Source of the DNA: Pseudonocardiaceae bacterium
Lineage (GTDB): Bacteria; Actinomycetota; Actinomycetes; Mycobacteriales; Pseudonocardiaceae
Reading direction: 5' to 3'
Assembly (NCBI GenBank): GCA_009379815.1
Contig: WHSY01000010.1
Coordinates: 1 to 64,000 of the forward strand
Length of the DNA: 64,000 nucleotides
Under the pieces are notes generated by a model that worked only from the letters and a program-made list of their open reading frames with translations, was not told the DNA's origin and searched no databases. Of the stretch, positions 1-64,000 are shown piece after piece. The position numbers and the translations under genes were made by a program. The first letter of the stretch is position 1, and every line of letters begins with the position of its first letter.

Positions 1-1
1 G

Positions 2-688
2 GTTGTGGAGGGAGGCGGCAACGGCGGCTTGGGCTACCACATGTGGGCGTCGGTGGTGAACCGGGACGGCGTCGTGTGTGCGGTGGCGTTCTCGGGTCCC
101 GACCGGGACAACCAATGGCCGGGTAGCCGGCTGATCTCCGCGCAGAAGGCGTACACGACCAACGCCTTCAGCCAGCCTCCGGACAGCATCGGAGGAGGAC
201 CGGCAGGTCTCTTCCAGGGCCTGTCGCTGTCGACCGCGAATCTGTTCAGCGCGGTGCAACCCGGCAACAGCCTGTTCGGCCTGCAATTCAGCAACCCCAT
301 CAACACGCCTGCGGCCTATTCGGGCGCCCCGGCCGACTACGGGACGGCCAACGACCCGCTGGTGGGCGAGACGATCGGCGGGGTCAACGTGTTCGGTGGC
401 GGGGTGGCGCTGTACACGTCGGATGCGCTCATCGGCGGTCTCGGCGTGAGCGGCGATACCTCCTGCACCGACCACGTCATCTCCTGGAAGATGCGTGACG
501 GCCTGGGGCTGGACCACATCCCGAACGGTGTGCTCCCACGCCCGGCTGGGGACAACATCATCTACGACACCCAGGCCGGCAGCCCGAGCCCCAGTGGCTT
601 CGGGCACCCGCAATGCGTGCCACCCGCCACCGTGGAGGGAGAGCTGCTACCGGTGACTCACCCGCTGGGCAGCCCGGCCCAGCCATGA
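2..688 (+). CDS. GlcG/HbpS-type heme-binding family protein, 5' truncated
   Basis: The reading frame is open through the left edge, so the start lies outside the window; the GTG at position 5 is only the first in-frame start codon visible. The visible 227 residues include a MWASVVNRDGVVCAVAFSG stretch and a SRLISAQKAYTTNAFS helix region, which fit the GlcG/HbpS (DUF336) fold whose members bind heme or accompany glycolate-type catabolism. Three cysteines lie in the second half. The extension of about 100 residues after the recognisable core is longer than in the small HbpS proteins. The function here is unknown; the family call is from memory of the fold. Confidence 0.7.
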   Translation, partial: VVEGGGNGGLGYHMWASVVNRDGVVCAVAFSGPDRDNQWPGSRLISAQKAYTTNAFSQPPDSIGGGPAGLFQGLSLSTANLFSAVQPGNSLFGLQFSNPINTPAAYSGAPADYGTANDPLVGETIGGVNVFGGGVALYTSDALIGGLGVSGDTSCTDHVISWKMRDGLGLDHIPNGVLPRPAGDNIIYDTQAGSPSPSGFGHPQCVPPATVEGELLPVTHPLGSPAQP

Positions 689-748
689 CGGTCCCGATCG
701 CCATCGGGCAGGTGACGCACAGCCGCCGAGGCGAGCAAGGGTGAAACG

Positions 749-795
749 GGCGGAGCGCCCCGGACTGGCCACGTGACCTTCCGGGGCGCTCCGCC
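749..795. terminator. Strong hairpin, probable bidirectional terminator
   Basis: A perfect 15-bp inverted repeat (GGCGGAGCGCCCCGG at 749-763 and its complement at 781-795) surrounds a 17-nt loop. It sits between the 3' ends of two convergent genes (stops at 688 and 814), which is the place expected for a shared terminator. There is no T-run, as is usual in GC-rich actinobacteria. Confidence 0.75.
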
Positions 796-813
796 GCTGA
801 CTGCGGCTCGCCG

Positions 814-1299
814 TCAGAGCTTCTCGAGCACCGTATCGACGGAGCTGACGGACACGCCGACCCCGTCCCCCTCGACGAGGAACTCCCTGACCACGCCGTC
901 CTCGAGGATGGCGGCGTAGCGCTTGGACCGGGTGCCGAGGCCGAAGCCGCTGGCGTCGAGTTCCGTGCCCATCGCGGCGGCGAACTCGCCGTTCCCGTCA
1001 CCCAGCATGACGATCTTGTCCCCGGTACCCCGGGCCTTGCCCCAGGCGTCCATGACGAAGGCATCGTTGACGGCGACACAGGCGATCGTGTCGACGCCCT
1101 TGGCCAGGAGGTCGTCGGCCCGGAGGACGTAGCCGGGGAGGTGGTGATCGGAGCAGGTGGGGGTGAAGGCGCCGGGCACGGCGAAGAGGACCACGGTCCC
1201 CTTGCCGAGCACGTCGCCGCTCTCGACCGGTTTCGGGCCTTCGCCGGTCATCGTCATGAGCTTTACGTTGGGAATGCGGTCGCCGACGGAGAGTGTCAC
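814..1299 (-). CDS. Peroxiredoxin, Prx5 type
   Basis: The 161-residue protein carries PGAFTPTCS around residues 43-51, the peroxidatic-cysteine motif of the Prx5/AHP5 class that reduces H2O2 and organic peroxides. Length and the MTLSVGDRIPNVKL start match the family. The motif Cys is the only cysteine in the N-terminal half; CVAVNDAF near residue 75 supplies another. The reductant (thioredoxin, mycoredoxin or glutaredoxin-like) cannot be read from the sequence. The gene stands alone and shares a terminator hairpin with its convergent neighbour. Confidence 0.9.
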   Translation of the reverse strand: MTLSVGDRIPNVKLMTMTGEGPKPVESGDVLGKGTVVLFAVPGAFTPTCSDHHLPGYVLRADDLLAKGVDTIACVAVNDAFVMDAWGKARGTGDKIVMLGDGNGEFAAAMGTELDASGFGLGTRSKRYAAILEDGVVREFLVEGDGVGVSVSSVDTVLEKL

Positions 1300-1382
1300 C
1301 AGTCCTCCTGCTTGTTGGGTACACGGCCATCATGCTCGCGCCGAGACCACGGTACGAGAGGGGCCCGGCCTCACGGCTCTCC

Positions 1383-1718
1383 CTAGCCACCCGCCATGGC
1401 GCCCACGACCTGGAACGGCTCGGATCCCGTCGCGACCGCGTCGGGCAGCGGAGCGTCCGGCAGTTCGTGGGACAGATCCTGCTCGCACGCGAAGAACCTC
1501 ACGAACGCTCGGCGTTGCTGCGTGACGTGGTCACGCATGGTCCCGCGCAGCATCGGATAGCGGACCTCGAGCGCGTCGAGGACCGAGCGTTGCGTGGCCT
1601 GGCCCTCGACGTCGAGCCTGACCTCGCCCCGCACGTGCGCGAGCGTCCGCAGATGTGTCGGGAGCACGACGCGGATCACGGTGGTGTTCATCGCTGCGTT
1701 CATCGTTTCAGCGCTCAT
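1383..1718 (-). CDS. MoaD/ThiS-like ubiquitin-fold protein
   Basis: The ATG at 1718 overlaps the TGA of the upstream BNR-repeat gene (ATGA), so the two are translationally coupled. The 111-residue product has the pattern of a MoaD/ThiS beta-grasp domain ([16 protein letters not shown], then [19 protein letters not shown], then [20 protein letters not shown]) and ends in AMAGG. The C-terminal Gly-Gly is the tail needed for adenylation or thiocarboxylation. Other ATG codons six and ten codons in could also serve as the start. Its partner suggests a role outside classical molybdopterin synthesis, but no function is established. Confidence 0.7.
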
Positions 1719-2830
1719 TTCAGGGTCTGGACCTCGACGGACAGCACGGCCGGGAGATCTCGGACGATGGGCGCCCAGCTGTCCCCGGCGTCGGCCGACG
1801 CGTACACCTGCCCGCCCGTCGTCCCGAAGTACACGCCGCACGAGTCGAGCGAGTCGACGGCCATCGCATCGCGCAGCACGTTGACGTAGCAGTCGCGCTG
1901 CGGCAGGCCCTTGGTGAGCGGCTCCCACTCGTTTCCGCCCGTCCGGCTGCGGTACACCCGCAGCTTCCCGTCAGGCGGGTAGTGGTACGAGTCACTGGTG
2001 ATCGGGACGACATAGACGGTGTCGGGCTCGTGCGCGTGGACGCCGATCGGGAACCCGAAGTCGGTCGGCAGGTCACCGCTGACCTCGTGCCACGACTCGC
2101 CGGCGTCGTCGCTGCGCATGACGTCCCAGTGCTTCTGCATGAACAGCACGTCCGGCCGTGACGGGTGCATGGCGAGGTTGTGGACGCAGTGACCGACGTC
2201 GGCATCCGAGTCGGGGATGCCGTCGGAGTTCAGCCCGCGGTTCGTCGGCCGCCACGTCTTGCCGGTGTCGTCGCTCCGGAACACGCCTGCAGCGGAGATG
2301 GCGACGTGCAGCCGCGCGGGGTCTGTCGGGTCCACGACGATCGTGTGCAGGCACATCCCACCCGCACCGGGTTGCCAGGAGGGGGCCGAGTCGTGTTCGC
2401 GGAGTCCGGGCAGCTCCCGCCACGACTGCCCGCCGTCGATCGAGCGGAACAGGGCGGCGTCCTCGGCCCCCGCGTAGACCAGATCCGGATCGGTGACCGA
2501 CGGCTCGAGATGCCAGACCCGCGCGAACTCCCACGGGTGCGGCGTGCCGTCGTACCACTGGTGAGTACCGGGGACGCCGTCGTAGGTGAACTGGTTGCCC
2601 ACCGGCTCCCAGGTCGTGCCCCCGTCGTCGGAGCGCTGGATCACCTGCCCGAACCAGCCGCCGGACTGGGAGGCATACAGCCGCCCCGGGTCGGCGGGAG
2701 ATCCCGTGAGGTGGTAGATCTCCCAGCCCGCGAAGAGGGGCCCACTGACGTCCCACCGCTCGCGCTTGCCGTCCGATGTCAGGACGAAGGCGCCCTTGCG
2801 TGTCCCTACCAGAACCCGTACCCCGCTCAT
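1715..2830 (-). CDS. BNR/sialidase-like repeat (VPS10-type beta-propeller) protein
   Basis: The start at 2830 is chosen because GGGAAGGGAG lies just upstream and the protein then opens [17 protein letters not shown]; an earlier in-frame ATG at 2902 has no such site. The 371 residues contain repeated S-x-D-x-G-x-x-W Asp-box motifs ([45 protein letters not shown]), the hallmark of BNR/sialidase-fold propellers. No signal peptide is visible, so it is probably cytoplasmic. It is coupled to a MoaD/ThiS-like gene. Sialidase catalytic residues were not recognised, so it should not be called a sialidase. Confidence 0.85.
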
Positions 2831-2938
2831 CCCTGCTCCCTTCCGAGACTGCTCGACCGGCACATCACACGGGGTATGACGATTCCCGTCCACTGAAATC
2901 ATCGCTCGCCTCGGCCAGTTCGCGTAGCCTTTTCGTCC

Positions 2939-3931
2939 GTGACCCTCCGCGACACTGCCGACAGCAACGTCCTCCTATCGGAGGATCTTGAGCCTCACCG
3001 CCGGGAGCTCACCGGTTACTGCTACCGGATGCTCGGCTCCATCTTCGAGGCTGATGACGCCGTGCAGGAGACGATGCTGCGGGCCTGGCGTGGTAGCGAC
3101 GGCTTCGAGGGCCGGTCGGGCGTGCGTTCGTGGCTGTACCGCATCGCCACGAACGTGTGCCTCGACGTGCTGCGGGGCCGCCAGCGCCGGGCCCGGCCGA
3201 TGGACATGGGGCCGTCCGCGACGGCGGACTCGTCGCTCGGCCCGATGCTGCCCGAGCACACCTGGGTGGAGCCCGTCCCGGACGCCCGTGTGCTGCCCGA
3301 CAACGGCGACCCGGCCGAGCTGGCGGTGGCGAGGGAGACCGTCCGCCTGGCGTTCGTCACCGCCCTGCAGCACCTGCCCGCCCGGCAGCGAGCGGTGCTG
3401 ATCCTGCGCGAGGTGCTGCGCTGGCACGCAACCGAGGTGGCCGAGCTGCTCGAGACCAGCGTGGCGTCGGTCAACAGCGCACTCCAGCGTGCACGGGCGA
3501 CCCTCGCGGCGCGCAACATCGACACCGCCTCCCACTCGCAACCGGTCGCCGCCGACAAGCAGACGCTGCTCGCGCGCTACGTCGACGCCTTCGAGCGCTA
3601 CGACATCACCTCGCTCGTGTCGCTGCTCCGCGACGACGCCGTGATGTCGATGCCGCCCTACGCACTCTGGCTACGCGGCCCGGGCGAGATGAGCAGGTTC
3701 TTCCTCGGACAGGGCATCGGGTGCCAGGGCTCGCGCCTGGTCGCGACCTCGGCCAACGGCTGCGCCGCGTTCGGCTGCTACCACCCCGTCGGGCAGGGTC
3801 GCTATGAGCCCTGGGCCATCCAGGTGATCGAGGTCACGAGCGACCGCATCGTCGGGCACCACAACTTCCTCGACACCAACCTGTTCGCGGTCTTCGGCCT
3901 CCCCGACCGCCTCCCGCCGGTCTCGGCTTAG
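2939..3931 (+). CDS. ECF sigma factor with C-terminal SnoaL-like domain (SigG/SigX5 type)
   Basis: The 330-residue protein has sigma region 2 ([20 protein letters not shown], residues about 26-45), a linker, and region 4 ([26 protein letters not shown], about 142-168). It then has about 130 residues resembling the SnoaL/NTF2 domain found in SigG/SigJ-type ECF factors. In such proteins the tail usually replaces a dedicated anti-sigma factor, consistent with none being adjacent. The start is GTG. The gene is convergent with, and overlaps by 4 nt, the methyltransferase that follows. The regulon is unknown. Confidence 0.9.
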
Positions 3932-4557
3932 TTCCGCCGCGCTCGCGCGAGCCACGCGATCACGTCGGCAGGGGCCCCGACCTGAAGGTCGAGCCGCGCA
4001 CCGTCCTCGGCGCCGACGATGACCCGATACCGACTCGGCTGCAGCTCTTCCAACGTCCAGCCGTCGGCGAAGGCATCGCGAATCACGGCGTCACTGACCT
4101 CGGGCCCGATGCCCGGCCCGGCGTCGGAGAGCGCGAGCACGTGCACGACCGCGCCCGGACGGCAGACGGTGTGCAGGCTCCGCACGTACCGGGCGCGGTC
4201 GGCAGCGTCGAACACGTGGAACAGCGCGCTGTCGATGACCGTGTCGAACCGCGGCACGTCGCCCAGGTGCAGCGCATCCGCGACCTCGAAGCGGGCCGCG
4301 ACCTGCTGCCGGGATGCATTCTCACGCGCCTGCTCGAGCGCACGCACCGAGAGGTCGACCCCGCGGATGTCGTACCCGAGCGCGGCGAGGTGGATCGTGT
4401 GCTCCCCGCTGCCGCAGCCGGCATCGAGCACGGTGCCACGAATCCAGCCATCACGTTCCAGGGCGACGATCGCAGGTTGTGGCTCGCCGATGACCCACGG
4501 CGCGGAGTTCGACTCGTATGCGGAATCGAAGATCGAGCGGGAAGGTGTCGTCTCCAT
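3928..4557 (-). CDS. Class I SAM-dependent methyltransferase
   Basis: The 209-residue protein has the SAM-binding motif I VLDAGCGSGEHTIHLAALG (about residues 39-57), the acidic motif II around VDLS, and motif IV DTVIDSALFHVFDAADR. It is of typical length for small Rossmann methyltransferases resembling thiopurine or tellurite-type enzymes, but the substrate cannot be inferred. It converges on the sigma factor gene with a 4-nt overlap and so may be transcribed independently of it. Confidence 0.88.
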   Translation of the reverse strand: METTPSRSIFDSAYESNSAPWVIGEPQPAIVALERDGWIRGTVLDAGCGSGEHTIHLAALGYDIRGVDLSVRALEQARENASRQQVAARFEVADALHLGDVPRFDTVIDSALFHVFDAADRARYVRSLHTVCRPGAVVHVLALSDAGPGIGPEVSDAVIRDAFADGWTLEELQPSRYRVIVGAEDGARLDLQVGAPADVIAWLARARRN

Positions 4558-4677
4558 ACGCCCCAGTCTCGAACCTCAACTTCAGTTGATGTCAAGCGCC
4601 ACGTCATGTCTCGCAGCGCCGGAGCGTTGGCCGAGGCCCCTATGTCGAGGCCGCTATGTGCGGATCCTGTGCGAACC

Positions 4678-4699
4678 CTGTGCGCTCGACCGCGCACAG
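4678..4699. promoter_or_regulatory. Inverted repeat upstream of a broken secreted-protein gene
   Basis: CTGTGCGC at 4678-4685 and GCGCACAG at 4692-4699 form an 8-bp dyad with a 6-nt spacer. It lies about 95 nt before the start at 4794. It could be an operator or a small hairpin; no regulator is linked. The rest of the 4558-4793 gap shows nothing recognisable. Confidence 0.3.
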
Positions 4700-4793
4700 T
4701 CGTCCCTGCGGCGTGGTGGTAGAGGGTCTGCCAGCCACGAGCGCCACATCCGGATGAAAGCTTCCGGAAGGCGGTCAGGAAGGAGCTGTCACG

Positions 4794-5176
4794 ATGCGTA
4801 CTTGGAAGCCGATCGTGCTGACCGGCACGATGGTGGCCGCAGAGCCGTCGGTTCGGGCACCGCACTCGCCCACAACCAGGGAGGCTGCCAATTCGCGGAG
4901 GGCCGTCGCGGTATCCACGGACACGCGTGCGTGGAACAATGGGAGAACAAGTACCGGGCATCGGCCCACGACAAACGGAGTGACGGCCAGCAGGTCTACA
5001 TCGAGTGGGGCGCGGTGAAGAACGGGAACTGGGATTACATGAAACGTCACGACGGGTCGTTTCCCGCTGCTGCTTACACGGTCGACCGCGGCGAAGTCGT
5101 CAAGTTCCGAATCTGCCAGAGCAGGCCGGATGGGGGCGAAGCGAACGACCCGTGCTTGCCCTGGAGAAGTCTTTGA
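4794..5176 (+). pseudogene. Small secreted protein gene with a frameshift in the signal peptide
   Basis: AGGAAGGAG precedes ATG at 4794 and a signal-like start MRTWKPIVLTGTMVAA. After about 4842 coding sense continues one frame over: AVGSGTALAHNQGGCQFAEG, then CVEQWENKYRASAHDKR and YTVDRGEVVKFRICQSR, ending at TGA 5174-5176. Adding one base near 4842 joins signal peptide and mature part into a protein of about 127 residues with four cysteines, which looks like a secreted domain. As written, the N-terminal frame runs on to 5018 with no sensible protein. It is either a genuine pseudogene or a base-call deletion. Confidence 0.65.
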
Positions 5177-5273
5177 TCCCTACCGGCCGCAGCAATTGAT
5201 CTCGGTGTAGATCCCGGGGGACGTCGGCTCGGAACCGATGGCGTTTTCGAGTGTCCTGTCGGTCCGGATCGCT

Positions 5274-5430
5274 CAGCTCGCGCGGGATCGCGTGCAGCCG
5301 GGTGGCGAACCGTCGGGGTCCTCGGCGAAGGCGATGTGGCCGCCGGGGAACATCGTGGGCTCGATGCCGAGTGCCGCGGCGAGCGCGGTCGACGTGCGGT
5401 CGCAGATCTGGCCGGCCGACTCTCGTGAGC
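5274..5430 (-). pseudogene. Alpha/beta hydrolase C-terminal remnant, frameshifted
   Basis: The minus strand reads ESAGQICDRTSTALAAALG then IEPTMFPGGHIAFAEDPDG, and after a one-base shift continues FATRLHAI. This is the usual C-terminal end of a small actinobacterial alpha/beta hydrolase family, with the catalytic His expected in the GGHIAF segment. Nothing upstream on that strand resembles the rest of the enzyme, so only the tail survives. The flanks of the 5177-5730 interval show no other gene. Confidence 0.6.
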
Positions 5431-5730
5431 GAGATTTCTGCGCGGACCGCCGACCCGACTGCGGACGACGGCCCCGACCTGGCTCGGACCAACCCACCCG
5501 CGGCGGGCCGGACGCTTGATCACGAGCGTCGGTGACACCGAGCCGACGGGAGCATCGGGTGGGCGTGCGGACTTGCCCCTCCCCCTACCGGCTGGCTACC
5601 GTACCCCGGTCCATAACGATCCGATCACGAGCACGTCGAGTCGGGCCCCCGACCGACTCGACACCGGGCCGGCGCCCCCGAGCCGGTCCGCGCTCCCGCC
5701 CGTCCGGATCGCCTGAACCGGAGGCCCCCG

Positions 5731-6495
5731 TTGGCGCGTCACCGCTCCCCACGCGGCAAGCAAGGACCACAGAACCATCCCACTCCCGCATCGGGTCGGC
5801 AGCTGCGCGCGGCGCGACGGCTGGCGGTCCCGGCGCTGTGCGGCACTGCCGTCGTCGGCGCCGTCGCAACCGGCGCCGTCGCGGCCGGCCAGACGACGTC
5901 GTTCGCGGACACGGCCGCCAACCTGGCCATGCACGCGAACCCGCTGACGACCGGCGACGCAGCCGAACGGACGGCACCCCCGCCGGCGCCTGAGGTGTCT
6001 GCGCCGGAGCCGGCGGATGGTGCCGCCCCCGAGGTGCAGGCGCTGGCCAAGGGTGTCGCACGGGCCGAGGAGCGAGCCCGTCCGGAGCCGGTCGAGCAGC
6101 CCGCGCCCCCGCCGGAGCCTGATGGGTCGGAGAACGAGGCGGAGTCCGACTCCGAGCCGGAGGACGACGCTTCCGCCGGTGAGTCCTGCGAGTCATCCGG
6201 CTTCAACGGTGTGGCATCGCACGTCGCCGAAGCGGGCCACCACCTGCAGGACAAGTTCGGGGTCGACGACGTCGGCGGTGTGGCGTCGCGCCCGAGCAAC
6301 CCCGACTCTGACCACCCTCGCGGCTACGCGCTGGACTTCATGGTCGACAGCTCGACGGGCGACGCAGTGGCCGCGTACGCCGAGGAGAACTCCGAGGAGC
6401 TGGGCGTCTCCTACATCCTCTGGCAGGTCGAGGATCACTACGACCACGTGCACATCTCGTTCGAGGACGAGCCCGGTAGCGGCCTGCCATGCTGA
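5731..6495 (+). CDS. Secreted M15/ARB_07466-like peptidase-fold protein
   Basis: The TTG start at 5731 has GGAGG six bases upstream. The 254-residue protein has a basic N-terminus, a hydrophobic export segment (about residues 31-53, with AVATGAVAAG), and a Pro/Glu/Ala-rich and acidic linker to about residue 150. It ends in a domain with SDHPRGYALDFMVD and DHYDHVHISF. These two motifs match the C-terminal domain related to D-alanyl-D-alanine carboxypeptidase-type M15 enzymes, where the His/Asp residues bind zinc. A cell-wall role is likely; the length and acidity of the linker suggest it spans the wall. Confidence 0.75.
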   Translation: MARHRSPRGKQGPQNHPTPASGRQLRAARRLAVPALCGTAVVGAVATGAVAAGQTTSFADTAANLAMHANPLTTGDAAERTAPPPAPEVSAPEPADGAAPEVQALAKGVARAEERARPEPVEQPAPPPEPDGSENEAESDSEPEDDASAGESCESSGFNGVASHVAEAGHHLQDKFGVDDVGGVASRPSNPDSDHPRGYALDFMVDSSTGDAVAAYAEENSEELGVSYILWQVEDHYDHVHISFEDEPGSGLPC

Positions 6496-6518
6496 TCAGC
6501 GCCGCAGCGTGCGGATGA

Positions 6519-6782
6519 TCAGCGCAGTTCCTTGCGCCGTGAGCCGACGATGCCTTCGGCAACACCGATCAGCGCGACCGCGGCGATGACGGCGACGATG
6601 AAGCCGAGCACGTTGAGCTCGAAGACGCCCCCGGTCCCGAGGAGGTTCGCGACGACGCCGCCGATCACGGAACCGGCAAGGCCCAACAGGAGCGTGGCCA
6701 GCACACCGAGGTTCTGCTTGCCGGGCTTCAGCAACCGGGCCAACGCACCGATGACCAAGCCCGCGATGACGAATCCGATCAC
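6519..6782 (-). CDS. GlsB/YeaQ/YmgE-family small membrane stress protein
   Basis: The GTG at 6782 is chosen because GAGGAGG lies 8 nt upstream and gives the family-typical start MIGFVIAGLVIGALARLLKP (the longer frame to 6806 would include the ribosome site). The 87 residues hold three hydrophobic segments with small-residue motifs. Members are general-stress-induced, formerly called transglycosylase-associated proteins, without a proven enzymatic activity. Confidence 0.88.
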   Translation of the reverse strand: MIGFVIAGLVIGALARLLKPGKQNLGVLATLLLGLAGSVIGGVVANLLGTGGVFELNVLGFIVAVIAAVALIGVAEGIVGSRRKELR

Positions 6783-6836
6783 GACCGGTACCTCCTCAAG
6801 CGCCACTGTTCGACAACGCGAACGACAGGACCACGC

Positions 6837-7709
6837 TCACTGTTCCACGACGCGGTCCCGCGCGGTCTGCGGTGCACCGTCGCGCTGCCGACTGCGGATG
6901 GCGCGGCGGGCCGCGTCGACCTCCGGCGGCGAGGGCGGATCGGGCAGCGCCGTCGTCACCGCGTGCAGCGCCCGCAGCGTGGCGGTCGCCGCGAGATCGG
7001 TCGTGGGCACCCCGGGGGCGCCGTACATTCGCCGCGCCCAGCGCGGCAGCAGGGTGAAGGCGAGGGTCGTCACCGGCGGCGCGACCAGTCTGACGAGCCG
7101 CAGCTCGCGTGGTACCGGCGGGTTCAGCGACCGGAGCAGCCCCTCCCTGGCCTCGCGGCAGGCGTAGAGCTGCGGGCGCACCCGGTCGAAGTACTCGTCG
7201 AGCTCGGCGCGTGAGGCCGGCGCGGCCTCGGCCGGGATGCCCACCACCTCCGCGGCGCGGCGGCTCTCGGCGACGTACCGGTCGGCCTCGGCGGCGGTCA
7301 GGATGCCGGAGCGCTGCGCGACGTCGACGTAGGAGTCGATCTCCCCGCAGTGCACCCAGAGCAGGTTGTCCACGTCGTCGATGGCGAACTCGGTGTCCGT
7401 GTCCGGGTCGTGGCCACGTAGCGGGGCATGCATCCTGCGGATCCGGCGCCCGGCTCGTTCGACCTCGGCGGTGGTGCCGAAGGTGCGGGTGCCGACGAAC
7501 TCCGCGGTGCGCTGGAACCGCTCCCACGCACGTGCCGGGTCCAGCAGGTCGGAGTTCTGGGCGGTGCCGCGCATGACCCGCGGGTGCAGTGACTGCAGCA
7601 GCAGTGCGCGGATGCCGCCCACCCACAGGATCGGCTCGACGTGCACCCGCCACGTCACCGACTCCGGTCCGAACAGCCCGTGGTCGCGCTTGCCGCTTGG
7701 TGCTCGCAC
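6837..7709 (-). CDS. Oxygenase MpaB-family protein (DUF2236)
   Basis: The product (290 residues from GTG 7709) matches the DUF2236/MpaB family by HPRVMRGTAQNSD, WERFQRTAEFVGTRTFGTT and DVDNLLWVHCGEIDSY. Some members of this family, including latex-clearing-protein relatives, are heme oxygenases, and the conserved His and Arg residues are present. The true start is uncertain: the frame stays open upstream to 7907 through a hydrophobic stretch with no clear ribosome site. The substrate is unknown. Confidence 0.8.
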   Translation of the reverse strand: MRAPSGKRDHGLFGPESVTWRVHVEPILWVGGIRALLLQSLHPRVMRGTAQNSDLLDPARAWERFQRTAEFVGTRTFGTTAEVERAGRRIRRMHAPLRGHDPDTDTEFAIDDVDNLLWVHCGEIDSYVDVAQRSGILTAAEADRYVAESRRAAEVVGIPAEAAPASRAELDEYFDRVRPQLYACREAREGLLRSLNPPVPRELRLVRLVAPPVTTLAFTLLPRWARRMYGAPGVPTTDLAATATLRALHAVTTALPDPPSPPEVDAARRAIRSRQRDGAPQTARDRVVEQ

Positions 7710-7888
7710 GCCTCCATGATGCCTTGCAGCCGGCGGATTCGTCAGCGACGTCGGATCACGAACCACGACGGCCTGGCAGGCAAGGTGATCGGAGACCGTC
7801 GCCCGGGTGCGACGGCGCCGAACCGCGACGCCGGCCACTGCGTACGTGGCGGTGAGGACGGCGGCGAGCACTGACCCGAATGCGGTGC

Positions 7889-7908
7889 AGTGTCTGCAGG
7901 CTGACACT
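7889..7908. promoter_or_regulatory. 20-bp dyad upstream of the radical SAM operon
   Basis: AGTGTC at 7889-7894 and GACACT at 7903-7908 form a perfect 6-bp dyad around TGCAGGCT, giving a 20-bp site 42 nt before the chosen start of the radical SAM gene. Its spacing is suitable for a dimeric repressor or MerR-type activator. No regulator is adjacent. Confidence 0.35.
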
Positions 7909-7949
7909 CGCGCTGCATGCTGGTCATGAGTGGAAGACGGGAGATCCCG

Positions 7950-9575
7950 GTGACCCAGAGTGAGAAGGCGTCAACGCAGCGGAAACGGGACCGGACCGAG
8001 GTGTTCGTCGAGTACACCAAGAGTGTCTGCCCGGTCTGCAAGGTCGTGGTCGACGCCCAGGTCAACATCCGCGATGACAAGGTGTACCTGCGCAAGCGCT
8101 GCCGCGAGCACGGCGAGTTCGAGGCGCTGGTCTACGGCGATGCGCAGGCGTATCTGGCGTCTGCCCGGTTCAACAAGCCCGGCACGATCCCGCTGACCTT
8201 CCAGACCGAGGTCAAGGACGGCTGCCCTTCGGACTGCGGCTTGTGCCCGGAACACAAGCAGCATGCCTGCCTGGGGATCATCGAGGTCAACACGAACTGC
8301 AATCTGGACTGCCCGATCTGTTTCGCCGACTCCGGCCACCAGCCGGACGGCTACTCGATCACCCTGGAGCAGTGCGAGCGGATGCTCGACGTCTTCGTCG
8401 AGGCCGAGGGGGAGCCGGAGGTGGTGATGTTCTCCGGTGGGGAGCCAACCATCCACAAGCACATCCTGGACTTCATCGACGCCGCCCAGGCCCGGCCGAT
8501 CTCGGTGGTCAACCTCAACACCAACGGTATCCGGCTGGCGACCGACACGCGTTTCGTGGCCGCGCTGGCCGAGCGCAACGGGCGGGAAGGCAAGCCGGTC
8601 AACATCTACCTGCAGTTCGACGGTCTCGATGAGCGCACCCACCGCGAGATCCGCGGCAAGGATCTGCGGCAGCGCAAGCGGCAGGCGCTGGACAACTGCG
8701 CCGAGGCCGGCCTGACGGTGACCCTGGTCGCGGCGATCGAGCGTGGGCTCAACGAGCACGAGGTCGGTGACGTGGTGCGGTTCGGCATCGAGCACCCGGC
8801 CGTGCGGTCGGTATCGTTCCAGCCGGTGACCCACTCCGGGCGGCATGTCGAGTTCGACCCGCTGACCCGGCTGACCAACTCCGATGTCATCGAGCTCATC
8901 GCGGCCCAGTGCCCGGACTGGTTTCGCGCGGACGACTTCTTCCCGGTGCCGTGTTGTTTCCCGACCTGCCGATCGATCACCTACCTACTGGTGGACCGCA
9001 ACGAGGACCGTCCCGGCGACGTCACGGTGGTGCCGATCCCCAGGTTGATCAACGTCGACGAGTACCTGGACTACGTGACCAATCGGGTCATGCCCGACGT
9101 CGCGGTGCGGGCGGCACTGGAGAAGCTGTGGAGCGCCTCGGCGTTCATGGGTGCCGAGGCCACCGCCCGCAGCCTGGAAACCACCGCTACCGGGCTGGAC
9201 TGCACCGCCTGCGGCATCGACCTGCCGCAGGCCGTCAAGGAGCTCGACGAGCGCGCGTTCATGATCGTGGTGCAGGACTTCCAGGATCCCTACACCCTCA
9301 ATGTCAAGCAGCTGATGAAGTGCTGCGTGGCGGAGATCACCCCGGACGGGCGGATCATCCCGTTCTGCGCCTACAACTCCGTGGGCTACCGCGAACAGGT
9401 CCGGGCCCGGATGTCGGGCGTGCCGGTCGCCGACGTCGTCCCGAACGCCATCGAGCTCGAGCCGCTGGTCACCGACTCACCGTACGGCTCCAAGATCGCC
9501 GGCAACGGCAACGGAGGCCGGCCCGCGATCGCACCCGATACCACCAACGTCGGCAGCAAGGCGGTGGACACATGA
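7950..9575 (+). CDS. Radical SAM protein, MJ0619/tetraether synthase (Tes)-like
   Basis: GTG 7950 with GGGAG upstream gives 541 residues; in-frame ATGs at 7917 and 7926 are alternatives. The N-terminus has CPVC plus a later Cys/His pair (rubredoxin-like), then GCPSDCGLCPEHKQHACLG, then the radical SAM cluster motif TNCNLDCPICF (C-x3-C-x2-C), a GGEP motif (MFSGGEPTIHKH), and C-terminal CCFPTC, CTACG, MKCCVAE and PFCAYN clusters. This layout is that of the family containing archaeal MJ0619 (pterin methylase) and tetraether lipid synthase, which carries auxiliary Fe-S centres and a rubredoxin-like iron. It overlaps the next methyltransferase by ATGA. The bacterial substrate is unknown. Confidence 0.85.
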   Translation: MTQSEKASTQRKRDRTEVFVEYTKSVCPVCKVVVDAQVNIRDDKVYLRKRCREHGEFEALVYGDAQAYLASARFNKPGTIPLTFQTEVKDGCPSDCGLCPEHKQHACLGIIEVNTNCNLDCPICFADSGHQPDGYSITLEQCERMLDVFVEAEGEPEVVMFSGGEPTIHKHILDFIDAAQARPISVVNLNTNGIRLATDTRFVAALAERNGREGKPVNIYLQFDGLDERTHREIRGKDLRQRKRQALDNCAEAGLTVTLVAAIERGLNEHEVGDVVRFGIEHPAVRSVSFQPVTHSGRHVEFDPLTRLTNSDVIELIAAQCPDWFRADDFFPVPCCFPTCRSITYLLVDRNEDRPGDVTVVPIPRLINVDEYLDYVTNRVMPDVAVRAALEKLWSASAFMGAEATARSLETTATGLDCTACGIDLPQAVKELDERAFMIVVQDFQDPYTLNVKQLMKCCVAEITPDGRIIPFCAYNSVGYREQVRARMSGVPVADVVPNAIELEPLVTDSPYGSKIAGNGNGGRPAIAPDTTNVGSKAVDT

Positions 9576-10444
9576 CCTGGCCACGGGTCGTGAGTGGCGA
9601 TTCGGGTGATGACTCGCATCGCCACTCACAGTGCGCCGGTCCCGAGGAGACCAAGGCGTGTTGTGCTGCCGCCTACGGCGATGACGCGGTGGCGTTGGTG
9701 CTCGGCGAGTCGTATCACCCCGGCGGGTCCGCCCTGACCCGACGGCTGGCCCGGACGATGGGGCTGGCGCCGGGGCAGCGGGTGGCCGATGTCGCCGCCG
9801 GTCCCGGAGCGACCGCACGCCTGCTCGCCGCCGAGTACGGCGTGGCCGTGGACGGCGTGGACCTGGGCGAGGCCGGCGTGCACCGCGCCAACGCGGCGAC
9901 CGCGGAGTCGGGTCTGTCCGGCCAGGTGCGGTTTCATCTCGGTGACGCGGAGCGGATGCCGCTGCCCGACGGGGAGTTCGACGCGGTGGTGTGCGAATGC
10001 GCGTTCTGCACCTTCCCGGACAAGGCCGCTGCCGCTGCCGAGTTCGCGCGGGTGCTGCGGCCCGGCGGCCGGATCGGCATCACCGACGTCACCGTGGCCG
10101 AGGCCGGGCTCCCCGAGGAGCTGAACACCCTGGCCGGGTGGGTGGCCTGCATCGCCGACGCCCGCCCGTTGCAGGAGTACTCCGGCATCCTGGCCGAGGC
10201 CGGGCTGTGGACCGTGCGGACCGAACCGCACGACGACGCGCTCATCCGGATGATCGACGAGCTCGAGGCCAGGCTCACCGTGTTGCGGATGGCCGCGGGG
10301 CAGCCCCTAGCCACCGCCGGAGTCGACGTCGATGCGGTCCTACGACACACCGGGCTGGCCAAACGGGCGGTGGCCGAAGGGCTCATCGGCTACACCCTGC
10401 TCGTCGCGGCGAAACCAGCAGCGCCGCCTGCTGCATCGCGATAG
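9572..10444 (+). CDS. Class I SAM methyltransferase coupled to the radical SAM gene
   Basis: The ATG at 9572 overlaps the preceding stop. The 290-residue product has motif I VADVAAGPGATARLLA and later FDAVVCECAFCTFPDKAAAAA and RVLRPGGRIGITDVT, typical of UbiE/ArsM-like enzymes. Cysteine pairs (KACCAAAYG near residue 30, and CECAFC) resemble those of arsenic or other metalloid methyltransferases but do not prove such a role. Residues about 7-19 (VSGD...DSHRHS) are encoded by an inserted palindromic repeat. Coupling implies joint work with the radical SAM enzyme. Confidence 0.8.
   Translation: MTWPRVVSGDSGDDSHRHSQCAGPEETKACCAAAYGDDAVALVLGESYHPGGSALTRRLARTMGLAPGQRVADVAAGPGATARLLAAEYGVAVDGVDLGEAGVHRANAATAESGLSGQVRFHLGDAERMPLPDGEFDAVVCECAFCTFPDKAAAAAEFARVLRPGGRIGITDVTVAEAGLPEELNTLAGWVACIADARPLQEYSGILAEAGLWTVRTEPHDDALIRMIDELEARLTVLRMAAGQPLATAGVDVDAVLRHTGLAKRAVAEGLIGYTLLVAAKPAAPPAASR
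9590..9629. repeat. Palindromic repeat A, copy 1 (inside a CDS)
   Basis: GTGAGTGGCGAT at 9590-9601 and its perfect complement at 9618-9629 enclose 16 nt. The same arms occur at 34742-34781 and 36022-36071. Here the repeat is translated in frame near the N-terminus of the methyltransferase. Confidence 0.9.
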
Positions 10445-10519
10445 ACCACGTGAGGCAGGCGTGCGGGGCTGCGCGAGCCGCACGGTGAAGCCGGCGGCGC
10501 CCCGTCGAGAACGACCCCG

Positions 10520-10906
10520 TCATGCACGGGTGCCCAGCCAGGTCGTCGGCGCGTACAGCGCGACGTAGGTGGCCACGGCGATACCGAGCACGCCCAGCAG
10601 CCGCCACCGCCAGCGCCGCAGCCCGGCGAGGCTGCACTCGTCGCGCCGCCGCAGCGACAGCCAGACCAGCAGTGCCAGGACGGCGAGCCCGCCGAAGCGG
10701 AACCACCACGCGTAGTTGTTGTAGAGGTCGGTGGCCCAGACGAACGCGGTGCTGGCACTGACGATGCCGAGCAGCCCCAGCACGGCGGGGCCGACGCAGC
10801 ACAGGATGCCCACCAACCCGCCGGTCAGGCCCATCCGCCAGACCGGGAGCCGGTCGGTGCGACCCGGTCGACCCGGCCGGGTCTTCGGTGCGCTGGTGGT
10901 GTTCAT
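10520..10906 (-). CDS. MerT-like membrane protein
   Basis: ATG 10906 follows GAGGAGA and is preferred over the longer frame to 10972. The 128-residue protein has a TM segment with GGLVGILCCVGPAVLGLLG, containing the vicinal Cys-Cys typical of the first helix of mercuric transporters (MerT) and related metal-binding membrane proteins, followed by two more hydrophobic segments. A cytoplasmic Cys (DECSLAG) lies between TM2 and TM3. No merA, merP or merR is present, so mercury transport itself is not established. Confidence 0.65.
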   Translation of the reverse strand: MNTTSAPKTRPGRPGRTDRLPVWRMGLTGGLVGILCCVGPAVLGLLGIVSASTAFVWATDLYNNYAWWFRFGGLAVLALLVWLSLRRRDECSLAGLRRWRWRLLGVLGIAVATYVALYAPTTWLGTRA

Positions 10907-11007
10907 CCATTGTCTCCTCAACCCACGTACGCCAGCTCGCACCCGTGCGGTTCGCACCGACCCCAGAACCATGGTGACTCCCGCCGTCCGACCGCACCGC
11001 TATGGTA

Positions 11008-11039
11008 GTGAGCACTCACCAACGGCGACGAGTGCTCAC
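11008..11039. promoter_or_regulatory. Probable TetR operator pair
   Basis: GTGAGCACTC at 11008-11017 is followed by its exact complement GAGTGCTCAC at 11030-11039, about two helical turns apart. It sits immediately before the TetR gene (start 11058) and on the upstream side of the divergent MerT-like gene. Similar sites lie at 12260-12296. Confidence 0.65.
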
Positions 11040-11057
11040 CAGGTAGGGATCGATTCG

Positions 11058-11666
11058 ATGGCAACCCGGGACCGGATCCTCGACGGCGCTGCCGATGTCA
11101 TGCGCAGCCGCGGGCTGGCGCGAACGACCACCAAGGAGATCGCCCGTGCGGCCGGGTACTCGGAGGCGACGCTCTACAAGATCTTCGACGACAAGGTGGA
11201 CTTGTTCCTCGCCGTCGTGGCCGAGCGACTGCCGAGGATGAGCATCGTGCGTGATGGAGTCGGCGCCTACGTCGGCCGGGACACTGTCGTGTCGAACCTG
11301 GTGACGATCGTGACCGAGGCAGCGCTGTTCTACTCCGAGTCGTTCCCCATCGCGGCGTCGCTGTTCTCCGACACGGAGCTGCTCACGCGGCATCGCGACG
11401 GGGTGCGCAGCCGGGGGGCGGGGCCGGAGTCACTGGCCGCCGCAGTCGCCGACTACATGTCCGCAGAGCAGCGCGAAGGCCGTGTCGCGACCGCGGCTCG
11501 TCCCGATGCCATGGCCGCCGCGCTGATCGGGGCCTGCTTGCATCGAGGCTTCCTGCGCTGCTTCGACGGCAAGGGGGACACGGCGGACGAGGCCCGGCAG
11601 TTCGCCGACGAGCTGGTCGAGACGCTCTCGCCAGCGTTGCTGACGGATTCGACGCCGCGTCACTGA
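11058..11666 (+). CDS. TetR-family transcriptional regulator
   Basis: The 202-residue protein begins MATRDRILDGAADVMRSRG and has the TetR helix-turn-helix TTKEIARAAGYSEATLYKIF (residues about 27-46), followed by a variable helical ligand domain. It probably autoregulates through the dyad just upstream. A second, similar operator between the genes at 12209(-) and 12315(+) suggests it also controls those. The ligand is unknown. Confidence 0.9.
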   Translation: MATRDRILDGAADVMRSRGLARTTTKEIARAAGYSEATLYKIFDDKVDLFLAVVAERLPRMSIVRDGVGAYVGRDTVVSNLVTIVTEAALFYSESFPIAASLFSDTELLTRHRDGVRSRGAGPESLAAAVADYMSAEQREGRVATAARPDAMAAALIGACLHRGFLRCFDGKGDTADEARQFADELVETLSPALLTDSTPRH

Positions 11667-11690
11667 CAGCCGAGTCACTGACGATCGGCG

Positions 11691-12209
11691 TCAGCGCCGA
11701 CCCGGGTCGACAAGCGGTACGAGGTGCCGCTCGCCGAGCCGGGTCATCGTCGCGAGCGGCGCGGTTGCCGCGCCGATGGCCCTGGCCCTCGTCGGCCGGG
11801 CCTGGCGGCGGAGCAAGGCGGGACCGATCGCGGCCATGACCGCTGTCAGGCCGGGTAGCGGTCGCCCGAAGAGGGTCAGCTCGACGATCAGCCCGTCCGG
11901 ATCGAAGCGCAGCAACTGGGCTTCCTCGAACCGTTCCCGGCCGCACCGGCCGTGATAGAACAGCGCCCGCGTGGAGTCGGTACCGGTTTCGGTGTGGAAT
12001 CGGATCTCGCTGACCACCTCGAACGCGGCCGAGAGCATGTCCTGCGCCTGGCCCCGTCCGCGGAACCGGAAACCAGCGGTCAAGGGCGAGATCACCTCGA
12101 TGCCCTCGGCGAGGCACCGCCCCGCTCCGTCGGCGTCCGCGCGCTCGCCGGCCACGCGCCACGCCGCCGTCGTCCGGTCCACCGGATCGGTGTCGGTCGG
12201 GGACTCCAT
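11691..12209 (-). CDS. SnoaL/NTF2-like fold protein
   Basis: ATG 12209 is chosen over GTG 12230 because a GAGGTGG sequence lies suitably upstream. The 172-residue product has a TTAAWRVAGERADADGAGRC helix and a following beta region (EVISPLTAGFRFRGRGQAQD) of the SnoaL-like NTF2 fold, a common pocket domain in polyketide cyclases, hydratases and stress proteins. Catalytic residues cannot be assigned. It is divergent from the NAD(P)-binding oxidoreductase gene and shares a likely TetR operator. Confidence 0.65.
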   Translation of the reverse strand: MESPTDTDPVDRTTAAWRVAGERADADGAGRCLAEGIEVISPLTAGFRFRGRGQAQDMLSAAFEVVSEIRFHTETGTDSTRALFYHGRCGRERFEEAQLLRFDPDGLIVELTLFGRPLPGLTAVMAAIGPALLRRQARPTRARAIGAATAPLATMTRLGERHLVPLVDPGRR

Positions 12210-12259
12210 GATGCCCACCTCGCTCTCCACAGTTGCATGCTTCGATCTTGACAGGGTAG

Positions 12260-12296
12260 TGGGTACTCACCCACCATGGTAAGTGGGTACCCACTA
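12260..12296. promoter_or_regulatory. Second probable TetR operator pair in a divergent promoter
   Basis: GTGGGTACTCAC (12260-12271) and the perfect palindrome AGTGGGTACCCACT (12283-12296) are about 24 nt apart between divergent genes starting at 12209 and 12315. Their GTG-rich arms and spacing resemble the site before the TetR gene at 11058. Confidence 0.6.
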
Positions 12297-12314
12297 GCCT
12301 AGCGGACGGTAGTC

Positions 12315-12953
12315 ATGTGGCTCACGGTCTTCGGAGCGACGGGTGGAACGGGACGGCACCTGGTATCTCGGGGGCTGCAGGCGGGCCACCGGGTGACCGC
12401 GGTGGTGCGGGACCCGGCCCGGCTGGACGCTCGCCACGACCGGCTCGAGATCGTGCGGGCGGACGTGCTCGAACCGGGTGCGATCGAGGCGGCGGTGGCC
12501 GGCCGGGACGCGGTGGTCTCGGCGCTGGGGCCGCGGGGCGGCCGGGGGCCGACGACGGTGTGCTCCGCCGGTACCGCCAGCGTCCTCACGGCGATGCAGG
12601 CAACCGGCGTGCGCCGGTTCGTCGGCATCAGCGCCGCCCCCGTCGCCGTCGACGACGAGGGTGACCGCCTGTTGTATCGGCTCACGGCGCGGCCACTGCT
12701 CCGGGCGCTGTTCACACACGTGTACGCCGACCTGGCGCTCATGGAGGCGCAGCTGCGGCGCAGCGATGTGGACTGGATCGTCCTCCGGGCGCCCCGGCTG
12801 ACCGACAAGCCCGCTGCGGGCCACTACCGCACTGCCCTGAACGGCAACGTGCCGGGAGGCTACGTCATCTCTCGTGCGGATCTGGCCGACGCGATCCTCG
12901 ATCGCCTCGACGACCCCGCCGCGATCAGGGCGACCGTCGGGATCGGCTACTGA
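12315..12953 (+). CDS. NAD(P)-binding atypical short-chain reductase
   Basis: The 212-residue protein starts with the Rossmann motif TVFGATGGTGRHLVSRGLQAG (GATGGTG) and has VSALGPRGG, RRFVGISAAPV and DWIVLRAPRLTD, typical of NmrA/BVR-B-like NAD(P)H-binding proteins. The catalytic Tyr/Lys of classical SDRs is not evident, so it may be a flavin-reductase-like enzyme or a redox sensor. It probably belongs to the TetR regulon. Confidence 0.85.
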   Translation: MWLTVFGATGGTGRHLVSRGLQAGHRVTAVVRDPARLDARHDRLEIVRADVLEPGAIEAAVAGRDAVVSALGPRGGRGPTTVCSAGTASVLTAMQATGVRRFVGISAAPVAVDDEGDRLLYRLTARPLLRALFTHVYADLALMEAQLRRSDVDWIVLRAPRLTDKPAAGHYRTALNGNVPGGYVISRADLADAILDRLDDPAAIRATVGIGY

Positions 12954-12982
12954 TCGCCGAACACGGAGAGGGAGGATCACGG

Positions 12983-13260
12983 GTGGAATCCGTTGGCAAG
13001 ATGGAGATGCGCCGGATCGCGCTCGCCGAGCGCGCCCGGGCTGGGACACGACTTCCCGGAAGAACACCTGCTCGCCGCCCTCCAGGCGATCACGACCGAG
13101 AGCATGTTCGCGAGTGATACCCGACGGGCCGACGGGTTGTGCCTGGTCGCCACCGACGTCGACTGGCGATCCGGTGCGGGCACGGCAGACGTGAGCGGGC
13201 CCGCGGAAGCATTGATCATGGCCGTGATGGGTAGCCCCGTCCAGCCGGGCGAGCTGTCCC
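12983..13260 (+). pseudogene. Internally deleted mycothiol-dependent maleylpyruvate-isomerase-family gene
   Basis: GTG 12983, with GGGAGG upstream, reads VESVGKMEMRRIALAERA, an N-terminal helix of the type seen in TIGR03083/MDMPI-like proteins. Shortly after, in another frame, sequence continues LGHDFPEEHLLAALQAIT, GLCLVATDVDWRSGAG and VSGPAEALIMAVMG, which is the family's C-terminal region. The roughly 150 residues expected between are missing. This is best read as a deletion joining both ends out of frame. The rest of the gap to 13418 has no convincing gene. Confidence 0.6.
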
Positions 13261-13418
13261 GGACGCCACCGGCTCCTGCTGCCGGTGCGCCTTCCCGGCC
13301 GGGCGGTCGCGGCCTACCGTCGGGGCGATCATCTCGCTCCGGAACGCGGTCGGCCGGATCACGTTCGATGAGTTCCTCGCTGAGCGGGTACATCCTTCCG
13401 GCAAGAGAGGCGATAGCC

Positions 13419-14030
13419 ATGAGAGACCGCAAGGCGCGCATCGCCGACGCGTCGTTGACCGTCGCCCAACTCGGGTATGCGCACTGGTTCTTCGGCAACC
13501 TGTACGAGGCCGTCGCGAAGATCCCCGAACGGCTTGCGGGCGCCCCCGACCTGGCCGTGCAGGGTGAGCCGGTGAGCCTGTCATCGGTGCTCAGGCCGGG
13601 CAGCCCGGTGCGATACCACCTGGCGGGTGCACCCATCACCGTCGTGGCCACCGTCTCCGCCGTGACCGCCGGGTGGAACAGGCCGAGCGACCGACTGTGG
13701 CTCGCCATGTCCGCCGCCTGCACGCTGTCGGGTGGGTTGCTGACCGGCTACGTCGTTCGAGAGATCAATCTGAAGCTGTTCTTCACCGCCCGGCCGCTCG
13801 CCGTAGCCGAGCAGGAGGAACTTCTTCGCCGCTGGCATCGGCTCAACAGGATCCGGCTCGTGGCGGCCGGCGTTGCCTGGCTCGCAGCCGAACGCGTCAG
13901 GTCGAGCGTGGGCTGCTACCCGCCGGGAACGGCGCGGTCGGCTGTACCGGCCTACCGGTGTACCCGCGCGCAGACCATGGTCACGCGCGCGTCGCTACGC
14001 GCGTGTGGCGCACCCAAGACGTGCGCGTGA
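13419..14030 (+). CDS. DUF1772-like membrane protein, abnormal C-terminus
   Basis: ATG 13419 follows AGAGAGG. About 150 residues resemble DUF1772/anthrone-oxygenase-type four-helix membrane proteins: LGYAHWFFGNLYEAVAKIPE, GSPVRYHLAGAPITVVATV, REINLKLFF and LLRRWHRLNRIRLVAAGVAW. The last 45 or so residues are Cys/Arg-rich and do not look like a membrane-protein tail, so the reading frame is probably shifted or replaced after about 13890. An upstream extension of the frame is not coding. Confidence 0.65.
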   Translation: MRDRKARIADASLTVAQLGYAHWFFGNLYEAVAKIPERLAGAPDLAVQGEPVSLSSVLRPGSPVRYHLAGAPITVVATVSAVTAGWNRPSDRLWLAMSAACTLSGGLLTGYVVREINLKLFFTARPLAVAEQEELLRRWHRLNRIRLVAAGVAWLAAERVRSSVGCYPPGTARSAVPAYRCTRAQTMVTRASLRACGAPKTCA

Positions 14031-14059
14031 GCTGCTCAAACCCGTGCTGAGCCGGCAGC

Positions 14060-14173
14060 TCAGCTGAGCCGGCGCCTGACGAGCGGCAGCGCGACCTCGT
14101 CCACGATCTCGGCGAGCACGTGGGCGTGTTCGGCCTTCCAGCCAGTCGCCAGCCGCTGCGCACCACGGATCAC
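14060..14173 (-). other. Short coding-like fragment, unrecognised
   Basis: On the minus strand a 37-codon frame from GTG 14173 reads a helical sequence ending VDEVALPLVRRRLS. Its codon use looks coding, but it is too short to name and is squeezed between two plus-strand genes. It may be the tail of a lost gene. Confidence 0.25.
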
Positions 14174-14196
14174 GCGGGAACGGAAGGGGATCGACC

Positions 14197-16638
14197 ATGA
14201 CGCGCTATGTCACCCCGCTGCTCGACCTCGGCAGCACCGACCTGGACCGGGCAGGCGGCAAGGGCGCCAACCTCGGCGAGCTGGTGCGAGCCGGATTCCC
14301 GGTGCCGCCCGGGTTCGTGGTGACCACCGCCGCCTACGACCTGCTGCTCGAGCGGGACGGCCTGGCGGGGCGCATCGACGACCTCCTCGCCGCCGGGGAA
14401 CCCGACGCCATCCGGGCGGCGATCACCGCGACCGCCGTACCGTCCGAAGTGGCCGACGGGGTGCTCGACGCCTACCGCGAGCTGGGCCGGGGCGCGGTGG
14501 CGGTGCGTTCCAGCGCGACCGCCGAGGATCTGCCCGAGGCGGCATTCGCCGGGCAGCAGGACACCTACCTCAACGTCGTGGGCGACCGGGCGCTGCTGGA
14601 TGCGGTACGCGACTGCTGGGCCTCGCTGTGGACGCAGCGCGCGGTCGCCTACCGCGCGCGGCGGCAACTCGCTCCCACCGCCGCCCGCATCGCCGTGGTC
14701 GTGCAGGCCATGGTGCCCGCCGACACCGCGGGCGTGCTGTTCACCGCCAACCCGGTGACGGGGGCACGCGACGAGATCGTGGTCGATGCCGGCGCCGGCC
14801 TCGGCGAGGCGGTCGTCTCCGGGCTGGTCACCCCCGACCACTTCCTGCTCGACAAGCGATCGGGCCGGATCAAGGACTGGCAGCCGGGGCGGCGTGAGGT
14901 GACGATCCGGGCACGCGACGGCGGCGGCACTGAGCACGTCGCCGGCGGCGCAGCGCAACGGTCGTTGCGCGACTCCCAGCTGCGCGGGCTCGCCGAGCTG
15001 GGCAGGGCGATCGAGCGGCACTTCGGTGCACCGCAGGACATCGAGTGGGCCTACGCGGGCGCGACGGTGTCCATCGTGCAGGCCCGCCCCATCACCGCGC
15101 TGCCACCGCCCGCGCCCAATCAGGTGCAACGCCGGCTGCTGCCCATGATGGCGGAGCTGATCCCCATGCGGCCCTACCCGATGGACATGACCACCTGGAC
15201 CCCCGCACTGTTCGGGGCCGCCACCTCGATCCTCGGATTCCTCGGCCTGCGGGTCCCGCGCTTCGAGCAGATGTGCGTCGAGGAGGACGGCGTGGTCGTG
15301 CGGTTCGAACCACCCACCCCGCGACCCACGCCGCGCGTGCTGCTGGCCCCGGCGCGGCTGCTGCGACAGGCGTGGCGTCACGATCCCGCCCGCTGGCAGT
15401 CGGACCCGCTGGTCACGCACGTGCAAGCCCGTACCCGCGCGCTGGCCGCCCGAGACCTGCAGGCGATGCCCTGGCCGGAGCTGCTGACCACGCTGGCCGA
15501 CGCGCTGGCGCTGCCGCAGGCGCTCGGCGAGCTGCGGATTCGCTACCTCCCCCGCGCGCTGCTGGCCGCGTTGGCGCTGCGGCTGTTGCTGGTGCCGCTG
15601 CGACGTAGCGACCGCTTCGCCACCCTGCTGTCCGGCGTCGAGACCAAGACCACCGAGACCAACCGAGCGCTGGCCGCCCTGGCGGAGCGGATCCGCTCCG
15701 ACCCCGCACTGTCCGAGATCTTCGCGACCCACGAGCCCGCCGACCTGCCGGCCGTCGTGGCGGACCGCCACCCGTTCTCCGATGAGCTCGAGACGTTCCT
15801 CGACCGCTACGGCTACCGCGAGACCATGGCGCTGGCGGCCACGCAGCCGCCGTGGCGCGACGCTCCCGCCGTCGTGCTGGGGATGCTCAAGGGGCTCGCG
15901 GCCGCCGGGCCGGCGCCACCAGCGCGGCCACCCGCCGAGGCGGTTCGCGACGAGCTGCTGGCCCATCCCCTGCTGCGGGTGCCACCGCTGCGGTCGCTGC
16001 TGCTGCGGCTGCTGCGGCAGGCCGGCCGGTTCACGCAGGTCCGGGAGGACACCCATTTCTACGGCACCATGCCGATCTCGGTCGTCCACCGGATCATGCT
16101 CGAGTCCGGTCGGCGGATGGTCGACGCGGGCGTGCTCGACACCGCCGCGGACGTGTTCCATCTCAGGCTCGAGGAGATCGAAGGTGCCGCCGCTGCCTGG
16201 CCGCCCGGGCCGCAGCTGTCGCATCAGTTGCGGGAGCTCGTGCAGCGGCGCGCGGCCAGGCGCGCCGCGCTGGCCGGCACGCCCATGGTGGACACGGCAA
16301 CGCCGCGTGAGGCCGGCGGCGACGTGCTGCTGTCCGGCACGTCCGGCAGCCGCGGTGCCGCGCAGGGGCCGGTGCGGATCATCCGGGACGTCTCGGAGTT
16401 CAGCAGGCTGCGGTCCGGTGAGGTGCTGGTCGCCCCCTACACCAATCCGGCCTGGACGCCGCTGTTCCAGTACGCGGCAGCGGTCGTGGTGGACAGTGGG
16501 GGCGCGGGCTCGCACGCGGCGATTGTCGCTCGCGAGTACGGGATCCCCGCGGTCATGGGAACCGGTGACGGCACCCGCAGACTGCGCGACGGCCAGCCCG
16601 TGCAGGTGGACGGGAACCGGGGCGTGGTGACGTTGTGA
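14197..16638 (+). CDS. PEP-synthase/rifampin-phosphotransferase-like enzyme
   Basis: The 813-residue protein has an N-terminal ATP-grasp-type PEP/pyruvate-binding domain (GGKGANLGELVRAGFPVPPG at about 20-39, AVRSSATAEDLPEAAFAGQQ near 103, IVQARPITALPPP near 295). A long middle domain follows, and a C-terminal phosphohistidine domain has GGAGSHAAIVAREYGIPAV (about 768-786) with the swivelling His. That three-part order and length fit rifampin phosphotransferase (Rph) relatives better than housekeeping PEP synthase. The substrate in this organism is not shown, and no rifamycin-associated promoter element was recognised. The gene stands alone. Confidence 0.8.
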   Translation: MTRYVTPLLDLGSTDLDRAGGKGANLGELVRAGFPVPPGFVVTTAAYDLLLERDGLAGRIDDLLAAGEPDAIRAAITATAVPSEVADGVLDAYRELGRGAVAVRSSATAEDLPEAAFAGQQDTYLNVVGDRALLDAVRDCWASLWTQRAVAYRARRQLAPTAARIAVVVQAMVPADTAGVLFTANPVTGARDEIVVDAGAGLGEAVVSGLVTPDHFLLDKRSGRIKDWQPGRREVTIRARDGGGTEHVAGGAAQRSLRDSQLRGLAELGRAIERHFGAPQDIEWAYAGATVSIVQARPITALPPPAPNQVQRRLLPMMAELIPMRPYPMDMTTWTPALFGAATSILGFLGLRVPRFEQMCVEEDGVVVRFEPPTPRPTPRVLLAPARLLRQAWRHDPARWQSDPLVTHVQARTRALAARDLQAMPWPELLTTLADALALPQALGELRIRYLPRALLAALALRLLLVPLRRSDRFATLLSGVETKTTETNRALAALAERIRSDPALSEIFATHEPADLPAVVADRHPFSDELETFLDRYGYRETMALAATQPPWRDAPAVVLGMLKGLAAAGPAPPARPPAEAVRDELLAHPLLRVPPLRSLLLRLLRQAGRFTQVREDTHFYGTMPISVVHRIMLESGRRMVDAGVLDTAADVFHLRLEEIEGAAAAWPPGPQLSHQLRELVQRRAARRAALAGTPMVDTATPREAGGDVLLSGTSGSRGAAQGPVRIIRDVSEFSRLRSGEVLVAPYTNPAWTPLFQYAAAVVVDSGGAGSHAAIVAREYGIPAVMGTGDGTRRLRDGQPVQVDGNRGVVTL

Positions 16639-16795
16639 GATTCACCCGTTCGGACTAGCAACCGGGTTCGCGGTGTGAACGAACGCCGAATTGCCGGGCT
16701 TCGGCACGGACGGACAGCCACGTCGTCGCCGCATGCACCTGTGCTGACCGCTCGGCAGCTGCAGCCGTCGCCGAGTAGAGCTGAGGAGAACCACC

Positions 16796-17743
16796 GTGTT
16801 CAACCGTTCGTTCATCAAGAACGCGATCGACCGGAGCGCCGAGAACAGTGTCGACCGCCGCCGGTTCCTCATGGCGGCCGGCGCGGCCGGCCTCGGGGTT
16901 GCGGGCACCGCCTCGCTGGCCGGGACCGCGTCGGCCCAGCCCGACCTGCTCGGCGGGCAGCCCCAGCAGACCGGGCCCAGCGACGCCGCGATCTTGAACT
17001 TCGCGTTGAACCTGGAGTACCTGGAGGCCGAGTTCTACCTGCGTGCGGTGACCGGCGAGGGTCTGCCCGAGGGCAGCGTCGGGGGCCGGGGCACGCCCGG
17101 GGCCGTCGACGGCGGTCGCCAGGTCCGTTTCGAGACCAGGGCCGTCCGGCAGTACGCCCACGAGATCGCAGCCGACGAGAAGGCACACGTCGACTTCCTC
17201 CGCGGCGCGCTCGGCGAGGCCGCGGTCTCACGGCCGAGCATCAACATCGACGAGGCCTTCACCGCAGCCGCCATGGCGGCCGGTCTCATCGAGGAGGGGC
17301 AGCAGTTCGACCCGTACGCCAACGAGGAGAACTTCCTGCTCGCGGCCTATGTCTTCGAAGACGTCGGGGTGACCGCCTACAAGGGCGCCGCCCCGCTGGT
17401 GGACAACAAGACCTTCCTCGAGGCCGCGGCGGGCATCCTCGCCGTCGAGGCCTACCACGCGAGCAACATCAGGACCTCGCTGGCCGCCAAGGGGCTCGAG
17501 GCGCCGTCGGTCAAGATCTCGGATGCTCGCGACAGCCTCGACGGGGACACCGACCTCGACCAGGGCGTGGTGCTCGACGGCAGCCTGAACATCGTGCCCG
17601 CCGACGCGAACGGCATCGCGTTCAGCCGTAGCGCCGGGCAGGTGCTCAACATCGTCTACCTGACGCCCGAGCAGGCCACGTCGGGCGGCTTCTTCCCCGA
17701 CGGTGTCAACGGCTCGATCAACCAGAGCGCCGACAGCGCGTAG
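16796..17743 (+). CDS. Tat-exported ferritin-like protein
   Basis: GTG 16796 follows GAGGAG. The 315-residue protein has a twin-arginine signal (SVDRRRFLMAAGAAGLGVAG) ending near ASAQP, then a ferritin-like four-helix domain with NFALNLEYLEAEFYLRAVTG, ADEKAHVDFLRGALG and AGILAVEAYHASNIRTSLAA. The Glu and His pattern resembles the desiccation-related, ferritin-like family common in actinobacteria. It is probably folded in the cytoplasm before export to the cell surface. It stands alone, with a terminator-like hairpin downstream. Confidence 0.85.
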   Translation: MFNRSFIKNAIDRSAENSVDRRRFLMAAGAAGLGVAGTASLAGTASAQPDLLGGQPQQTGPSDAAILNFALNLEYLEAEFYLRAVTGEGLPEGSVGGRGTPGAVDGGRQVRFETRAVRQYAHEIAADEKAHVDFLRGALGEAAVSRPSINIDEAFTAAAMAAGLIEEGQQFDPYANEENFLLAAYVFEDVGVTAYKGAAPLVDNKTFLEAAAGILAVEAYHASNIRTSLAAKGLEAPSVKISDARDSLDGDTDLDQGVVLDGSLNIVPADANGIAFSRSAGQVLNIVYLTPEQATSGGFFPDGVNGSINQSADSA

Positions 17744-17802
17744 GGCGGTCCGAGGCCTTCAACGCCTCCCGGCACGTTCTCGAACCACTCGCTGTCCCCG
17801 AA

Positions 17803-17828
17803 ACCCCGTTCCGGTTCCGAAACGGGGT
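17803..17828. terminator. Terminator-like hairpin after the ferritin-like gene
   Basis: ACCCCGTT (17803-17810) and AACGGGGT (17821-17828) form an 8-bp stem with a 10-nt loop, 60 nt after the ferritin-like stop codon. Confidence 0.5.
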
Positions 17829-17920
17829 CAGCGTCCGTCGGACTGAGCGTGTTGCTTGACAGCGGGGGCCTCGCTGAGTAGTCAGCGACCGTCGAGCGGG
17901 CCGAGGGCGGGAGGCGTGGT

Positions 17921-18906
17921 GTGCTGCGCAGGGTGGTAGTCGGGATGGTGGTCAGCCTGACGGTGGTCGGCGCCACCGGGGCGCCGGCTCGGCCGGCGAC
18001 GAGGCGCCGGGCCCCGCGCTGCGTGTGGCAGCGGTGTTGCTGGAGCAGAGCCTGACCTGCACGGGCAACGTCGCCGCCGGTGACTCGGAGCCGGTACTGC
18101 TGATCCCCGGCACGGGGCTGACCCCGGAGCCCAACTTCGCCTGGAACTACCAGCGGGCCTTCGACGCGGTGCAGCGGCCGTACTGCACCGTCGCGCTGCC
18201 TAACCACGCGATGTCCGACATCCAGATCTCCGCGGAGTACGTCGTGCACGCGTTGCGGGCCCTGCACCGCAGCAGCGGCGAGGACGTCGACGTCATCGGC
18301 TACAGCCAAGGCGGCATGATCGGCCGCTGGGCGTTGAAGTTCTGGCCGGATACCCGTCACCTCGTCGACGACCTCGTCGGCCTCGCGCCGTCCAACCACG
18401 GCACGGTCGACGCCGACGTCCTCTGCCGGCCCGGCTGCGCGCCGTCGGTCCACCAGCAGCGGGCGGACTCGCGCTTCCTGCACGCGCTCAACTCCGGGCC
18501 GGAGACCTTCGAGGGGATCGACTACACAGTCGCGTACACCTTCACCGACGAGGTCGTGTTCCCGAACTTCGGACCGCCGGCCAGCTCGCCGCTGCGCACC
18601 GGGGACGGTGAGATCGCCAACATCGCCGTCCAGGACATCTGCCCCGGTCACACAGCCGACCACCTCGCCATGGGCACCTTCGACCCCGTCGCCTACGCGA
18701 TCGCCGTCGACGCCGTGGACGGTGACGGCCCCGCCGACGCCGACCGCATCGACGGTGCGGTGTGCAGCCGGGCGTTCATGCCCGGCGTCGACCCGGCGAC
18801 CTTCCCGGCCGACTTCGCCGCCTTCAGCGCGACGGCCGGCAACCACATCGCCACCTACCCGCGCACGCCGAGCGAGCCCCCGCTGGCCCCCTACGCACGC
18901 CCCTGA
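17921..18906 (+). CDS. Secreted lipase/esterase, signal peptide out of frame
   Basis: From GTG 18025 a 293-residue alpha/beta hydrolase reads PVLLIPGTGLTPEPNF, the nucleophile elbow GYSQGGM (near residue 92) and VGLAPSNHGT, like extracellular lipases of the Streptomyces/Candida lipase A-like group. Just upstream, in a different frame, GTG 17921 with GGGCGGGAGG encodes a convincing signal peptide (LRRVVVGMVVSLTVVGATGA). One base change near 17985 would join signal and enzyme. The gene is therefore annotated from 17921 with a suspected frameshift. If real, the enzyme would not be exported. Four cysteines suit an extracellular protein. Confidence 0.75.
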
Positions 18907-19077
18907 TTCCGGGAGTTGTGTCCGCGCCCGTCGGACGGTGTGTTCGCCTCTCCCGTACGGCAGTACGCGGACGCTTCCCATGGTGACGTGGCTAACCCGC
19001 AGGTAACGTCGACTGGGGCAACTCCGATTCGCCCGTACAGGCGATGTCACGGCGTGACGTTCGGAGAGGAGTGTGCA

Positions 19078-19665
19078 ATGGCTGCAGCGAGTAACCGAAC
19101 GCCCGCTGTCGTCGGCGTGCTCGTACTCCTCCTCGTCGGTGTGCTGGCGGCCTGCGGGGGGACCGGCCCAGCGCAGGCTTCCCGCGGCATCGAGTCCGGT
19201 GGTGTCGACCCGGCCGGTGCGGTGTCCGCCCCCACGGTCGTCGACAGCAGCGGGATGCCGCTCGAGCCCGAGCACGCCGACGTCGTGCGGGACGTGTACC
19301 GCGCCCTGGCCCAGGGTGACATCGAACGGTTGCGCGGTCTCTACCACGGTGACGACTGGGAGGGGCAGGCACGGCTGCTGTCGCAGCAGACGGTGCGCGA
19401 CGAGGTGCTCGCGGTGCTGCAGACCCATCCCGCCAACCTCGGGGAGGGCTACGTCTACCCGGGCTTCTCGGTCACCGGCTGGACGGGGATGCGCGACCGC
19501 GCCGACGCCGCGCGCCTCGGCATCGCGCCGGCGGAGTTGCCCGACCCGACCAGCGGGTATCCCGGCTACCAGACGGCGTTCTTCCTGCACTACAACCCGC
19601 CGGACGACGCGGGCGGACCGCTGCAATGGCGCGGGATCGCGAGGCTGCCCGGCACCACCGGTTGA
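19078..19665 (+). CDS. Putative lipoprotein of unknown function
   Basis: ATG 19078 follows GGAGAGG. The 195-residue protein has a hydrophobic signal with the lipobox LAAC at about residue 25, so it is likely a surface lipoprotein. The mature part has a helical segment (VVRDVYRALAQGDIERLRGL) followed by a compact domain rich in Tyr and Pro. No family is recognised. The acetolactate-synthase-like gene starts about 100 nt later. Confidence 0.7.
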   Translation: MAAASNRTPAVVGVLVLLLVGVLAACGGTGPAQASRGIESGGVDPAGAVSAPTVVDSSGMPLEPEHADVVRDVYRALAQGDIERLRGLYHGDDWEGQARLLSQQTVRDEVLAVLQTHPANLGEGYVYPGFSVTGWTGMRDRADAARLGIAPAELPDPTSGYPGYQTAFFLHYNPPDDAGGPLQWRGIARLPGTTG

Positions 19666-19763
19666 GCGCACCGCCTATGGCGCGAAGGGCGCGGGCGTCG
19701 TGCTGCCGCGAGAGCCGGTCGGCGGCACGATGGCGGGTGACGACATCGACGGGAGGTGCGCGC

Positions 19764-21419
19764 GTGGCGCACGAGACGACGACGGCGCAGCTGCTCGTCC
19801 GTTGCCTGGAGGCCGAGGGCGTGGAGTACGTCTTCGGCCTGCCGGGCGAGGAGAACATCGGCCTGGTCGACGCGCTGCGCGACTCGTCGATCCGCTACGT
19901 GCTCGCCCGCGATGAGCGCGCCGCCTCGTTCATGGCGGAGATGTACGCGCGCGTCACCTGCCGGGCCGGGGTCGTCTCGGCAACCTTGGGCCCCGGGGCG
20001 ATCAACATGCAACTCGGGGTCGCCGACGCCACCACCAACAGCACGCCGCTGGTCGCGCTGTCGGCCCAGGTCGGGCTCGACCGCATCTACAAGGAGACCC
20101 ACCAGGCCGTCGACCTGGTCGCGCTGTACCGCCCCGTCACGCGCTGGTCGGAGCTGGTCCCCGCCGCGGCCGCCGTGCCCGAGATGGTGCGGCGCGCGTT
20201 CAAGACCGCGCAGACCGAGCGCCCCGGCGCGGTGTACCTCGCCGTACCCGAGGACGTCGAGGCAGCGCAGGCGCCCTCGGGTGCGGCGCCGCTGCCGGTC
20301 AACGTGGTCCGGCCGGAGGATCCGTCGGCATCGCAGGTGCGCCGGGCCGCCGAGGCGATCGCCGCCGCCGAGAAGCCCGTGATGCTGGCGGGGCACGGGG
20401 CTGCTCGCGCCGCTGCGAGTGAGGCGTTGGTACGGCTGGCCGAGCACCTCGACGTGCCGGTGTCGACCACCTTCCACGGCAAGGGCGCCTTCCCCGACGA
20501 CCACCCGCTGGCGCTGGGAACGGTCGGCTTCATGCGTCACGACTACGTCAACTTCGGCTTCGACGAGGCCGACCTCGTGATCGCCGTCGGCTACGAGCTG
20601 CAGGAGTTCGACCCGGTCCGCATCAACCCCGACGGCGACACGACGATCATCCACGTGCACCGCTTCGCCGCCGAGGTCGACGACCACTACCCCGTCACGG
20701 TCGGTATCGAGGGCGACCTGTCGCGCAGCCTCGACGCGCTGGTCGGGGCGACGTCGGCGCGGGGCAGCGGCGCGCCGGTCACCGCGCGGATCCGCTCGCT
20801 GCTCGCCGAGGAGATCGAGCGCGGCCGCGCCGACGACCGCTTCCCGCTGGCGCCGCAACGTGTCGTCGCCGACACCCGCGCGGCGCTCGGTCCCGAGGAC
20901 GTCGTGCTCGCCGACACCGGCGCGGTGAAGATGTGGATGGCGCGGCTGTACCCGACATACCGACCGAACACCTGCCTGGTCTCCAACGGGCTGTCGGCGA
21001 TGGGGTTCGCGCTGCCCGGCGCGCTCGGCGTCGCGCTGGCCCGCCCGGGTGTCCGGGTGCTCGCCGCGACGGGGGACGGCGCGTTCCTGATGAACTCGCA
21101 GGAGATCGAGACGGCGGTGCGCGAGCGCCTCCCGCTCACCGTGCTGGTATGGGTGGACGACGCCTACGGGCTGATCCAGTGGAAGATGGACCTCGAGCTG
21201 GGCCGCCACTCCGCGGTCACCTTCGGCAACCCCGACCTGGTGCGCTACGCGGAGAGCTTCGGCGCCCGCGGCTACCGCGTCACCTCGGCCGACGAGCTGC
21301 TGCCCGCGCTGAAGGAGGCGCTGGACGGCGACGGCGTGTCGGTGATCGCCTGCCCGGTCGACTACGCGGAGAACCTCCGGCTGACCGACCGCCTCGGTGC
21401 CCTCACCGATCCGTTGTAG
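19764..21419 (+). CDS. Acetolactate-synthase-type ThDP enzyme, catalytic subunit
   Basis: GTG 19764 has GGGAGG 7 nt upstream. The 551 residues have the three-domain ThDP fold: an N-terminal catalytic Glu region (ARDERAASFMAEMYAR), a central domain, and the C-terminal ThDP/Mg motif GDGAFLMNSQEIETA followed by DDAYGLIQWK. Its absent regulatory subunit and length suggest a catabolic acetolactate synthase (AlsS-like) or a related carboligase rather than IlvB. It stands apart from any ilv or als genes. Confidence 0.85.
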   Translation: MAHETTTAQLLVRCLEAEGVEYVFGLPGEENIGLVDALRDSSIRYVLARDERAASFMAEMYARVTCRAGVVSATLGPGAINMQLGVADATTNSTPLVALSAQVGLDRIYKETHQAVDLVALYRPVTRWSELVPAAAAVPEMVRRAFKTAQTERPGAVYLAVPEDVEAAQAPSGAAPLPVNVVRPEDPSASQVRRAAEAIAAAEKPVMLAGHGAARAAASEALVRLAEHLDVPVSTTFHGKGAFPDDHPLALGTVGFMRHDYVNFGFDEADLVIAVGYELQEFDPVRINPDGDTTIIHVHRFAAEVDDHYPVTVGIEGDLSRSLDALVGATSARGSGAPVTARIRSLLAEEIERGRADDRFPLAPQRVVADTRAALGPEDVVLADTGAVKMWMARLYPTYRPNTCLVSNGLSAMGFALPGALGVALARPGVRVLAATGDGAFLMNSQEIETAVRERLPLTVLVWVDDAYGLIQWKMDLELGRHSAVTFGNPDLVRYAESFGARGYRVTSADELLPALKEALDGDGVSVIACPVDYAENLRLTDRLGALTDPL

Positions 21420-21443
21420 CCGCGCCGTGCCCACTCTGCTGTT

Positions 21444-21498
21444 CGCCGTGAAGGGCACCTTCACTGCTTCTGACCCAGTGACGGTGCCCTTCACGGCG
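21444..21498. repeat. Palindromic repeat B between convergent genes
   Basis: CGCCGTGAAGGGCACC (21444-21459) and its exact complement (21483-21498) enclose a 23-nt loop that contains a second small dyad, TCACTG/CAGTGA. It lies between the convergent 3' ends at 21419 and 21524 and may act as a terminator. It differs in sequence from repeat A. Confidence 0.8.
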
Positions 21499-21523
21499 AT
21501 TGCGGTGATGGTGCCGCGGCCGC

Positions 21524-22756
21524 TCAGTCGACCAGCGCCTGGTAGACGAGCTGGCGCAGCTGGGTGCGGATCGGGTAGGTCGACGACGGCAGCAGCTGGG
21601 TCAGGAACAGCACCGTCAGGTCCTCGGCGGGGTCGACCCAGAACGCGGTGCTGGCTGCGCCGCCCCAGCCGAACTCGCCGGCCGACGACAGCACCCGGTA
21701 ACGCACCGGGTCGTCGATCACCGAGAAGCCGAGCCCGAATCCGACGCCGGGGAAGGGCATCTCGGCGAACAGTGGCCGGCCGAAGGTCTCGAGGTCGGCG
21801 CCGCCGGGCAGCTGGTTGCGGGTCATGTAGCGCACGGTGCGGGTGCCGAGCAGCCGCGTTCCGTCCAGCTCGCCGCCGCGCAGCAGCATCGTCGCGAACC
21901 GGTGGTAGTCGCGGGCGCTCGACACCAGCCCGCCACCACCGGAGAACGCCGACGGTGGGCTCAGTGCGACCGTCCCGAGGGTGTCGTACCGCGCGACCCC
22001 GCGTCCCGGCGCGGCTGCATAGAGCGCGGCGAGCCGGTCGGCGTCGGCCGGGGCGACGGAGAAGCCGGTGTCGGTCATGCCCAACGGATCCAGGATCCGC
22101 TCGGTGAGGAACTGCTCCAGGGTCTGCCCCGAGATCACCTCGACGAGGTGGCCGAGCACATCGGTGGCGTGGGAGTAGGCCCACTCGGCGCCCGGCTGGA
22201 ACAGCAGTGGCAGCGACGCCCACGCTTCGCAGCACCCCGCCAGGTCCAGCCCCTCGGGAGTGGTCCACTCGAACCCCGCGGCGCGGTACATCTCGTCGAC
22301 CGGATCGACGTGGTGGAAGCCGTACGTCAGCCCCGCGGTGTGGGTGAGCAGGTGCCAGATCCGGATCGGTTCGGTCGCGGGAACCGTGACCGGCTTGGCC
22401 GCGGTTCCCTTGACGAACACCCGCATGTCGGCGAACGACGGGATGAACTTGCTCACCGGATCGGTCAGCTGGAACCGGCTCTGCTCGTAGAGCACCATCG
22501 CCGCGACCGAGGTGAGCGGCTTGGTCATCGAGTAGATCCGGAACAGTGTGTCGTGCTCGACGGGCAGCCCGGCCTCACGGTCGCGCTGCCCGGCGATCGA
22601 GCAGTGCGCGATCCGGCCGCCGCGGCTGACCATGACCAGCCAGCCCGGCAGCCGGCCGTCGTCGACGTAGTGGCCGAAGTGTTCGTCGATGCGCGCCAGT
22701 CGCGTGGCGTCGAACCCGACCTCGGCCGGATCCACCTCGACGTCGATCTCGCTCAC
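21524..22756 (-). CDS. Beta-lactamase-fold serine hydrolase (class C/EstB type)
   Basis: The 410-residue protein has the S-x-x-K motif in RIYSMTKPLTSVAAM (about residue 75) and the second-motif tyrosine in WAYSHATDVLGHLVEVI, both active-site features of class C beta-lactamase-like esterases and DD-peptidases. GWGGAASTAFW near the C-terminus occupies the position of the KTG-like third motif. There is no signal peptide, so an intracellular esterase is likely. The substrate is unknown. Confidence 0.88.
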   Translation of the reverse strand: MSEIDVEVDPAEVGFDATRLARIDEHFGHYVDDGRLPGWLVMVSRGGRIAHCSIAGQRDREAGLPVEHDTLFRIYSMTKPLTSVAAMVLYEQSRFQLTDPVSKFIPSFADMRVFVKGTAAKPVTVPATEPIRIWHLLTHTAGLTYGFHHVDPVDEMYRAAGFEWTTPEGLDLAGCCEAWASLPLLFQPGAEWAYSHATDVLGHLVEVISGQTLEQFLTERILDPLGMTDTGFSVAPADADRLAALYAAAPGRGVARYDTLGTVALSPPSAFSGGGGLVSSARDYHRFATMLLRGGELDGTRLLGTRTVRYMTRNQLPGGADLETFGRPLFAEMPFPGVGFGLGFSVIDDPVRYRVLSSAGEFGWGGAASTAFWVDPAEDLTVLFLTQLLPSSTYPIRTQLRQLVYQALVD

Positions 22757-22813
22757 GCTCGCCTCCAGGTCGGTGACGCCGGCTGCACGCTATCTGGTGG
22801 CTCGAGCGGACGC

Positions 22814-23215
22814 TCAGGGCAGATCCGCACCGTGGCCGGCAAGTCCCTGCTGGAGCTGATCGCGTGAGAGGTAGCCCTCCCGCCAGGCCGCCAGCACGCC
22901 CGCAACGATCGCCACGCCCTCGGACCCGAAGGCCGTCCACACCAGCCAGCCGGCCCACTGCTCGTGGATGCCGAAGAGCCCTACGGTTGCGGAGGTGACG
23001 AACGCGCCGAGCGTGACCGCACCGAAGCCCACGACCAGCAGCAGCGGCAGCCAGTGCCGCCAGAACACCAGCATGCCCGCGATCACGACCCCGGCGATGG
23101 CGTTCAGCATGAACGCTGGACCGACGACGAAGAGGTCACTGTAGCCGTCGAAGATCCACAGCTTGAGGTGAACCGCAGCCGACACCAAGGCCGCCGCCGC
23201 GGCGAGTAGTCGCAT
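22814..23215 (-). CDS. Small four-helix membrane protein
   Basis: The second ATG (23215) is preferred because GGGGAAGG lies 8 nt before it; the first is at 23221. The 133-residue product has four hydrophobic segments and the sequence AAVHLKLWIFDGYSD early on. No family with known function is recognised. It is separated by more than 150 nt from its neighbours. Confidence 0.6.
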   Translation of the reverse strand: MRLLAAAAALVSAAVHLKLWIFDGYSDLFVVGPAFMLNAIAGVVIAGMLVFWRHWLPLLLVVGFGAVTLGAFVTSATVGLFGIHEQWAGWLVWTAFGSEGVAIVAGVLAAWREGYLSRDQLQQGLAGHGADLP

Positions 23216-23377
23216 CACCATTGCCTTCCCCGTTCCACCCGGGTTCGCCTCTCAGGTCCGAAGGCCCTCACCGTGACTACGGACCTGGCGGGTCTGAGGT
23301 TCACATCCATGCCGATTCTCTGTCTATCGCCTGCGCCGCAGCGCCGCAAGGAAGAGCAAGGACGGGGAAGACGGCGG

Positions 23378-25096
23378 TCATCTCGGCGGGCCGAACGCGG
23401 TCAGGAAGCGGTCACGGAAGGTGTCCATCGGCCATACCGGTGCATCGGGACCCGGTTTCATCCCGGCCTGCCACCCCCACTCCGAGATCCTGCGCATCGT
23501 GGCCGGGTCGTGAGCCATGATCGTGATCGGCACGTCGTGGCTCACCCCCTCACCGGTGACGCCCGAGTGCGGCTGGTGGTCCCCCAGCACGACGAGAACG
23601 AGGTCGGGGTCGGGATAGGTCGTAACGAAGGAGATGAGGGTACGCAACGTGTACTCGATGGACTCTCGGTAGCGGGCGCGCACCTCCTCGGGGCCCTGAA
23701 ATGCGGCGGGCATGCCGTCGAAGATCGAGCCGTCACCGACCCGGCTCCAGTCCACCAGGTGAGGAAGCGGTGTCCATGGGACATGGCTCGAGATCAGGTC
23801 GATCTCGGCCATCACGGGGGCGCGGCCGGTCTTCGCGAGCTCCAGCCGCCGGAACGCCGACAGGGTGTACTGGTCGGGAATGGGCGCGTAGCCGAACTTC
23901 GGACCGCGATAGCCGAGGTTCCTGGAGTCGTAGAGATTGTCGAAGTGGTAGAAGGAAGGTCCCGCCGGCCAGTCACGGGTGTTGGCCGGTACGACGAAGA
24001 CGGTCCGCCAACCGGCGCGTCCGAAAGCCTGGGTGAGGGTCAGCCGGTCCTCGCTGATCAGCTTGTCGTAACGCTGCTGGCTGTCGACCCACAGGCCGGA
24101 CTGCAATGTGGCGTGGGCCAGCCAGCTGATGCCACCGAACGTCGGTGAGGTGAGGAACGCGCTTCGGGAGGAGAACCCGGCCGCGCGCAACCGTCTGGTC
24201 CCGGCTTCGAGTACCGCACCGACCTGCGGTGAGAACGCCGGGTCCTCGAGGGCGACACGGCCGTAGCTCTCGACGAACACGAGAAGGACGTCCTTGCCGC
24301 GCAGACCGGTCAGCAGCCGGGCCCCTGGGGTGTCGCCGAAACGATCGACGGCGATCGCATTCGCGAAGGTCCGCTGGTCATGATTGGCGGCGCGCAGGCG
24401 GCTGACCTCTTCGTAGGCGAGGCCGGCGGCGCTCACGGAGGCGACTCGCGTCTCAGGGGCCAGCTGCAGGCCGAAGACGGCACACAGCACCCAGACGATC
24501 CCGAGCGCCGTGACGGCTCGGGCCGACACCCTGCGATGACCGGCCACCACCCGGGACAGCCGTAGAACCGAGAGCGGCACGAGGATGAGTACGGCGACGA
24601 CGAGCAGCGCGGCCGCGGCCGCGACCGCGACCGCTGCGGCCTGGCCGATCGAGGTGCCGAGCACGCCGACGGCGGATCCAAGGTAGGTCCAGTCGCGCAC
24701 CGGGTCGAACGGCCGGTCCAGGACCGCGAAGAAGCCCATGTCGAGGACCTTCGCGATCACCAGAAGGCCGAGAAACGTACCGACCAGCGCCGCGACGGCG
24801 CGTTTCGCCCGCGGCCCGAGGATGAGAGCAAGGGCGACGATGACGAGTCCCACGAGGGGTATGCGTACGAACGCCTCGGGGGTGATCCGACCGATCTCGT
24901 TCGGAGTCACGAGGGCCAGCCACACCGCCAGGCAAGCCAGCACCGTCGTCACCCTTGACGCGGCCGCACCGACGCGGCGGCCAATGACGCGTACTTTCCC
25001 CGGGTCACCCATCGCCCACCCAGCCGCGGCAAGCGCGGCGAGCAAGGCCAGTACCAGGGCGAAGCCTGTCACCAAGCCGATGTGAACCCATCGCAC
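23378..25096 (-). CDS. Membrane sulfatase/phosphoglycerol-transferase-like protein
   Basis: About five hydrophobic segments fill the first 230 residues. They precede an extracytoplasmic alkaline-phosphatase-fold domain containing KDVLLVFVESYGRVALEDP, SFGGISWLAHATLQSG-like metal-site sequence (TSPTFGGISWLAHA), DLISSHVPWTPLP and LVLVVLGDHQPHSG. This resembles lipoteichoic-acid-synthase-like enzymes that transfer phosphoglycerol-type groups at the outer membrane face, or sulfatases. GTG 25096 places the start after the GTAC dyad at 25118; GTG 25144 is an alternative giving 16 more residues. It opens the pterin/glycolipid cluster, divergent from the PTPS-like gene. Confidence 0.75.
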   Translation of the reverse strand: MRWVHIGLVTGFALVLALLAALAAAGWAMGDPGKVRVIGRRVGAAASRVTTVLACLAVWLALVTPNEIGRITPEAFVRIPLVGLVIVALALILGPRAKRAVAALVGTFLGLLVIAKVLDMGFFAVLDRPFDPVRDWTYLGSAVGVLGTSIGQAAAVAVAAAAALLVVAVLILVPLSVLRLSRVVAGHRRVSARAVTALGIVWVLCAVFGLQLAPETRVASVSAAGLAYEEVSRLRAANHDQRTFANAIAVDRFGDTPGARLLTGLRGKDVLLVFVESYGRVALEDPAFSPQVGAVLEAGTRRLRAAGFSSRSAFLTSPTFGGISWLAHATLQSGLWVDSQQRYDKLISEDRLTLTQAFGRAGWRTVFVVPANTRDWPAGPSFYHFDNLYDSRNLGYRGPKFGYAPIPDQYTLSAFRRLELAKTGRAPVMAEIDLISSHVPWTPLPHLVDWSRVGDGSIFDGMPAAFQGPEEVRARYRESIEYTLRTLISFVTTYPDPDLVLVVLGDHQPHSGVTGEGVSHDVPITIMAHDPATMRRISEWGWQAGMKPGPDAPVWPMDTFRDRFLTAFGPPR

Positions 25097-25117
25097 CGCG
25101 TCTTTCGTAGTTTGGGG

Positions 25118-25132
25118 GTACAACGGTAGTAC
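25118..25132. promoter_or_regulatory. GTAC-N7-GTAC dyad, head of cluster
   Basis: GTACAACGGTAGTAC lies just upstream of the chosen start of the sulfatase-like gene. Its complement shares 11 of 15 positions with the dyad at 30202-30216, which sits at the other divergent promoter of the same cluster. It may be a cluster-specific operator. Confidence 0.45.
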
Positions 25133-25140
25133 GGGTACGG

Positions 25141-25167
25141 TCACGCTTCGGTTCACCCGAAGCGTGA
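25141..25167. promoter_or_regulatory. Perfect 11-bp hairpin in the divergent intergenic region
   Basis: TCACGCTTCGG and CCGAAGCGTGA flank a 5-nt loop. It lies between the sulfatase-like gene and the PTPS-like gene and could be an operator or an insulating hairpin. The rest of the 25097-25336 interval shows no gene. Confidence 0.4.
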
Positions 25168-25336
25168 GCGCGGAGCAGGTAATGCTGGTGGCGGACGACG
25201 CGCTCGCATTCTGGATGCTCGAACCCACCGCGTATGTCGTACCGGCAACCGCCGTTGTCATCGTCACCGACGACGTGAGCGCCGTAAGCCTCCCGTCGCT
25301 CCGGCACACCGTGACCCACGGCGAAAGGTAGGGCCC

Positions 25337-25735
25337 ATGTTCAGCGTCACCGTCCGCGACCACGTGATGATCGCCCACAGCCTCCGCGGCGAGGTCTTCG
25401 GTCCTGCGCAGCGCCTGCACGGCGCGACCTATGTCGTGGACGCGACCTTCTGCGGCGACTCGCTGGACGCCGACGGCGTCGTTGTCGACCTCGGACGCGC
25501 CGCCGACGAGCTGCACGCCGTCCTGGGGGATCTGAACTATCGCAACCTGGACGACGAGCCGGAGTTCTCCGGGCGCAACACGACCACCGAGGTGATGGCC
25601 AAGGTCATCGCCGACCGGCTCGCCGACCGGGTGAAGGCCGGGGGTCTGGGCGACGCGGCACGGCAGCTGGCCAAGATCGTGGTGACGCTGCATGAGTCGC
25701 ACGTCGCGTGGGCGAGTTACGAGCGAACGTTGTGA
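25337..25735 (+). CDS. 6-pyruvoyl-tetrahydropterin synthase/QueD-fold homologue
   Basis: The 132-residue T-fold protein has MIAHSL near the N-terminus (zinc His), [11 protein letters not shown] where true enzymes have C-x3-H-G-H, and [18 protein letters not shown] plus [12 protein letters not shown] at the C-terminus. The catalytic Cys and third zinc His of the classic motif are replaced, so the reaction probably differs from both PTPS and 6-carboxytetrahydropterin synthase. It overlaps the glycosyltransferase gene by GTGA. A similar homologue with a GTP-cyclohydrolase-like neighbour is known, to my memory, in Streptomyces coelicolor. Confidence 0.8.
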
Positions 25736-26799
25736 CCGACGTGCACGTCGTCGTGCCGGACGGCATCGACGACCCGCTGCGGCCCAGCGGCGGGAACGTG
25801 TACGACCGCCGGGTCTGCCGCGGGCTGGCCGCGATCGGCTGGTCGGTCCACGAGCACCCCGCGGCGGGCCGGTGGCCCTGGGCGGACGCGGCTGCGCGGG
25901 CCGGCCTGGCCGAGGTGCTCAGCGGTGTCCCCCGAGGCGGGCTCGTCCTGCTGGACGGCCTGGTGGCCTCGGCGACCCCGGAGGTGCTGGCCCGACAAGC
26001 CGACCGGCTTCGGCTCGTCGTGCTCATGCACATGCCGTTGGGTGAGAAGGCGTCACCGGACGGCGTCCTGGACGCGCGCGCGGCGGAACGCGCAGCCCTC
26101 TTTGCCGCCGACGCCGTCGTCACGACCAGCAAGTGGACCCGGCAGCGGCTGCACGACCTGTATGCGATGCCCGCCGGCCGCGTCCACGTCGTCGAGCCCG
26201 GGGTCGAGCGCGTCGATCTCGCACCCGGTACGGCAGCCGGAGGGGAATTGCTGTGCGTCGCAGCGGTGACATCGTCGAAGGGGCATGACGTCCTGATCAC
26301 CGCGCTGGCCAGGGTCCGGGATCTCCCCTGGCGCTGCGTCTGCGTCGGCTCGCTGGACCTGGAGCCCGACTTCGTCGACCACCTTCGCAGCCGGGCCGAG
26401 AGATTCGACGTCACGGACCGGGTCCACTTCACCGGCCCGCTCACCGGTACGGATCTGGGCGACGCCTACGCCCAGGCGGACGTCCTCGTGCTGCCCTCGC
26501 TCGCCGAGACATACGCCATGGTGGTCACCGAGGCGCTGGCGCGCGGCCTTCCCGTCGTCGCAACCAGGGTCGGCGGGGTGCCAGAGGCGCTCGGCCGCTC
26601 CGCTGACGGCGCCGCACCCGGCGTGTTGGTTCCGTCAGGCAACGCACGGGACCTGGCCGATGCGCTGCGCTGCTGGCTGACCGACACCGGTCGGCGGCAT
26701 CGCCTCCGGAACGCGGCCCAGCGGCGCAGGCTGACGTTGCCCGACTGGTGGAAGACCTCGCTGCTGATGTCGCGGATCCTGACCGAGGTGATCGGATGA
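25732..26799 (+). CDS. GT4-family glycosyltransferase
   Basis: GTG 25732 overlaps the PTPS-like stop. The 355-residue protein has a GT-B fold: N-terminal [19 protein letters not shown], a linker with [14 protein letters not shown], and the C-terminal nucleotide-sugar motif [19 protein letters not shown] with E-x7-E, then [13 protein letters not shown]. It would transfer a sugar with retention, probably on the inner membrane face. Its coupling to the pterin enzyme suggests a glycosylated pterin or a pterin-primed glycolipid, which is inference. Confidence 0.88.
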
Positions 26800-26826
26800 A
26801 CCAGGGGCCGTTCGCGTTCGTGTGTA

Positions 26827-26841
26827 GTACAGCGGCAGTGA
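26827..26841. promoter_or_regulatory. Degenerate GTAC-type site before the flippase-like gene
   Basis: GTACAGCGGCAGTGA matches the first seven bases and spacing of the dyad at 30202-30216 (GTACAGC...), with GTGA in place of the second GTAC. It lies about 32 nt before the presumed start of the next gene and may be a weaker copy of the same operator. Confidence 0.3.
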
Positions 26842-26872
26842 CAGCATCGAGGAGAAGATCGGAGCATCCACC

Positions 26873-27895
26873 ATCCGTCGTACGTTCCGTCGTACGTTCT
26901 GGGCGTGGGCGCGCCTGGGATGCGGCGCGGCGATCCTCGCCGTCCTTGTCGGGCGGCTGGGCGCTGAGCCGTTCCTGGACGCCTTTCGCCTGGTCAGCGC
27001 CTGGTCGCTGGGGGTGGCGGTCGCGGTCACGGCACTGACCACGGTGTGTTGTGCCTGGCGGTGGAGCCTGGTCGCCGGGGGCCTGGGCGTCGACGTACGC
27101 CTGCCTTGGGCGGTGGCGGCGTACTACCGGTCCCAGTTCCTCAACACGACACTGCCGGGCGGCGTGGTCGGCGACGTGCACCGCGGTGTGCGGCAGGGCC
27201 GCGACGTCGGTGTGATGGGCCGGAGCCTGCGGTCGGTCGCGTGGGAGCGCACCCTGGGCCAGGCGGTACAGATCGTGCTGACGGGGCTCGTACTGCTCGT
27301 ACTGCCGTCGGCGGCGCGCTCGATCGTCCTGGTCGCGGTGGTAGTGGTGGCGGCGGCCGGGGTGGCGGTAGCCGGCGTCGTACTGGTGGCCAAGGTTGTG
27401 CCTCGTGGCGGGCAGTCCCGCGGCGGGCGGTCCCGTGACATGCCCGGGCTCGGGGGCCGGATCGTACGGACAGTAGCTGACGACCTCCGCAACGTCCTGG
27501 TCGTAAGCAGGGCGTGGCCGGGCATCGTGCTCGCGTCGGGCGTGGCCGCGACCGGCCACGTGGTGATCTTTCTGGTCGCCGCGCGGGCCGCCGGAACCGA
27601 TGCTTCGGCGGCACAGGTCCTGCCGCTGGCGATGATCGTGCTGCTGGCATCGGCCATCCCGATGAACATCGCCGGGTGGGGGCCGCGTGAGGGTGTCGCC
27701 GCCTGGGTGTTCACTGCGGCAGGTCTGGGCGCGGCACAGGGGGTCACGACTGCGGTGTTGTACGGCGTGCTGGTGCTCGTCGCCACGCTGCCCGGAGCGG
27801 CCGTACTGGTCGCGGCCCGGCAGCTGCGGGAGGCCGGCCGCCAGGGAGCTTCGCGTCCTGACGATCAGCGGCTGGAAGGTGCGACGCTTGGCTGA
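26873..27895 (+). CDS. Lysylphosphatidylglycerol-synthase/UPF0104-type membrane protein
   Basis: The frame reads 340 residues with seven or more hydrophobic segments and the family signature AYYRSQFLNTTLPGGVVGDV plus AMIVLLASAIPMNIAGWGPREG. Such proteins (TM part of MprF, AglD-like) are flippase-like and act on lipids or lipid-linked sugars. The first canonical in-frame start is GTG 27014, but coding similarity begins earlier. ATC 26873 gives IRRTFRRTFWAWARLGCG with GGAG 8 nt upstream, exactly where a start is expected. Either ATC is used or an original ATG was lost. Confidence 0.75.
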   Translation: MRRTFRRTFWAWARLGCGAAILAVLVGRLGAEPFLDAFRLVSAWSLGVAVAVTALTTVCCAWRWSLVAGGLGVDVRLPWAVAAYYRSQFLNTTLPGGVVGDVHRGVRQGRDVGVMGRSLRSVAWERTLGQAVQIVLTGLVLLVLPSAARSIVLVAVVVVAAAGVAVAGVVLVAKVVPRGGQSRGGRSRDMPGLGGRIVRTVADDLRNVLVVSRAWPGIVLASGVAATGHVVIFLVAARAAGTDASAAQVLPLAMIVLLASAIPMNIAGWGPREGVAAWVFTAAGLGAAQGVTTAVLYGVLVLVATLPGAAVLVAARQLREAGRQGASRPDDQRLEGATLG

Positions 27896-28580
27896 CCGTC
27901 CGTACACCCTGCTCAGCTGCGGCATGTCGATCGACGGGTACCTCGACGACATGTCGCCCGAACGACTGATCCTGTCCAACGACGCCGACCTCGACCGGGT
28001 CGACGCGGTACGCGCCAGCTGCGACGCGATCCTCGTCGGTGCCGCGACCGTACGCAACGACAACCCACGGCTGCTGGTGCGCAGGCAGGCGCGGGTGGAC
28101 GAGCGGGTAGCAGGGGGCCGCACGCCCACGCCGATCAAGGTGACCGTGACCGCGCAGGCGCGGCTGGACCCGTCGGCCGACTTCTTCGCCGCCGGCGATA
28201 CCGAGAAGCTCGTCTACTGCACCAGCGGCACCGTGTCGCAGGCACGTGACCTGGTCGGACACATGGCGACCGTGATCGACGGCGGGCAGCCGGTCGTGAT
28301 GCGTCGGGTGAGCGAGAACCTCTACTCCCGCGGCGTGCGGCGCCTGATGGTCGAGGGCGGCGGGGCCGTGCACACCCAGTTCCTCACCGCCGGACTCGCA
28401 GACGAGCTTCACCTGGTCGTCGCGCCGTTCTTCGTCGGCGACTCCCGGGCTCGGCGGTTCGTCGAAGACGGCCAGTTCCCATGGAATCCGGAACGGCGCG
28501 CGACGCTGGTGGACGTGCGCCGGATCGACGACGTCGTAGTCCTGCGGTACGCGCTGTCACCACGCTGCTGTCCGGACTGA
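27888..28580 (+). CDS. RibD C-terminal/dihydrofolate-reductase-fold reductase
   Basis: TTG 27888 has GGAAGG 8 nt upstream and overlaps the preceding stop; GTG 27879 is an alternative. The 230 residues show TLLSCGMSIDGYLDD, DAILVGAATVRNDNPRL and RLMVEGGGAVHTQFLTAG, the NADPH-binding and substrate motifs of RibD-type pyrimidine reductases, without a deaminase domain. In this cluster it may reduce a pterin or a ring-opened GTP derivative rather than a riboflavin precursor. Confidence 0.85.
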   Translation: MADRPYTLLSCGMSIDGYLDDMSPERLILSNDADLDRVDAVRASCDAILVGAATVRNDNPRLLVRRQARVDERVAGGRTPTPIKVTVTAQARLDPSADFFAAGDTEKLVYCTSGTVSQARDLVGHMATVIDGGQPVVMRRVSENLYSRGVRRLMVEGGGAVHTQFLTAGLADELHLVVAPFFVGDSRARRFVEDGQFPWNPERRATLVDVRRIDDVVVLRYALSPRCCPD

Positions 28581-28637
28581 GCAGGGCGGCGCGATCCACC
28601 GGACCCGCCGGTCGCGACGATCCGAGACGACTCTCGT

Positions 28638-29408
28638 TCATGACGTCTGGGTCCTCTCGGCGATGAAGGCGAACTTTCGGACCCGCCCTTCCCGCAGCCA
28701 GTCGCTCCAGAGCCGATGGGCAGCCAGCAGTTCATCCAGGCTGCGGCGTCCGAGCTGTGCGGCAATTTCTGACTCTTCGGCGGCAAACGCATTGATCAAC
28801 GAATCGACCATGGTGCGGTGGGATCGACTGCATTCGCCTTGCCAGCGAACCCGTAGCCCGGCCCGCTGCAAGCAGGAAAGCATATCCGGCAGCGGAGTGA
28901 GCATTACCGTGTCGGCGTCGGGCATGCTTTCGCGTTCCGCCGCCGTCAGCGGTTGGCCCTCCTCCATGGTGAAGACGAAGCGCCCGCCGACGGCTATCGC
29001 CGAGCATATCTCGTGGAGCAGGGTCTCCTTGTCGGGAAAGGCGAGCATGGTTTCCAGCAGCAGTACCACGTCGAAGGGGCCGGCAGGAATGGGGGGGACC
29101 GGCGAGACCTCGAAGCGACAGGCCAGGTCGCCGGCGCGCTCACGCGCGATGTCAATGGCACTGGAACTGACGTCCACTCCCACATACGTGCATCCCAGTT
29201 CCCGCGTGATGAACCGTCCGGGCCCGGCCACTCCGCAGCACAGGTCCAGCACAGAAACCCCGGGCGTGATGCCGGCCGCAACGGCCAGGGACAGGATCTC
29301 GCTGGCACGCATGAAGCCTTCCTGACCGACGAACTCACCAGGGGCGTACGCCGACAGGCGGGACCGCCGCAAGGCCCCGTCAAGAACAGCGCGCTCGTCC
29401 CGCCTCAT
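28638..29408 (-). CDS. Class I SAM methyltransferase of the pterin/glycolipid cluster
   Basis: The 256-residue protein has motif I VLDLCCGVAGPGRFITRELG, motif II YVGVDVSSSAIDIARE and motif IV FDVVLLLETMLAFPDKE, then AVGGRFVFTMEEGQP. The CCGV variant of motif I and its long C-terminal helix set it apart from the other methyltransferases in the window. Its ATG overlaps the stop of the CDP-alcohol phosphatidyltransferase, so they are co-translated. Confidence 0.85.
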   Translation of the reverse strand: MRRDERAVLDGALRRSRLSAYAPGEFVGQEGFMRASEILSLAVAAGITPGVSVLDLCCGVAGPGRFITRELGCTYVGVDVSSSAIDIARERAGDLACRFEVSPVPPIPAGPFDVVLLLETMLAFPDKETLLHEICSAIAVGGRFVFTMEEGQPLTAAERESMPDADTVMLTPLPDMLSCLQRAGLRVRWQGECSRSHRTMVDSLINAFAAEESEIAAQLGRRSLDELLAAHRLWSDWLREGRVRKFAFIAERTQTS

Positions 29409-30175
29409 GGCGAAGCCAGTCGTGATGGGATCGACCGCGGTTGGCGCTGTACGCCTGGGAGAAAGCGGGGTTCAGTGCGTCCGGCGGCCCCGGCGTACCG
29501 GTGGCGCCACAACCACCACACGTCCCGGCCGAACGACTCGGCCAGCAGCGCAAGCGCGACGGCGAGAGCGGTGTACGTCAACGTGCGCGGTACGACGTCA
29601 GCTGCCGCGACGGTCAGCACGATGCCTTGGGTCGCGGCTACCACCTTGCGCCAGTAGCGAGGTGGTAGCTGCCTGCGCAGCCAAGGAAGCCCCCAGCCGG
29701 CCACTGCGAACACGTAGCGCGCCGCGCCGATCGCGAGCACCCACCCGCCGATCGAGAGCGCGACGTACACCCCGAGGACCAGGATGAGGAACGCGTCGAC
29801 CTCCCCGTCGAACCGCGCACCGAACATCGACGCCGTGCCTGTGCGCCGTGCGACCCAGCCATCGACCGCGTCGAGCACGAGCGCGGCGAATGCGAGTGCC
29901 ACCAGGGTTGTCACGGCTGGCAGCTGCAGGAACGAGTCTGTGACCAGCGCCGCGACACCACAGGCGAAGGTGGCCCGGGTGAGCGTCACCAGGTCGGCCG
30001 GCCCCAGGGCGTCGACACCACCACTGGCCAGGCTGCGAGCTACCGCCGCGTTCGTGACGGCGCCGCAGGTGAGTCCGACGGCCCAGCCGACAGCGCTCAG
30101 GCCGACGATCACCTCGAGTGCGGCGAGCAGCGCCACCTGCGCGATCAGGCCTACCGCCGGGCCGCTTCGACGCAT
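29405..30175 (-). CDS. CDP-alcohol phosphatidyltransferase
   Basis: ATG 30175 is preceded by GGGAGG. The 256-residue membrane protein has the family signature D-G-x2-A-R-x8-G-x3-D-x3-D in DAVDGWVARRTGTASMFGA followed by RFDGEVDAF. Such enzymes transfer phosphatidyl groups from CDP-diacylglycerol to an alcohol such as inositol, glycerol phosphate or a polyol. Eight hydrophobic segments are predicted by eye. Its placement suggests that the cluster makes a phospholipid or lipid-linked glycan with a special head group. Confidence 0.9.
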   Translation of the reverse strand: MRRSGPAVGLIAQVALLAALEVIVGLSAVGWAVGLTCGAVTNAAVARSLASGGVDALGPADLVTLTRATFACGVAALVTDSFLQLPAVTTLVALAFAALVLDAVDGWVARRTGTASMFGARFDGEVDAFLILVLGVYVALSIGGWVLAIGAARYVFAVAGWGLPWLRRQLPPRYWRKVVAATQGIVLTVAAADVVPRTLTYTALAVALALLAESFGRDVWWLWRHRYAGAAGRTEPRFLPGVQRQPRSIPSRLASP

Positions 30176-30201
30176 GAGCACCGTGCCTCCCGGATCCATG
30201 A

Positions 30202-30216
30202 GTACAGCAGTTGTAC
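30202..30216. promoter_or_regulatory. GTAC-N7-GTAC dyad between divergent cluster genes
   Basis: GTACAGCAGTTGTAC lies between the CDP-alcohol phosphatidyltransferase (start 30175, minus) and the dehydrogenase-like gene (start 30261, plus). It is related to the dyad at 25118-25132 when that is read on the other strand. Confidence 0.45.
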
Positions 30217-30260
30217 GAGCATTGTTAGTGTTCGGTTCACGGAGGCGAGGTGAACGGCCT

Positions 30261-31241
30261 GTGCGGGGTGAGGCGTGGGCGTTCTGGGTGCGCGAGCCAG
30301 GTGCGGGCGAGATCCGGCCGGTCCTGTTGCCCGAGCCAGGCGCGGGCGATGTCGCCGTGCGCACCGTGCGTTCTGGGATCAGCCGGGGCAGCGAGACTCT
30401 CGTGTTCCAAGGCGGCGTCCCGGAGAGCCAGTACGGCGCGATGCGCGCACCCTTCCAGGAGGGAGACTTCCCGGGGCCGGTCAAGTACGGCTACCTCAGT
30501 GTCGGTGTCGTGGAACACGGCCCGCCGGCACTGCGCGGCCGCACCGTCTTCTGCCTGTATCCGCACCAGACCGCCTACGTGGTGCCGGCCCGGGCAGTAG
30601 TCCCCGTGCCCGACGACGTGCCACCGGAGCGGGCGGTACTCGCCGGAACCGTGGAGACTGCCGTCAACGCCCTGTGGGACGCCGCACCACTAGTCGGTGA
30701 CCGGGTCACCGTGGTGGGTGCCGGCATGGTCGGCTGCTGCGTTGCGCGCCTCCTGACAAGGTTTCCCGGCCTAGAGGTCACCGTCGTCGACATCGACCCG
30801 GCCAAGGCCGATGTAGTGACCGGGCTGGGGGCGGACTTCGCGTTTCCTGCGGATGCCGCAGACGGCCGCGACCTCGTCATACACACCAGCGCCACCTCTG
30901 CCGCACTCCAGCTTTCGCTGGACCTGCTAGCCCGGGAGGGCAGCGTCGTCGACCTGTCCTGGTACGGCAATGCCGAGGTTCGACTGTCGCTCGGGGGTGC
31001 CTTTCATTCCGGGCGCCTGGGTATCCGTGCCAGCCAGGTCGGGACGGTCTCCCCCGCCCGGAGTGGCAGTCGCACCGCCGCCGACCGGCTGGCGCTCGCA
31101 CTGGCTCTGCTGCGCGACCCCGGCTTCGACGCGCTCATCACCGGCGTGTCCACCTTCGACGAGTTGCCCGCCGTGATGTCGCGGCTGGTAGCCGGGCAGC
31201 TGCCTGCGCTGTGCCACACCGTCAGCTACGGCAAGGGGTGA
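30261..31241 (+). CDS. Medium-chain alcohol-dehydrogenase-like reductase
   Basis: GTG 30261 with GCGAGG upstream gives 326 residues. The N-terminal half is a GroES-like domain (RTVRSGISRGSETLVFQGG, YGYLSVGVVEHGP), and the C-terminal half is a Rossmann domain with VTVVGAGMVGCCVARLL and VVDIDPAKADVV. The SGISRGSET and KYGY sequences match the zinc-independent BchC/BciC-type or TDP-sugar-like branch rather than zinc enzymes, since the usual structural-zinc cysteines are missing. It probably oxidises or reduces a sugar or side-chain alcohol in the cluster product. Confidence 0.8.
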   Translation: MRGEAWAFWVREPGAGEIRPVLLPEPGAGDVAVRTVRSGISRGSETLVFQGGVPESQYGAMRAPFQEGDFPGPVKYGYLSVGVVEHGPPALRGRTVFCLYPHQTAYVVPARAVVPVPDDVPPERAVLAGTVETAVNALWDAAPLVGDRVTVVGAGMVGCCVARLLTRFPGLEVTVVDIDPAKADVVTGLGADFAFPADAADGRDLVIHTSATSAALQLSLDLLAREGSVVDLSWYGNAEVRLSLGGAFHSGRLGIRASQVGTVSPARSGSRTAADRLALALALLRDPGFDALITGVSTFDELPAVMSRLVAGQLPALCHTVSYGKG

Positions 31242-31248
31242 CATTGGT

Positions 31249-32073
31249 GTGACGACCGGACAGGTCCGGGCCAGCGCCGAGTGGCTGGCCTTGCGGGAGC
31301 CCGCCGACTCGGCAGCCCGGGCCACCGAGCTCGTTGCGGAGGTCCGGTCGTACCTGCCGACCGCCGGCGGGGTGGCCGTTCACGACCTCGGGTGTGGCAC
31401 CGGCTCGATGGCCCGGTGGCTCGCCGTGCAGCTGACCGGACCCCAACACTGGGTGATGTACGACAGGGATGCCGAGCTGCTCACCCTCGCCGCCGCGCAT
31501 CCACCGGGCGAGGCCTCCGACGGTGCCCCGGTCACCATCGCGACCCGTCGGCGCGACGTCACCCGGCTGGACCCGCAGGAGCTGGCGGGCGCAACCCTCA
31601 TCACCGCCTCTGCGCTGCTGGACATGATGACCGCGGAGGAGCTCGAACGACTGGTCGCCACCTGCGCCCGAGCGGGCTGCCTCGTTCTGATCACCCTCAG
31701 CGTCGCCGGTCGGGTCGACCTCACGCCCAGCCATCCGTTCGACCAGTACGTCAGCGACGCGTTCAATGCCCACCAGCGACGCACCGTCGGCGGCCGAAGG
31801 CTTCTCGGCCCCGACGCGATCGGTGCCGCGGCAGACGGCTTCACCGGGCTGGGCGTCGACGCCCTGGTCCGACCAAGCCCATGGCGGCTCGGTCCCGGCC
31901 AGGCCACCCTGGCAGTGGAGTGGTTCACCGGGTGGCTGGCCGCGGCATGCGAGCAGCGACCGGAGCTTGGCGCCGTCGCCCACCCTTACGCACGGCGACG
32001 CTTGGCCGATGCAGCCGCCGGCCGGCTGTCCGTCGCGGTGCACCACCAGGATCTGCTGGCGCGGCCGAGATGA
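31249..32073 (+). CDS. SAM-dependent methyltransferase, end of cluster
   Basis: GTG 31249 begins 7 nt after the dehydrogenase stop, so the two form a unit. The 274-residue protein has motif I AVHDLGCGTGSMARWLAVQL and motif II HWVMYDRDAELL, then TLITASALLDMMTAEEL and LVLITLSVAGRVDLTPSHP. The family often lies beside the same reductase and glycosyltransferase genes in actinobacteria, by my recollection. The substrate is unknown. Confidence 0.85.
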   Translation: MTTGQVRASAEWLALREPADSAARATELVAEVRSYLPTAGGVAVHDLGCGTGSMARWLAVQLTGPQHWVMYDRDAELLTLAAAHPPGEASDGAPVTIATRRRDVTRLDPQELAGATLITASALLDMMTAEELERLVATCARAGCLVLITLSVAGRVDLTPSHPFDQYVSDAFNAHQRRTVGGRRLLGPDAIGAAADGFTGLGVDALVRPSPWRLGPGQATLAVEWFTGWLAAACEQRPELGAVAHPYARRRLADAAAGRLSVAVHHQDLLARPR

Positions 32074-32105
32074 CATGCGGTCAATCCGCCGTTGCGGCGC
32101 AGGTG

Positions 32106-33158
32106 CTACCGGGTGAAGGTGCGCGCGGCGTCGAGCAGCACGGCGTTCTCGTCCGGGGAGCCCACGGTGACCCGCACGCCGTCCCCGGCGAAGCCGCGCA
32201 CCACCACCTTGTGGTCCAGGCAGTGCTCGCAGAAGGCGGTGGTGCGGTCGCCCAGCGGCAACCACACGAAGTTGGAGTGCGACTCGGGTACCTCGTAGCC
32301 GGCATCGATCAGTGCATCTCGCACCCGGTCGCGCTCGACGGCGATGTCGCCGCAGCGCGCCAGCATCTCGTCGGCGGCGTCGAGGCTGGCCAACGCCGCG
32401 GCCTGCGCCACGGAGTTGACGGAGAACGGCACGTACACCTTGCGCAGCGCCTCGGCGACCGGTTCGGAGGCGACGCAGTAGCCCACCCGCAGCCCGGCCA
32501 GGCCGTAGGCCTTGGAGAAGGTGCGCAGCACGGCCAGGTTGTCGCGGTCGAGGGCCAGCTCGACCCCGTCGGGGACGTCGGAATCGGAGACGAACTCGCG
32601 GTAGGCCTCGTCGAGCGCCACCAGCACCCCGTCGGGCACCGCATCGAGGAAGCGCTCGAGCTCGGCGCGGCGCACCGCGGTGCCGGTGGGGTTGTTCGGG
32701 TTGCAGACGAACACCAGCCGGGTATCCGGGGTGATCGCCGCGAGCATGGCGTCGAGGTCGTGGACGTGGTCGGCGCGCAGCGCGACGGTGCGCTGCTGTG
32801 CGCCGCTGACCTGGGTGACGATCGGGTACGCCTCGAACGAGCGCCACGCGAAGATCACCTCGTCGGCCTCGGTACAGGTGGCCTGCACCAGCTGCTGGCA
32901 CAGCATCACCGATCCGCAGCCGACCGCCAGCCGGGAAGCCGGGACGTCGAGCCGGGCCGACAGTGCTTCCACGAGCGCCGTGCACGCGGTGTCGGGGTAG
33001 CGGTTGACGGCAGCGCCGGCGTCGGCGATCGCGGCGACCACGCTGGGCAGCGGGCCCGCGGGGACCTCGTTGCTCGCCAGCTTGATCGCACCCGTGACGG
33101 TGCGGCCGGGCACGTAACCGGGTAGCGCCTCGAGGGCGGCACGGGTGCGCGCGGTCAT
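32106..33158 (-). CDS. pat: Histidinol-phosphate/aromatic aminotransferase (Pat-type)
   Basis: The 350-residue fold-type I PLP enzyme starts ALEALPGYVPGRT and has IKLASNEVPAGP, NPNNPTGTAV, DEAYREF and the PLP lysine in LRTFSKAYGLAGLRVGY (about residue 220). The N-terminus and C-terminal GVRVTVGSPDENAVLL fit the Pat (phenylalanine aminotransferase) branch of the HisC family. It lacks other his genes next to it, which supports an aromatic rather than histidine role. Confidence 0.88.
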   Translation of the reverse strand: MTARTRAALEALPGYVPGRTVTGAIKLASNEVPAGPLPSVVAAIADAGAAVNRYPDTACTALVEALSARLDVPASRLAVGCGSVMLCQQLVQATCTEADEVIFAWRSFEAYPIVTQVSGAQQRTVALRADHVHDLDAMLAAITPDTRLVFVCNPNNPTGTAVRRAELERFLDAVPDGVLVALDEAYREFVSDSDVPDGVELALDRDNLAVLRTFSKAYGLAGLRVGYCVASEPVAEALRKVYVPFSVNSVAQAAALASLDAADEMLARCGDIAVERDRVRDALIDAGYEVPESHSNFVWLPLGDRTTAFCEHCLDHKVVVRGFAGDGVRVTVGSPDENAVLLDAARTFTR

Positions 33159-33276
33159 CGTCGGCCCTCCTGCTCCGCCCCGGTCTCCCGCCGCGGCAGC
33201 TCCAGCCTAGGGTCGGTGACCGACGTCCCACCCGCCTGGTGCGCAGTCCGGTCGGATCGAGTGGTTCAGTGGTGTT

Positions 33277-33993
33277 ATGACACAGCGGCGCACCGAGCAG
33301 GTACCGATGCCGGACGGTAGCGAGCTGCGACTGACGGTCGTCGAGCCCGACCCTGCCCACCGGAGCGGGGTGATTCGGGGTGGCATCGTCGTGGTGCACG
33401 AGGCGCGCGGCGTCACCGACGCCGTCCGCAATCTGGCCGAGGGTCTCGCCGCCGAGGGCTGGCTGGTCGTGGTGCCCCACCTCTACCATCGCGACGGCGC
33501 CGACGAGCTTCCCGCTGACGGCGATCGCGACCAGCTGCGCGACCAGGTGCAGCGGTTGTCGGCCGACTCCGTGCTCGCCGACACCGACGCGTCGTTCCGC
33601 TGGCTGGCCGGGCGCCAGGTCAGCGCCGACCGGATGGGGGTGGTCGGCTTCGGGCTCGGCGGCAGCATCGCGCTGATCGTCGCGGCGCGGCGCGATCTCG
33701 GGGCCGCGGTCAGCGTGGCGGCGGGCGGGATCATCACGCCGCTGTCGGACACGTTGCCACCACTGGTCGAGGCGGCTGTCGAGCTGCGCTGTCCCTGGTT
33801 GGGGATCTTCGGTGCTGACCGGCAGGTGCCCGAGGAGGAGGTGCACAAGCTGCGCGACGCGGCTGCGTGCGCCGACGTCGCGACGGATCTGGTGTACTTC
33901 CCCGCCGACGACCACCGGTTCGACGACGACCAGGCCGGCATCCGGGAGGCGTGGATGCGCACGTTGAACTGGTTCGACTCCCACATGCGCTGA
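33277..33993 (+). CDS. Dienelactone-hydrolase-family protein lacking the usual nucleophile
   Basis: The 238-residue alpha/beta hydrolase has the oxyanion-strand IVVVHEARGVTDAVRNLAE, the acid Asp in FGADRQVPEEE and the His in PADDHRFDDD. The nucleophile elbow, normally G-x-C/S-x-G-G, reads GFGLGGSI: the expected Cys is Gly. It is therefore either inactive, uses the neighbouring Ser, or binds rather than hydrolyses. It is followed about 40 nt later by acetoacetyl-CoA synthetase. Confidence 0.8.
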   Translation: MTQRRTEQVPMPDGSELRLTVVEPDPAHRSGVIRGGIVVVHEARGVTDAVRNLAEGLAAEGWLVVVPHLYHRDGADELPADGDRDQLRDQVQRLSADSVLADTDASFRWLAGRQVSADRMGVVGFGLGGSIALIVAARRDLGAAVSVAAGGIITPLSDTLPPLVEAAVELRCPWLGIFGADRQVPEEEVHKLRDAAACADVATDLVYFPADDHRFDDDQAGIREAWMRTLNWFDSHMR

Positions 33994-34036
33994 CCCCGGG
34001 GATGACCCCGCGCCGGTGAGCGGCTAGAACGGTGGG

Positions 34037-36025
34037 ATGAGCGACGACAGCGCCCCCCGCATGCTCTGGCAGCCCGACGCCGACGACGTCGACCGGTCGC
34101 GCATCGCCGCGTTCCGGGAGTGGCTGCGCACCACGCGGGACGTGCAGGTCGACGACTACGACTCGCTGTGGCGCTGGTCGGTGACCGACCTGGAGGGCTT
34201 CTGGGGCGCGTTCGTGCAGTTCGCCGGGGTCCGGTTCCACTCGCCGCCGCAGCAGGTGCTCGCCGACGCGTCGATGCCCGGCGCGTCCTGGTTTCCCGGT
34301 GCGTCGCTGAACTACGCGGAGCAGGCACTGGTCCCGGCGCCCGGCAAGGGCGACGCCGACATCGCGCTGATCTTCCGCCGCGAGGACGGCGCGCGCTCGG
34401 AGCTGACCTACGGTTCGTTGCGCTCGCAGGTGGCCGCGGCGCGGGCGGGGCTGGCTTCCCTGGGGGTGTCGCGCGGCGACCGGGTGGTGGCGTTGGCGCC
34501 GAACTGCCCGGAGACGCTGGTGGCGTTCCTCGCGGCCGCGAGCCTCGGCGCGATCTGGTCGTCGTGCTCGCCGGACTTCGGCGCGCGCGCGATCGCCGAC
34601 CGCTTCGTGCAGATCGAGCCGACCGTACTGCTGGCGGTCGACGACTACGTCTACGGCGGCAAGACCTACGACATCCGGTCCACAGTGGACTCGCTACGCG
34701 CCGAGATGCCCTCGCTGCGCGCCACCGTGGCCTTCGGCCCTGTGAGTGGCGATGCGAGCTATGACTCGCATCGCCACTCACGACCGGTGCGCTGGGAGAA
34801 CCTGCTCGACGAGCACGCCGATGCGCCGCTGGAGTTCGACGCGGTGGACTTCGACCACCCGCTGTGGGTGCTCTACTCCTCGGGCACCACCGGACTGCCC
34901 AAGGGCATCGTGCAGGGGCACGGCGGCATCGTCGTCGAGCATCTCAAGGCGCTGCTGCTGCAGTCCGACCTCGGGCCCGGTGACCGGTTCTTCTGGTTCA
35001 CCACCACCGGCTGGATGATGTGGAACTACGTCATCTCGGGTCTGCTGGTGGGGACGACGATCGTGCTCTACGACGGCAACCCGGCGCATCCCGACCTGGG
35101 TGCGCTGTGGCGGATGGCCGCCGAGGAGGGCGTCACATACTTCGGGACGTCCGCGCCGTTTATCCAGTCCTGCCTCAAGGAGGGGTTGCGGCCGGGCACG
35201 GACTACGACCTGTCGGCGTTGCGGGCGCTCGGGTCGACCGGGGCACCGCTGTCGCCCGAGGGGTTCCGGTGGATCGCAGCCGAGATCGGTGCGGACGTGC
35301 AGATCTGCTCGGTGTCCGGCGGGACGGACCTGTGCGCCGCCTTCGTCGCGGCGGCGCCGGACGTCCCGGTCTGGGAGGGCGAGATCTCCTGCCGGGCGCT
35401 GGGCGCGGCCGTCGTCGCGCTCGACGAGTCCGGCAACGAGTGCCGCGACGAGGTCGGCGAGCTGGTGATCACGCAGCCGATGCCGTCGATGCCGGTGTAC
35501 TTCTGGAACGACCCGGACGGCTCGCGGCTGCGCGAAGCCTACTTCGACACCTACCCGGGACGCTGGCGCCACGGCGACTGGATCCGGATCACCCCGCGCG
35601 GGTCGTGCGTGATCTACGGCCGGTCGGACTCGACGCTCAACCGCGGCGGCGTGCGAATGGGCACCTCGGAGTTCTACCGCGTCGTCGAGGCCTTCGACGA
35701 GGTGCTCGACTCGCTGGTCATCGACACCTCGGACGCTCGCACGGAGGAGGGCGAGCTGCTCTGCTTCCTGGTGCTCGCGCCCGGGACGTCGCTGGCTGAC
35801 CTCGAGCCGTCGCTGCGGTCGGCGCTGCGCGCGCAGCTGTCACCGCGCCACGTCCCCAACCGGTTCGTGGTGGTCGACGACGTGCCGCGGACGCTGAACG
35901 GCAAGAAATGCGAGGTCCCGGTCAAGAAGATCCTTGCAGGGGCGGATCCCGAGCGCGCCGTCAGCGCCGACGCCCTGCGCAACCCCGACGCGCTGGCGCC
36001 GTTCCTGGCGCTGCGCGCCCTGTGA
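34037..36025 (+). CDS. Acetoacetyl-CoA synthetase
   Basis: The 662-residue ANL-family enzyme has VLYSSGTTGLPKGIVQGHGG (P-loop, about residues 278-297), FTTTGWMMWNYVISGL, ICSVSGGTDLCAAF and the C-terminal catalytic lysine in LNGKKCEVPVKKIL. Length and GWMMWNY fit acetoacetate-CoA ligase (AacS) of ketone-body and polyhydroxybutyrate metabolism. Residues about 236-248 (VSGDASYDSHRHS) are encoded by repeat A inserted in frame in a loop before the ATP-binding core. The stop codon is supplied by another copy of repeat A. Confidence 0.92.
   Translation: MSDDSAPRMLWQPDADDVDRSRIAAFREWLRTTRDVQVDDYDSLWRWSVTDLEGFWGAFVQFAGVRFHSPPQQVLADASMPGASWFPGASLNYAEQALVPAPGKGDADIALIFRREDGARSELTYGSLRSQVAAARAGLASLGVSRGDRVVALAPNCPETLVAFLAAASLGAIWSSCSPDFGARAIADRFVQIEPTVLLAVDDYVYGGKTYDIRSTVDSLRAEMPSLRATVAFGPVSGDASYDSHRHSRPVRWENLLDEHADAPLEFDAVDFDHPLWVLYSSGTTGLPKGIVQGHGGIVVEHLKALLLQSDLGPGDRFFWFTTTGWMMWNYVISGLLVGTTIVLYDGNPAHPDLGALWRMAAEEGVTYFGTSAPFIQSCLKEGLRPGTDYDLSALRALGSTGAPLSPEGFRWIAAEIGADVQICSVSGGTDLCAAFVAAAPDVPVWEGEISCRALGAAVVALDESGNECRDEVGELVITQPMPSMPVYFWNDPDGSRLREAYFDTYPGRWRHGDWIRITPRGSCVIYGRSDSTLNRGGVRMGTSEFYRVVEAFDEVLDSLVIDTSDARTEEGELLCFLVLAPGTSLADLEPSLRSALRAQLSPRHVPNRFVVVDDVPRTLNGKKCEVPVKKILAGADPERAVSADALRNPDALAPFLALRAL
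34742..34781. repeat. Palindromic repeat A, copy 2 (inside acetoacetyl-CoA synthetase)
   Basis: A perfect 17-bp stem with a 6-nt loop: arms start GTGAGTGGCGATGCGAG and close with its complement. It is translated in the same frame as copy 1, giving VSGD...DSHRHS. Confidence 0.93.
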
Positions 36026-36071
36026 GTGGCGATGGGACTGAAGACGAGCTATGACTCGTATCGCCACTCAC
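36022..36071. repeat. Palindromic repeat A, copy 3 (provides a stop codon)
   Basis: Arms GTGAGTGGCGAT (36022-36033) and ATCGCCACTCAC (36060-36071) are identical to copies 1 and 2; the 26-nt interior differs in length but keeps CGAGCTATGACTCG. The TGA within GTGAGTGG is the stop codon of acetoacetyl-CoA synthetase. Confidence 0.9.
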
Positions 36072-36086
36072 GACCTGTCCACAGGT

Positions 36087-36491
36087 TCAGGCGCCTCGGT
36101 AGGTGCCGAAGCTCCAGAGGTTGCCCTCGGGGTCGCGCACGGTGAACCCCCGCGAGCCGTAGTCCTCGTCGCGCAGCCCGCGCACGACCTCGGCGCCGGC
36201 CTCGGTGGCCCGCTTGAACAGCTCGTCCGGGTGGTCGGTGACCACGTACATCGAGTTGGTGCCGGGCGTGTTGTGTCCCGCGAACTCGCCCTTGCCGTCG
36301 CCGTGGCTGCCGATCATGACGATGCCGCCCTCGGGCCAGCGCACTTCGGCGTGCACGATCTCGTCCTCGCCCTCACCGGGCACGACGATGGTCTCGACGA
36401 AGCCGAAGGCCTCGACGAGGAAGCGGATGGTGGCCGGCGCGTCGGTGCACAGCAGTCCCGGCCACACGCTGGGTGCTGGAGTGTCTGCCAT
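36087..36491 (-). CDS. VOC/glyoxalase-family protein
   Basis: ATG 36491 gives 134 residues (MADTPAPSVWPGLLCTDAPA); upstream frame extension overlaps the regulator and is not coding. The beta-alpha-beta repeats with FLVEAFGFVETIVVPG, VHAEVRWPEGGIVMIG and FTVRDPEGNLWSFGTY match the VOC superfamily, including a metal-site Glu/His pattern. It begins 5 nt after the AraC regulator stop, so both are one operon. It may be a resistance or dioxygenase-type protein; substrate unknown. Confidence 0.88.
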   Translation of the reverse strand: MADTPAPSVWPGLLCTDAPATIRFLVEAFGFVETIVVPGEGEDEIVHAEVRWPEGGIVMIGSHGDGKGEFAGHNTPGTNSMYVVTDHPDELFKRATEAGAEVVRGLRDEDYGSRGFTVRDPEGNLWSFGTYRGA

Positions 36492-36496
36492 GCCGA

Positions 36497-37339
36497 TCAG
36501 TGTTGCGGCAGGGAGAGCTCGGCGTCTTGGACGGATGGGAGCTCCTCGGCCAGCCAGGTCGTCGGCGAGCAGCCGGCGAGCTCGCGCCACTCACGGGTGA
36601 GGTGGGCCTGGTCGTAGTAGCCGCAGCGGACGGCGAGCTCGGCCAGGCCGGGCGCTTCCGGCGCCCGCAGCATGCGGTGCGCGGTCTCGAACCGCATCAC
36701 CCGCGCGGCCGCCTTCGGGGTCAGGCCGTACTCGCGCCGGAAGCGCTCACCGAGATGGCGCCGGCTCCAGCCGACCTCAGCTGCGAGGCCCCCGATGCCG
36801 ACCGCGCCACGGCTGTCGGCGAGCCGCCGCCAGGCCCAGGCGAGCTCGGGATCGGGCTGCCCGCGGTCGTGCGCGAGCCGCGCCAGCACCCCGTCGAGCT
36901 GCAGGAATCGATCGGTCCACGTCGTCGCCGTTCGCACCCGCTCGACGAGCTCACCGGCGACCGCTCCCAGCAGGGTGTCGAGATCGACGACGGTGGCGGC
37001 GAGCTCCCCGGCGGGCAGCCCCAGCAGCGCCCGCGCTCCGAGCGGGGTGAGCGCGAGTTGGATGCCGTGCTGGTAGCCGTCGTGGCTGATCAGCGCCGGG
37101 GTCGAGTGCAATCCGCCGACGAGCGTGGCGAACGAGCTCGGGGGCTGGCCCGGGTCCGGTAGCCCGACGAGGTCGACCGTGCCGCCGAGGGTGACGATGA
37201 ACGTGAGGTGACGGGAGGGGAGGCCACGGTGCACGCCCGGGTCGGCGCCCTCGACGCGGTAACCGGTATAGCTGGCGACCAGCGGGCGCAGCGGTGGCCG
37301 CGGTGTCGCCACCACGCTCTCCACCAGCGGCTCGCCCAC
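36497..37339 (-). CDS. AraC-family transcriptional regulator
   Basis: The start is set at GTG 37339, though GTG 37324 and the open frame to 37387 are alternatives. About 280 residues: an N-terminal sensing domain (SRHLTFIVTLGGTVDL), then two helix-turn-helix segments IGGLAAEVGWSRRHLGERF and LAELAVRCGYYDQAHLTREW at the C-terminus. It is directly upstream of a VOC protein and likely controls it. The inducer is unknown. Confidence 0.85.
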   Translation of the reverse strand: MGEPLVESVVATPRPPLRPLVASYTGYRVEGADPGVHRGLPSRHLTFIVTLGGTVDLVGLPDPGQPPSSFATLVGGLHSTPALISHDGYQHGIQLALTPLGARALLGLPAGELAATVVDLDTLLGAVAGELVERVRTATTWTDRFLQLDGVLARLAHDRGQPDPELAWAWRRLADSRGAVGIGGLAAEVGWSRRHLGERFRREYGLTPKAAARVMRFETAHRMLRAPEAPGLAELAVRCGYYDQAHLTREWRELAGCSPTTWLAEELPSVQDAELSLPQH

Positions 37340-37445
37340 AGGTTCAGAGTAGGGCGAAGTGCGTGCGCGCGGTGCCCGCGAACCCACTTTGCCCGACCCG
37401 CGCCAGGCTGTGTACCCTCACCACCTGGCGGCCACAAGGGCCCCG

Positions 37446-37537
37446 GGAGGCTTCGCCTAGTCTGGTCTATGGCGCCGCACTGCTAATGCGGTTGGGGCTC
37501 ACACCCCTCCCGGGTTCAAATCCCGGAGCCTCCGCCA
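37446..37537 (+). tRNA. tRNA-Ser (anticodon GCU)
   Basis: GGAGGCT at 37446-37452 pairs with AGCCTCC at the 3' end; the anticodon stem CCGCA/TGCGG flanks the loop CTGCTAA with GCT at 37482-37484; the T arm is CCGGGTTCAAATCCCGG. The 92-nt length includes the class II variable arm of serine tRNAs and an encoded CCA. Confidence 0.95.
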
Positions 37538-37572
37538 CCGGTCGAGTGCAACTCGGCCGACAACTGAAACAT

Positions 37573-37645
37573 GCGCCCGTAGCTCAACGGATAGAGCATC
37601 TGACTACGGATCAGAAGGTTTGGGGTTCGAATCCCTACGGGCGCG
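37573..37645 (+). tRNA. tRNA-Arg (anticodon ACG)
   Basis: GCGCCCG (37573-37579) pairs with CGGGCGC (37638-37644). The anticodon stem TCTGA/TCAGA flanks CTACGGA with ACG at 37606-37608, and the T arm is GGGGTTCGAATCCC. The CCA is not encoded. An integrase gene starts 115 nt downstream, so the 3' half is the likely integration target. Confidence 0.95.
37621..37645 (+). other. Probable attachment site (attL) within tRNA-Arg
   Basis: The 3' end of tRNA-Arg, including the T arm and acceptor strand, is the usual attB core for actinobacterial tyrosine integrases of this type, and the integrase follows directly. The matching right-end copy was not found in the window, so the exact core is not defined. 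Confidence 0.55.
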
Positions 37646-37760
37646 CTTTGTACGAACCGCCGCCGACCAGCAGCTTTGTCCCGCAGACAGATCGATCGGA
37701 CTGGGTTTTGGGCGATCTTGATCCACGAACCGATCCACAGGGCGTGCTAGCTTGCGCCTC

Positions 37761-39071
37761 GTGGCTACCGGCACCGAGGCCTCAGAGCCTCGTAGGCGAG
37801 GCACGCTCCGGCGGATGCGCCGCGGGCGCTTCCAGGTGCGGGTGTCGGCGGGCAAGGATCCGTCGACGGGAGAGCGGATCGTGCTCGTCGACAGCGTCCC
37901 GATAGAGAAGCCTGGCAACGAGCGTTCCGAGCGCGCTGCGATGAAGGAGGCTGAGAAGCTCCGGACCCTGATGCTCGCCGAAGCAGACTCGCTCCGGGTG
38001 GCTCGGACGAAGTCCACGGTTGGGGCACTCCTCGACCGCTGGCTACCACAGCACGAGGTCGACCCGACCACGCGGATGAACTACGAGTCCCAGATCCGCA
38101 ACTACATCAAGCCGAATCTCGGTGACGTTCCGCTGGTCTTGCTCGTGCGCGACGCATCGGAGCGGTTGGAGACTTTCTACGCGCGGCTGCGGCGGTGTCG
38201 CGATCTCTGCTCAGGAAAGCCGTTCGTAGAAGTGCACTCGGACGAGGGTCCGCACGACTGCGACAAGGCTGGTTGCCGCCGCCACGTGTGCAAGCCGTAC
38301 GCTGCCTCGAGCGTGCGCCAGATCCACGCGATTCTCAGCGGGTCCTTGAGTGCCGCGGTGCGCTGGGGCTGGATCGCCTACAACCCGATGCCAGGTGTGA
38401 AGCCGCCCGGGAAGAAGCGACCCCAGCCGCGACCACCCAGTCCGCAGCAAATGGCGCGCATCGCGGAAGCGGCATGGGCTGAGTCGAGCGAGTGGGGATT
38501 GTACGTTTGGTTGTCCGCGATCACGGGCGCGCGTCGAGGCGAGGTCACCGCTCTGCAATGGGACGACGTCGACCTAACCACTGGCGTGTTGCGGCTCGAT
38601 GCGAACTACGTACGGACCGCCGATGGCATGATCCTCAAGGACACTAAGACTCACCAGATGCGTCGGGTGTCGATCGACGCGCCGACAGTGGAGCTGCTGC
38701 GTAAGCACAATGAGGACTGCCAGGACCAGCTGGCTGTCCTCGGTCTCCCGTTGAGGGACGACCATTGGATCTTCTCCGCCCGGCCTGATCTCAGCAAACC
38801 GCGGGATCCGGGAGCGATCACGCGCCGCTACAGTCGACTCGCCGCAAGACTTGCCATCGACACTCAGCTTAAGCAGCTACGGCATTACTCGGCGACCGAG
38901 CTGCTCACCGCTGGGGTTGACCTGCGCACCGTCGCCGGGCGACTTGGCCATGGCGACGGGACCACCACGTTGCGCCATTATGCGGCTTGGGTAGGCGCTG
39001 CTGACCAGGAAGCTGCTAGGAGGATCGGTGACAGCATGCCGTCATTGCCCGTGCGGGGCGAGGCAACCTGA
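37761..39071 (+). CDS. Tyrosine recombinase/integrase
   Basis: GTG 37761 is preferred to TTG 37752. The 436-residue protein has an N-terminal arm-binding region, a SAM-like core-binding domain with a Cys/His-rich insert (CSGKPFVEVHSDEGPHDCDK and CRRHVCKPY), and a catalytic domain with TGARRGEVTALQW (Arg I), LRHYSATELLTAGVDLRTV (box II) and LGHGDGTTTLRHYAAW (nucleophile Tyr). It matches actinomycete integrative-element integrases that use tRNA genes. It marks the left end of the element next to tRNA-Arg. Confidence 0.95.
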   Translation: MATGTEASEPRRRGTLRRMRRGRFQVRVSAGKDPSTGERIVLVDSVPIEKPGNERSERAAMKEAEKLRTLMLAEADSLRVARTKSTVGALLDRWLPQHEVDPTTRMNYESQIRNYIKPNLGDVPLVLLVRDASERLETFYARLRRCRDLCSGKPFVEVHSDEGPHDCDKAGCRRHVCKPYAASSVRQIHAILSGSLSAAVRWGWIAYNPMPGVKPPGKKRPQPRPPSPQQMARIAEAAWAESSEWGLYVWLSAITGARRGEVTALQWDDVDLTTGVLRLDANYVRTADGMILKDTKTHQMRRVSIDAPTVELLRKHNEDCQDQLAVLGLPLRDDHWIFSARPDLSKPRDPGAITRRYSRLAARLAIDTQLKQLRHYSATELLTAGVDLRTVAGRLGHGDGTTTLRHYAAWVGAADQEAARRIGDSMPSLPVRGEAT

Positions 39072-39133
39072 CGCGACCGGAGGGAGCGGGGCCCGACCCG
39101 CGCCGTCCGGGCCCCGCTCTAGGTCCGCGATTG

Positions 39134-39520
39134 TCAGCAGTTGATGAGTTCGGGTCGCTGATTGAGCAGTTGCGCCTGTGGGGAGACGAATGCGTCGTAG
39201 GCGTCCCGCGCTTCCGGCGTGAATAGTCCGACGTGGCAGCAGTTCTGGAAGGCCAGTCGCACACCGTAGCGTTGTTCAACGGCGTTCCTCATTGCATCGC
39301 TCGCAACGAGTCGAAGCAGCTGGCCTTGAGCTTCGTCGTCAGGCGGCACCTGCTGGTTGCCGGCAAAATCTCCCCCGGAGCTTCGCATCTCGTCGACGAG
39401 ACCGCTGACGACCGACCAGGCGTACGGTAGCGATTCACGAATGCATTCGATGAAATCCTCGTCGGAGACGAGACCTTGCTGGGCCTGCTGTTGAAGGTCC
39501 GGGGAAACGGTCAGAGACAT
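39134..39520 (-). CDS. SCO5389-family protein
   Basis: The 128-residue protein has DEDFIECIRESLPYAWSVVS, PPDDEAQGQLLRLVASDAMR and GVRLAFQNCCHVGLF, the pattern of a small actinobacterial family (SCO5389-like) of unknown function. RBS-like AGGAGG lies just before the ATG. It is convergent with the integrase and probably transcribed away from the GntR gene. Confidence 0.7.
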   Translation of the reverse strand: MSLTVSPDLQQQAQQGLVSDEDFIECIRESLPYAWSVVSGLVDEMRSSGGDFAGNQQVPPDDEAQGQLLRLVASDAMRNAVEQRYGVRLAFQNCCHVGLFTPEARDAYDAFVSPQAQLLNQRPELINC

Positions 39521-39657
39521 ATGCCCTCCTCTGCATTCGACGTTGATTATTCTCCCAACATCGTGCCAGAGTCCGCTGCGAGCGCAATGCTACGCAGGAA
39601 TGCGCATGTAGGAATGGAACTACGGTACGCAGTCGTCAGGCAGCCGGTCGACGACCG

Positions 39658-40410
39658 TCAGACTGAAGACGGTTCGACCGTTGTGACGTACTCAAGATCG
39701 TAGTGGTGTGGATCGAGGAGAAGATCCGCGGTCTCCAGGACCGTCTCACCGTGATGGGTGAAGCGGGTGATGATCACAACGGGAGTGCCCGGCCGTAGGT
39801 GCAACGCCTCAGTCTCTGACGGCCGAGGCATGCGGCAGCGCACCCGCTCGACCACGGCGGTGGGCCGCATGCCGATCGCGGTGAACCGCTCGATCAATCC
39901 GGCGCCCATGTAGGGTCCCTCTTCCGGTCGCTCGATCACCGTGCCCCGTGTGATCGACAGCGGTTCGAACGAGTGCACCAACATCATGGGGTCGTCGTTG
40001 GCGTAGGACACATAGTCTGTACGCATCACGTCTGCGCCGACCTCGCAGCCCAGCCGACGGGCGACCTCAGCCCCGACGCGCTCCGGATAGGTGCGGTGGC
40101 TGTACCTCGGGATGCGCTCGGCCGCGAGGGCTTCCTCGGCGAACGGCGCACCGGGGTCCGACCGGTAGTGCTGGGCAGATCGCCGCACGAGCGGCTGATA
40201 GCGGCGCACGAAGGCGCCGCCCCCTTGCACTCGGTCGATCAATCCCTCGGTCTCAAGGATGTCGAGAGCGTGCCGCACGACGATGCGGGAGGCACCGAAC
40301 AGCTCGCTGAGCCTCTCCTGTGTGGGCAGGCGCTCACCCCAGCCGAGATCCCCGCTGACGATCTGATCGCGCAGCTCCGCCGCGATGTGCTCGTACATGT
40401 GCTCCGCCAC
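39658..40410 (-). CDS. GntR-family regulator with UTRA domain (KorSA-like)
   Basis: GTG 40410 is preferred; the frame opens at TTG 40428. The N-terminal winged helix reads LRDQIVSGDLGWGERLPTQ and LSELFGASRIVVRHALDIL, followed by a UTRA ligand domain (VSYANDDPMMLVHSFEPLS, RPGTPVVIITRFTHHGETV). GntR/UTRA regulators such as KorSA control transfer of actinomycete integrative elements. Four TTGGCATGCCAA-type operators lie in the divergent promoter upstream, so autoregulation and control of the HTH/transfer genes are likely. Confidence 0.88.
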   Translation of the reverse strand: MAEHMYEHIAAELRDQIVSGDLGWGERLPTQERLSELFGASRIVVRHALDILETEGLIDRVQGGGAFVRRYQPLVRRSAQHYRSDPGAPFAEEALAAERIPRYSHRTYPERVGAEVARRLGCEVGADVMRTDYVSYANDDPMMLVHSFEPLSITRGTVIERPEEGPYMGAGLIERFTAIGMRPTAVVERVRCRMPRPSETEALHLRPGTPVVIITRFTHHGETVLETADLLLDPHHYDLEYVTTVEPSSV

Positions 40411-40471
40411 CGCTAAAGGCCCCTTCAAGTCTCGTGCGCCGCCCTGTGATCGCTGCGAACTCTAACGCGGC

Positions 40472-40537
40472 TTGGCATGCCATCGTTGGCAGGCCAATTG
40501 CATAGTTGGCATGCCAGCAGTAGAGTTGCCATGCCAA
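40472..40537. promoter_or_regulatory. Cluster of four GntR operators
   Basis: TTGGCATGCCA (40472-40482), TTGGCAGGCCAA (40486-40497), TTGGCATGCCA (40506-40516) and TTGCCATGCCAA (40526-40537) are near-perfect palindromes. They lie between the GntR gene and the divergent HTH gene. Confidence 0.85.
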
Positions 40538-40602
40538 GTACTCAGGCCCACGCCTGGACTTGGTGGCAAGCAGCCGCAGACGTCAAGTCGAGAGGACACG
40601 AG

Positions 40603-40983
40603 ATGCAGCACCTGCCAGGGCCGGTGGCGAAGCCGGCCTCACCGCCTAGCCAGTCGCCTGCGTCTCGACCTGAGCATCGGCGACCGGTCTTCTACACGGC
40701 GGCCGAGACCTCGGAGATCCTCCGGCTGGACGAGTCCACTCTGTACCGGCACCTCCGCAACGGAACGTTTCCCGGGGTCAAGATCGGCGGGCGTTACGTG
40801 GTCCCGCAGATCGTTCTTGAGCGCCTGATCGCGGACGTGCTCGCTACTGGCCGCTGCCTGGACCTCGGCAAGTGGACAGCCCGGTGGCGCGCCGAGCAGC
40901 ACGCCACCGCCGTGCAGAGGCTCGCTGCGGCTGAAGCGGGGCTCGCGCCTCACATGGCGCCCAAGGGCGGTGGTCCGCGCTGA
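40603..40983 (+). CDS. Helix-turn-helix (AlpA/excisionase-type) DNA-binding protein
   Basis: ATG 40603 has AGAGGA upstream; the frame could extend to 40477 but would run through the operator array. The 126 residues contain FYTAAETSEILRLDESTLYR followed by HLRNGTFPGVKIGGRYVVP, the winged-helix pattern of excisionase/MerR-like HTH_17 proteins. It may direct excision with the integrase or activate the transfer operon that follows. Confidence 0.85.
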   Translation: MQHLPGPVAKPASPPSQSPASRPEHRRPVFYTAAETSEILRLDESTLYRHLRNGTFPGVKIGGRYVVPQIVLERLIADVLATGRCLDLGKWTARWRAEQHATAVQRLAAAEAGLAPHMAPKGGGPR

Positions 40984-41003
40984 CCACGATCAACGACCGA
41001 CCC

Positions 41004-41426
41004 GTGACGGCGCAGCTGGACGGCGCCCTGGACGTGCTGGCGAGCCAGCGCGAGCAGCTGATGGCCGAGGACCCCAGTGTCGCTCGCGCGTCGCAGCTGG
41101 CCCGGGTCTACGAGCTGGAGGCGCGGCTGCGGCAGACGTTGTTCGAGCACGCCCGGACCCGGGTGCAGTGGCGGGCTGCGCTGGCCGCCGAGGCATACGC
41201 GCGGCTATGTGCCCGTCACTGGCGCCGCCGCGCCGAGAACACGCAGCAGCAGCTGCCCACTGGGTTCCTGTTGGTCTGCGACTCCTGCCAGGGCACCTAC
41301 GAGCCGACCGGCGAGGACGTCGGCGCGGGCCGGTCGGGCTGCCCGGATCCGGACTGCGGTGGGTGGACGTTGTGGGCGCAGCTGGCCGAGCCGACCACGG
41401 GTCGCGGTTCCCGGAAGGCCGGGTGA
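41004..41426 (+). CDS. Hypothetical protein with C-terminal zinc-ribbon-like cysteines
   Basis: GTG 41004 gives 140 residues: a helical first half (ASQLARVYELEARLRQTLFE) and a second half with CDSCQGTYEPTG and CPDPDCGGW, spaced like a zinc ribbon. It follows the HTH gene and begins the transfer gene string. No family is recognised. Confidence 0.65.
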   Translation: MTAQLDGALDVLASQREQLMAEDPSVARASQLARVYELEARLRQTLFEHARTRVQWRAALAAEAYARLCARHWRRRAENTQQQLPTGFLLVCDSCQGTYEPTGEDVGAGRSGCPDPDCGGWTLWAQLAEPTTGRGSRKAG

Positions 41427-41432
41427 TCGGCC

Positions 41433-41918
41433 GTGGGCACGATTTTGACCAGCTACGGCGGCGCCGCCGAAGACCATGAGGGCTACGCCGCGCAGGTCCT
41501 CGACGACGGCTCCCTGACCGGCACCCACAGCGCCGAGAACCGCGCCCGGATGGTCGGGGCCGTGGTCGCCTGCGGCTGCGGGTGGGTCGGCACCACCCGG
41601 TACCCGACCCGTGAGGAGTTCGACGAGGCGGCCGAGGCGCTCGCGTTGGCCGAGTGGGAACACGCCCACACCCGCCCATTCCTGGCGGCCGTGCGGCACA
41701 CCGAGTTGCTGCGGCTGCGGGTGCTGCTGCGCCGCGCAGCAACCGTCGCGGGCGAGGTCCGGGACGTGCCGCGCTCGGCGCGGCAGCTGGCCGAGCAGCT
41801 CGACCATGTCACCGAGTTACTGGAGTCCGCCACCGGCCTGGCCCGGCGACTGGCCGAGCAGGCCCACGAGCAAGCCGAGCACGACGACCGCGGTGAGTGG
41901 CCGCGAGGGGAGAGCTGA
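41433..41918 (+). CDS. Hypothetical protein of the mobile element
   Basis: GTG 41433 starts 6 nt after the previous stop. The 161-residue product has CGCGWVGTTRYPTREEFDEA, a Cys-Trp motif recurrent in mobile-element proteins of this group, followed by a long helical tail (ELLRLRVLLRRAATVAGEV). Function unknown. Confidence 0.65.
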   Translation: MGTILTSYGGAAEDHEGYAAQVLDDGSLTGTHSAENRARMVGAVVACGCGWVGTTRYPTREEFDEAAEALALAEWEHAHTRPFLAAVRHTELLRLRVLLRRAATVAGEVRDVPRSARQLAEQLDHVTELLESATGLARRLAEQAHEQAEHDDRGEWPRGES

Positions 41919-41921
41919 GTC

Positions 41922-42134
41922 ATGAACGTCCTCACCGCGTTGATCCTGTTCTCCGGGCTGGCCGCGCTGTTGTGCGCCAAGGCGCGGGCCGCGGGCCCGG
42001 CGTTGTTCTTCGGGGTGGTGGCGGTGGCGTTGCTGACCGCCACCCCGCTCGGCGCGGAGCTGGGTCGGCTGATCGATGAGGTCAGCGACTACGCCGCACG
42101 GACCGCCGCGGAGGCCAACGGCGGTCGGCGATGA
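41922..42134 (+). CDS. Small membrane protein
   Basis: The 70 residues hold two hydrophobic segments (NVLTALILFSGLAALLC, ALFFGVVAVALLTATPLG) and a short charged tail. Its ATG lies 3 nt after the previous stop, and its stop overlaps the next ATG (ATGA). It is in the position of Spd-type spread proteins that accompany conjugative plasmid transfer. Confidence 0.6.
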   Translation: MNVLTALILFSGLAALLCAKARAAGPALFFGVVAVALLTATPLGAELGRLIDEVSDYAARTAAEANGGRR

Positions 42135-43102
42135 GTGAGCGCATCCGAACACGGCCGTATGTGTGGCAGCCGGTGTCGTGGGCCGAGGGTCGGGTGTTGA
42201 CCCGCGGCAGCGTGGATGGGCTGCCCGCCCTGTCGTGGGGCCGCGCCGGCCGAGGCGAGTTGGCCACCGCTCGGCAGCTGCGAGGGCTGGGGTTGCGCCC
42301 GGCCGGGGCCGAGCCGGTGGCGGTGTTGGTGTTCGGCCACCGCCAGCCGGGCCGTCGACCGGTGGAGTACACCAGCTTGTACCGCATCGCCGACGCGGCG
42401 CCGAAGCGCACCGCTACCGCTGCGCAGCAGGCCGCGATCGATAAGGCGCTGACCGCGCGGCGCACCTGCCAGGACTGCGGCCAGGAGCAGGACTACTACC
42501 TGTCGACCGTTGAGCGCAGGTGCGGGCCGTGCTCGGACGCCACCGGCTTCTGGGACGACTACGACGGCCGGGCCGCCGAGCACGACGACCACGACGACGG
42601 CGCCGAGCACGACGACGGCGCCGTGCATGCCGTGCATGCCGATCGCGGCGCTGTCGGATCTGAGGCCGGGGGTTGGTGGGTCGAACACGAGGCCGCGGTG
42701 CGCGCCGAGGACCCGCACCGGCCGGTCACCGAGACCGACCTGGCAGACGACGACCTGGCCGAGAGCCACGATCCGGCGGAGGTCGGCCTGGCGGCCGCTG
42801 TTCCGGCCCCACGCACAGCCGCGCCGGACACCCCGGCGCCCGCCCCCACGGCTGCTGACACCGCCGATGACGCGCACGAGGTGGTCCCGGCGCCGGTGGC
42901 GGATGAGACCGCGCGGGCCGTCGGGCAGGCACGCCACGCGCTGCAGCGAATCGCCCAGGGCGGGGCCGCGATCCAGCCGCGGGTCACCGACCAGGGCAGG
43001 GCCGAGCGGCTCGTGCGCTGGCACGGCGACGACCAGGCCAGCGACCGGGCGGCCGACCGGGCCGCTGGGGCGCACCGCGAGCTGGAAGGGATCGCGCGGT
43101 GA
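42131..43102 (+). CDS. RRQRL-type zinc-binding protein
   Basis: The 323-residue protein begins RPYVWQPVSWAEGRVLTRGS and has GELATARQLRGLGLRPAGAE, the RRQL-like motif of a family found in actinobacterial mobile elements. CQDCGQEQDYYLSTVERRCGPC follows as a four-Cys zinc site. An acidic, His-rich, low-complexity stretch leads to a helical C-terminus. Stop-start overlaps on both sides bind it to the transfer operon. The role in transfer is not established. Confidence 0.7.
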   Translation: MSERIRTRPYVWQPVSWAEGRVLTRGSVDGLPALSWGRAGRGELATARQLRGLGLRPAGAEPVAVLVFGHRQPGRRPVEYTSLYRIADAAPKRTATAAQQAAIDKALTARRTCQDCGQEQDYYLSTVERRCGPCSDATGFWDDYDGRAAEHDDHDDGAEHDDGAVHAVHADRGAVGSEAGGWWVEHEAAVRAEDPHRPVTETDLADDDLAESHDPAEVGLAAAVPAPRTAAPDTPAPAPTAADTADDAHEVVPAPVADETARAVGQARHALQRIAQGGAAIQPRVTDQGRAERLVRWHGDDQASDRAADRAAGAHRELEGIAR

Positions 43103-43860
43103 CCGCCCCGGTGTCGGCTGCGGTGCGGCGCACCACGGTGGCCGCGGTGCTGCTGGTCGCCTCGGTGGCCGCGGTCGTGTCCTACGCCCATATGCAGCAT
43201 GTGGCGCAGCGGTCGGGGGAGGGGTGGCGGTCGTATCTGCTGCCGCTGAGCGTGGACGGGCTGATGGTGGCCGCGTCCATGGTGCTGCTGACCCGCCGTC
43301 GCGTTGGGCTGGCAGGTGGGGCGCTGGCGTGGTGCGCGTTGCTGGGCGGGGTCGCTGCGTCGCTGGCGGCGAACGTGGCCGCCGCGGACCCCACGGCCAC
43401 GGCCCGGCTGGTGGCTGCCTGGCCCGCGGTGGCGTTCGCGGTCGCCTTCGAGCTGCTGCTCGAGCAGCGCCGCCCGGCAGTGACCGAAGCTGCCACGCTG
43501 CCGGTTGAGCTGGACCGGGTGGCCGACCTGGCGCCCGCCGTTGAGCCGCCGGGCCCTGCCGTGGCTGCCGACCCGGTCGCGCCGTTGCCCCCGGTAGCGG
43601 CTCCAACGCCGGTCGCCGAGCCCGCGCCTGTGGCTGCCGCACCACCACCGACCCCGCCCCACGAGCCCGACGGGCTGGCCGCCCGCGCCGCCGCGCTGCT
43701 CGCTGCCGCCGACGGGCGCCCGCCCGGCCGGCGGGTGCTGGCCCGCGAGCTGGGCTGCAGTGAGCACCAGGCCCGCTGCCTGCTCGACGCCGCCACCACC
43801 AACGGCACCAGCACCACCAACGGCACCAACGGCACGAACGGGAGGGGTGGTCTGCGGTGA
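43099..43860 (+). CDS. DUF2637 membrane protein (Spd-like)
   Basis: GTG 43099 overlaps the preceding stop (GTGA). Four hydrophobic segments at the start include VSYAHMQHVAQRSGE and LLPLSVDGLMVAASMVLL, typical of DUF2637 spread proteins. After a Pro/Ala-rich linker comes an HTH-like RVLARELGCSEHQARCLLD and a Thr/Asn/Gly repeat tail. The pairing with the coupling ATPase fits a role at the transfer apparatus. Confidence 0.85.
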   Translation: MTAPVSAAVRRTTVAAVLLVASVAAVVSYAHMQHVAQRSGEGWRSYLLPLSVDGLMVAASMVLLTRRRVGLAGGALAWCALLGGVAASLAANVAAADPTATARLVAAWPAVAFAVAFELLLEQRRPAVTEAATLPVELDRVADLAPAVEPPGPAVAADPVAPLPPVAAPTPVAEPAPVAAAPPPTPPHEPDGLAARAAALLAAADGRPPGRRVLARELGCSEHQARCLLDAATTNGTSTTNGTNGTNGRGGLR

Positions 43861-45716
43861 GTGAGTTGACGACCCTGCTGCTGCTCGGGCTGGGCGCCAC
43901 CGTGGTCGCGACCCTGGTGCTGGGGCGCCGCCGCCAGCACGGCCCAGCCGCCGTCGCCACCGGGCTGGCTGTGCTGCTGGCCTGGCAGCTGGCCACCTGG
44001 GCGCCGCTGCTGTCGGCCACGCTCGCCGCCGCGCTGGGCATCGTCGGGTGGGTGCGGTTGTCCCGCACCGCCTCCACCGTGTCGCGGTGGGGCGCGCGGT
44101 CGCGCCGCAAGGCCGGGGTGGCCTCCACCGTCGACGTCGCCCGGCTGGCCAGCGCGGCGGCGGTGCGGCGCAAGGCCACCGTGGTGCGCCCGTCGCTGGC
44201 CGACCGCAGCCGATGCGACCGGGTGCGGATGGCGACGACGGAGGTGGCGGTGCCGCTATGCCGGGTCGGGGCGCTGCGGGTGTGGTCATCCATTGAGGAT
44301 GTGTGCTGCCTGTTCGGTGGCCCGCGGACCGGTAAGACGGGCTATCTGGCCGGGCGGGTGCTCGACGCCCCCGGCGCCACCCTGGTCACGAGCACCCGCA
44401 CCGACCTGCACCGGATCACCGCGCAGCTACGCGCCGAGCGCGGGCCGGTGTTCGTGTTCAACGCCGTCGGGCTCGGCGACCTGCCCTCGACGATCACCTT
44501 CGACCCGCTGACCGGCTGCGCCGACCCGGTCACGGCCGCGGAGCGCGCCACGGACCTGATCGCCGCCGGGCAGCGCGGTGGCGGCGACAGCGACCGCGCG
44601 TGGTGGGACGCCCAAGCCCGCCGGGTGCTGGCCGCGCTGCTGCACGCCGCCGCGTTGGGCGGGCTGTCGATGCGCGACGTGCAGCGCTGGGTCTCGGTCC
44701 CCAGCGAGGCCGCGCGGCAGGTGACCTCGCTGCTGCGCCGGTCCCCGGAGCCGGCCTATGCCGAGGAGGTCGCCCAGTTCCTCGACACCAACGAACGCAC
44801 CCAGTCCTCGATCACCACCAGCATCACCCCCGCGCTGGGCTGGCTCGCGAGTCCCGCCGCCAGCGCCGCGGCGAGCGGGCACACCCCGTTCGACGTGGCC
44901 GAGCTACTGCGCTCCCGGGCGACGGTGTTCCTGCTGGGGGCCGAGGAGACCCAGGCCGCCCCGCTGGTCACCGCCCTCACGGGCCACATCGCCCGCGAGG
45001 CCCGCCGGATCGCCGCCCGCCAACCCGGCGGCCGGCTGGACCCGCCACTGACCCTCGTGCTCGACGAGGCCGCCCTCATCAGCCCCGTCCCACTCGACAG
45101 CTGGACCGCGGACATGGGCGGCCGCGGGGTCACGATCCTGGCCGCCTTCCAGTCCCGCGCCCAACTCATCGCACGGTGGGGCCAAACCGGCGCCGCCATC
45201 ATTTTGAACAACGCCGCGGCGGTCATGGTCTTCGGCGGCACCAAGGACCGCGACGACCTCGACTACTGGTCGGTCCTCGCCGGCGAGCGCGACGAGCCGA
45301 TCACCACCACCGACCACCACGGCCGGGCGGTCTCCCGCACGGTGCGCAAGGTCGCGGTGCTGACCCCGGCGCAGCTGGCCAACCTCCCCACCGGGCGCGT
45401 CGTGGTCTACCGCCGCGGCATGGCCCCGGTCATCGGGCGGGTGCGCATGGCCTGGCACCGCCGCGACATCCGCGCCCAGCACCGCGCCGACCAACGGCAA
45501 GCCCGCCGCGAGCGCCGGCAGGCATGCGCCGTGATCGCAGGAGCCGAGGCCACCACCCGCCACGCCACCACCACCGGGCGCCCACCTGTGGGCGCCGCCC
45601 GCAACGACGCCCACCCGGACGCGGGTGACGCGGGCGCAGCCGCGCCCGCCGGGTCGCCCGGTCCGCCCGCGCGGGTGCCCCGGTGGGTGGAATCCACCCG
45701 CGAGGACCGCCGATGA
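43857..45716 (+). CDS. TraG/VirD4-like conjugative coupling ATPase
   Basis: GTG 43857 overlaps the DUF2637 stop. The 619-residue protein has two N-terminal TM segments, Walker A CLFGGPRTGKTGYLAG (near residue 155), Walker B LTLVLDEAALISP (near 400) and AAFQSRAQLIARWGQ. This is the T4 coupling protein design, which feeds relaxase-bound DNA to a transfer channel. The next genes, DUF4913 and relaxase, complete a mobilisation module. Confidence 0.9.
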   Translation: MSELTTLLLLGLGATVVATLVLGRRRQHGPAAVATGLAVLLAWQLATWAPLLSATLAAALGIVGWVRLSRTASTVSRWGARSRRKAGVASTVDVARLASAAAVRRKATVVRPSLADRSRCDRVRMATTEVAVPLCRVGALRVWSSIEDVCCLFGGPRTGKTGYLAGRVLDAPGATLVTSTRTDLHRITAQLRAERGPVFVFNAVGLGDLPSTITFDPLTGCADPVTAAERATDLIAAGQRGGGDSDRAWWDAQARRVLAALLHAAALGGLSMRDVQRWVSVPSEAARQVTSLLRRSPEPAYAEEVAQFLDTNERTQSSITTSITPALGWLASPAASAAASGHTPFDVAELLRSRATVFLLGAEETQAAPLVTALTGHIAREARRIAARQPGGRLDPPLTLVLDEAALISPVPLDSWTADMGGRGVTILAAFQSRAQLIARWGQTGAAIILNNAAAVMVFGGTKDRDDLDYWSVLAGERDEPITTTDHHGRAVSRTVRKVAVLTPAQLANLPTGRVVVYRRGMAPVIGRVRMAWHRRDIRAQHRADQRQARRERRQACAVIAGAEATTRHATTTGRPPVGAARNDAHPDAGDAGAAAPAGSPGPPARVPRWVESTREDRR

Positions 45717-46354
45717 CCACCCCCATGGGCACACCCGAGCCCGGCTCGAACGCGCACCCGCAGCTGGCCGCGCTCGGCCGCGAGGTCGAGCGGCTATCCC
45801 GCCGCCACGCCGACCTCGACGCCCTGGTGCAACGCTTGGCCGAAGACATCACCCTGCTCGCCCCACCGCCCGACGACGGCGAGCCTGAGGGGCTGCGGTC
45901 GTGGCTGGCCGCCGATGACCCTGAGCAGGCCCGCGCCCTACTGGCCGACCTCACGGACTGGCTGGGGCGGGTCTACCTGCGCTATCTGGGAGTGGCGCTG
46001 CCGTCGTGCTGGGCCTGGCACCCCGCCGTGGTCGAGGAACTGTGGTGGCTGCGCAACGCCCACCACGACGCCTACCACGGCCAGTCCGCCTGCTGGCGCG
46101 AGGTCGGCGACTGGCACGACCGCCAACGCCCCGGCGTCACGGCACGGATCCGCAAGGCCATCGGCGACTGCGAACTGTCCCGCCACGCCGCAGGCGGCGA
46201 CCGCCGCCGCGCCACCCCAGACGTGCCCCTGAGCAGCGCCGCCGAGCGGCTCGCCGAGCACTGGACCACCCACCACGCCACGCCGCAGCCGACCCAACAG
46301 CAACTGCACGAAGCCGACCAGCACGACCAAGCACAACTCAGGAACCGCCCATGA
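45713..46354 (+). CDS. DUF4913 protein
   Basis: ATG 45713 overlaps the coupling-protein stop (ATGA). The 213-residue protein starts with a coiled helix (LAALGREVERLSRRHADLDA) and has WAWHPAVVEELWWLRNAHHD and WHDRQRPGVTARIRKAIGDC, the DUF4913 signature. The family is common between coupling protein and relaxase genes in actinobacterial mobile elements; its role is unknown. Confidence 0.82.
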   Translation: MTTPMGTPEPGSNAHPQLAALGREVERLSRRHADLDALVQRLAEDITLLAPPPDDGEPEGLRSWLAADDPEQARALLADLTDWLGRVYLRYLGVALPSCWAWHPAVVEELWWLRNAHHDAYHGQSACWREVGDWHDRQRPGVTARIRKAIGDCELSRHAAGGDRRRATPDVPLSSAAERLAEHWTTHHATPQPTQQQLHEADQHDQAQLRNRP

Positions 46355-46608
46355 GACCCGCTCCCCAGCACGAGACCCCAACCCCCGCCGAAGATCACCA
46401 CGGCACAGCGCAAGTCAAGATCCAAAGAAGAGTCACACCCATGCATCACGATCCCAGGGAGATCAACTTCGGCGCTGGCGCGCCTCCGTTGAAGATCAAT
46501 CCCGCCGGGCCTTGCGGCCCGGCTCGGCCGACCTTCGCGGGCACGGGCGCAGGCGTTGTCGGGGTGCTGCCGGGGCCTGCTAGCGGGAGGGCGATGCGGC
46601 CGTGTTGA
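46351..46608 (+). CDS. Small ORF bridging DUF4913 and relaxase
   Basis: ATG 46351 overlaps the DUF4913 stop, and its own stop lies just after the relaxase start. The 85 residues are not recognisable and include an internal hairpin-bearing stretch. It may be translated to couple the relaxase, or the DNA may instead act as an origin of transfer. Treat as tentative. Confidence 0.4.
   Translation: MRPAPQHETPTPAEDHHGTAQVKIQRRVTPMHHDPREINFGAGAPPLKINPAGPCGPARPTFAGTGAGVVGVLPGPASGRAMRPC
46504..46523. promoter_or_regulatory. Hairpin, candidate part of oriT
   Basis: GCCGGGCC (46504-46511) and GGCCCGGC (46516-46523) form a perfect 8-bp stem with a TTGC loop, 80 nt upstream of the relaxase start. MobF relaxases often act at a hairpin near their gene; the nick site cannot be read here. 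Confidence 0.4.
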
Positions 46609-49600
46609 GTATCGCCGTCGGGCATGACGTGGGCTATCTGACCGGCGCTGTCGGGGGTGGCCGGGAGAACTACTACACCGGCGCGGTGGCCGCCGGGGAG
46701 CCGCCCGGGGTGTGGTACGGCAAGGGCGCCGAGCTGCTGGGGCTGTCCGGCGAGGTCGACGCCGAGCAGATGGAAGCGATCTACCACCACCTGCTCGACC
46801 CGCGCGACCCGGCCTCGCGCTCTCGCGCCACTTGGGGGGAGGCGGCGCGGCTCGGCAAGCCGCACAAGAGCTACCGGTCGGCCGACGAGATCTACGCGGC
46901 AGCGCTGGAGCGGGAGCCGCACGCCGGGCCGGAACGCCGCGCGCAGTTGCGGGCCGACGCCGAGCGGTCAGCGCGGCAGCCGGTGAGCTTTTATGACGTG
47001 ACGTTCTCCGCGCCCAAGAGCGCGTCGGTGCTGGCGGTGGCGTTCGAGCGGGCCGCCAACGAGGCGCGGGCGGCGGGCGACGAGGAGACGGCCGCCGCCT
47101 ACGAAACTTATGTGCGGGCGATCGAGGACGCGGTGATGGCCGGCGCCCGGGCGGGCCTGGACTACCTGGAGCAGCGGGCGGGTTATGCCCGCACCGGGCA
47201 CCACGGCGGGCGGGCCGGGCGCTGGGTCGATGCCCACAACCTCGTTGTGGCGCAGTTTCTGCAGCACGACTCCCGGGAGGGTGACCCGCAGCTGCACGTG
47301 CACGGCGGGGTGCTCAACCGGGTGCTGTGCGCCGATGGGGTGTGGCGGGCGCTGGACGGTCAAGCGCTGCACACCTGGAAGGCCGCCGCGAGCGAGATCT
47401 CCAACCGGGTCACCGAAGCGTATGTGACACGTGCGCTGGGGGTGCGACACGAGACAACACCGGACGGGAAGTCCCGCGAGATCGTCGGGATCGACAAGCC
47501 GGTGCGGGACCTGTACAGCACCCGCCGCCGGCAGACCACGGGCAAAGCCGAGCAGTACTTCGCGGCGTTTCGGGAGCGGTTCGGCCGCGAGCCCTCGGCG
47601 CTGGAGCGTCACCGGCTGTCGCAGCGGGCCACGCTGGCGACCCGCCGGGCGAAGTCGCATAACGGGGAGACGCTCGGGCAGCGGATGGACCGGTGGGCCG
47701 CCGAGGCGCACCAGGTGATGCGGGGCGGGCTGGCCGAGGTCGCCCGGCATGTGCTCGACCGCGCCCAGCGCATGGAACCGGCCGCGGTCTGGTCTGCGCG
47801 CGACGTGATCGAACGGGCGGTGGCCGCGCTGAACGACAAGCGGGCCACCTGGTCGCGGTCGCATCTGACGCGGGCGGTCTCGGAGGCGCTGCCCGCGCAC
47901 CTGGACATCGACCCGCAGCAGGTGCCCGAGCTGCTCGACGGCCTCACCGACACCGCGCTTCGGCAGGTGGTGTGGCTTAATCCGCAGGACGCGGCCGACA
48001 ACCCACCGCAGTATCTGCAACGGGCCGACGGCAGCCCGGTCTACACCAACCCGAGCGGGGCGCGCTACGCCGCGCCGGGCCAGCTGGCCGCCGATCACGC
48101 GCTGCGGGTCGCGGCGGTGCGGCGCGGCGCCGCCCGCCTGTCGGCCGACGAGGCGGCTGCGGCGCTGAGCCGGTTTTCCAAGTCCGGTGTCGAGCTGGGC
48201 GCCGACCAAGCCGCCGCGGTGCGGGGGGTGCTTACGTCCGGGGCGCGGGTGGAGACGCTCCTGGCGGCCGCGGGCACGGGCAAGAGCTTCACGATCGGCG
48301 CGATCGCCGACACGTGGAGTGGCAGTGGGCGGAGGGTGTTCGGGCTGGCCCCGTCGCAGGTCGCCACCGAGGTGCTGGCCGACGAAGGGGTGACCGCCCG
48401 CAACACCGCACGGTGGCTGGCCACCCAGCAGCGGCTCGAGGATGCCGCCCCGGACGGGCCGGATACGGGCGGCCGCGACCCCGACGGGCAGTGGCGATTG
48501 CGCGAGGGCGACCTGGTGGTCGTCGATGAGGCCGGCATGACCGACACCGCGCAGCTGGCCGAGATCAACTGCCGCTGCGAGCAGGCCCGGGCCAAGCTGC
48601 TGCTGGTCGGTGACCCGCGCCAGCTGGCCGCGGTGGGGCCGGGCGGGGCGCTGGCCGACGTCGCCGAGCACGGCATCAGCTACCAGCTGGCCGAGGTGCG
48701 CCGGTTTAGCGCCGACTGGGAGCGCCGGGCGTCGCTACAGCTGCGCGACGGCGACACCACTGCGCTCGACGCCTACCAGCGCCACGGCCGACTCGTCGAC
48801 GGTGGCACGGCCGAGCAGACCGAGACCGCGGCCGCCCGCGCCTGGCTGGCCGACACGCTGGCTGGGCGGGAGGCGCTGCTGCTGGTCGGCAGCAACGAGG
48901 CCGCCGCCCGGGCCAGCGCGGCGCTGCGCGCCGACCTGATCGCGCTCGGCCGGGTGCAGGAGATCGGGGTGGAGCTAGGTCGGCAGGGCACCGTGGCCGG
49001 GATCGGTGACCTCGTGCAGGCTCGCCGCAACGCCTGGGAGCTGATCGGCTGGGAGAACAACACCCGCGCCCCGAGCAACCGGGCCACCTACCGGGTCACT
49101 GGCCTTCGCGCCGACGGCGGGCTGGTCGTCGCCCCGGTGCACGGGCGCGGCGACGACGGCGAGCAGCTGGGGCCACCGCTGGTGCTGCCTCCGACCTATG
49201 TCGCCGAGGACCTGACCCTGGCGTATGCCAGCACGGTGCACGCTGCCCAGGGCCGCACCGTCGACACCGCGCATGCGGTGATTGGCCCCGGCACCGACGC
49301 CGCCGGCACCTACGTGGCGATGACCCGCGGCCGCGAGCGCAACACCGCCTACGCGGTGACCACGCCGCTGGCCGACGACGCAGCTACCGGGCAGGCGCAC
49401 GAGGTTCAGCAGCGCACCGCCTCCGCGATGCTCAGCGAGATCATCGAGTGCGACCCGCACGACGTCGCCGCGGCGGAGCGCTCGGCGCTGGCCACCGCCG
49501 AGCACGCCGAGCAGGAGTCCCGGTCGATCCAGGTGCCCCTGGACCGGCTCGAGGCCGAGATCGGCGAGCTGATCGCCGGGCGCACCGGCGCGCTGCTTGA

Positions 49601-51059
49601 CCGGCTGGCCGCCGAGGAGATCCTCACCGACGGGCAGCGCGTAGCGCTGGTCGCCGACGAGGCCTACGGGTCGCTGGAGCGGCTGCTGCGCACCGCGGAG
49701 GTGGCCGGGCATGACCCGCGCCGCGTTCTCGAGGACGCGCTGGCCGACCGGTCCCTTGACGACGCGCGCAAGCCGGCGCGGGTGCTACACCACCGGATCT
49801 CCGAGCGGCTGCGGGGGCAGTTGGCCCCGCAGCTTTCCAGCTACGCCGACCTCATTCCGCACACCGCGACCGGGCAGCACCGGCAGCGGCTCGACGTCCT
49901 CGCCGAGGCCGCCGATGCGCGGCGCCGCGAGCTGGGCGCCGAGACGGCCCAGCAGGCGCCGCAGTGGGCCGTGGAAGCACTGGGCCCGGTGCCCGGCGAT
50001 GCGATCGCCCGCACCGACTGGGAGCAGCGCGCCGGATGGGCGGCCGCCCACCGGGAGCTTTCCGAGCACACCGACGACGCCGACGCGCTCGGGCCGGCAC
50101 CCCCGGCCGGGCTCGCCGAAAAGCACGCCGTCTGGCGCGCCGCACACACTGCGCTGAACCTGCCCGACGGTGGTGGCGACGAGGACGAACTGTCCGACGG
50201 GCAGCTGCGGGTGCGGGTGCGTGCCTACCAGCGAGAGGAAGCCTGGGCGCCCCGTTATGTCGGTGACGAGCTGGCCACCACCTACCAGCGGGCGCAGCGC
50301 GCCCGCGCCGACGCGCAGATCTGGGCCGCTCGCGCCGAGGCCGCCCAGGACGTGACCGAAGCCGGGCATCTGCGGGCCGACGCGCGGGCCGCCGAGGCCG
50401 AGGCTGCCGAGCTGGCCCAGCGTGCCGCGGCGCTGGAGATCGCGGACAACGCACGCGGCGCCTGGTATGCGGCCACCGCGGTCACCCGGGACGCCGCCGA
50501 CCGCGCCCGGGGCGCACTCAAGGCGCGCGGTGTCGAACTCGACGACCCGGCCGAGCAGGTCACCGCCGAACAGTGGCTGGCTGCGCACCGCGCCGAGCAG
50601 CTCGCCGAGGACCCGCACCGCGAGATCCACCACGAGGTCGAACTCATCGACGGCCAGCACGACGCCACGCTCGGCGCGGTGGCCGCGCCCGAGCCCGTCG
50701 TCACCGACGACGGCGCGGCAACTGGGTGGAGGCCAGCCGCCGAAACCGCCATTATGCCCGACATCCGCGACACCGCCGAGCCGGACGTCACCGAGCACGC
50801 CGACCCGGCCCAGCGCCACCGGGTGCCCACAGCCGACGAGACCGCCGCGGCCGTGGCGCGCGCGCAAGCGGCGCTCGCCGAGATCGAAGCGCGGCGCGCG
50901 GCCGACACCGAGCGCGAGGCACGCGACACCGAACGGACCGAACGGCGAGAGGAGCTGACCCGATGGGTCGAACAGGACCGCGGCGCCGACCCGGCGCCCG
51001 CCCGCGACGACCCTGGCGACGACACCTACCCGGTGTTGCAGCGTTCCGTGGACGGCTGA
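46602..51059 (+). CDS. MobF-type relaxase-helicase (TraA/TrwC-like)
   Basis: The GTG at 46602 has GGGAGG upstream. The 1485-residue protein has N-terminal tyrosines (GGGRENYYTGAVA) for DNA nicking and a HUH-type metal motif in PQLHVHGGVLNRVL (about residues 229-242). It then has a RecD/SF1 helicase: Walker A LLAAAGTGKSFTIGA near 555, DEAGMTDTAQLAEI near 643, and YASTVHAAQGRTVDTAH near 876. A long Ala/Glu-rich helical tail follows. It would nick oriT and unwind the DNA during conjugative transfer with the TraG-like protein. Confidence 0.92.
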   Translation: MLSIAVGHDVGYLTGAVGGGRENYYTGAVAAGEPPGVWYGKGAELLGLSGEVDAEQMEAIYHHLLDPRDPASRSRATWGEAARLGKPHKSYRSADEIYAAALEREPHAGPERRAQLRADAERSARQPVSFYDVTFSAPKSASVLAVAFERAANEARAAGDEETAAAYETYVRAIEDAVMAGARAGLDYLEQRAGYARTGHHGGRAGRWVDAHNLVVAQFLQHDSREGDPQLHVHGGVLNRVLCADGVWRALDGQALHTWKAAASEISNRVTEAYVTRALGVRHETTPDGKSREIVGIDKPVRDLYSTRRRQTTGKAEQYFAAFRERFGREPSALERHRLSQRATLATRRAKSHNGETLGQRMDRWAAEAHQVMRGGLAEVARHVLDRAQRMEPAAVWSARDVIERAVAALNDKRATWSRSHLTRAVSEALPAHLDIDPQQVPELLDGLTDTALRQVVWLNPQDAADNPPQYLQRADGSPVYTNPSGARYAAPGQLAADHALRVAAVRRGAARLSADEAAAALSRFSKSGVELGADQAAAVRGVLTSGARVETLLAAAGTGKSFTIGAIADTWSGSGRRVFGLAPSQVATEVLADEGVTARNTARWLATQQRLEDAAPDGPDTGGRDPDGQWRLREGDLVVVDEAGMTDTAQLAEINCRCEQARAKLLLVGDPRQLAAVGPGGALADVAEHGISYQLAEVRRFSADWERRASLQLRDGDTTALDAYQRHGRLVDGGTAEQTETAAARAWLADTLAGREALLLVGSNEAAARASAALRADLIALGRVQEIGVELGRQGTVAGIGDLVQARRNAWELIGWENNTRAPSNRATYRVTGLRADGGLVVAPVHGRGDDGEQLGPPLVLPPTYVAEDLTLAYASTVHAAQGRTVDTAHAVIGPGTDAAGTYVAMTRGRERNTAYAVTTPLADDAATGQAHEVQQRTASAMLSEIIECDPHDVAAAERSALATAEHAEQESRSIQVPLDRLEAEIGELIAGRTGALLDRLAAEEILTDGQRVALVADEAYGSLERLLRTAEVAGHDPRRVLEDALADRSLDDARKPARVLHHRISERLRGQLAPQLSSYADLIPHTATGQHRQRLDVLAEAADARRRELGAETAQQAPQWAVEALGPVPGDAIARTDWEQRAGWAAAHRELSEHTDDADALGPAPPAGLAEKHAVWRAAHTALNLPDGGGDEDELSDGQLRVRVRAYQREEAWAPRYVGDELATTYQRAQRARADAQIWAARAEAAQDVTEAGHLRADARAAEAEAAELAQRAAALEIADNARGAWYAATAVTRDAADRARGALKARGVELDDPAEQVTAEQWLAAHRAEQLAEDPHREIHHEVELIDGQHDATLGAVAAPEPVVTDDGAATGWRPAAETAIMPDIRDTAEPDVTEHADPAQRHRVPTADETAAAVARAQAALAEIEARRAADTEREARDTERTERREELTRWVEQDRGADPAPARDDPGDDTYPVLQRSVDG

Positions 51060-51667
51060 CCGTGGGCACTCAGGTCGGCGGCCACCTGCCGCTGCGTGCT
51101 GGTGACCAACTGCTCCATCTGCCGGTACCGCTGCGCCTGCGCCGCCGCCCAGCGGCGCAGCTCGACCTGCCGTTCGGGCACCCGGTACCGGTCCGGCTCG
51201 GCGGCCACCACCTGCTCATAAAGCTGGTCGGCGGTCAGGATGGTGCCATCCGGGTTGCGCACCGGCACCGGAATCGGCACCTGCTGCCCACTGACCCCCA
51301 GCACCCAGCGCAGAACACGCCACGCACCGATCGCGTACTCGGCATCAACCGGGGGCGGCTCACGCCAGCCCACACCCAGATCGACGCACGTCTGCTCCAC
51401 GGGCGGGCGCGGGATGCCACTGTCCCGCTCGCTGGCCACCACCGCAGCCCACATCTCGGCAATAGCCAACTCCCGCGTCACCGGCCACTCGTCCCGCTCG
51501 GTGACAGGAGCAGCCCGGCCGCCGCGAACCCACGCCGTCGCCGCCAAAACACCGCTCGACCACGGCCGCCCACGCTCGGCGTGCAGCCGGTAGGCCACCC
51601 ACATCAGGTCGGCGACCTCGTTCTGCGGCGGCGTGACCCACTCGGGCCGCGCCGGGGCCCAGGACAT
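51026..51667 (-). CDS. Hypothetical protein, convergent with the relaxase
   Basis: The 213-residue product begins MSWAPARPEWVTPPQNEVAD and ends overlapping the last 34 nt of the relaxase on the other strand. Sequence includes PVTERDEWPVTRELAIAEMW and a conserved-looking DAEYAIGAWRVLRWVLGV. No family is recognised. It may belong to the element's accessory genes. Confidence 0.6.
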   Translation of the reverse strand: MSWAPARPEWVTPPQNEVADLMWVAYRLHAERGRPWSSGVLAATAWVRGGRAAPVTERDEWPVTRELAIAEMWAAVVASERDSGIPRPPVEQTCVDLGVGWREPPPVDAEYAIGAWRVLRWVLGVSGQQVPIPVPVRNPDGTILTADQLYEQVVAAEPDRYRVPERQVELRRWAAAQAQRYRQMEQLVTSTQRQVAADLSAHGQPSTERCNTG

Positions 51668-51780
51668 GAATCGAGTATGCGCCCCATCACCGACACCCGG
51701 AACGCTCCCGCCCTTGCAACAGCCACCGCGAGGTGCAGCCCCTCACCCGTCGGCCGGATTGTTCCGCGTCGCGTCACCGC

Positions 51781-51869
51781 GTCAAGGGCGCGCCCGCGCG
51801 GGGACCCCTCCCGCCTTCGGCGGCCCCGCACGGGCACGTCGCACGCGACCGCCTGCGGCGGCCCTTGAC
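51781..51869. promoter_or_regulatory. Structured intergenic region before ssb
   Basis: GTCAAGGGC (51781-51789) pairs with GCCCTTGAC (51861-51869), enclosing two tight hairpins, CCGCCTTCGGCGG (51811-51823) and CCGCCTGCGGCGG (51849-51861, sharing its last base with the outer arm). The interval 51668-52142 holds no credible gene. It could be an origin, a leader RNA or a terminator array. Confidence 0.4.
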
Positions 51870-52142
51870 CCGGCGCCGCTCCGCAGATCCCGGCCTCGTA
51901 TCGGGTGAGGGGGACAAGCGGGTGATCTTGCAATGCAGCTATGCCCAGCAGCGCGAGGAGATGGCCCAGATGGGCGAAGAGCGACGAGGCAGCCGGTCTG
52001 GTGTCGCTGCGCCGAGCACCACCACCTCCCGCCGGGCAGGGGTGCAAGTAATGCACCGCCGAGCCGGACCGCGACATGAGAACTCCGCCCGGCCCGGCGG
52101 CCACCAACAGAGGAACCCACCACCACAAAGGAGATGAGCACC

Positions 52143-52553
52143 ATGAGCAATGAGACCACGCTGACCATCGTCGGCAACCTGACCGCCACCCCCGAGCTGC
52201 GGTTCGCCCCGTCCGGAATCGCCGTGGCCAACATGACCGTCGCCGCCACGCCGCGCTACTACGACAAGCAGGCCGGGCAGTGGGCCGACGGCGACACCCT
52301 GTTCCTGCGGGTCACCGCGTGGCGGCAGCTGGCCGAGAACGCCGCCGAGAGCCTGTCCCGTGGCGACCGGGTCGTGGTCACCGGACGGCTGCGGCAGAAG
52401 TCCTACCAGACCGCCGAGGGGGAGAAGCGCACCGGTCTGGAGCTGCACGCCGACGAACTGGCACCCTCGCTGCGCTACGCCACCGTCAAGGTCAACAAGG
52501 TCACCCGCGACAGCGGCCGGGACGATGAGGGAGACGACGGGACGCCCTTCTGA
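52143..52553 (+). CDS. ssb: Single-stranded DNA-binding protein
   Basis: ATG 52143 follows AAAGGAG; an earlier in-frame ATG at 52134 is too close to it. The 136-residue OB-fold protein has NETTLTIVGNLTATPELRF, FLRVTAWRQLAENAAESL and GDRVVVTGRLRQKSYQT, typical of SSB, and ends DDEGDDGTPF, the acidic-aromatic tail that recruits partner proteins. A mobile-element SSB usually protects transferred single strands. Confidence 0.93.
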   Translation: MSNETTLTIVGNLTATPELRFAPSGIAVANMTVAATPRYYDKQAGQWADGDTLFLRVTAWRQLAENAAESLSRGDRVVVTGRLRQKSYQTAEGEKRTGLELHADELAPSLRYATVKVNKVTRDSGRDDEGDDGTPF

Positions 52554-52650
52554 CCCAGACGCCTACCGTGCAGCGGCCCGCTCCCGACATCGCCGGGGGT
52601 GGGCCGCTGCGAGCCCGGGGTGGGGCGGCCGCAGCTGGCGCCGGGCCGCG

Positions 52651-53289
52651 CTATGCGTGGCGTCGGCGGTAACGGCGCGCGGCGGCCGCGCCTGCGGCGG
52701 TGAGGGCGACGAGCCCGAGGACGGCGATGGCGAATGGCCATGAGCCCGGCGAGGTGCCGTAGGCACCCAGCGCGACGTAGGCGACGGTGCCGGGGATCAT
52801 TCCCAGGGCTGTGCCGATCACATAGTCGCGGGGGCGCACCGCGGTCAGCCCGGCTGCGTAGTTGATCGGGGTGAACGGCAGCACGGGCACCAACCGCACC
52901 CCGAGGACCGCGAGCAACCCGCGTCGGCGCAGCAATGCGTCAACGCGGGCGACCCGGGTCCCGGTGATCCGCTCGACGGCCTCGCGGCCCAGCATCCGGC
53001 CGAGCCCGAACGCGGCCAGCGCGCCGAGCATCGCGGCGCACATGACCACGACGATGCCCGTCACCAGCCCGAACAGCACACCGGCCAGCACGCCGAGCAC
53101 GTTCTTGGGCAGCGGAGCCAGCGTCACGAGCGCGTAGAGCAGCACGAACAGCGCGGGCGCCGCGGGCCCGGTCGCGGCGATCCCGGCGCGCAGCCGCGCC
53201 GGGTCGGGCAGCCCGACCAGGGCCGCCACTGCAACGGCCGCGGCCAGAAAGGCCCCGAGCAGGCCCAGCCGCACCCACACGGAGAGCAC
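52651..53289 (-). CDS. VTT-domain (TVP38/DedA-like) membrane protein
   Basis: GTG 53289 starts 5 nt after the CcdA stop. The 212-residue protein has five to six hydrophobic segments with LAPLPKNVLGVLAGVLFGLV and RLVPVLPFTPINYAAGLT, the VTT/TMEM64 motifs. Such proteins are linked to lipid scrambling or metal and stress tolerance. Its place after a ccdA-like gene under BlaI/BlaR1 suggests co-regulation. Confidence 0.85.
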   Translation of the reverse strand: MLSVWVRLGLLGAFLAAAVAVAALVGLPDPARLRAGIAATGPAAPALFVLLYALVTLAPLPKNVLGVLAGVLFGLVTGIVVVMCAAMLGALAAFGLGRMLGREAVERITGTRVARVDALLRRRGLLAVLGVRLVPVLPFTPINYAAGLTAVRPRDYVIGTALGMIPGTVAYVALGAYGTSPGSWPFAIAVLGLVALTAAGAAAARRYRRRHA

Positions 53290-53294
53290 GTTGA

Positions 53295-54032
53295 TCAGAG
53301 CGGTGGCCAGCCGAGGCGGGCGAAGGTGGCGAGGATGCCGCTCATGAAAGTCGTCCACATCCCGGTCACAAAAGCCACGCCCATGGTCGCCAGCACGACG
53401 CCGCCGGCGATCTCGATACGGCGTCCGTGGCGCCGCAACCAGCCGAACCTGGACCGGCCGCGCGCTAGACCCGCGGCGAGCAGCAGGAACGGGATCCCGA
53501 GGCCCAGCGAATAGACGAACAGCAGCAGCGCGCCGCGCGTGAGGGTCGATGTCCCGGCGGCGGTTGCCAGGATCGAGGCGAGTACCGGGCCCACGCACGG
53601 GGTCCACCCGAACGCGAAAGCCGCCCCGAGCGGAACCGCACCCGCCGGTCCGTGACCGAGCCGCCCGAGGTCGAACCGCAGCGGGCGTTGCAGGAAACGG
53701 ATCCGCAGCAACCCGGCCATCGTGAGGCCCATGGCGATGATGACCGCCCCGCCCAGCAGCTCGAGCGCCCGCTGGTGGCGGGTCAGCAGCGCACCGAGGG
53801 CCGAGGCGGTGGCGCCGAGCATGGTGAAGACCACCGAGAACCCCAGCACGAACAGGACCGCCGCGACAGCTACCCGGCGGCGAGCGGTAGCGGACTGCTC
53901 TCGCCCCGGCTCGAGCCGAGACAGCCCGGACACGTAGGAGACGTACCCGGGCAGCAGCGGCAGGACGCAGGGGGAGCTGAACGACACGATCCCGGCGACC
54001 AGGGCCAGCGACATCAGCGCGAACAGCTCCAC
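53295..54032 (-). CDS. CcdA-like cytochrome c biogenesis/thiol transport protein
   Basis: GTG 54032 follows GAGGAGG. The 245-residue protein has six hydrophobic segments and the two redox cysteines in SFSSPCVLPLLPGYVSYVSG and FGWTPCVGPVLASIL, the CcdA/DsbD TM signature that passes electrons from cytoplasmic thioredoxin to the outside. It probably supports heme or copper protein maturation with the redoxins downstream in the window. The next gene starts 5 nt later. Confidence 0.9.
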   Translation of the reverse strand: MELFALMSLALVAGIVSFSSPCVLPLLPGYVSYVSGLSRLEPGREQSATARRRVAVAAVLFVLGFSVVFTMLGATASALGALLTRHQRALELLGGAVIIAMGLTMAGLLRIRFLQRPLRFDLGRLGHGPAGAVPLGAAFAFGWTPCVGPVLASILATAAGTSTLTRGALLLFVYSLGLGIPFLLLAAGLARGRSRFGWLRRHGRRIEIAGGVVLATMGVAFVTGMWTTFMSGILATFARLGWPPL

Positions 54033-54066
54033 CCGCTCCTCCTCGGTCTTGCAGGCCCGCCGAGGC

Positions 54067-55026
54067 TCAGAGCGTGAAGTCGCACACCGCGGCACCGGCC
54101 GAAAGCAGCGCCACCACGAGCGCAGGCCCGAGCGACAGGAGGGCCGCGGCGAGCAGGAGGCTGAGATGTGACGCCGCGCTCCGGGCGCGCCCGGGCGCGA
54201 CGAGCAGACGCTCGATGCGCTCGACCACCCCGACGGCGGTGGCCCCAAGCGCCGCCACCGGCAGCGCCGGGTCGCCCGAGAGGGCGAGCAGCGCGCCGAT
54301 CACGGTCTGCCCGTCGTGCCTGCGCACCGCGGCGTCGTCGGCCCGCATCTCGACGAGGCGGGCGATCTCGGTGGCGGCAGCGGGGAACAGCTGGATGGGT
54401 GGCAGGGCGGCCGCCAGCGCGCGGCTGACCGCGACCAGCAGGTGGTGCCGGCCGGCGAGATGCGCGCGTTCGTGGGTGAGCACGGCGTCGAGCTGCTGGC
54501 CGTCGAGCACGTCGAGCGCGCCCCGGGTGACGACGATCGTGGCCGGGCGGCCGGCGACGCAGTAGGCGGCGCGCTCGGGCGCGTCGAGGACGACCGCGCC
54601 GGCACCGAGGATCTCGCGGTGTCCGACCGCACGTGCGGTGGTTGAGTGCTGGTGGCTGTGCCGCCGCGCCCGCAGCAGGGATCGCGCGACGCGCAGCATC
54701 AGGTGGGTCAGTGCGAGCGCCGACAGTACGGCCAGTACCCCCACGCCAGCCTGTGCCACTGGACCGTAGCTGCCCGCGGCGGTTGCCCCGATCGTCGCGG
54801 TGCATGCGCTCACGAGCTGCGTGGTCTCGCCCCAGGCGTGCCACACCTCGACGGCGGTCAAGCCGGCGGCGGCAACCCACGAGCCCACCACGCTCAGTGC
54901 TGCAACCGACCAGGTAGCGATGCCCAGCCTGGGAGCCGTGCCCCGCCGAGTCGCTCGTACGAGCAGGGGAGGCCCCACCACCGCGACGACGAGGGAGTAC
55001 AGCAGCAGGCAGGCAGCCAGGCTCAC
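54067..55026 (-). CDS. M56-family (BlaR1-like) membrane metallopeptidase
   Basis: ATG 55026 overlaps the BlaI stop (ATGA). The 319-residue protein has several hydrophobic segments and a zinc motif in LDAVLTHERAHLAGRHHLL (HExxH type) followed by VEMRADDAAVRRHDGQTV. It resembles BlaR1/MecR1 but lacks a penicillin-sensing domain, so the trigger is not a beta-lactam; it probably cleaves the BlaI-like repressor in response to another signal. Confidence 0.88.
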   Translation of the reverse strand: MSLAACLLLYSLVVAVVGPPLLVRATRRGTAPRLGIATWSVAALSVVGSWVAAAGLTAVEVWHAWGETTQLVSACTATIGATAAGSYGPVAQAGVGVLAVLSALALTHLMLRVARSLLRARRHSHQHSTTARAVGHREILGAGAVVLDAPERAAYCVAGRPATIVVTRGALDVLDGQQLDAVLTHERAHLAGRHHLLVAVSRALAAALPPIQLFPAAATEIARLVEMRADDAAVRRHDGQTVIGALLALSGDPALPVAALGATAVGVVERIERLLVAPGRARSAASHLSLLLAAALLSLGPALVVALLSAGAAVCDFTL

Positions 55027-55388
55027 CGGGCATCCCCTCCGGTTCGGTCGAGCAGCTCACGGAGGCGCCGGGACTCGTCCTCGGTCATCTGCCCGACGAA
55101 GTGGGTGAGCACCGCGGCCGCGTCGTCACCGCCGTCGAGCGCCTGGCGCATTAGCCCGGCACTGTATTCTGCGCGACTGGCGGTGGTCTGATATCGATAG
55201 GCTCGGCCCTCTCGCTCACGCACCAGCTGACCCTTGCGGAACAGGTTGTCCATGGTGGTCATCACGGTGGTGTAGGCGATCTCGCGCTCGGCCCGCAGCT
55301 GCTCGAAGATCTCGCGAACCGTGGCCGTACCCCCGGCAGCCCAGAGCCGGTCCATGATCACGGCCTCCAGCTCCCCGAACCCGCGCAC
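55023..55388 (-). CDS. blaI: BlaI/MecI/CopY-family repressor
   Basis: The 121-residue winged-helix protein has GELEAVIMDRLWAAGGTATV, VREIFEQLRAEREIAYTTV and TTMDNLFRKGQLVREREGRA, the BlaI family DNA-binding domain, then a dimer domain. It overlaps the peptidase gene that should inactivate it. TACTA-TAGTA sites lie upstream at 55443 and, in another divergent promoter, at 59791. Copper-responsive regulators of this family are known, which suits the cargo. Confidence 0.9.
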   Translation of the reverse strand: MRGFGELEAVIMDRLWAAGGTATVREIFEQLRAEREIAYTTVMTTMDNLFRKGQLVREREGRAYRYQTTASRAEYSAGLMRQALDGGDDAAAVLTHFVGQMTEDESRRLRELLDRTGGDAR

Positions 55389-55442
55389 CTGCCACCTCCC
55401 GCGACGCCGCCGGAACCCGAACCAGAGGATAGGGCCCGATGG

Positions 55443-55466
55443 TACTATCTACGTACAGAGGTAGTA
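55443..55466. promoter_or_regulatory. BlaI-type operator 1
   Basis: TACTATCTACGTAC (55443-55456) followed by AGAGGTAGTA forms a TACTA-N14-TAGTA dyad between blaI (minus) and the F510-type gene (plus). The first 14 bases recur exactly at 59791-59804. Confidence 0.75.
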
Positions 55467-55525
55467 ATTCAGCCTCTGCCGCTTGCCGCACGACGAAGAC
55501 GTAGCGACCCTCCCGAGGTTCCCGC

Positions 55526-56503
55526 ATGGCCCAGCCCTCCCGCTCCCCCTCGAAGCCGCGCAAGCCCTCGCGCTCGCCGTCACGTCCACAGCCGAGCTCC
55601 CGCGAACGCGGTGCCCGCACGCGGCCCGCACCGGCGTCGACGTCCTCCCGATGGGCACTGCTGGGCGGCCTGGTCGCGGTGATCGCTGTACTCGTCGGCG
55701 TCCTTTTCTTCGCCGTCGGCGACGGCGACGACGCTGGTGGCGGTGCCGACGCCGGTGGCGGCGCCCCGGTCGAGGTCGGCCACGTGCACGGGCTCGGCGT
55801 GGACCCGGCCAGTGGGGATCTCTACGCGGGCACACACTACGGCCTGATCCGGTTTCCCGAGCAGGGCGAGCCCACCCTGGTGGGCGAGGTGCAGGACTTC
55901 ATGGGATTCACCGTGATCGGGCCGAACCGGTTCCTGGCCAGCGGCCACCCCGGCGAGGATCAGGAGGGGCCGGCCAATGTCGGGCTCATCGAGAGCACTG
56001 ACGGCGGGCGGAGCTGGCACACCCTGTCGCTGGCCGGTCAGGCCGACTTCCACGCCCTGGCGGCCCGCCACGGCCTGATCTACGGCTACAACGCCGGACA
56101 GCTGATGGTCTCCGCGGACGGGCGGAATTGGGACACCCGCGCCCGCCTTGCGATGGCCGACCTCGCCATCAGCCCCGAGGGCCCGCAGACGGTGCTCGCG
56201 ACGACCCAGCAGGGCCTGGCCAGCAGCACCGACGGTGGCCGGAGTTTTCGGCTCGTCGCCGGTGCCCCGCTGCTGCAGCTGGTCACCTGGACCGACACCG
56301 GAACGCTGATCGGTGTGGATCCCGAAGGCACTGTGCACGTCAGCAGCGACGGCGGCGCCACCTGGGAGCAGCGCGGCTCGGTGGGCGGTGCGCCGCAGGC
56401 ACTCACCGCCACCGATGACGAGATCTTTGGCGCCGTCGCGGATGGCATCGTCGCCAGCAGCGATGGCGGCCGCACCTTCCAGACCCGATATGAGGCCAGC
56501 TGA
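55526..56503 (+). CDS. F510_1955-type glycosylhydrolase-like beta-propeller protein, membrane-anchored
   Basis: The 325-residue protein starts with a Ser/Arg/Pro-rich cytoplasmic tail, one TM helix (about residues 44-65), then a propeller with HVHGLGVDPASGDLYAGTHY, STDGGRSWHTL, SSTDGGRSF and SSDGGATWEQRGS. The Asp-box repeats match the F510_1955 family, which is found near copper and multicopper oxidase genes. It would face the outside. No catalytic residues are known. Confidence 0.8.
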   Translation: MAQPSRSPSKPRKPSRSPSRPQPSSRERGARTRPAPASTSSRWALLGGLVAVIAVLVGVLFFAVGDGDDAGGGADAGGGAPVEVGHVHGLGVDPASGDLYAGTHYGLIRFPEQGEPTLVGEVQDFMGFTVIGPNRFLASGHPGEDQEGPANVGLIESTDGGRSWHTLSLAGQADFHALAARHGLIYGYNAGQLMVSADGRNWDTRARLAMADLAISPEGPQTVLATTQQGLASSTDGGRSFRLVAGAPLLQLVTWTDTGTLIGVDPEGTVHVSSDGGATWEQRGSVGGAPQALTATDDEIFGAVADGIVASSDGGRTFQTRYEAS

Positions 56504-56548
56504 GGATGCGGTGATGTCCGAGTGATTCAATCGTGAGGAGTGATATCC

Positions 56549-56899
56549 GTGCAACACACGACGCCGCTTCGCCTGGGCCTGGCGGCAACAGCCCTGGCCA
56601 GCGCGGGTCTGCTAGGAGCCGGAATCGGAGTCGCCGTCACAGACGGACCCTCGGCGCCGGCGCCCGTAACGGTTGCGGCAGCGCCGGTGACACCCGTGGC
56701 GGCGCAGCCCGCAGAACCCGACGACCACGCGTCCCCGAACGAGCACATGCATCAGATGATGCAAGGCATGCCGCCCGAGATGCGGGAGACCGCCCAGCGC
56801 ATGCATGAGCAGTGCGGCTCAATGATGGGGCAGATGATGTCCGGTCACGATCGCCGTGGCGGCATGGGCTCCCAGCCGGGTGGCATGATGGACGGCTGA
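56549..56899 (+). CDS. Met/His-rich exported protein, likely metal-binding
   Basis: GTG 56549 has GAGGAG 9 nt upstream; the frame to 56540 would overlap this site. The 116 residues have a hydrophobic signal segment (LRLGLAATALASAGLLGAG), then a mature region with NEHMHQMMQGMPPEMRE, MHEQCGSMMGQMMSGHDRRG and MGSQPGGMMDG. The abundance of Met, His and one Cys suggests copper(I) binding at the surface, similar to periplasmic copper chaperones. Confidence 0.7.
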   Translation: MQHTTPLRLGLAATALASAGLLGAGIGVAVTDGPSAPAPVTVAAAPVTPVAAQPAEPDDHASPNEHMHQMMQGMPPEMRETAQRMHEQCGSMMGQMMSGHDRRGGMGSQPGGMMDG

Positions 56900-57013
56900 C
56901 CGTCGGCCACCGCCACCGGGCTATCCGTGCCGCAGCGAAAGACCAGGTGTTTGTCTGCTATCCGGGGCGGGAAGTATCCGGCAGCTGTATAGGGATCGGA
57001 AGGTGCAGTAACC

Positions 57014-57247
57014 ATGATGGACGGCGGCATGATGACCGGAATGTGGGTCGTCTGGCTCTTCTGGGGGATCTTCGGTCTGCTCCTCATCACCCTTGCCGTG
57101 CTCGCCATCATCTGGCTGGCCCGCAACCTCAGCGGCAACAGCGGCGGTGGCCGCGACGACGCCGAGCAGATATTGAGACGCGAGTACGCCAGCGGACGCA
57201 TCGACGAGGACGAGTATCAACGCCGCCGCGCCCATCTCGGGACCTGA
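57014..57247 (+). CDS. SHOCT-domain small membrane protein
   Basis: ATG 57014 begins a 77-residue protein (MMDGGMMTGMWVVWLFWGIF) with a TM segment, then a C-terminal SHOCT motif AEQILRREYASGRIDEDEYQ. Its Met-rich start echoes the preceding protein. SHOCT proteins often sit next to copper-tolerance genes. Between its stop and 57460 nothing recognisable is seen. Confidence 0.8.
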   Translation: MMDGGMMTGMWVVWLFWGIFGLLLITLAVLAIIWLARNLSGNSGGGRDDAEQILRREYASGRIDEDEYQRRRAHLGT

Positions 57248-57459
57248 CGCTATGGCGCCGCCAGTGGCTGGGCGTCTCTCGTGGGCCGCGGCTCACCGGC
57301 GCTCGGACCACGACGAGGTCGTGCCGGATCGTTCAGAGCGCTAGGGCGATCAGACTACGGAGCGGGATAGCGAGATCCCGTCCGGCCCAGCATTCGGCAC
57401 CTGGCGGGCGGCGGCCAACCGACGCGGCCGGGTGTCGGGGCAGGTATAGCGAGTCGACC

Positions 57460-57723
57460 TCAGCTCGATCGCCGGTCCAGCACCCGACGCAGCTTGCGCT
57501 CGGACAGCCGGCCGTAGGAGAACGCCCCCTCGTCGAGTAGCACGCCGGGCGGGAACAGGACGCCGACGGCGGTGGCCAGCCGCTGCCCCTCCGCGGTCGC
57601 GAGGTCGACCTCGCGAACCTGCAGCGGGTAGTCGTGTCCGACGCGGTCCAGGATCTCCTTGGCCAGGTCGCAGAACCGGCACTGCTCCTGGGTCAGCAGG
57701 GTGATCTCGACGGGTCGGCTCAC
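57460..57723 (-). CDS. Glutaredoxin-like protein
   Basis: GTG 57723 overlaps the redoxin stop. The 87-residue thioredoxin-fold protein has TLLTQEQCRFCDLAKEILDR with the CxxC redox pair and ends KLRRVLDRR. It lies last in the redoxin operon and probably exchanges thiol electrons in the cytoplasm with the CcdA-like protein upstream. Confidence 0.85.
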   Translation of the reverse strand: MSRPVEITLLTQEQCRFCDLAKEILDRVGHDYPLQVREVDLATAEGQRLATAVGVLFPPGVLLDEGAFSYGRLSERKLRRVLDRRSS

Positions 57724-58439
57724 CGCGTCCGCTCCGCGGCCAGGTCGGCGAGCATGCCTTCGGTCGGCAGGTACATGGTGTAGTCGGGGGCACCGCCGTA
57801 GTCGGCGCGCCAGGTGATCGTGCCGTCCGGTCCGACCAGAATGAAGCTGTGCCCGTTGGCGGAGCCGCCCATCATCCCGTACTGGGTGGTGGTGTACGTC
57901 CGGCTGACCGCCAGGTTCGGGTCGGACAGCAGCGGGGTGGACAAGCCCATGTCGGCCGCCTTCTGCGCGAGCAGGTCGATGGGGTCGTGGGAGATCGAGA
58001 GCACCTTGTCGATGCCGGCCTCGCGCAGCGCGGCCTGGTTCTGCTCCAGGTCGGTGATCTGGTCCAGGCAGGGCTGACACATCAGGCCCCCGTGGAAGTA
58101 CAGCAGCACGCTCTGGCCCCGGTAGTCGGACAGGCTGATCTGCCCCCCGGTGCTCGACGGCAGCGTGAACGGCGGGGCGACGTCCCCGGCGCCGGGTTCA
58201 CCGGAGACGTGCCGGTAGCCGCTGGCTGCACTGGCAGTGCCGGCATCGTGGCCACCTGTAGAGGTGGCGTAGACCAGGTACAGCCCGCCCACCGCGATCA
58301 CGGCGAGCAGCGCCCACGCGATGATCCATCCCCGGTTGCCGGACCGGCGACCGCGGAGCCGGTTCACCTCCCGGCTGCCCTGCTTGCCTGCCGGGCCGCC
58401 GCCCCGGGTGGCGGGCTTACCGGATGTCTTGCTGGTCAC
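57720..58439 (-). CDS. Membrane-anchored TlpA/redoxin-family thioredoxin
   Basis: GTG 58439 overlaps the end of the CcdA-like gene by 23 nt. The 239-residue protein has a basic cytoplasmic segment, one TM helix, then an extracytoplasmic redoxin domain with APPFTLPSSTGGQISLSDYR and LYFHGGLMCQPCLDQ (CxxC). It likely receives electrons from the CcdA-like protein and reduces thiols of cytochromes or copper proteins outside the cell. Confidence 0.88.
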   Translation of the reverse strand: MTSKTSGKPATRGGGPAGKQGSREVNRLRGRRSGNRGWIIAWALLAVIAVGGLYLVYATSTGGHDAGTASAASGYRHVSGEPGAGDVAPPFTLPSSTGGQISLSDYRGQSVLLYFHGGLMCQPCLDQITDLEQNQAALREAGIDKVLSISHDPIDLLAQKAADMGLSTPLLSDPNLAVSRTYTTTQYGMMGGSANGHSFILVGPDGTITWRADYGGAPDYTMYLPTEGMLADLAAERTR

Positions 58440-59322
58440 GCTCGGCCTCCTCGACTGGGGTCGTGGTCGGTGATGCCCGGGTGCGCGTTGCCCGCCGGAC
58501 GAGGAATACGAGACCCAGGGCGAGCGCGGCGGCCAGCGCCCACCCGGGCAGCCAGGACAGCGCGTCCACGGCGACGCTGCTGGTGTGCTGCAGCCAGGCG
58601 CTGACCCGGATCTGCCACCCGTCGGTGGGCATCGCGCTGCCGGTGAAGGCCAGCACCGAGGCCAGCGCGCCCATGCCGATCAGCAGCAGCCCGCTCAGCG
58701 CGTTGCCCAGCGGCAACTGGTGCTGCCACCCGCTCAGCCGCAGCCGCACCTGCCGGCCGGTCAGCAGCGGCGCGAGGCTGGCCTGGTGGCGGTCCCACAG
58801 CAGCGCGATCACGGCCAGCGGGACCACCATCCCGGCGACGTAGGCCAGCCCGATCCCCAACGCGCTGGGGAACGAGGCCGCCGCCCCCGACAGCACCGCC
58901 ACCCCGGCCAGCACCGGCGCGCAGCAGGCGCTGGCCACCCCGGAGAACGCCCCGAGCAGGTACGCTGAGCCGAAGCTCTCCGAGCGGGCCGCGCACGCCC
59001 CTGGCATCGGCAGGTTCGGCTTCCACCCGATCAGCATGGCCACCCCGCCGAGCAGCATCAGCCCGCCGCCGACCAGGAACACCGCGGTGTGCTGCTCGAT
59101 GAACAGCCGGCTCAGCGCGGTGGCACCCAGCCCGATCGGCAGGATCACCGTCGCGATGCCGCCGCCGAACATCAGCGTGGCCGGCAGCACACCACCGTGA
59201 TTGCGGAAACCCGTCGCGAAGTAGGCCGGCAGCATCACCGAGATGCAGCACGGCGCCAGCAACGCCACCAGGCCACCGAGGAACGACGCCAGCAGCGTCG
59301 TTCCCAGCAGCAGCTCACCCAT
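58417..59322 (-). CDS. Second CcdA/DsbD-like transmembrane electron carrier
   Basis: ATG 59322 gives 301 residues with six or more TM segments. LVALLAPCCISVMLPAYFAT and GVASACCAPVLAGVAVLS each hold paired cysteines, a CC variant of the CcdA pattern. With the redoxin, glutaredoxin and the two small membrane genes it forms one operon. Compared with the CcdA at 53295 it is longer and belongs to a separate branch, so this region has two electron carriers. Confidence 0.82.
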   Translation of the reverse strand: MGELLLGTTLLASFLGGLVALLAPCCISVMLPAYFATGFRNHGGVLPATLMFGGGIATVILPIGLGATALSRLFIEQHTAVFLVGGGLMLLGGVAMLIGWKPNLPMPGACAARSESFGSAYLLGAFSGVASACCAPVLAGVAVLSGAAASFPSALGIGLAYVAGMVVPLAVIALLWDRHQASLAPLLTGRQVRLRLSGWQHQLPLGNALSGLLLIGMGALASVLAFTGSAMPTDGWQIRVSAWLQHTSSVAVDALSWLPGWALAAALALGLVFLVRRATRTRASPTTTPVEEAERDQQDIR

Positions 59323-59542
59323 CCCGGTCCCGCCGCGCCGAACCGTCCTCGGCGAGCGCGTCCTGGGCCCGCAGCATGTGGATCTCGTCCTGCAGCTCGG
59401 CGATCTGCCGCCGCAGCTCAGGATCGCCGTTACCGGCGCCACCGTTCATCGGGCACCGGCCCCGCCGCATCGGCCGCATGCAGAAAAACCAGGTCGCGGC
59501 CAGCGACGCCGCCGCGACCGCGGCCAGCAGCACCGTGTCCAT
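59315..59542 (-). CDS. Small membrane protein of redox operon
   Basis: ATG 59542 overlaps the preceding gene's stop, and the 3' end overlaps the next start by 8 nt. The 75 residues have one TM helix (VLLAAVAAASLAATWFFC), a basic Cys-containing stretch and a coiled C-terminus (LRRQIAELQDEIHMLRAQD). Function unknown. Confidence 0.7.
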   Translation of the reverse strand: MDTVLLAAVAAASLAATWFFCMRPMRRGRCPMNGGAGNGDPELRRQIAELQDEIHMLRAQDALAEDGSARRDRDG

Positions 59543-59742
59543 CAGCGGTGATCCTCGGCGTGCTCGCGGCTGGCCCGCAGCTGGTCGACCTCGGTGCGCA
59601 GCCGCGCCAGCTCGGCCGCCGCGGCTTGATCGCCGTGGGATCCGCTCCGCTGCGAACCGGAGCCGCGCATCATGAACCACATCATCACGCCCATCCCAAC
59701 TGGGCAGGCCAGCACGGCCAGGCCGAGCAGCAGAGCTTCCAC
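59542..59742 (-). CDS. Small membrane protein (DUF2933-like)
   Basis: GTG 59742 with AAGGAGG upstream starts a 66-residue protein: a TM helix with LLLGLAVLACPVGMGVMMWF, followed by a coiled region (AAAAELARLRTEVDQLRA). The CPVGMGVMMWFMMRG Met-rich motif resembles small proteins near copper genes. It is first in the minus-strand operon that runs to 57460. Confidence 0.7.
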   Translation of the reverse strand: MEALLLGLAVLACPVGMGVMMWFMMRGSGSQRSGSHGDQAAAAELARLRTEVDQLRASREHAEDHR

Positions 59743-59790
59743 AGGTGCCTCCTTGAGTGCGCCGGACAACGGCGGTTACCGCAGCCAATC

Positions 59791-59820
59791 TACTATCTAC
59801 GTACGGACACAGTACAAGTA
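59791..59820. promoter_or_regulatory. BlaI-type operator 2
   Basis: TACTATCTACGTAC (59791-59804) is identical to operator 1; GGACACAGTACAAGTA follows. It lies between the minus-strand redox operon and the multicopper oxidase and suggests control of both by the BlaI-like repressor. Confidence 0.72.
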
Positions 59821-59869
59821 TCGGTAGCTCGCCGGTACGCGGCAGCGGCGAGGATCCGAAGGTGATTCC

Positions 59870-61495
59870 ATGGAGGCGGTGACGTTGGCGAGTGAGGTCC
59901 ACGGCGCTTCTTGGCAGCTCGGGGCGGCGCTGGTGAGCCGTCGGCGCCTGCTGGCCGGGGGAGCGGGACTGGGCCTGCTGGGCGCGCTGGGCGGGTGCGG
60001 GAACGGCCGGGTGGACCCGGACGGGTCCGCGGTCGAGCAGGTGGCGGCCCAACGGCGCGTCGCGAACGCCCGGGTACGTCACGCCACCCTCATCGCTCGG
60101 GTCGGGCTGGCGGATCTGGGTGGGTGGACGGTGCGCACCTGGTCCTATGGGGAGGGTGTCCCGGGGCCGCTACTGCGCGGCACCGCCGGTGAGGTGCTGC
60201 GGGTGCGGGTGGACAACCGGCTTCCGGAGCCCACCGCCGTGCATTGGCACGGGCTGGCGATCCGCAACGACATGGACGGCGTGCCGAACCTGACCCAGCC
60301 CTCGATCGCGCCCGGCGCGGCGATGGACTACGAGTACGTGCTGCCGACACCCGGCACCTTCTTCTACCACTCGCATCATGGTGTGCAGCGCGAGCGCGGC
60401 CTCTACGGTCCGTTGATCATCGACGACCCGCGGGAGCCCGGCGACTACGACGTGGAGTTCGTGGTCGTGCTCGACGATTGGACCGATGGCACGAGCCCCG
60501 GATCCAGCCCCGAGGACATCCTGCACTACCTGGAGATCGGCGGGGCCGGTGCGAAGTACCGCGCACCGGTGCTCGCGGGGGCAATCCCCTCGGCGGTCGC
60601 GCCCCCCGCGCCGATGGGAGCACCAGCGCCGATCACGACGCAGCTCGCCGGGGACGTGCAGTACCCGTTCCACTTGCTCAACGGCCGGCTGCCCACGGCG
60701 CCGCAGACCTTCACCGCCCGCGCTGGCCAGCGGGCCCGGATCCGCCTGATCAACGCCTCCGGCGCGACGGTGTACCGGGTCGCGCTCGGCGGGCACCGGC
60801 TGACCGTGACCGACTCCGACGGCTACCCGGTGCAGCCGGTCACGGTCGACACGCTGCGGATCGCGTCTGGGGAGCGTTACGACGTGCAGGTCATGCTCGG
60901 CGATGGTGCCTTCCCGCTGGTCGCGCTGGCGGAGGGCAAGGGCGCCCAGGCCCTGGGGGTGGTCCGCACCGCCGGCGGCGCCACCCCACCGCCCAGCGTC
61001 CAGCCCGCTGAGCTCGACCGGCAGATGCTCGGGCTCGCCGACCTGCAGGCGCCCCCGCAGGTCCGGTTGGACACCCCGGCGCCGACCCAGCACGACACCT
61101 ACCTCACCGGCGACATGAACGCCTACGGCTGGCGGATTAACGCCGAAACCTACAACGCGGCCGATCCCTTCGCCGGCATCACCCCGCTGCCGGTCCGCCG
61201 CGGCGAGCACGTGCGGATGACCCTGATCAACCAGACACCCGCGTTCCATCCGATGCACCTGCACGGGCACACCATCCAGGTACGCGCCATCGGCACCAAC
61301 CGCGCCTACTACCGGGACGGCGCCGCGGACACTCCGTTGCCGGCCGGCGCGCGCAAGGACACCGTGCAGGTCGCCCCGGGCCAGCGCATCGCCGTCGACT
61401 TCGTCGCCGATAATCCCGGTCAGTGGCTGCACCACTGCCACAACGCCTATCACCTCGCCGCCGGCATGGCCACGATCGTCTCCTACCAGGCCTGA
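59870..61495 (+). CDS. Tat-exported multicopper oxidase
   Basis: The 541-residue protein has a twin-arginine signal (SRRRLLAGGAGLGLLGALGG) and a possible lipobox ending at Cys, so it may be a lipoprotein. Copper motifs are present: HWHGLAIRNDMDGVP, FFYHSHHGVQRERGLYGP, FHPMHLHGHTIQV and WLHHCHNAYHLAAGM, covering T1, T2 and T3 sites. It would oxidise Cu(I) or phenolic substrates and is a typical copper-tolerance enzyme. Confidence 0.92.
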   Translation: MEAVTLASEVHGASWQLGAALVSRRRLLAGGAGLGLLGALGGCGNGRVDPDGSAVEQVAAQRRVANARVRHATLIARVGLADLGGWTVRTWSYGEGVPGPLLRGTAGEVLRVRVDNRLPEPTAVHWHGLAIRNDMDGVPNLTQPSIAPGAAMDYEYVLPTPGTFFYHSHHGVQRERGLYGPLIIDDPREPGDYDVEFVVVLDDWTDGTSPGSSPEDILHYLEIGGAGAKYRAPVLAGAIPSAVAPPAPMGAPAPITTQLAGDVQYPFHLLNGRLPTAPQTFTARAGQRARIRLINASGATVYRVALGGHRLTVTDSDGYPVQPVTVDTLRIASGERYDVQVMLGDGAFPLVALAEGKGAQALGVVRTAGGATPPPSVQPAELDRQMLGLADLQAPPQVRLDTPAPTQHDTYLTGDMNAYGWRINAETYNAADPFAGITPLPVRRGEHVRMTLINQTPAFHPMHLHGHTIQVRAIGTNRAYYRDGAADTPLPAGARKDTVQVAPGQRIAVDFVADNPGQWLHHCHNAYHLAAGMATIVSYQA

Positions 61496-61762
61496 GCCGG
61501 TCCGCGGGTCAACCGTGCGAGCAGGAACTCGGCGACGGACCGCGGCGCGGTGATCGGCAGATGGTGGTCACCGGGAATCTGCGCGATGTCCACCCCAGGC
61601 GCGGGCGCAGCATGTCGATGCCCGCCGGGTGCACCCGGTCGTCGTGCTTGGCGAGCAGGACCGAGGTGGGGTGGGTGGGACGGCGCAGTCCCGGCACCAG
61701 GACGTTGTCCGGCGCCAGCAGCGCGTCGAGGCCGTCCCGGAAGGCGGGGTAGGTGTGGGCGC
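61483..61762 (-). pseudogene. Alpha/beta hydrolase fragment, 5' truncated and frameshifted
   Basis: On the minus strand AFRDGLDALLAPDNVLVPGL and TSVLLAKHDDRVHPAGIDML continue after one frameshift as GVDIAQIPGDHHLPITAPRS to the stop near 61483. The pattern with acid in KHDDRVHP and His in GDHHLPI is the C-terminal half of a hydrolase. The 5' half is missing at about 61760 and replaced by another remnant. Confidence 0.65.
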
Positions 61763-62089
61763 TCGACCTGCCCGACTCCGCGTTCGACACGGTGGTCTGC
61801 ACCTTCTCGCTGTGTGCCATCCCCGACCACCGGGCGGCGCTCGGTGAGATGATCCGGGTGCTGCGGCCCCGGAGGTCGGTTGCTGCTGGCCGACCATGTC
61901 GCTAGCACGAGCGCCCCGATCCGGGCCGGGCAGCGGCTGCTCGAGCTGGGCAGCGTCCCGATCGGCGGCGAGCATTTCCTGCGCCGGCCGATCGAGCACG
62001 TGCGCGGCGCGGGACTCGCGATCGAGCGGCACGACCGGTTCGCGCGGGGCATCGTCGAGCGGCTGGCCGCCCGCAAGCCCGCGGCTTGA
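61757..62089 (+). pseudogene. SAM methyltransferase fragment, 5' truncated and frameshifted
   Basis: ALDLPDSAFDTVVCTFSLCA and IPDHRAALGEMIRVLRP lead, after one extra C near 61873, to GRLLLADHVASTSAPIRAGQ and IERHDRFARGIVERLAARKP. This is the C-terminal half of an actinobacterial class I methyltransferase. Only the part after SAM-motif II survives. Confidence 0.7.
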
Positions 62090-62178
62090 CCTCTTCCGGC
62101 GCGACCCGGTTGCGCCTCCGGCTTCGGCGGCACGTAACCTACGGCCGACGATAGTAGAACGCTCGGCACGAGGATCGA

Positions 62179-62886
62179 TTGCACCAGCCCCCCGCTTCCC
62201 GGCAGGTGGCACCGCTGCCTGGTGACGCTGTCGCGTCGCTGGTGAGGGTCGCGGTGGACGTCGAGCGCGTTCCGGTGCTGCGCGGCCTCGATCTCACGAT
62301 TCGGACCGGTGAACTGCTGGGGCTGGTGGGTGCGAACGGCTCGGGCAAGAGCACGCTGCTGCGGGTGCTGGCGACGCTGCTGGCGCTGCGGGGCGGCAGC
62401 GGGCAGGTGCTCGGGGCGGCGCTCGGCACGCAGGCGTGTGCGGCGGTGCGGCCGCGGATCGCGCTGGTTGGGCACACCCCGGCGCTGTACCCGCATCTGA
62501 CCCTCGCCGAGAACCTGCACGTCATCGCCCGGCTCACCGGCGTGGCACCCGGCGCGGTGGACGGCGCGCTCGACACCGTCGGGCTCGCCGCCGCGGCCGG
62601 GCGGCGTGCCGACCGCTGCTCGCAGGGGATGCAACGGCGCGCCGAGCTGGCGCGGGTGCTGGCCGCGGCCCCCGAGCTGCTGCTGCTCGACGAGCCGCAC
62701 GCCGGGCTCGACGCGGGCTCGCGCGGGCTGGTCGACCTGGTGGCCGACCGGGTGCGCCGCCGTGGCGGCGCCTGCGTCGCGGTCTCGCACGAGCGTGACC
62801 GGCTGCACTGCCTGGCCGACCGGGTGGTCGAGATCGTCGAGGGCCGCGCCCGCGTGCTCGACCCGCCTCGGGAGGTGCCGGCGTGA
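62179..62886 (+). CDS. ccmA: CcmA heme-exporter ATP-binding protein
   Basis: TTG 62179 with ACGAGGA upstream. The 235-residue ABC ATPase has Walker A GLVGANGSGKSTLLRVL, signature CSQGMQRRAELARVL, and Walker B LLLLDEPHAGLD. It pairs with CcmB to power heme handling or release of holo-CcmE in system I cytochrome c maturation. The operon continues with ccmB (GTGA overlap) and ccmC. Confidence 0.88.
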   Translation: MHQPPASRQVAPLPGDAVASLVRVAVDVERVPVLRGLDLTIRTGELLGLVGANGSGKSTLLRVLATLLALRGGSGQVLGAALGTQACAAVRPRIALVGHTPALYPHLTLAENLHVIARLTGVAPGAVDGALDTVGLAAAAGRRADRCSQGMQRRAELARVLAAAPELLLLDEPHAGLDAGSRGLVDLVADRVRRRGGACVAVSHERDRLHCLADRVVEIVEGRARVLDPPREVPA

Positions 62887-63566
62887 CCGAGCTGGCCAGC
62901 GGCCCCGGTCCGCTGCGGCAGTGCGTCGAGCTCGCCCGCAAGGACCTGCGCGCCGAGACCAGGGCCGGGGAGGCGTTGCTGGTCATCGCGCCGTTCGGGG
63001 CGGTGGCGCTGCTGCTGGTGCCGCTGGCGGTCGGCGCCGACACGCCGCTGCTGCGCGAGCTCGGGCCCGGACTGTACTGGGTGGTGGTGCTGCTGGTCGG
63101 GATGCTGGTCACGCTGCGCGCGAGCACCGTCGACGGCCCGGCGCAGCTCGAGCTGCTGCGGCTGTGCGGCATCACCCCCGCGACGCGGCTGGCCGGTCGG
63201 GCGCTGGCCAACGCGGTCCTGCTGCTCGGCGTGCAGGCCGTGCTCGCGCCGGTGGCGGTGATGCTCTACGACCCGGACCTGTCCGGCTGGGCGTGGTTGC
63301 TGCCGGTGGCGTTGCTCGTCGCCGGCGGCCTCGGCGTGCTGGGGGCGCTGGCCGATGCGCTCGCCCAGGGCCTGGCCGGGCGGACCACGCTGGGTCCGCT
63401 GCTGGTGGCGCCGCTGGCGGTGCCGCTGCTGCTGGGGGCCACCCAGGTGCTCACCGCGGCTCGCTACGACCGCGGGCCCTGGCCGTGGCTGGTGCTGATG
63501 CTCACCGCCGACCTGGTCGCCGCACTGGCGACCGTGCTCGTCGCCGCCCACCTCGAGGAGGCCTGA
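62883..63566 (+). CDS. ccmB: CcmB heme-exporter permease
   Basis: GTG 62883 overlaps the ccmA stop. The 227-residue protein has about six TM segments with LVTLRASTVDGPAQLELLRL and a C-terminal LLVAPLAVPLLLGATQVLTA, typical of CcmB. It partners CcmA in the membrane. It overlaps ccmC by a TGATG junction. Confidence 0.86.
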   Translation: MTELASGPGPLRQCVELARKDLRAETRAGEALLVIAPFGAVALLLVPLAVGADTPLLRELGPGLYWVVVLLVGMLVTLRASTVDGPAQLELLRLCGITPATRLAGRALANAVLLLGVQAVLAPVAVMLYDPDLSGWAWLLPVALLVAGGLGVLGALADALAQGLAGRTTLGPLLVAPLAVPLLLGATQVLTAARYDRGPWPWLVLMLTADLVAALATVLVAAHLEEA

Positions 63567-64000
63567 TGATGCCTCGCAGTGCCCGGCTGCCCGTCGTGGC
63601 GGGAGTGGCCGTCGCGGCCGGTCTGGCCGGTGCCATGCTGGCGCCCCCGGACCGGCTGCAGGGCGAGCTGGTGCGGCTGATGTACGTGCACGTGCCCGCG
63701 GCCTGGCTGGCCTTCCTGTCGTTCGGGGTGACGTTCGTCGCGAGCGTCGCCTGGCTGTGGCGTCGCCGGCCGGGCGCGGACCGGATTGCTGCGGCCAGCG
63801 CCGAGATCGGGGTGTTCTTCACCGGGCTGGCGATCGCGCTGGGCTCGATCTGGGGCAAGCCGACCTGGGGCGTGTGGTGGACCTGGGACCCGCGGCTGGT
63901 CACCACCGCGCTGATGTTCTTCGTCTACCTCGGCTACCTGGCGCTGCGCCGCGCCACCGTCGACCCGCTGTCCCGGGCGCGGCGCAGTGCGGTGTTCGGG
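63566..64000 (+). CDS. ccmC: CcmC heme-handling protein, 3' truncated by window
   Basis: ATG 63566 overlaps the ccmB stop. The first 145 residues show LVRLMYVHVPAAWLAFLSFG with a heme-ligand His, FFTGLAIALGSIWGKPTWGV and the WWD-type motif WTWDPRLVTTALMFFVYLGY. CcmC presents heme to CcmE. The gene continues beyond the window; ccmE and ccmF would be expected next if the pathway is complete. Confidence 0.9.
   Translation, partial: MMPRSARLPVVAGVAVAAGLAGAMLAPPDRLQGELVRLMYVHVPAAWLAFLSFGVTFVASVAWLWRRRPGADRIAAASAEIGVFFTGLAIALGSIWGKPTWGVWWTWDPRLVTTALMFFVYLGYLALRRATVDPLSRARRSAVFG

Follow-up and report, generated by a model that had tools for sequence, protein, structure and literature searches.

In the BlaI-BlaR1 systems of Staphylococcus aureus and Bacillus licheniformis (and in MecI-MecR1), the repressor and its M56 metalloprotease are encoded in one operon with putative autoregulation. 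The protease has an HExxH motif and an outside loop between transmembrane helices TM2 and TM3. In S. aureus BlaR1, both termini face outwards, and signalling involves the TM2-TM3 loop (residues 56-96) (PMC9834060). Mycobacterium tuberculosis has the pair Rv1846c-Rv1845c. Its M56 partner has no sensor domain, and the signal route into this BlaR1 homologue is stated as unclear (PMC9834060). The CopY/CopR repressors of Firmicutes are in the same superfamily and have copper genes as targets; their refined cop operator is RNYKACANNTGTMRNY (PMC7253601). In Clostridium thermocellum, BlaI_0696 and BlaI_1845 have small regulons with paired sites and with inverted repeats of the half-site GTCTAT/GACTAT, five bases apart (PMC8457756).

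The locus described here is in a window of 64,000 nucleotides (contig WHSY01000010.1) from a Pseudonocardiaceae bacterium. It shares with BlaI-BlaR1 the single operon for repressor and M56 protease, the putative autoregulation, the HExxH motif, and the outside loop between TM2 and TM3. Unlike BlaI-BlaR1, it lacks the penicillin-binding sensor, has a putative 24-bp operator, and appears to control copper and redox genes, where BlaI-BlaR1 controls beta-lactamase or PBP2a. Tests for the classical operator and for the beta-lactam sensor, which generally count as hallmarks of BlaI-BlaR1, found neither. Judged from the sequence, the system is BlaI-BlaR1 in its parts and probably works like it with another input and another regulon. 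M. tuberculosis BlaI is the closest solved BlaI (2g9w, E=9e-20) and its partner is sensorless as well, but the Rv1846c orthologues of the same genomes go with a 17-bp TACGACn5GTAGTA site and with an M56 protein lacking Cys75 and the tail cysteine. As for CopY/CopR, the ideal form of the box can be read as containing their TAC-N4-GTA core, while the actual boxes miss RNYKACANNTGTMRNY, the repressor lacks the CxC metal site, and a protease partner is present. The small regulon, the paired sites, and the inverted repeats of a related half-site resemble C. thermocellum, where, however, the BlaI operons consist of sensory genes without copper or redox targets and the repeats are five bases apart. 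In a search of the open-licence literature, no paper was found that describes this BlaI/M56 copper-redox system with a 24-bp box.

Two palindromic boxes and the genes around them

The 14-mer TACTATCTACGTAC is found in two exact copies in the window, at 55443-55456 and 59791-59804. Both are in intergenic regions between divergent genes, as the initial annotation had proposed. The 5.44-Mb assembly has no further exact copy; its next-best matches carry two mismatches. When up to three mismatches are allowed, the window has five matches where 0.33 are expected (five were reached in 0 of 100 shuffles); two of the five are the degenerate opposite arms of the same two palindromes. The 14-mer is the left portion of a 24-bp inverted repeat, whose ideal form is TACTATCTACGT followed by ACGTAGATAGTA. 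The features of the region are as follows.

52651..53607, minus: VTT-domain membrane protein (PF09335, E=2e-27); true start probably near 53298
53295..54044, minus: ccdA1, DsbD/CcdA transmembrane protein (PF02683, E=2e-18); start approximate, the long ORF reaches 54248
54067..55026, minus: M56/BlaR1-type membrane metalloprotease, 319 aa; HERAH at 185-189, Cys75, Cys315, no sensor domain; overlaps the blaI stop
55023..55388, minus: blaI, BlaI/MecI/CopY-family winged-helix repressor, 121 aa (PF03965, E=5e-26; M. tuberculosis BlaI 2g9w, E=9e-20)
55443..55466, no strand: putative operator 1, 24-bp palindrome TACTATCTACGTACAGAGGTAGTA, between blaI and the F510-type gene
55526..56503, plus: F510_1955-family BNR-repeat protein (NF045728, E=1e-76)
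56540..56899, plus: Met/His-rich small protein, predicted to be exported; from sequence, no family match
57014..57247, plus: small membrane protein with SHOCT-like (DUF1707) tail; match below the curated cut-off
57460..57723, minus: glutaredoxin-like protein (PF05768 at residues 125-201 of a longer in-frame mechanical ORF, to 58080)
57720..58439, minus: membrane-anchored redoxin, AhpC/TSA, TlpA-like (PF00578, E=2e-21)
58417..59322, minus: ccdA2, CcdA-like polytopic protein with LLAPCC motif; no Pfam match at 1e-3
59315..59542, minus: orfA, small membrane protein with Cys and Met residues; from sequence
59542..59769, minus: orfB, small CPxGMxxMMW membrane protein; repeatedly adjoins the box in other genomes
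59791..59814, no strand: putative operator 2, 24-bp palindrome TACTATCTACGTACGGACACAGTA, between orfB and the multicopper oxidase gene
59870..61495, plus: multicopper oxidase, CopA/CueO type (PF07731, PF07732, PF00394; TIGR01480, E=1e-78, below its cut-off)

Family-model matches uphold the identities given earlier to blaI and to the M56-like, CcdA/DsbD, VTT, F510, redoxin, glutaredoxin-like, and multicopper oxidase genes. The Penicillinase_R winged-helix domain covers the full length of BlaI (PF03965, residues 5-114), and both 2g9w and MecI are matched. BlaI is free of cysteine and hence of the C-terminal CxC...CxC metal motif of CopY. The M56 protein has only weak M48 matches in Pfam; the HERAH motif is present. 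The multicopper oxidase begins with a twin-arginine-like export signal (SRRRLL), and orthologues of ccdA2 are found at boxes in three other loci (L088, L089, and L090).

Operator 1 stands 55 bp from the start of blaI, a putative autoregulation site, and 60 bp from that of the F510-type gene. Operator 2 stands 22 bp from the start of orfB and 56 bp from that of the multicopper oxidase gene. The inward-facing units, F510-Met-rich-SHOCT and orfB-orfA-ccdA2-redoxin-glutaredoxin, converge near 57.3-57.5 kb; the two boxes would thus govern every transcript between 52.6 and 61.5 kb.

The arms are TACTATCTACGT with ACAGAGGTAGTA in operator 1 and TACTATCTACGT with ACGGACACAGTA in operator 2. The right arm is less perfect (its inner part is degenerate in both boxes), and 9 of 12 pairs are complementary in each. 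The idealised box, TAC-N4-TAC-GTAC-GTA-N4-GTA, includes the TAC-N4-GTA geometry of the classical BlaI/CopY core. A canonical BlaI/CopY box is nevertheless ruled out: core and spacing differ, and neither TACTATCTACGTACAGAGGTAGTA nor TACTATCTACGTACGGACACAGTA matches the classical operator (TACANNTGTA / RNYKACANNTGTMRNY). The earlier description as BlaI-type boxes holds for the link to blaI, as operator candidates, and not for the element, which is a 24-bp palindrome instead of the classical 16-17-bp box.

The suggested search for further boxes in the genome was run with the symmetrical pattern TACTNTCTNNGTACNNAGANAGTA. With as many as three mismatches allowed, only the two window sites are returned from the 5.44-Mb genome and there is no third box. 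A weak half-site had also been placed near 62150, before ccmA. The sequence at 62133-62156 scores 0.5 in the weight matrix described below, well under the threshold and compared with 36-39 for the two window boxes, and is not recognisable as a box. The 25 bp around this half-site are nearly unchanged in a genome of the same genus. The tRNA-Arg end is not repeated on the contig, so a tRNA-derived attR marking the border of a mobile element was not found there. The cluster is at most a candidate cargo of the conjugative element next to it.

Distribution of the box in related genomes

A scan with one genome per species gives 46 loci with BlaI relatives, mostly from Mycobacterium, Mycolicibacterium, Pseudonocardia, and Nocardia. 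The same palindrome recurs before blaI orthologues of Mycobacterium, Rhodococcus, Nocardia, and Pseudonocardia. A weight matrix was built from 11 sites picked by eye from blaI upstream regions; the summed matrix has its strongest positions at the outer TAC/GTA and the central GTAC. Over 649 kb (the loci and the window), about 50 sites score above 12, compared with 0.6 expected from shuffled sequence. Taking all loci together, intergenic DNA has 57 of the 70 sites but 15% of the bases. In the same-genus genome G001, operator 2 is kept (L093:9736, 19 of 24 positions identical and still palindromic); coding sequence there is 84% identical, and the right flank of the box agrees at 31 of 55 positions.

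The box precedes the genome's own blaI in 24 of the 56 rows of the BlaI tree. Branches with and without it are mixed, with eight label changes, and the idea that each BlaI clade has its own box type was dropped, as the tree shows clusters without a clean split. In some close orthologues (L018, L019, L020, L024, L025, and L033), the stretch just before blaI has no box. The same recognition-helix sequence is nonetheless present in L024 and L025, whose own upstream site is short.

Since the training sites were chosen by eye, only tests on held-out loci, on DNA-anchored sites, and on paralogues count as independent. Plasmid loci of Rhodococcus and Mycolicibacterium, kept outside matrix building, have boxes in 8 of 8 cases (10 boxes, 0.0 expected). 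Six of these 10 stand 57-106 bp before blaI, giving the autoregulation layout in six of the eight loci. When the DNA pattern alone is searched with up to two mismatches in 399 genomes of the order, boxes are found in 13 genomes, usually in twos or threes a few kb apart; a reversed control pattern matches in two of the same 399. A blaI relative is within 10 kb of a box in 12 of the 13 box-carrying genomes, each of which has only 2-5 BlaI-family genes in its 4-10 Mb. G211 is the exception, with a box ahead of an MPT63-type gene and, elsewhere on that contig, another box ahead of a putative exported gene; a blaI-M56 pair lies about 6 kb from the latter gene. The commonest families in box-anchored loci are blaI and M56, each in 9 of 12 by gene calls and in more by tblastn. 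Paralogous blaI loci of the same box-carrying genomes have the 24-bp box in 0 of 14 cases. Nine of these paralogues share 82-94% identity with M. tuberculosis BlaI, and each of them has a 17-bp TACGAC-N5-GTAGTA site instead.

Conservation upstream of orthologues, the held-out plasmids, the blaI neighbours of DNA-anchored sites, and the absence at paralogues all back the earlier proposal that the boxes are BlaI operators joining operons in one predicted regulon. Genes starting beside boxes include blaI-M56, CcdA, TlpA/ResA, redoxin, DsbA, CopC-CopD, and multicopper oxidase, as well as L,D-transpeptidase, MPT63/DUF1942, DUF929, and small CPxGMxxMMW proteins like orfB. F510 genes are found downstream within box-led units, and weaker sites adjoin a DUF4396 gene and others. 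Neighbours in plasmid loci, only some of them with a box, are cytochrome oxidase subunits and assembly factors, CcsB/ResB, HMA, and M23/RipC. The shared theme of the predicted targets is mostly copper handling, thiol chemistry, or envelope chemistry outside the cytoplasm. For genes in copper islands, the copper part of the theme may be mere linkage.

The M56 protease and the candidate signals

The structure model of the window M56 protein (mean pLDDT 86.6) has TM1 at 3-26, TM2 at 32-66, a short helix at 68-83, and TM3 from 89, followed by the protease domain, TM4 at 280-314, and a tail of five residues. No penicillin-binding sensor or transpeptidase domain is found in its 319 residues, which end shortly after the last helix, and no hidden sensor domain was found by structure search with the model; the absence of a beta-lactam sensor noted earlier is thus borne out. 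The fold matches Ste24p and BlaR1, though weakly (S. aureus BlaR1 8exr, E=0.17, probability 0.98). The gluzincin residues HExxH...E (H185, E186, H189, and E226) of this membrane protein are invariant among 41 relatives, and so is Cys75; a C-terminal cysteine is found in 30 of 38. If the Nout/Cout topology of BlaR1 (PMC9834060) holds here, the model puts both cysteines at the outward ends of their segments, Cys75 in the outside signalling loop and Cys315 in the outside tail.

Both cysteines are present in 21 of 24 box-class M56 proteins, compared with 0 of 9 Rv1845c-type paralogues from the same genomes, which have neither (Fisher p=6e-6, uncorrected for relatedness). In relatives with a 17-bp TACTAA-type box at blaI, M56 keeps Cys75 and lacks the tail cysteine (5 of 5). 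The pair is also found in M56 proteins without a box (e.g., L112), and the cysteines are therefore not diagnostic of the box. The pattern fits a copper or thiol signal, and we infer that the cysteine pair would be the sensor.

The box might instead be the site of a different regulator, for example the response regulator of a copper two-component system or a MerR protein; blaI would then be merely one target of that regulator. Response-regulator genes are indeed near boxes in L019 and L093, and MerR genes are in 3 of the 12 box-anchored loci. Near the window boxes there is neither, and the prevalence of blaI and M56 in the box-anchored loci, together with the box-free paralogous blaI loci, makes such a regulator quite unlikely. 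Somewhat less remote, but still unlikely, is a BlaI that binds these boxes and responds, through other proteins, to stress on the cell wall or from beta-lactams, the route proposed for the M. tuberculosis homologue without a sensor. That BlaI system is tied to the beta-lactam response (PMC9834060), and L,D-transpeptidases among the box targets and neighbours, with M23/RipC as neighbours, would fit a cell-wall role. The window regulon, however, has no beta-lactamase or penicillin-binding protein, copper and redox genes predominate, and the cysteine pattern of M56 is unlike the Rv1845c type.

Another view makes BlaI itself the direct metal or redox sensor, as in CopY, with M56 as an accessory that senses nothing. 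The two repressors are of one family, and the CopY model TIGR02698 matches the window BlaI weakly (E=1e-7, 32 bits, cut-off 122). A BlaI without any cysteine, and hence without CxC motifs, and an M56 gene co-encoded with blaI in nearly every locus make this very improbable.

Proposed mechanism and its meaning

The reading we prefer, and regard as probable on balance, is that BlaI represses its own and the copper/redox operons via the 24-bp operator, and that M56 inactivates BlaI upon copper or thiol oxidation in the envelope. The predicted operator and regulon are strongly supported by the comparisons above; from them we infer DNA binding, repression, proteolysis of BlaI, and the signal. A BlaI dimer, or two adjacent dimers, would sit on the palindrome between the divergent genes. 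At box 1 it would repress blaI-M56-ccdA1-VTT and F510-Met-rich-SHOCT, and at box 2 orfB-orfA-ccdA2-redoxin-glutaredoxin and the multicopper oxidase gene. Copper or thiol oxidation would activate the sensorless M56 at the outer face of the membrane, probably read by Cys75 in the TM2-TM3 loop together with the C-terminal cysteine. Activated M56 would then inactivate BlaI by proteolysis, and the derepressed regulon would oxidise or bind copper and restore the extracytoplasmic thiol balance.

A wider generalisation is offered only tentatively. There may be a widespread actinobacterial BlaR1-like subfamily in which the beta-lactam sensor has been swapped for a minimal two-cysteine switch at the outer face. 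Such a switch would directly sense copper or thiol oxidation and, via BlaI and a dedicated 24-bp operator, control a regulon that protects the envelope and is spread by plasmids and other mobile DNA.

Two classes of sensorless BlaR1 systems can be told apart within single genomes by operator and cysteine pattern. For one class a likely signal can be named, with a defined operator and residues for mutation. Searches for the 24-bp box could also serve to trace a mobile copper/redox regulon through mycobacteria and rhodococci. Together, the comparisons suggest that a switch of the penicillin-resistance type may have been reused with a different signal, guarding the envelope against copper or thiol damage.

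Integrative conjugative element beside the copper/redox cluster

Positions 37446-51059 of the window begin with two tRNA genes (Ser and Arg), which are followed by genes encoding three proteins:

Window 37752-39071, tyrosine integrase
Window 43857-45716, T4SS coupling protein
Window 46602-51059, TrwC relaxase

By its gene content, this region is an integrative conjugative element, with the copper/redox cluster as its neighbour. No right end could be located for the element: a search of the contig for a repeat of the tRNA-Arg end gave none.

Cytochrome c maturation genes

The copper cluster also adjoins a block of genes (ccmA, ccmB, CcmF, and a TlpA-like gene) that extends from window position 62179 to L096:5416. 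Judged from these genes, the block is a putative system I cytochrome c maturation locus in an actinobacterium. Before ccmA, ACGTAACCTACGGCCGACGATAGTA (window 62133-62157) is nearly identical in the same-genus genome while its flanks have diverged. It is possibly a promoter or a degenerate copy of the 24-bp box (the putative BlaI operator).

blaI loci and their sites

In the same-genus genome, ccdA gene fragments are found immediately upstream of blaI (L093:14819-15200), apparently as a remnant of duplication. The blaI copy at L031:8001-8366 and G127:C49:182889 has a good box upstream, contains an in-frame TAG and looks like a pseudogene. Mycobacterium persicum (L025) has a short site upstream of its own blaI and a perfect 24-bp palindrome, TACTACCTACGTACGTAGGTAGTA (L025:10776-10799), before a TlpA-like lipoprotein gene.

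The window's own genome also encodes a distant second BlaI, whose gene shares a cluster (L095, on G000:C88, 1416-3995) with genes for a further multicopper oxidase and for a SHOCT protein. This BlaI has a 15-bp site, TACTCGATAATAGTA, at L095:3959. The combination of BlaI and multicopper oxidase is present twice in this genome, in the window cluster and in the L095 cluster.
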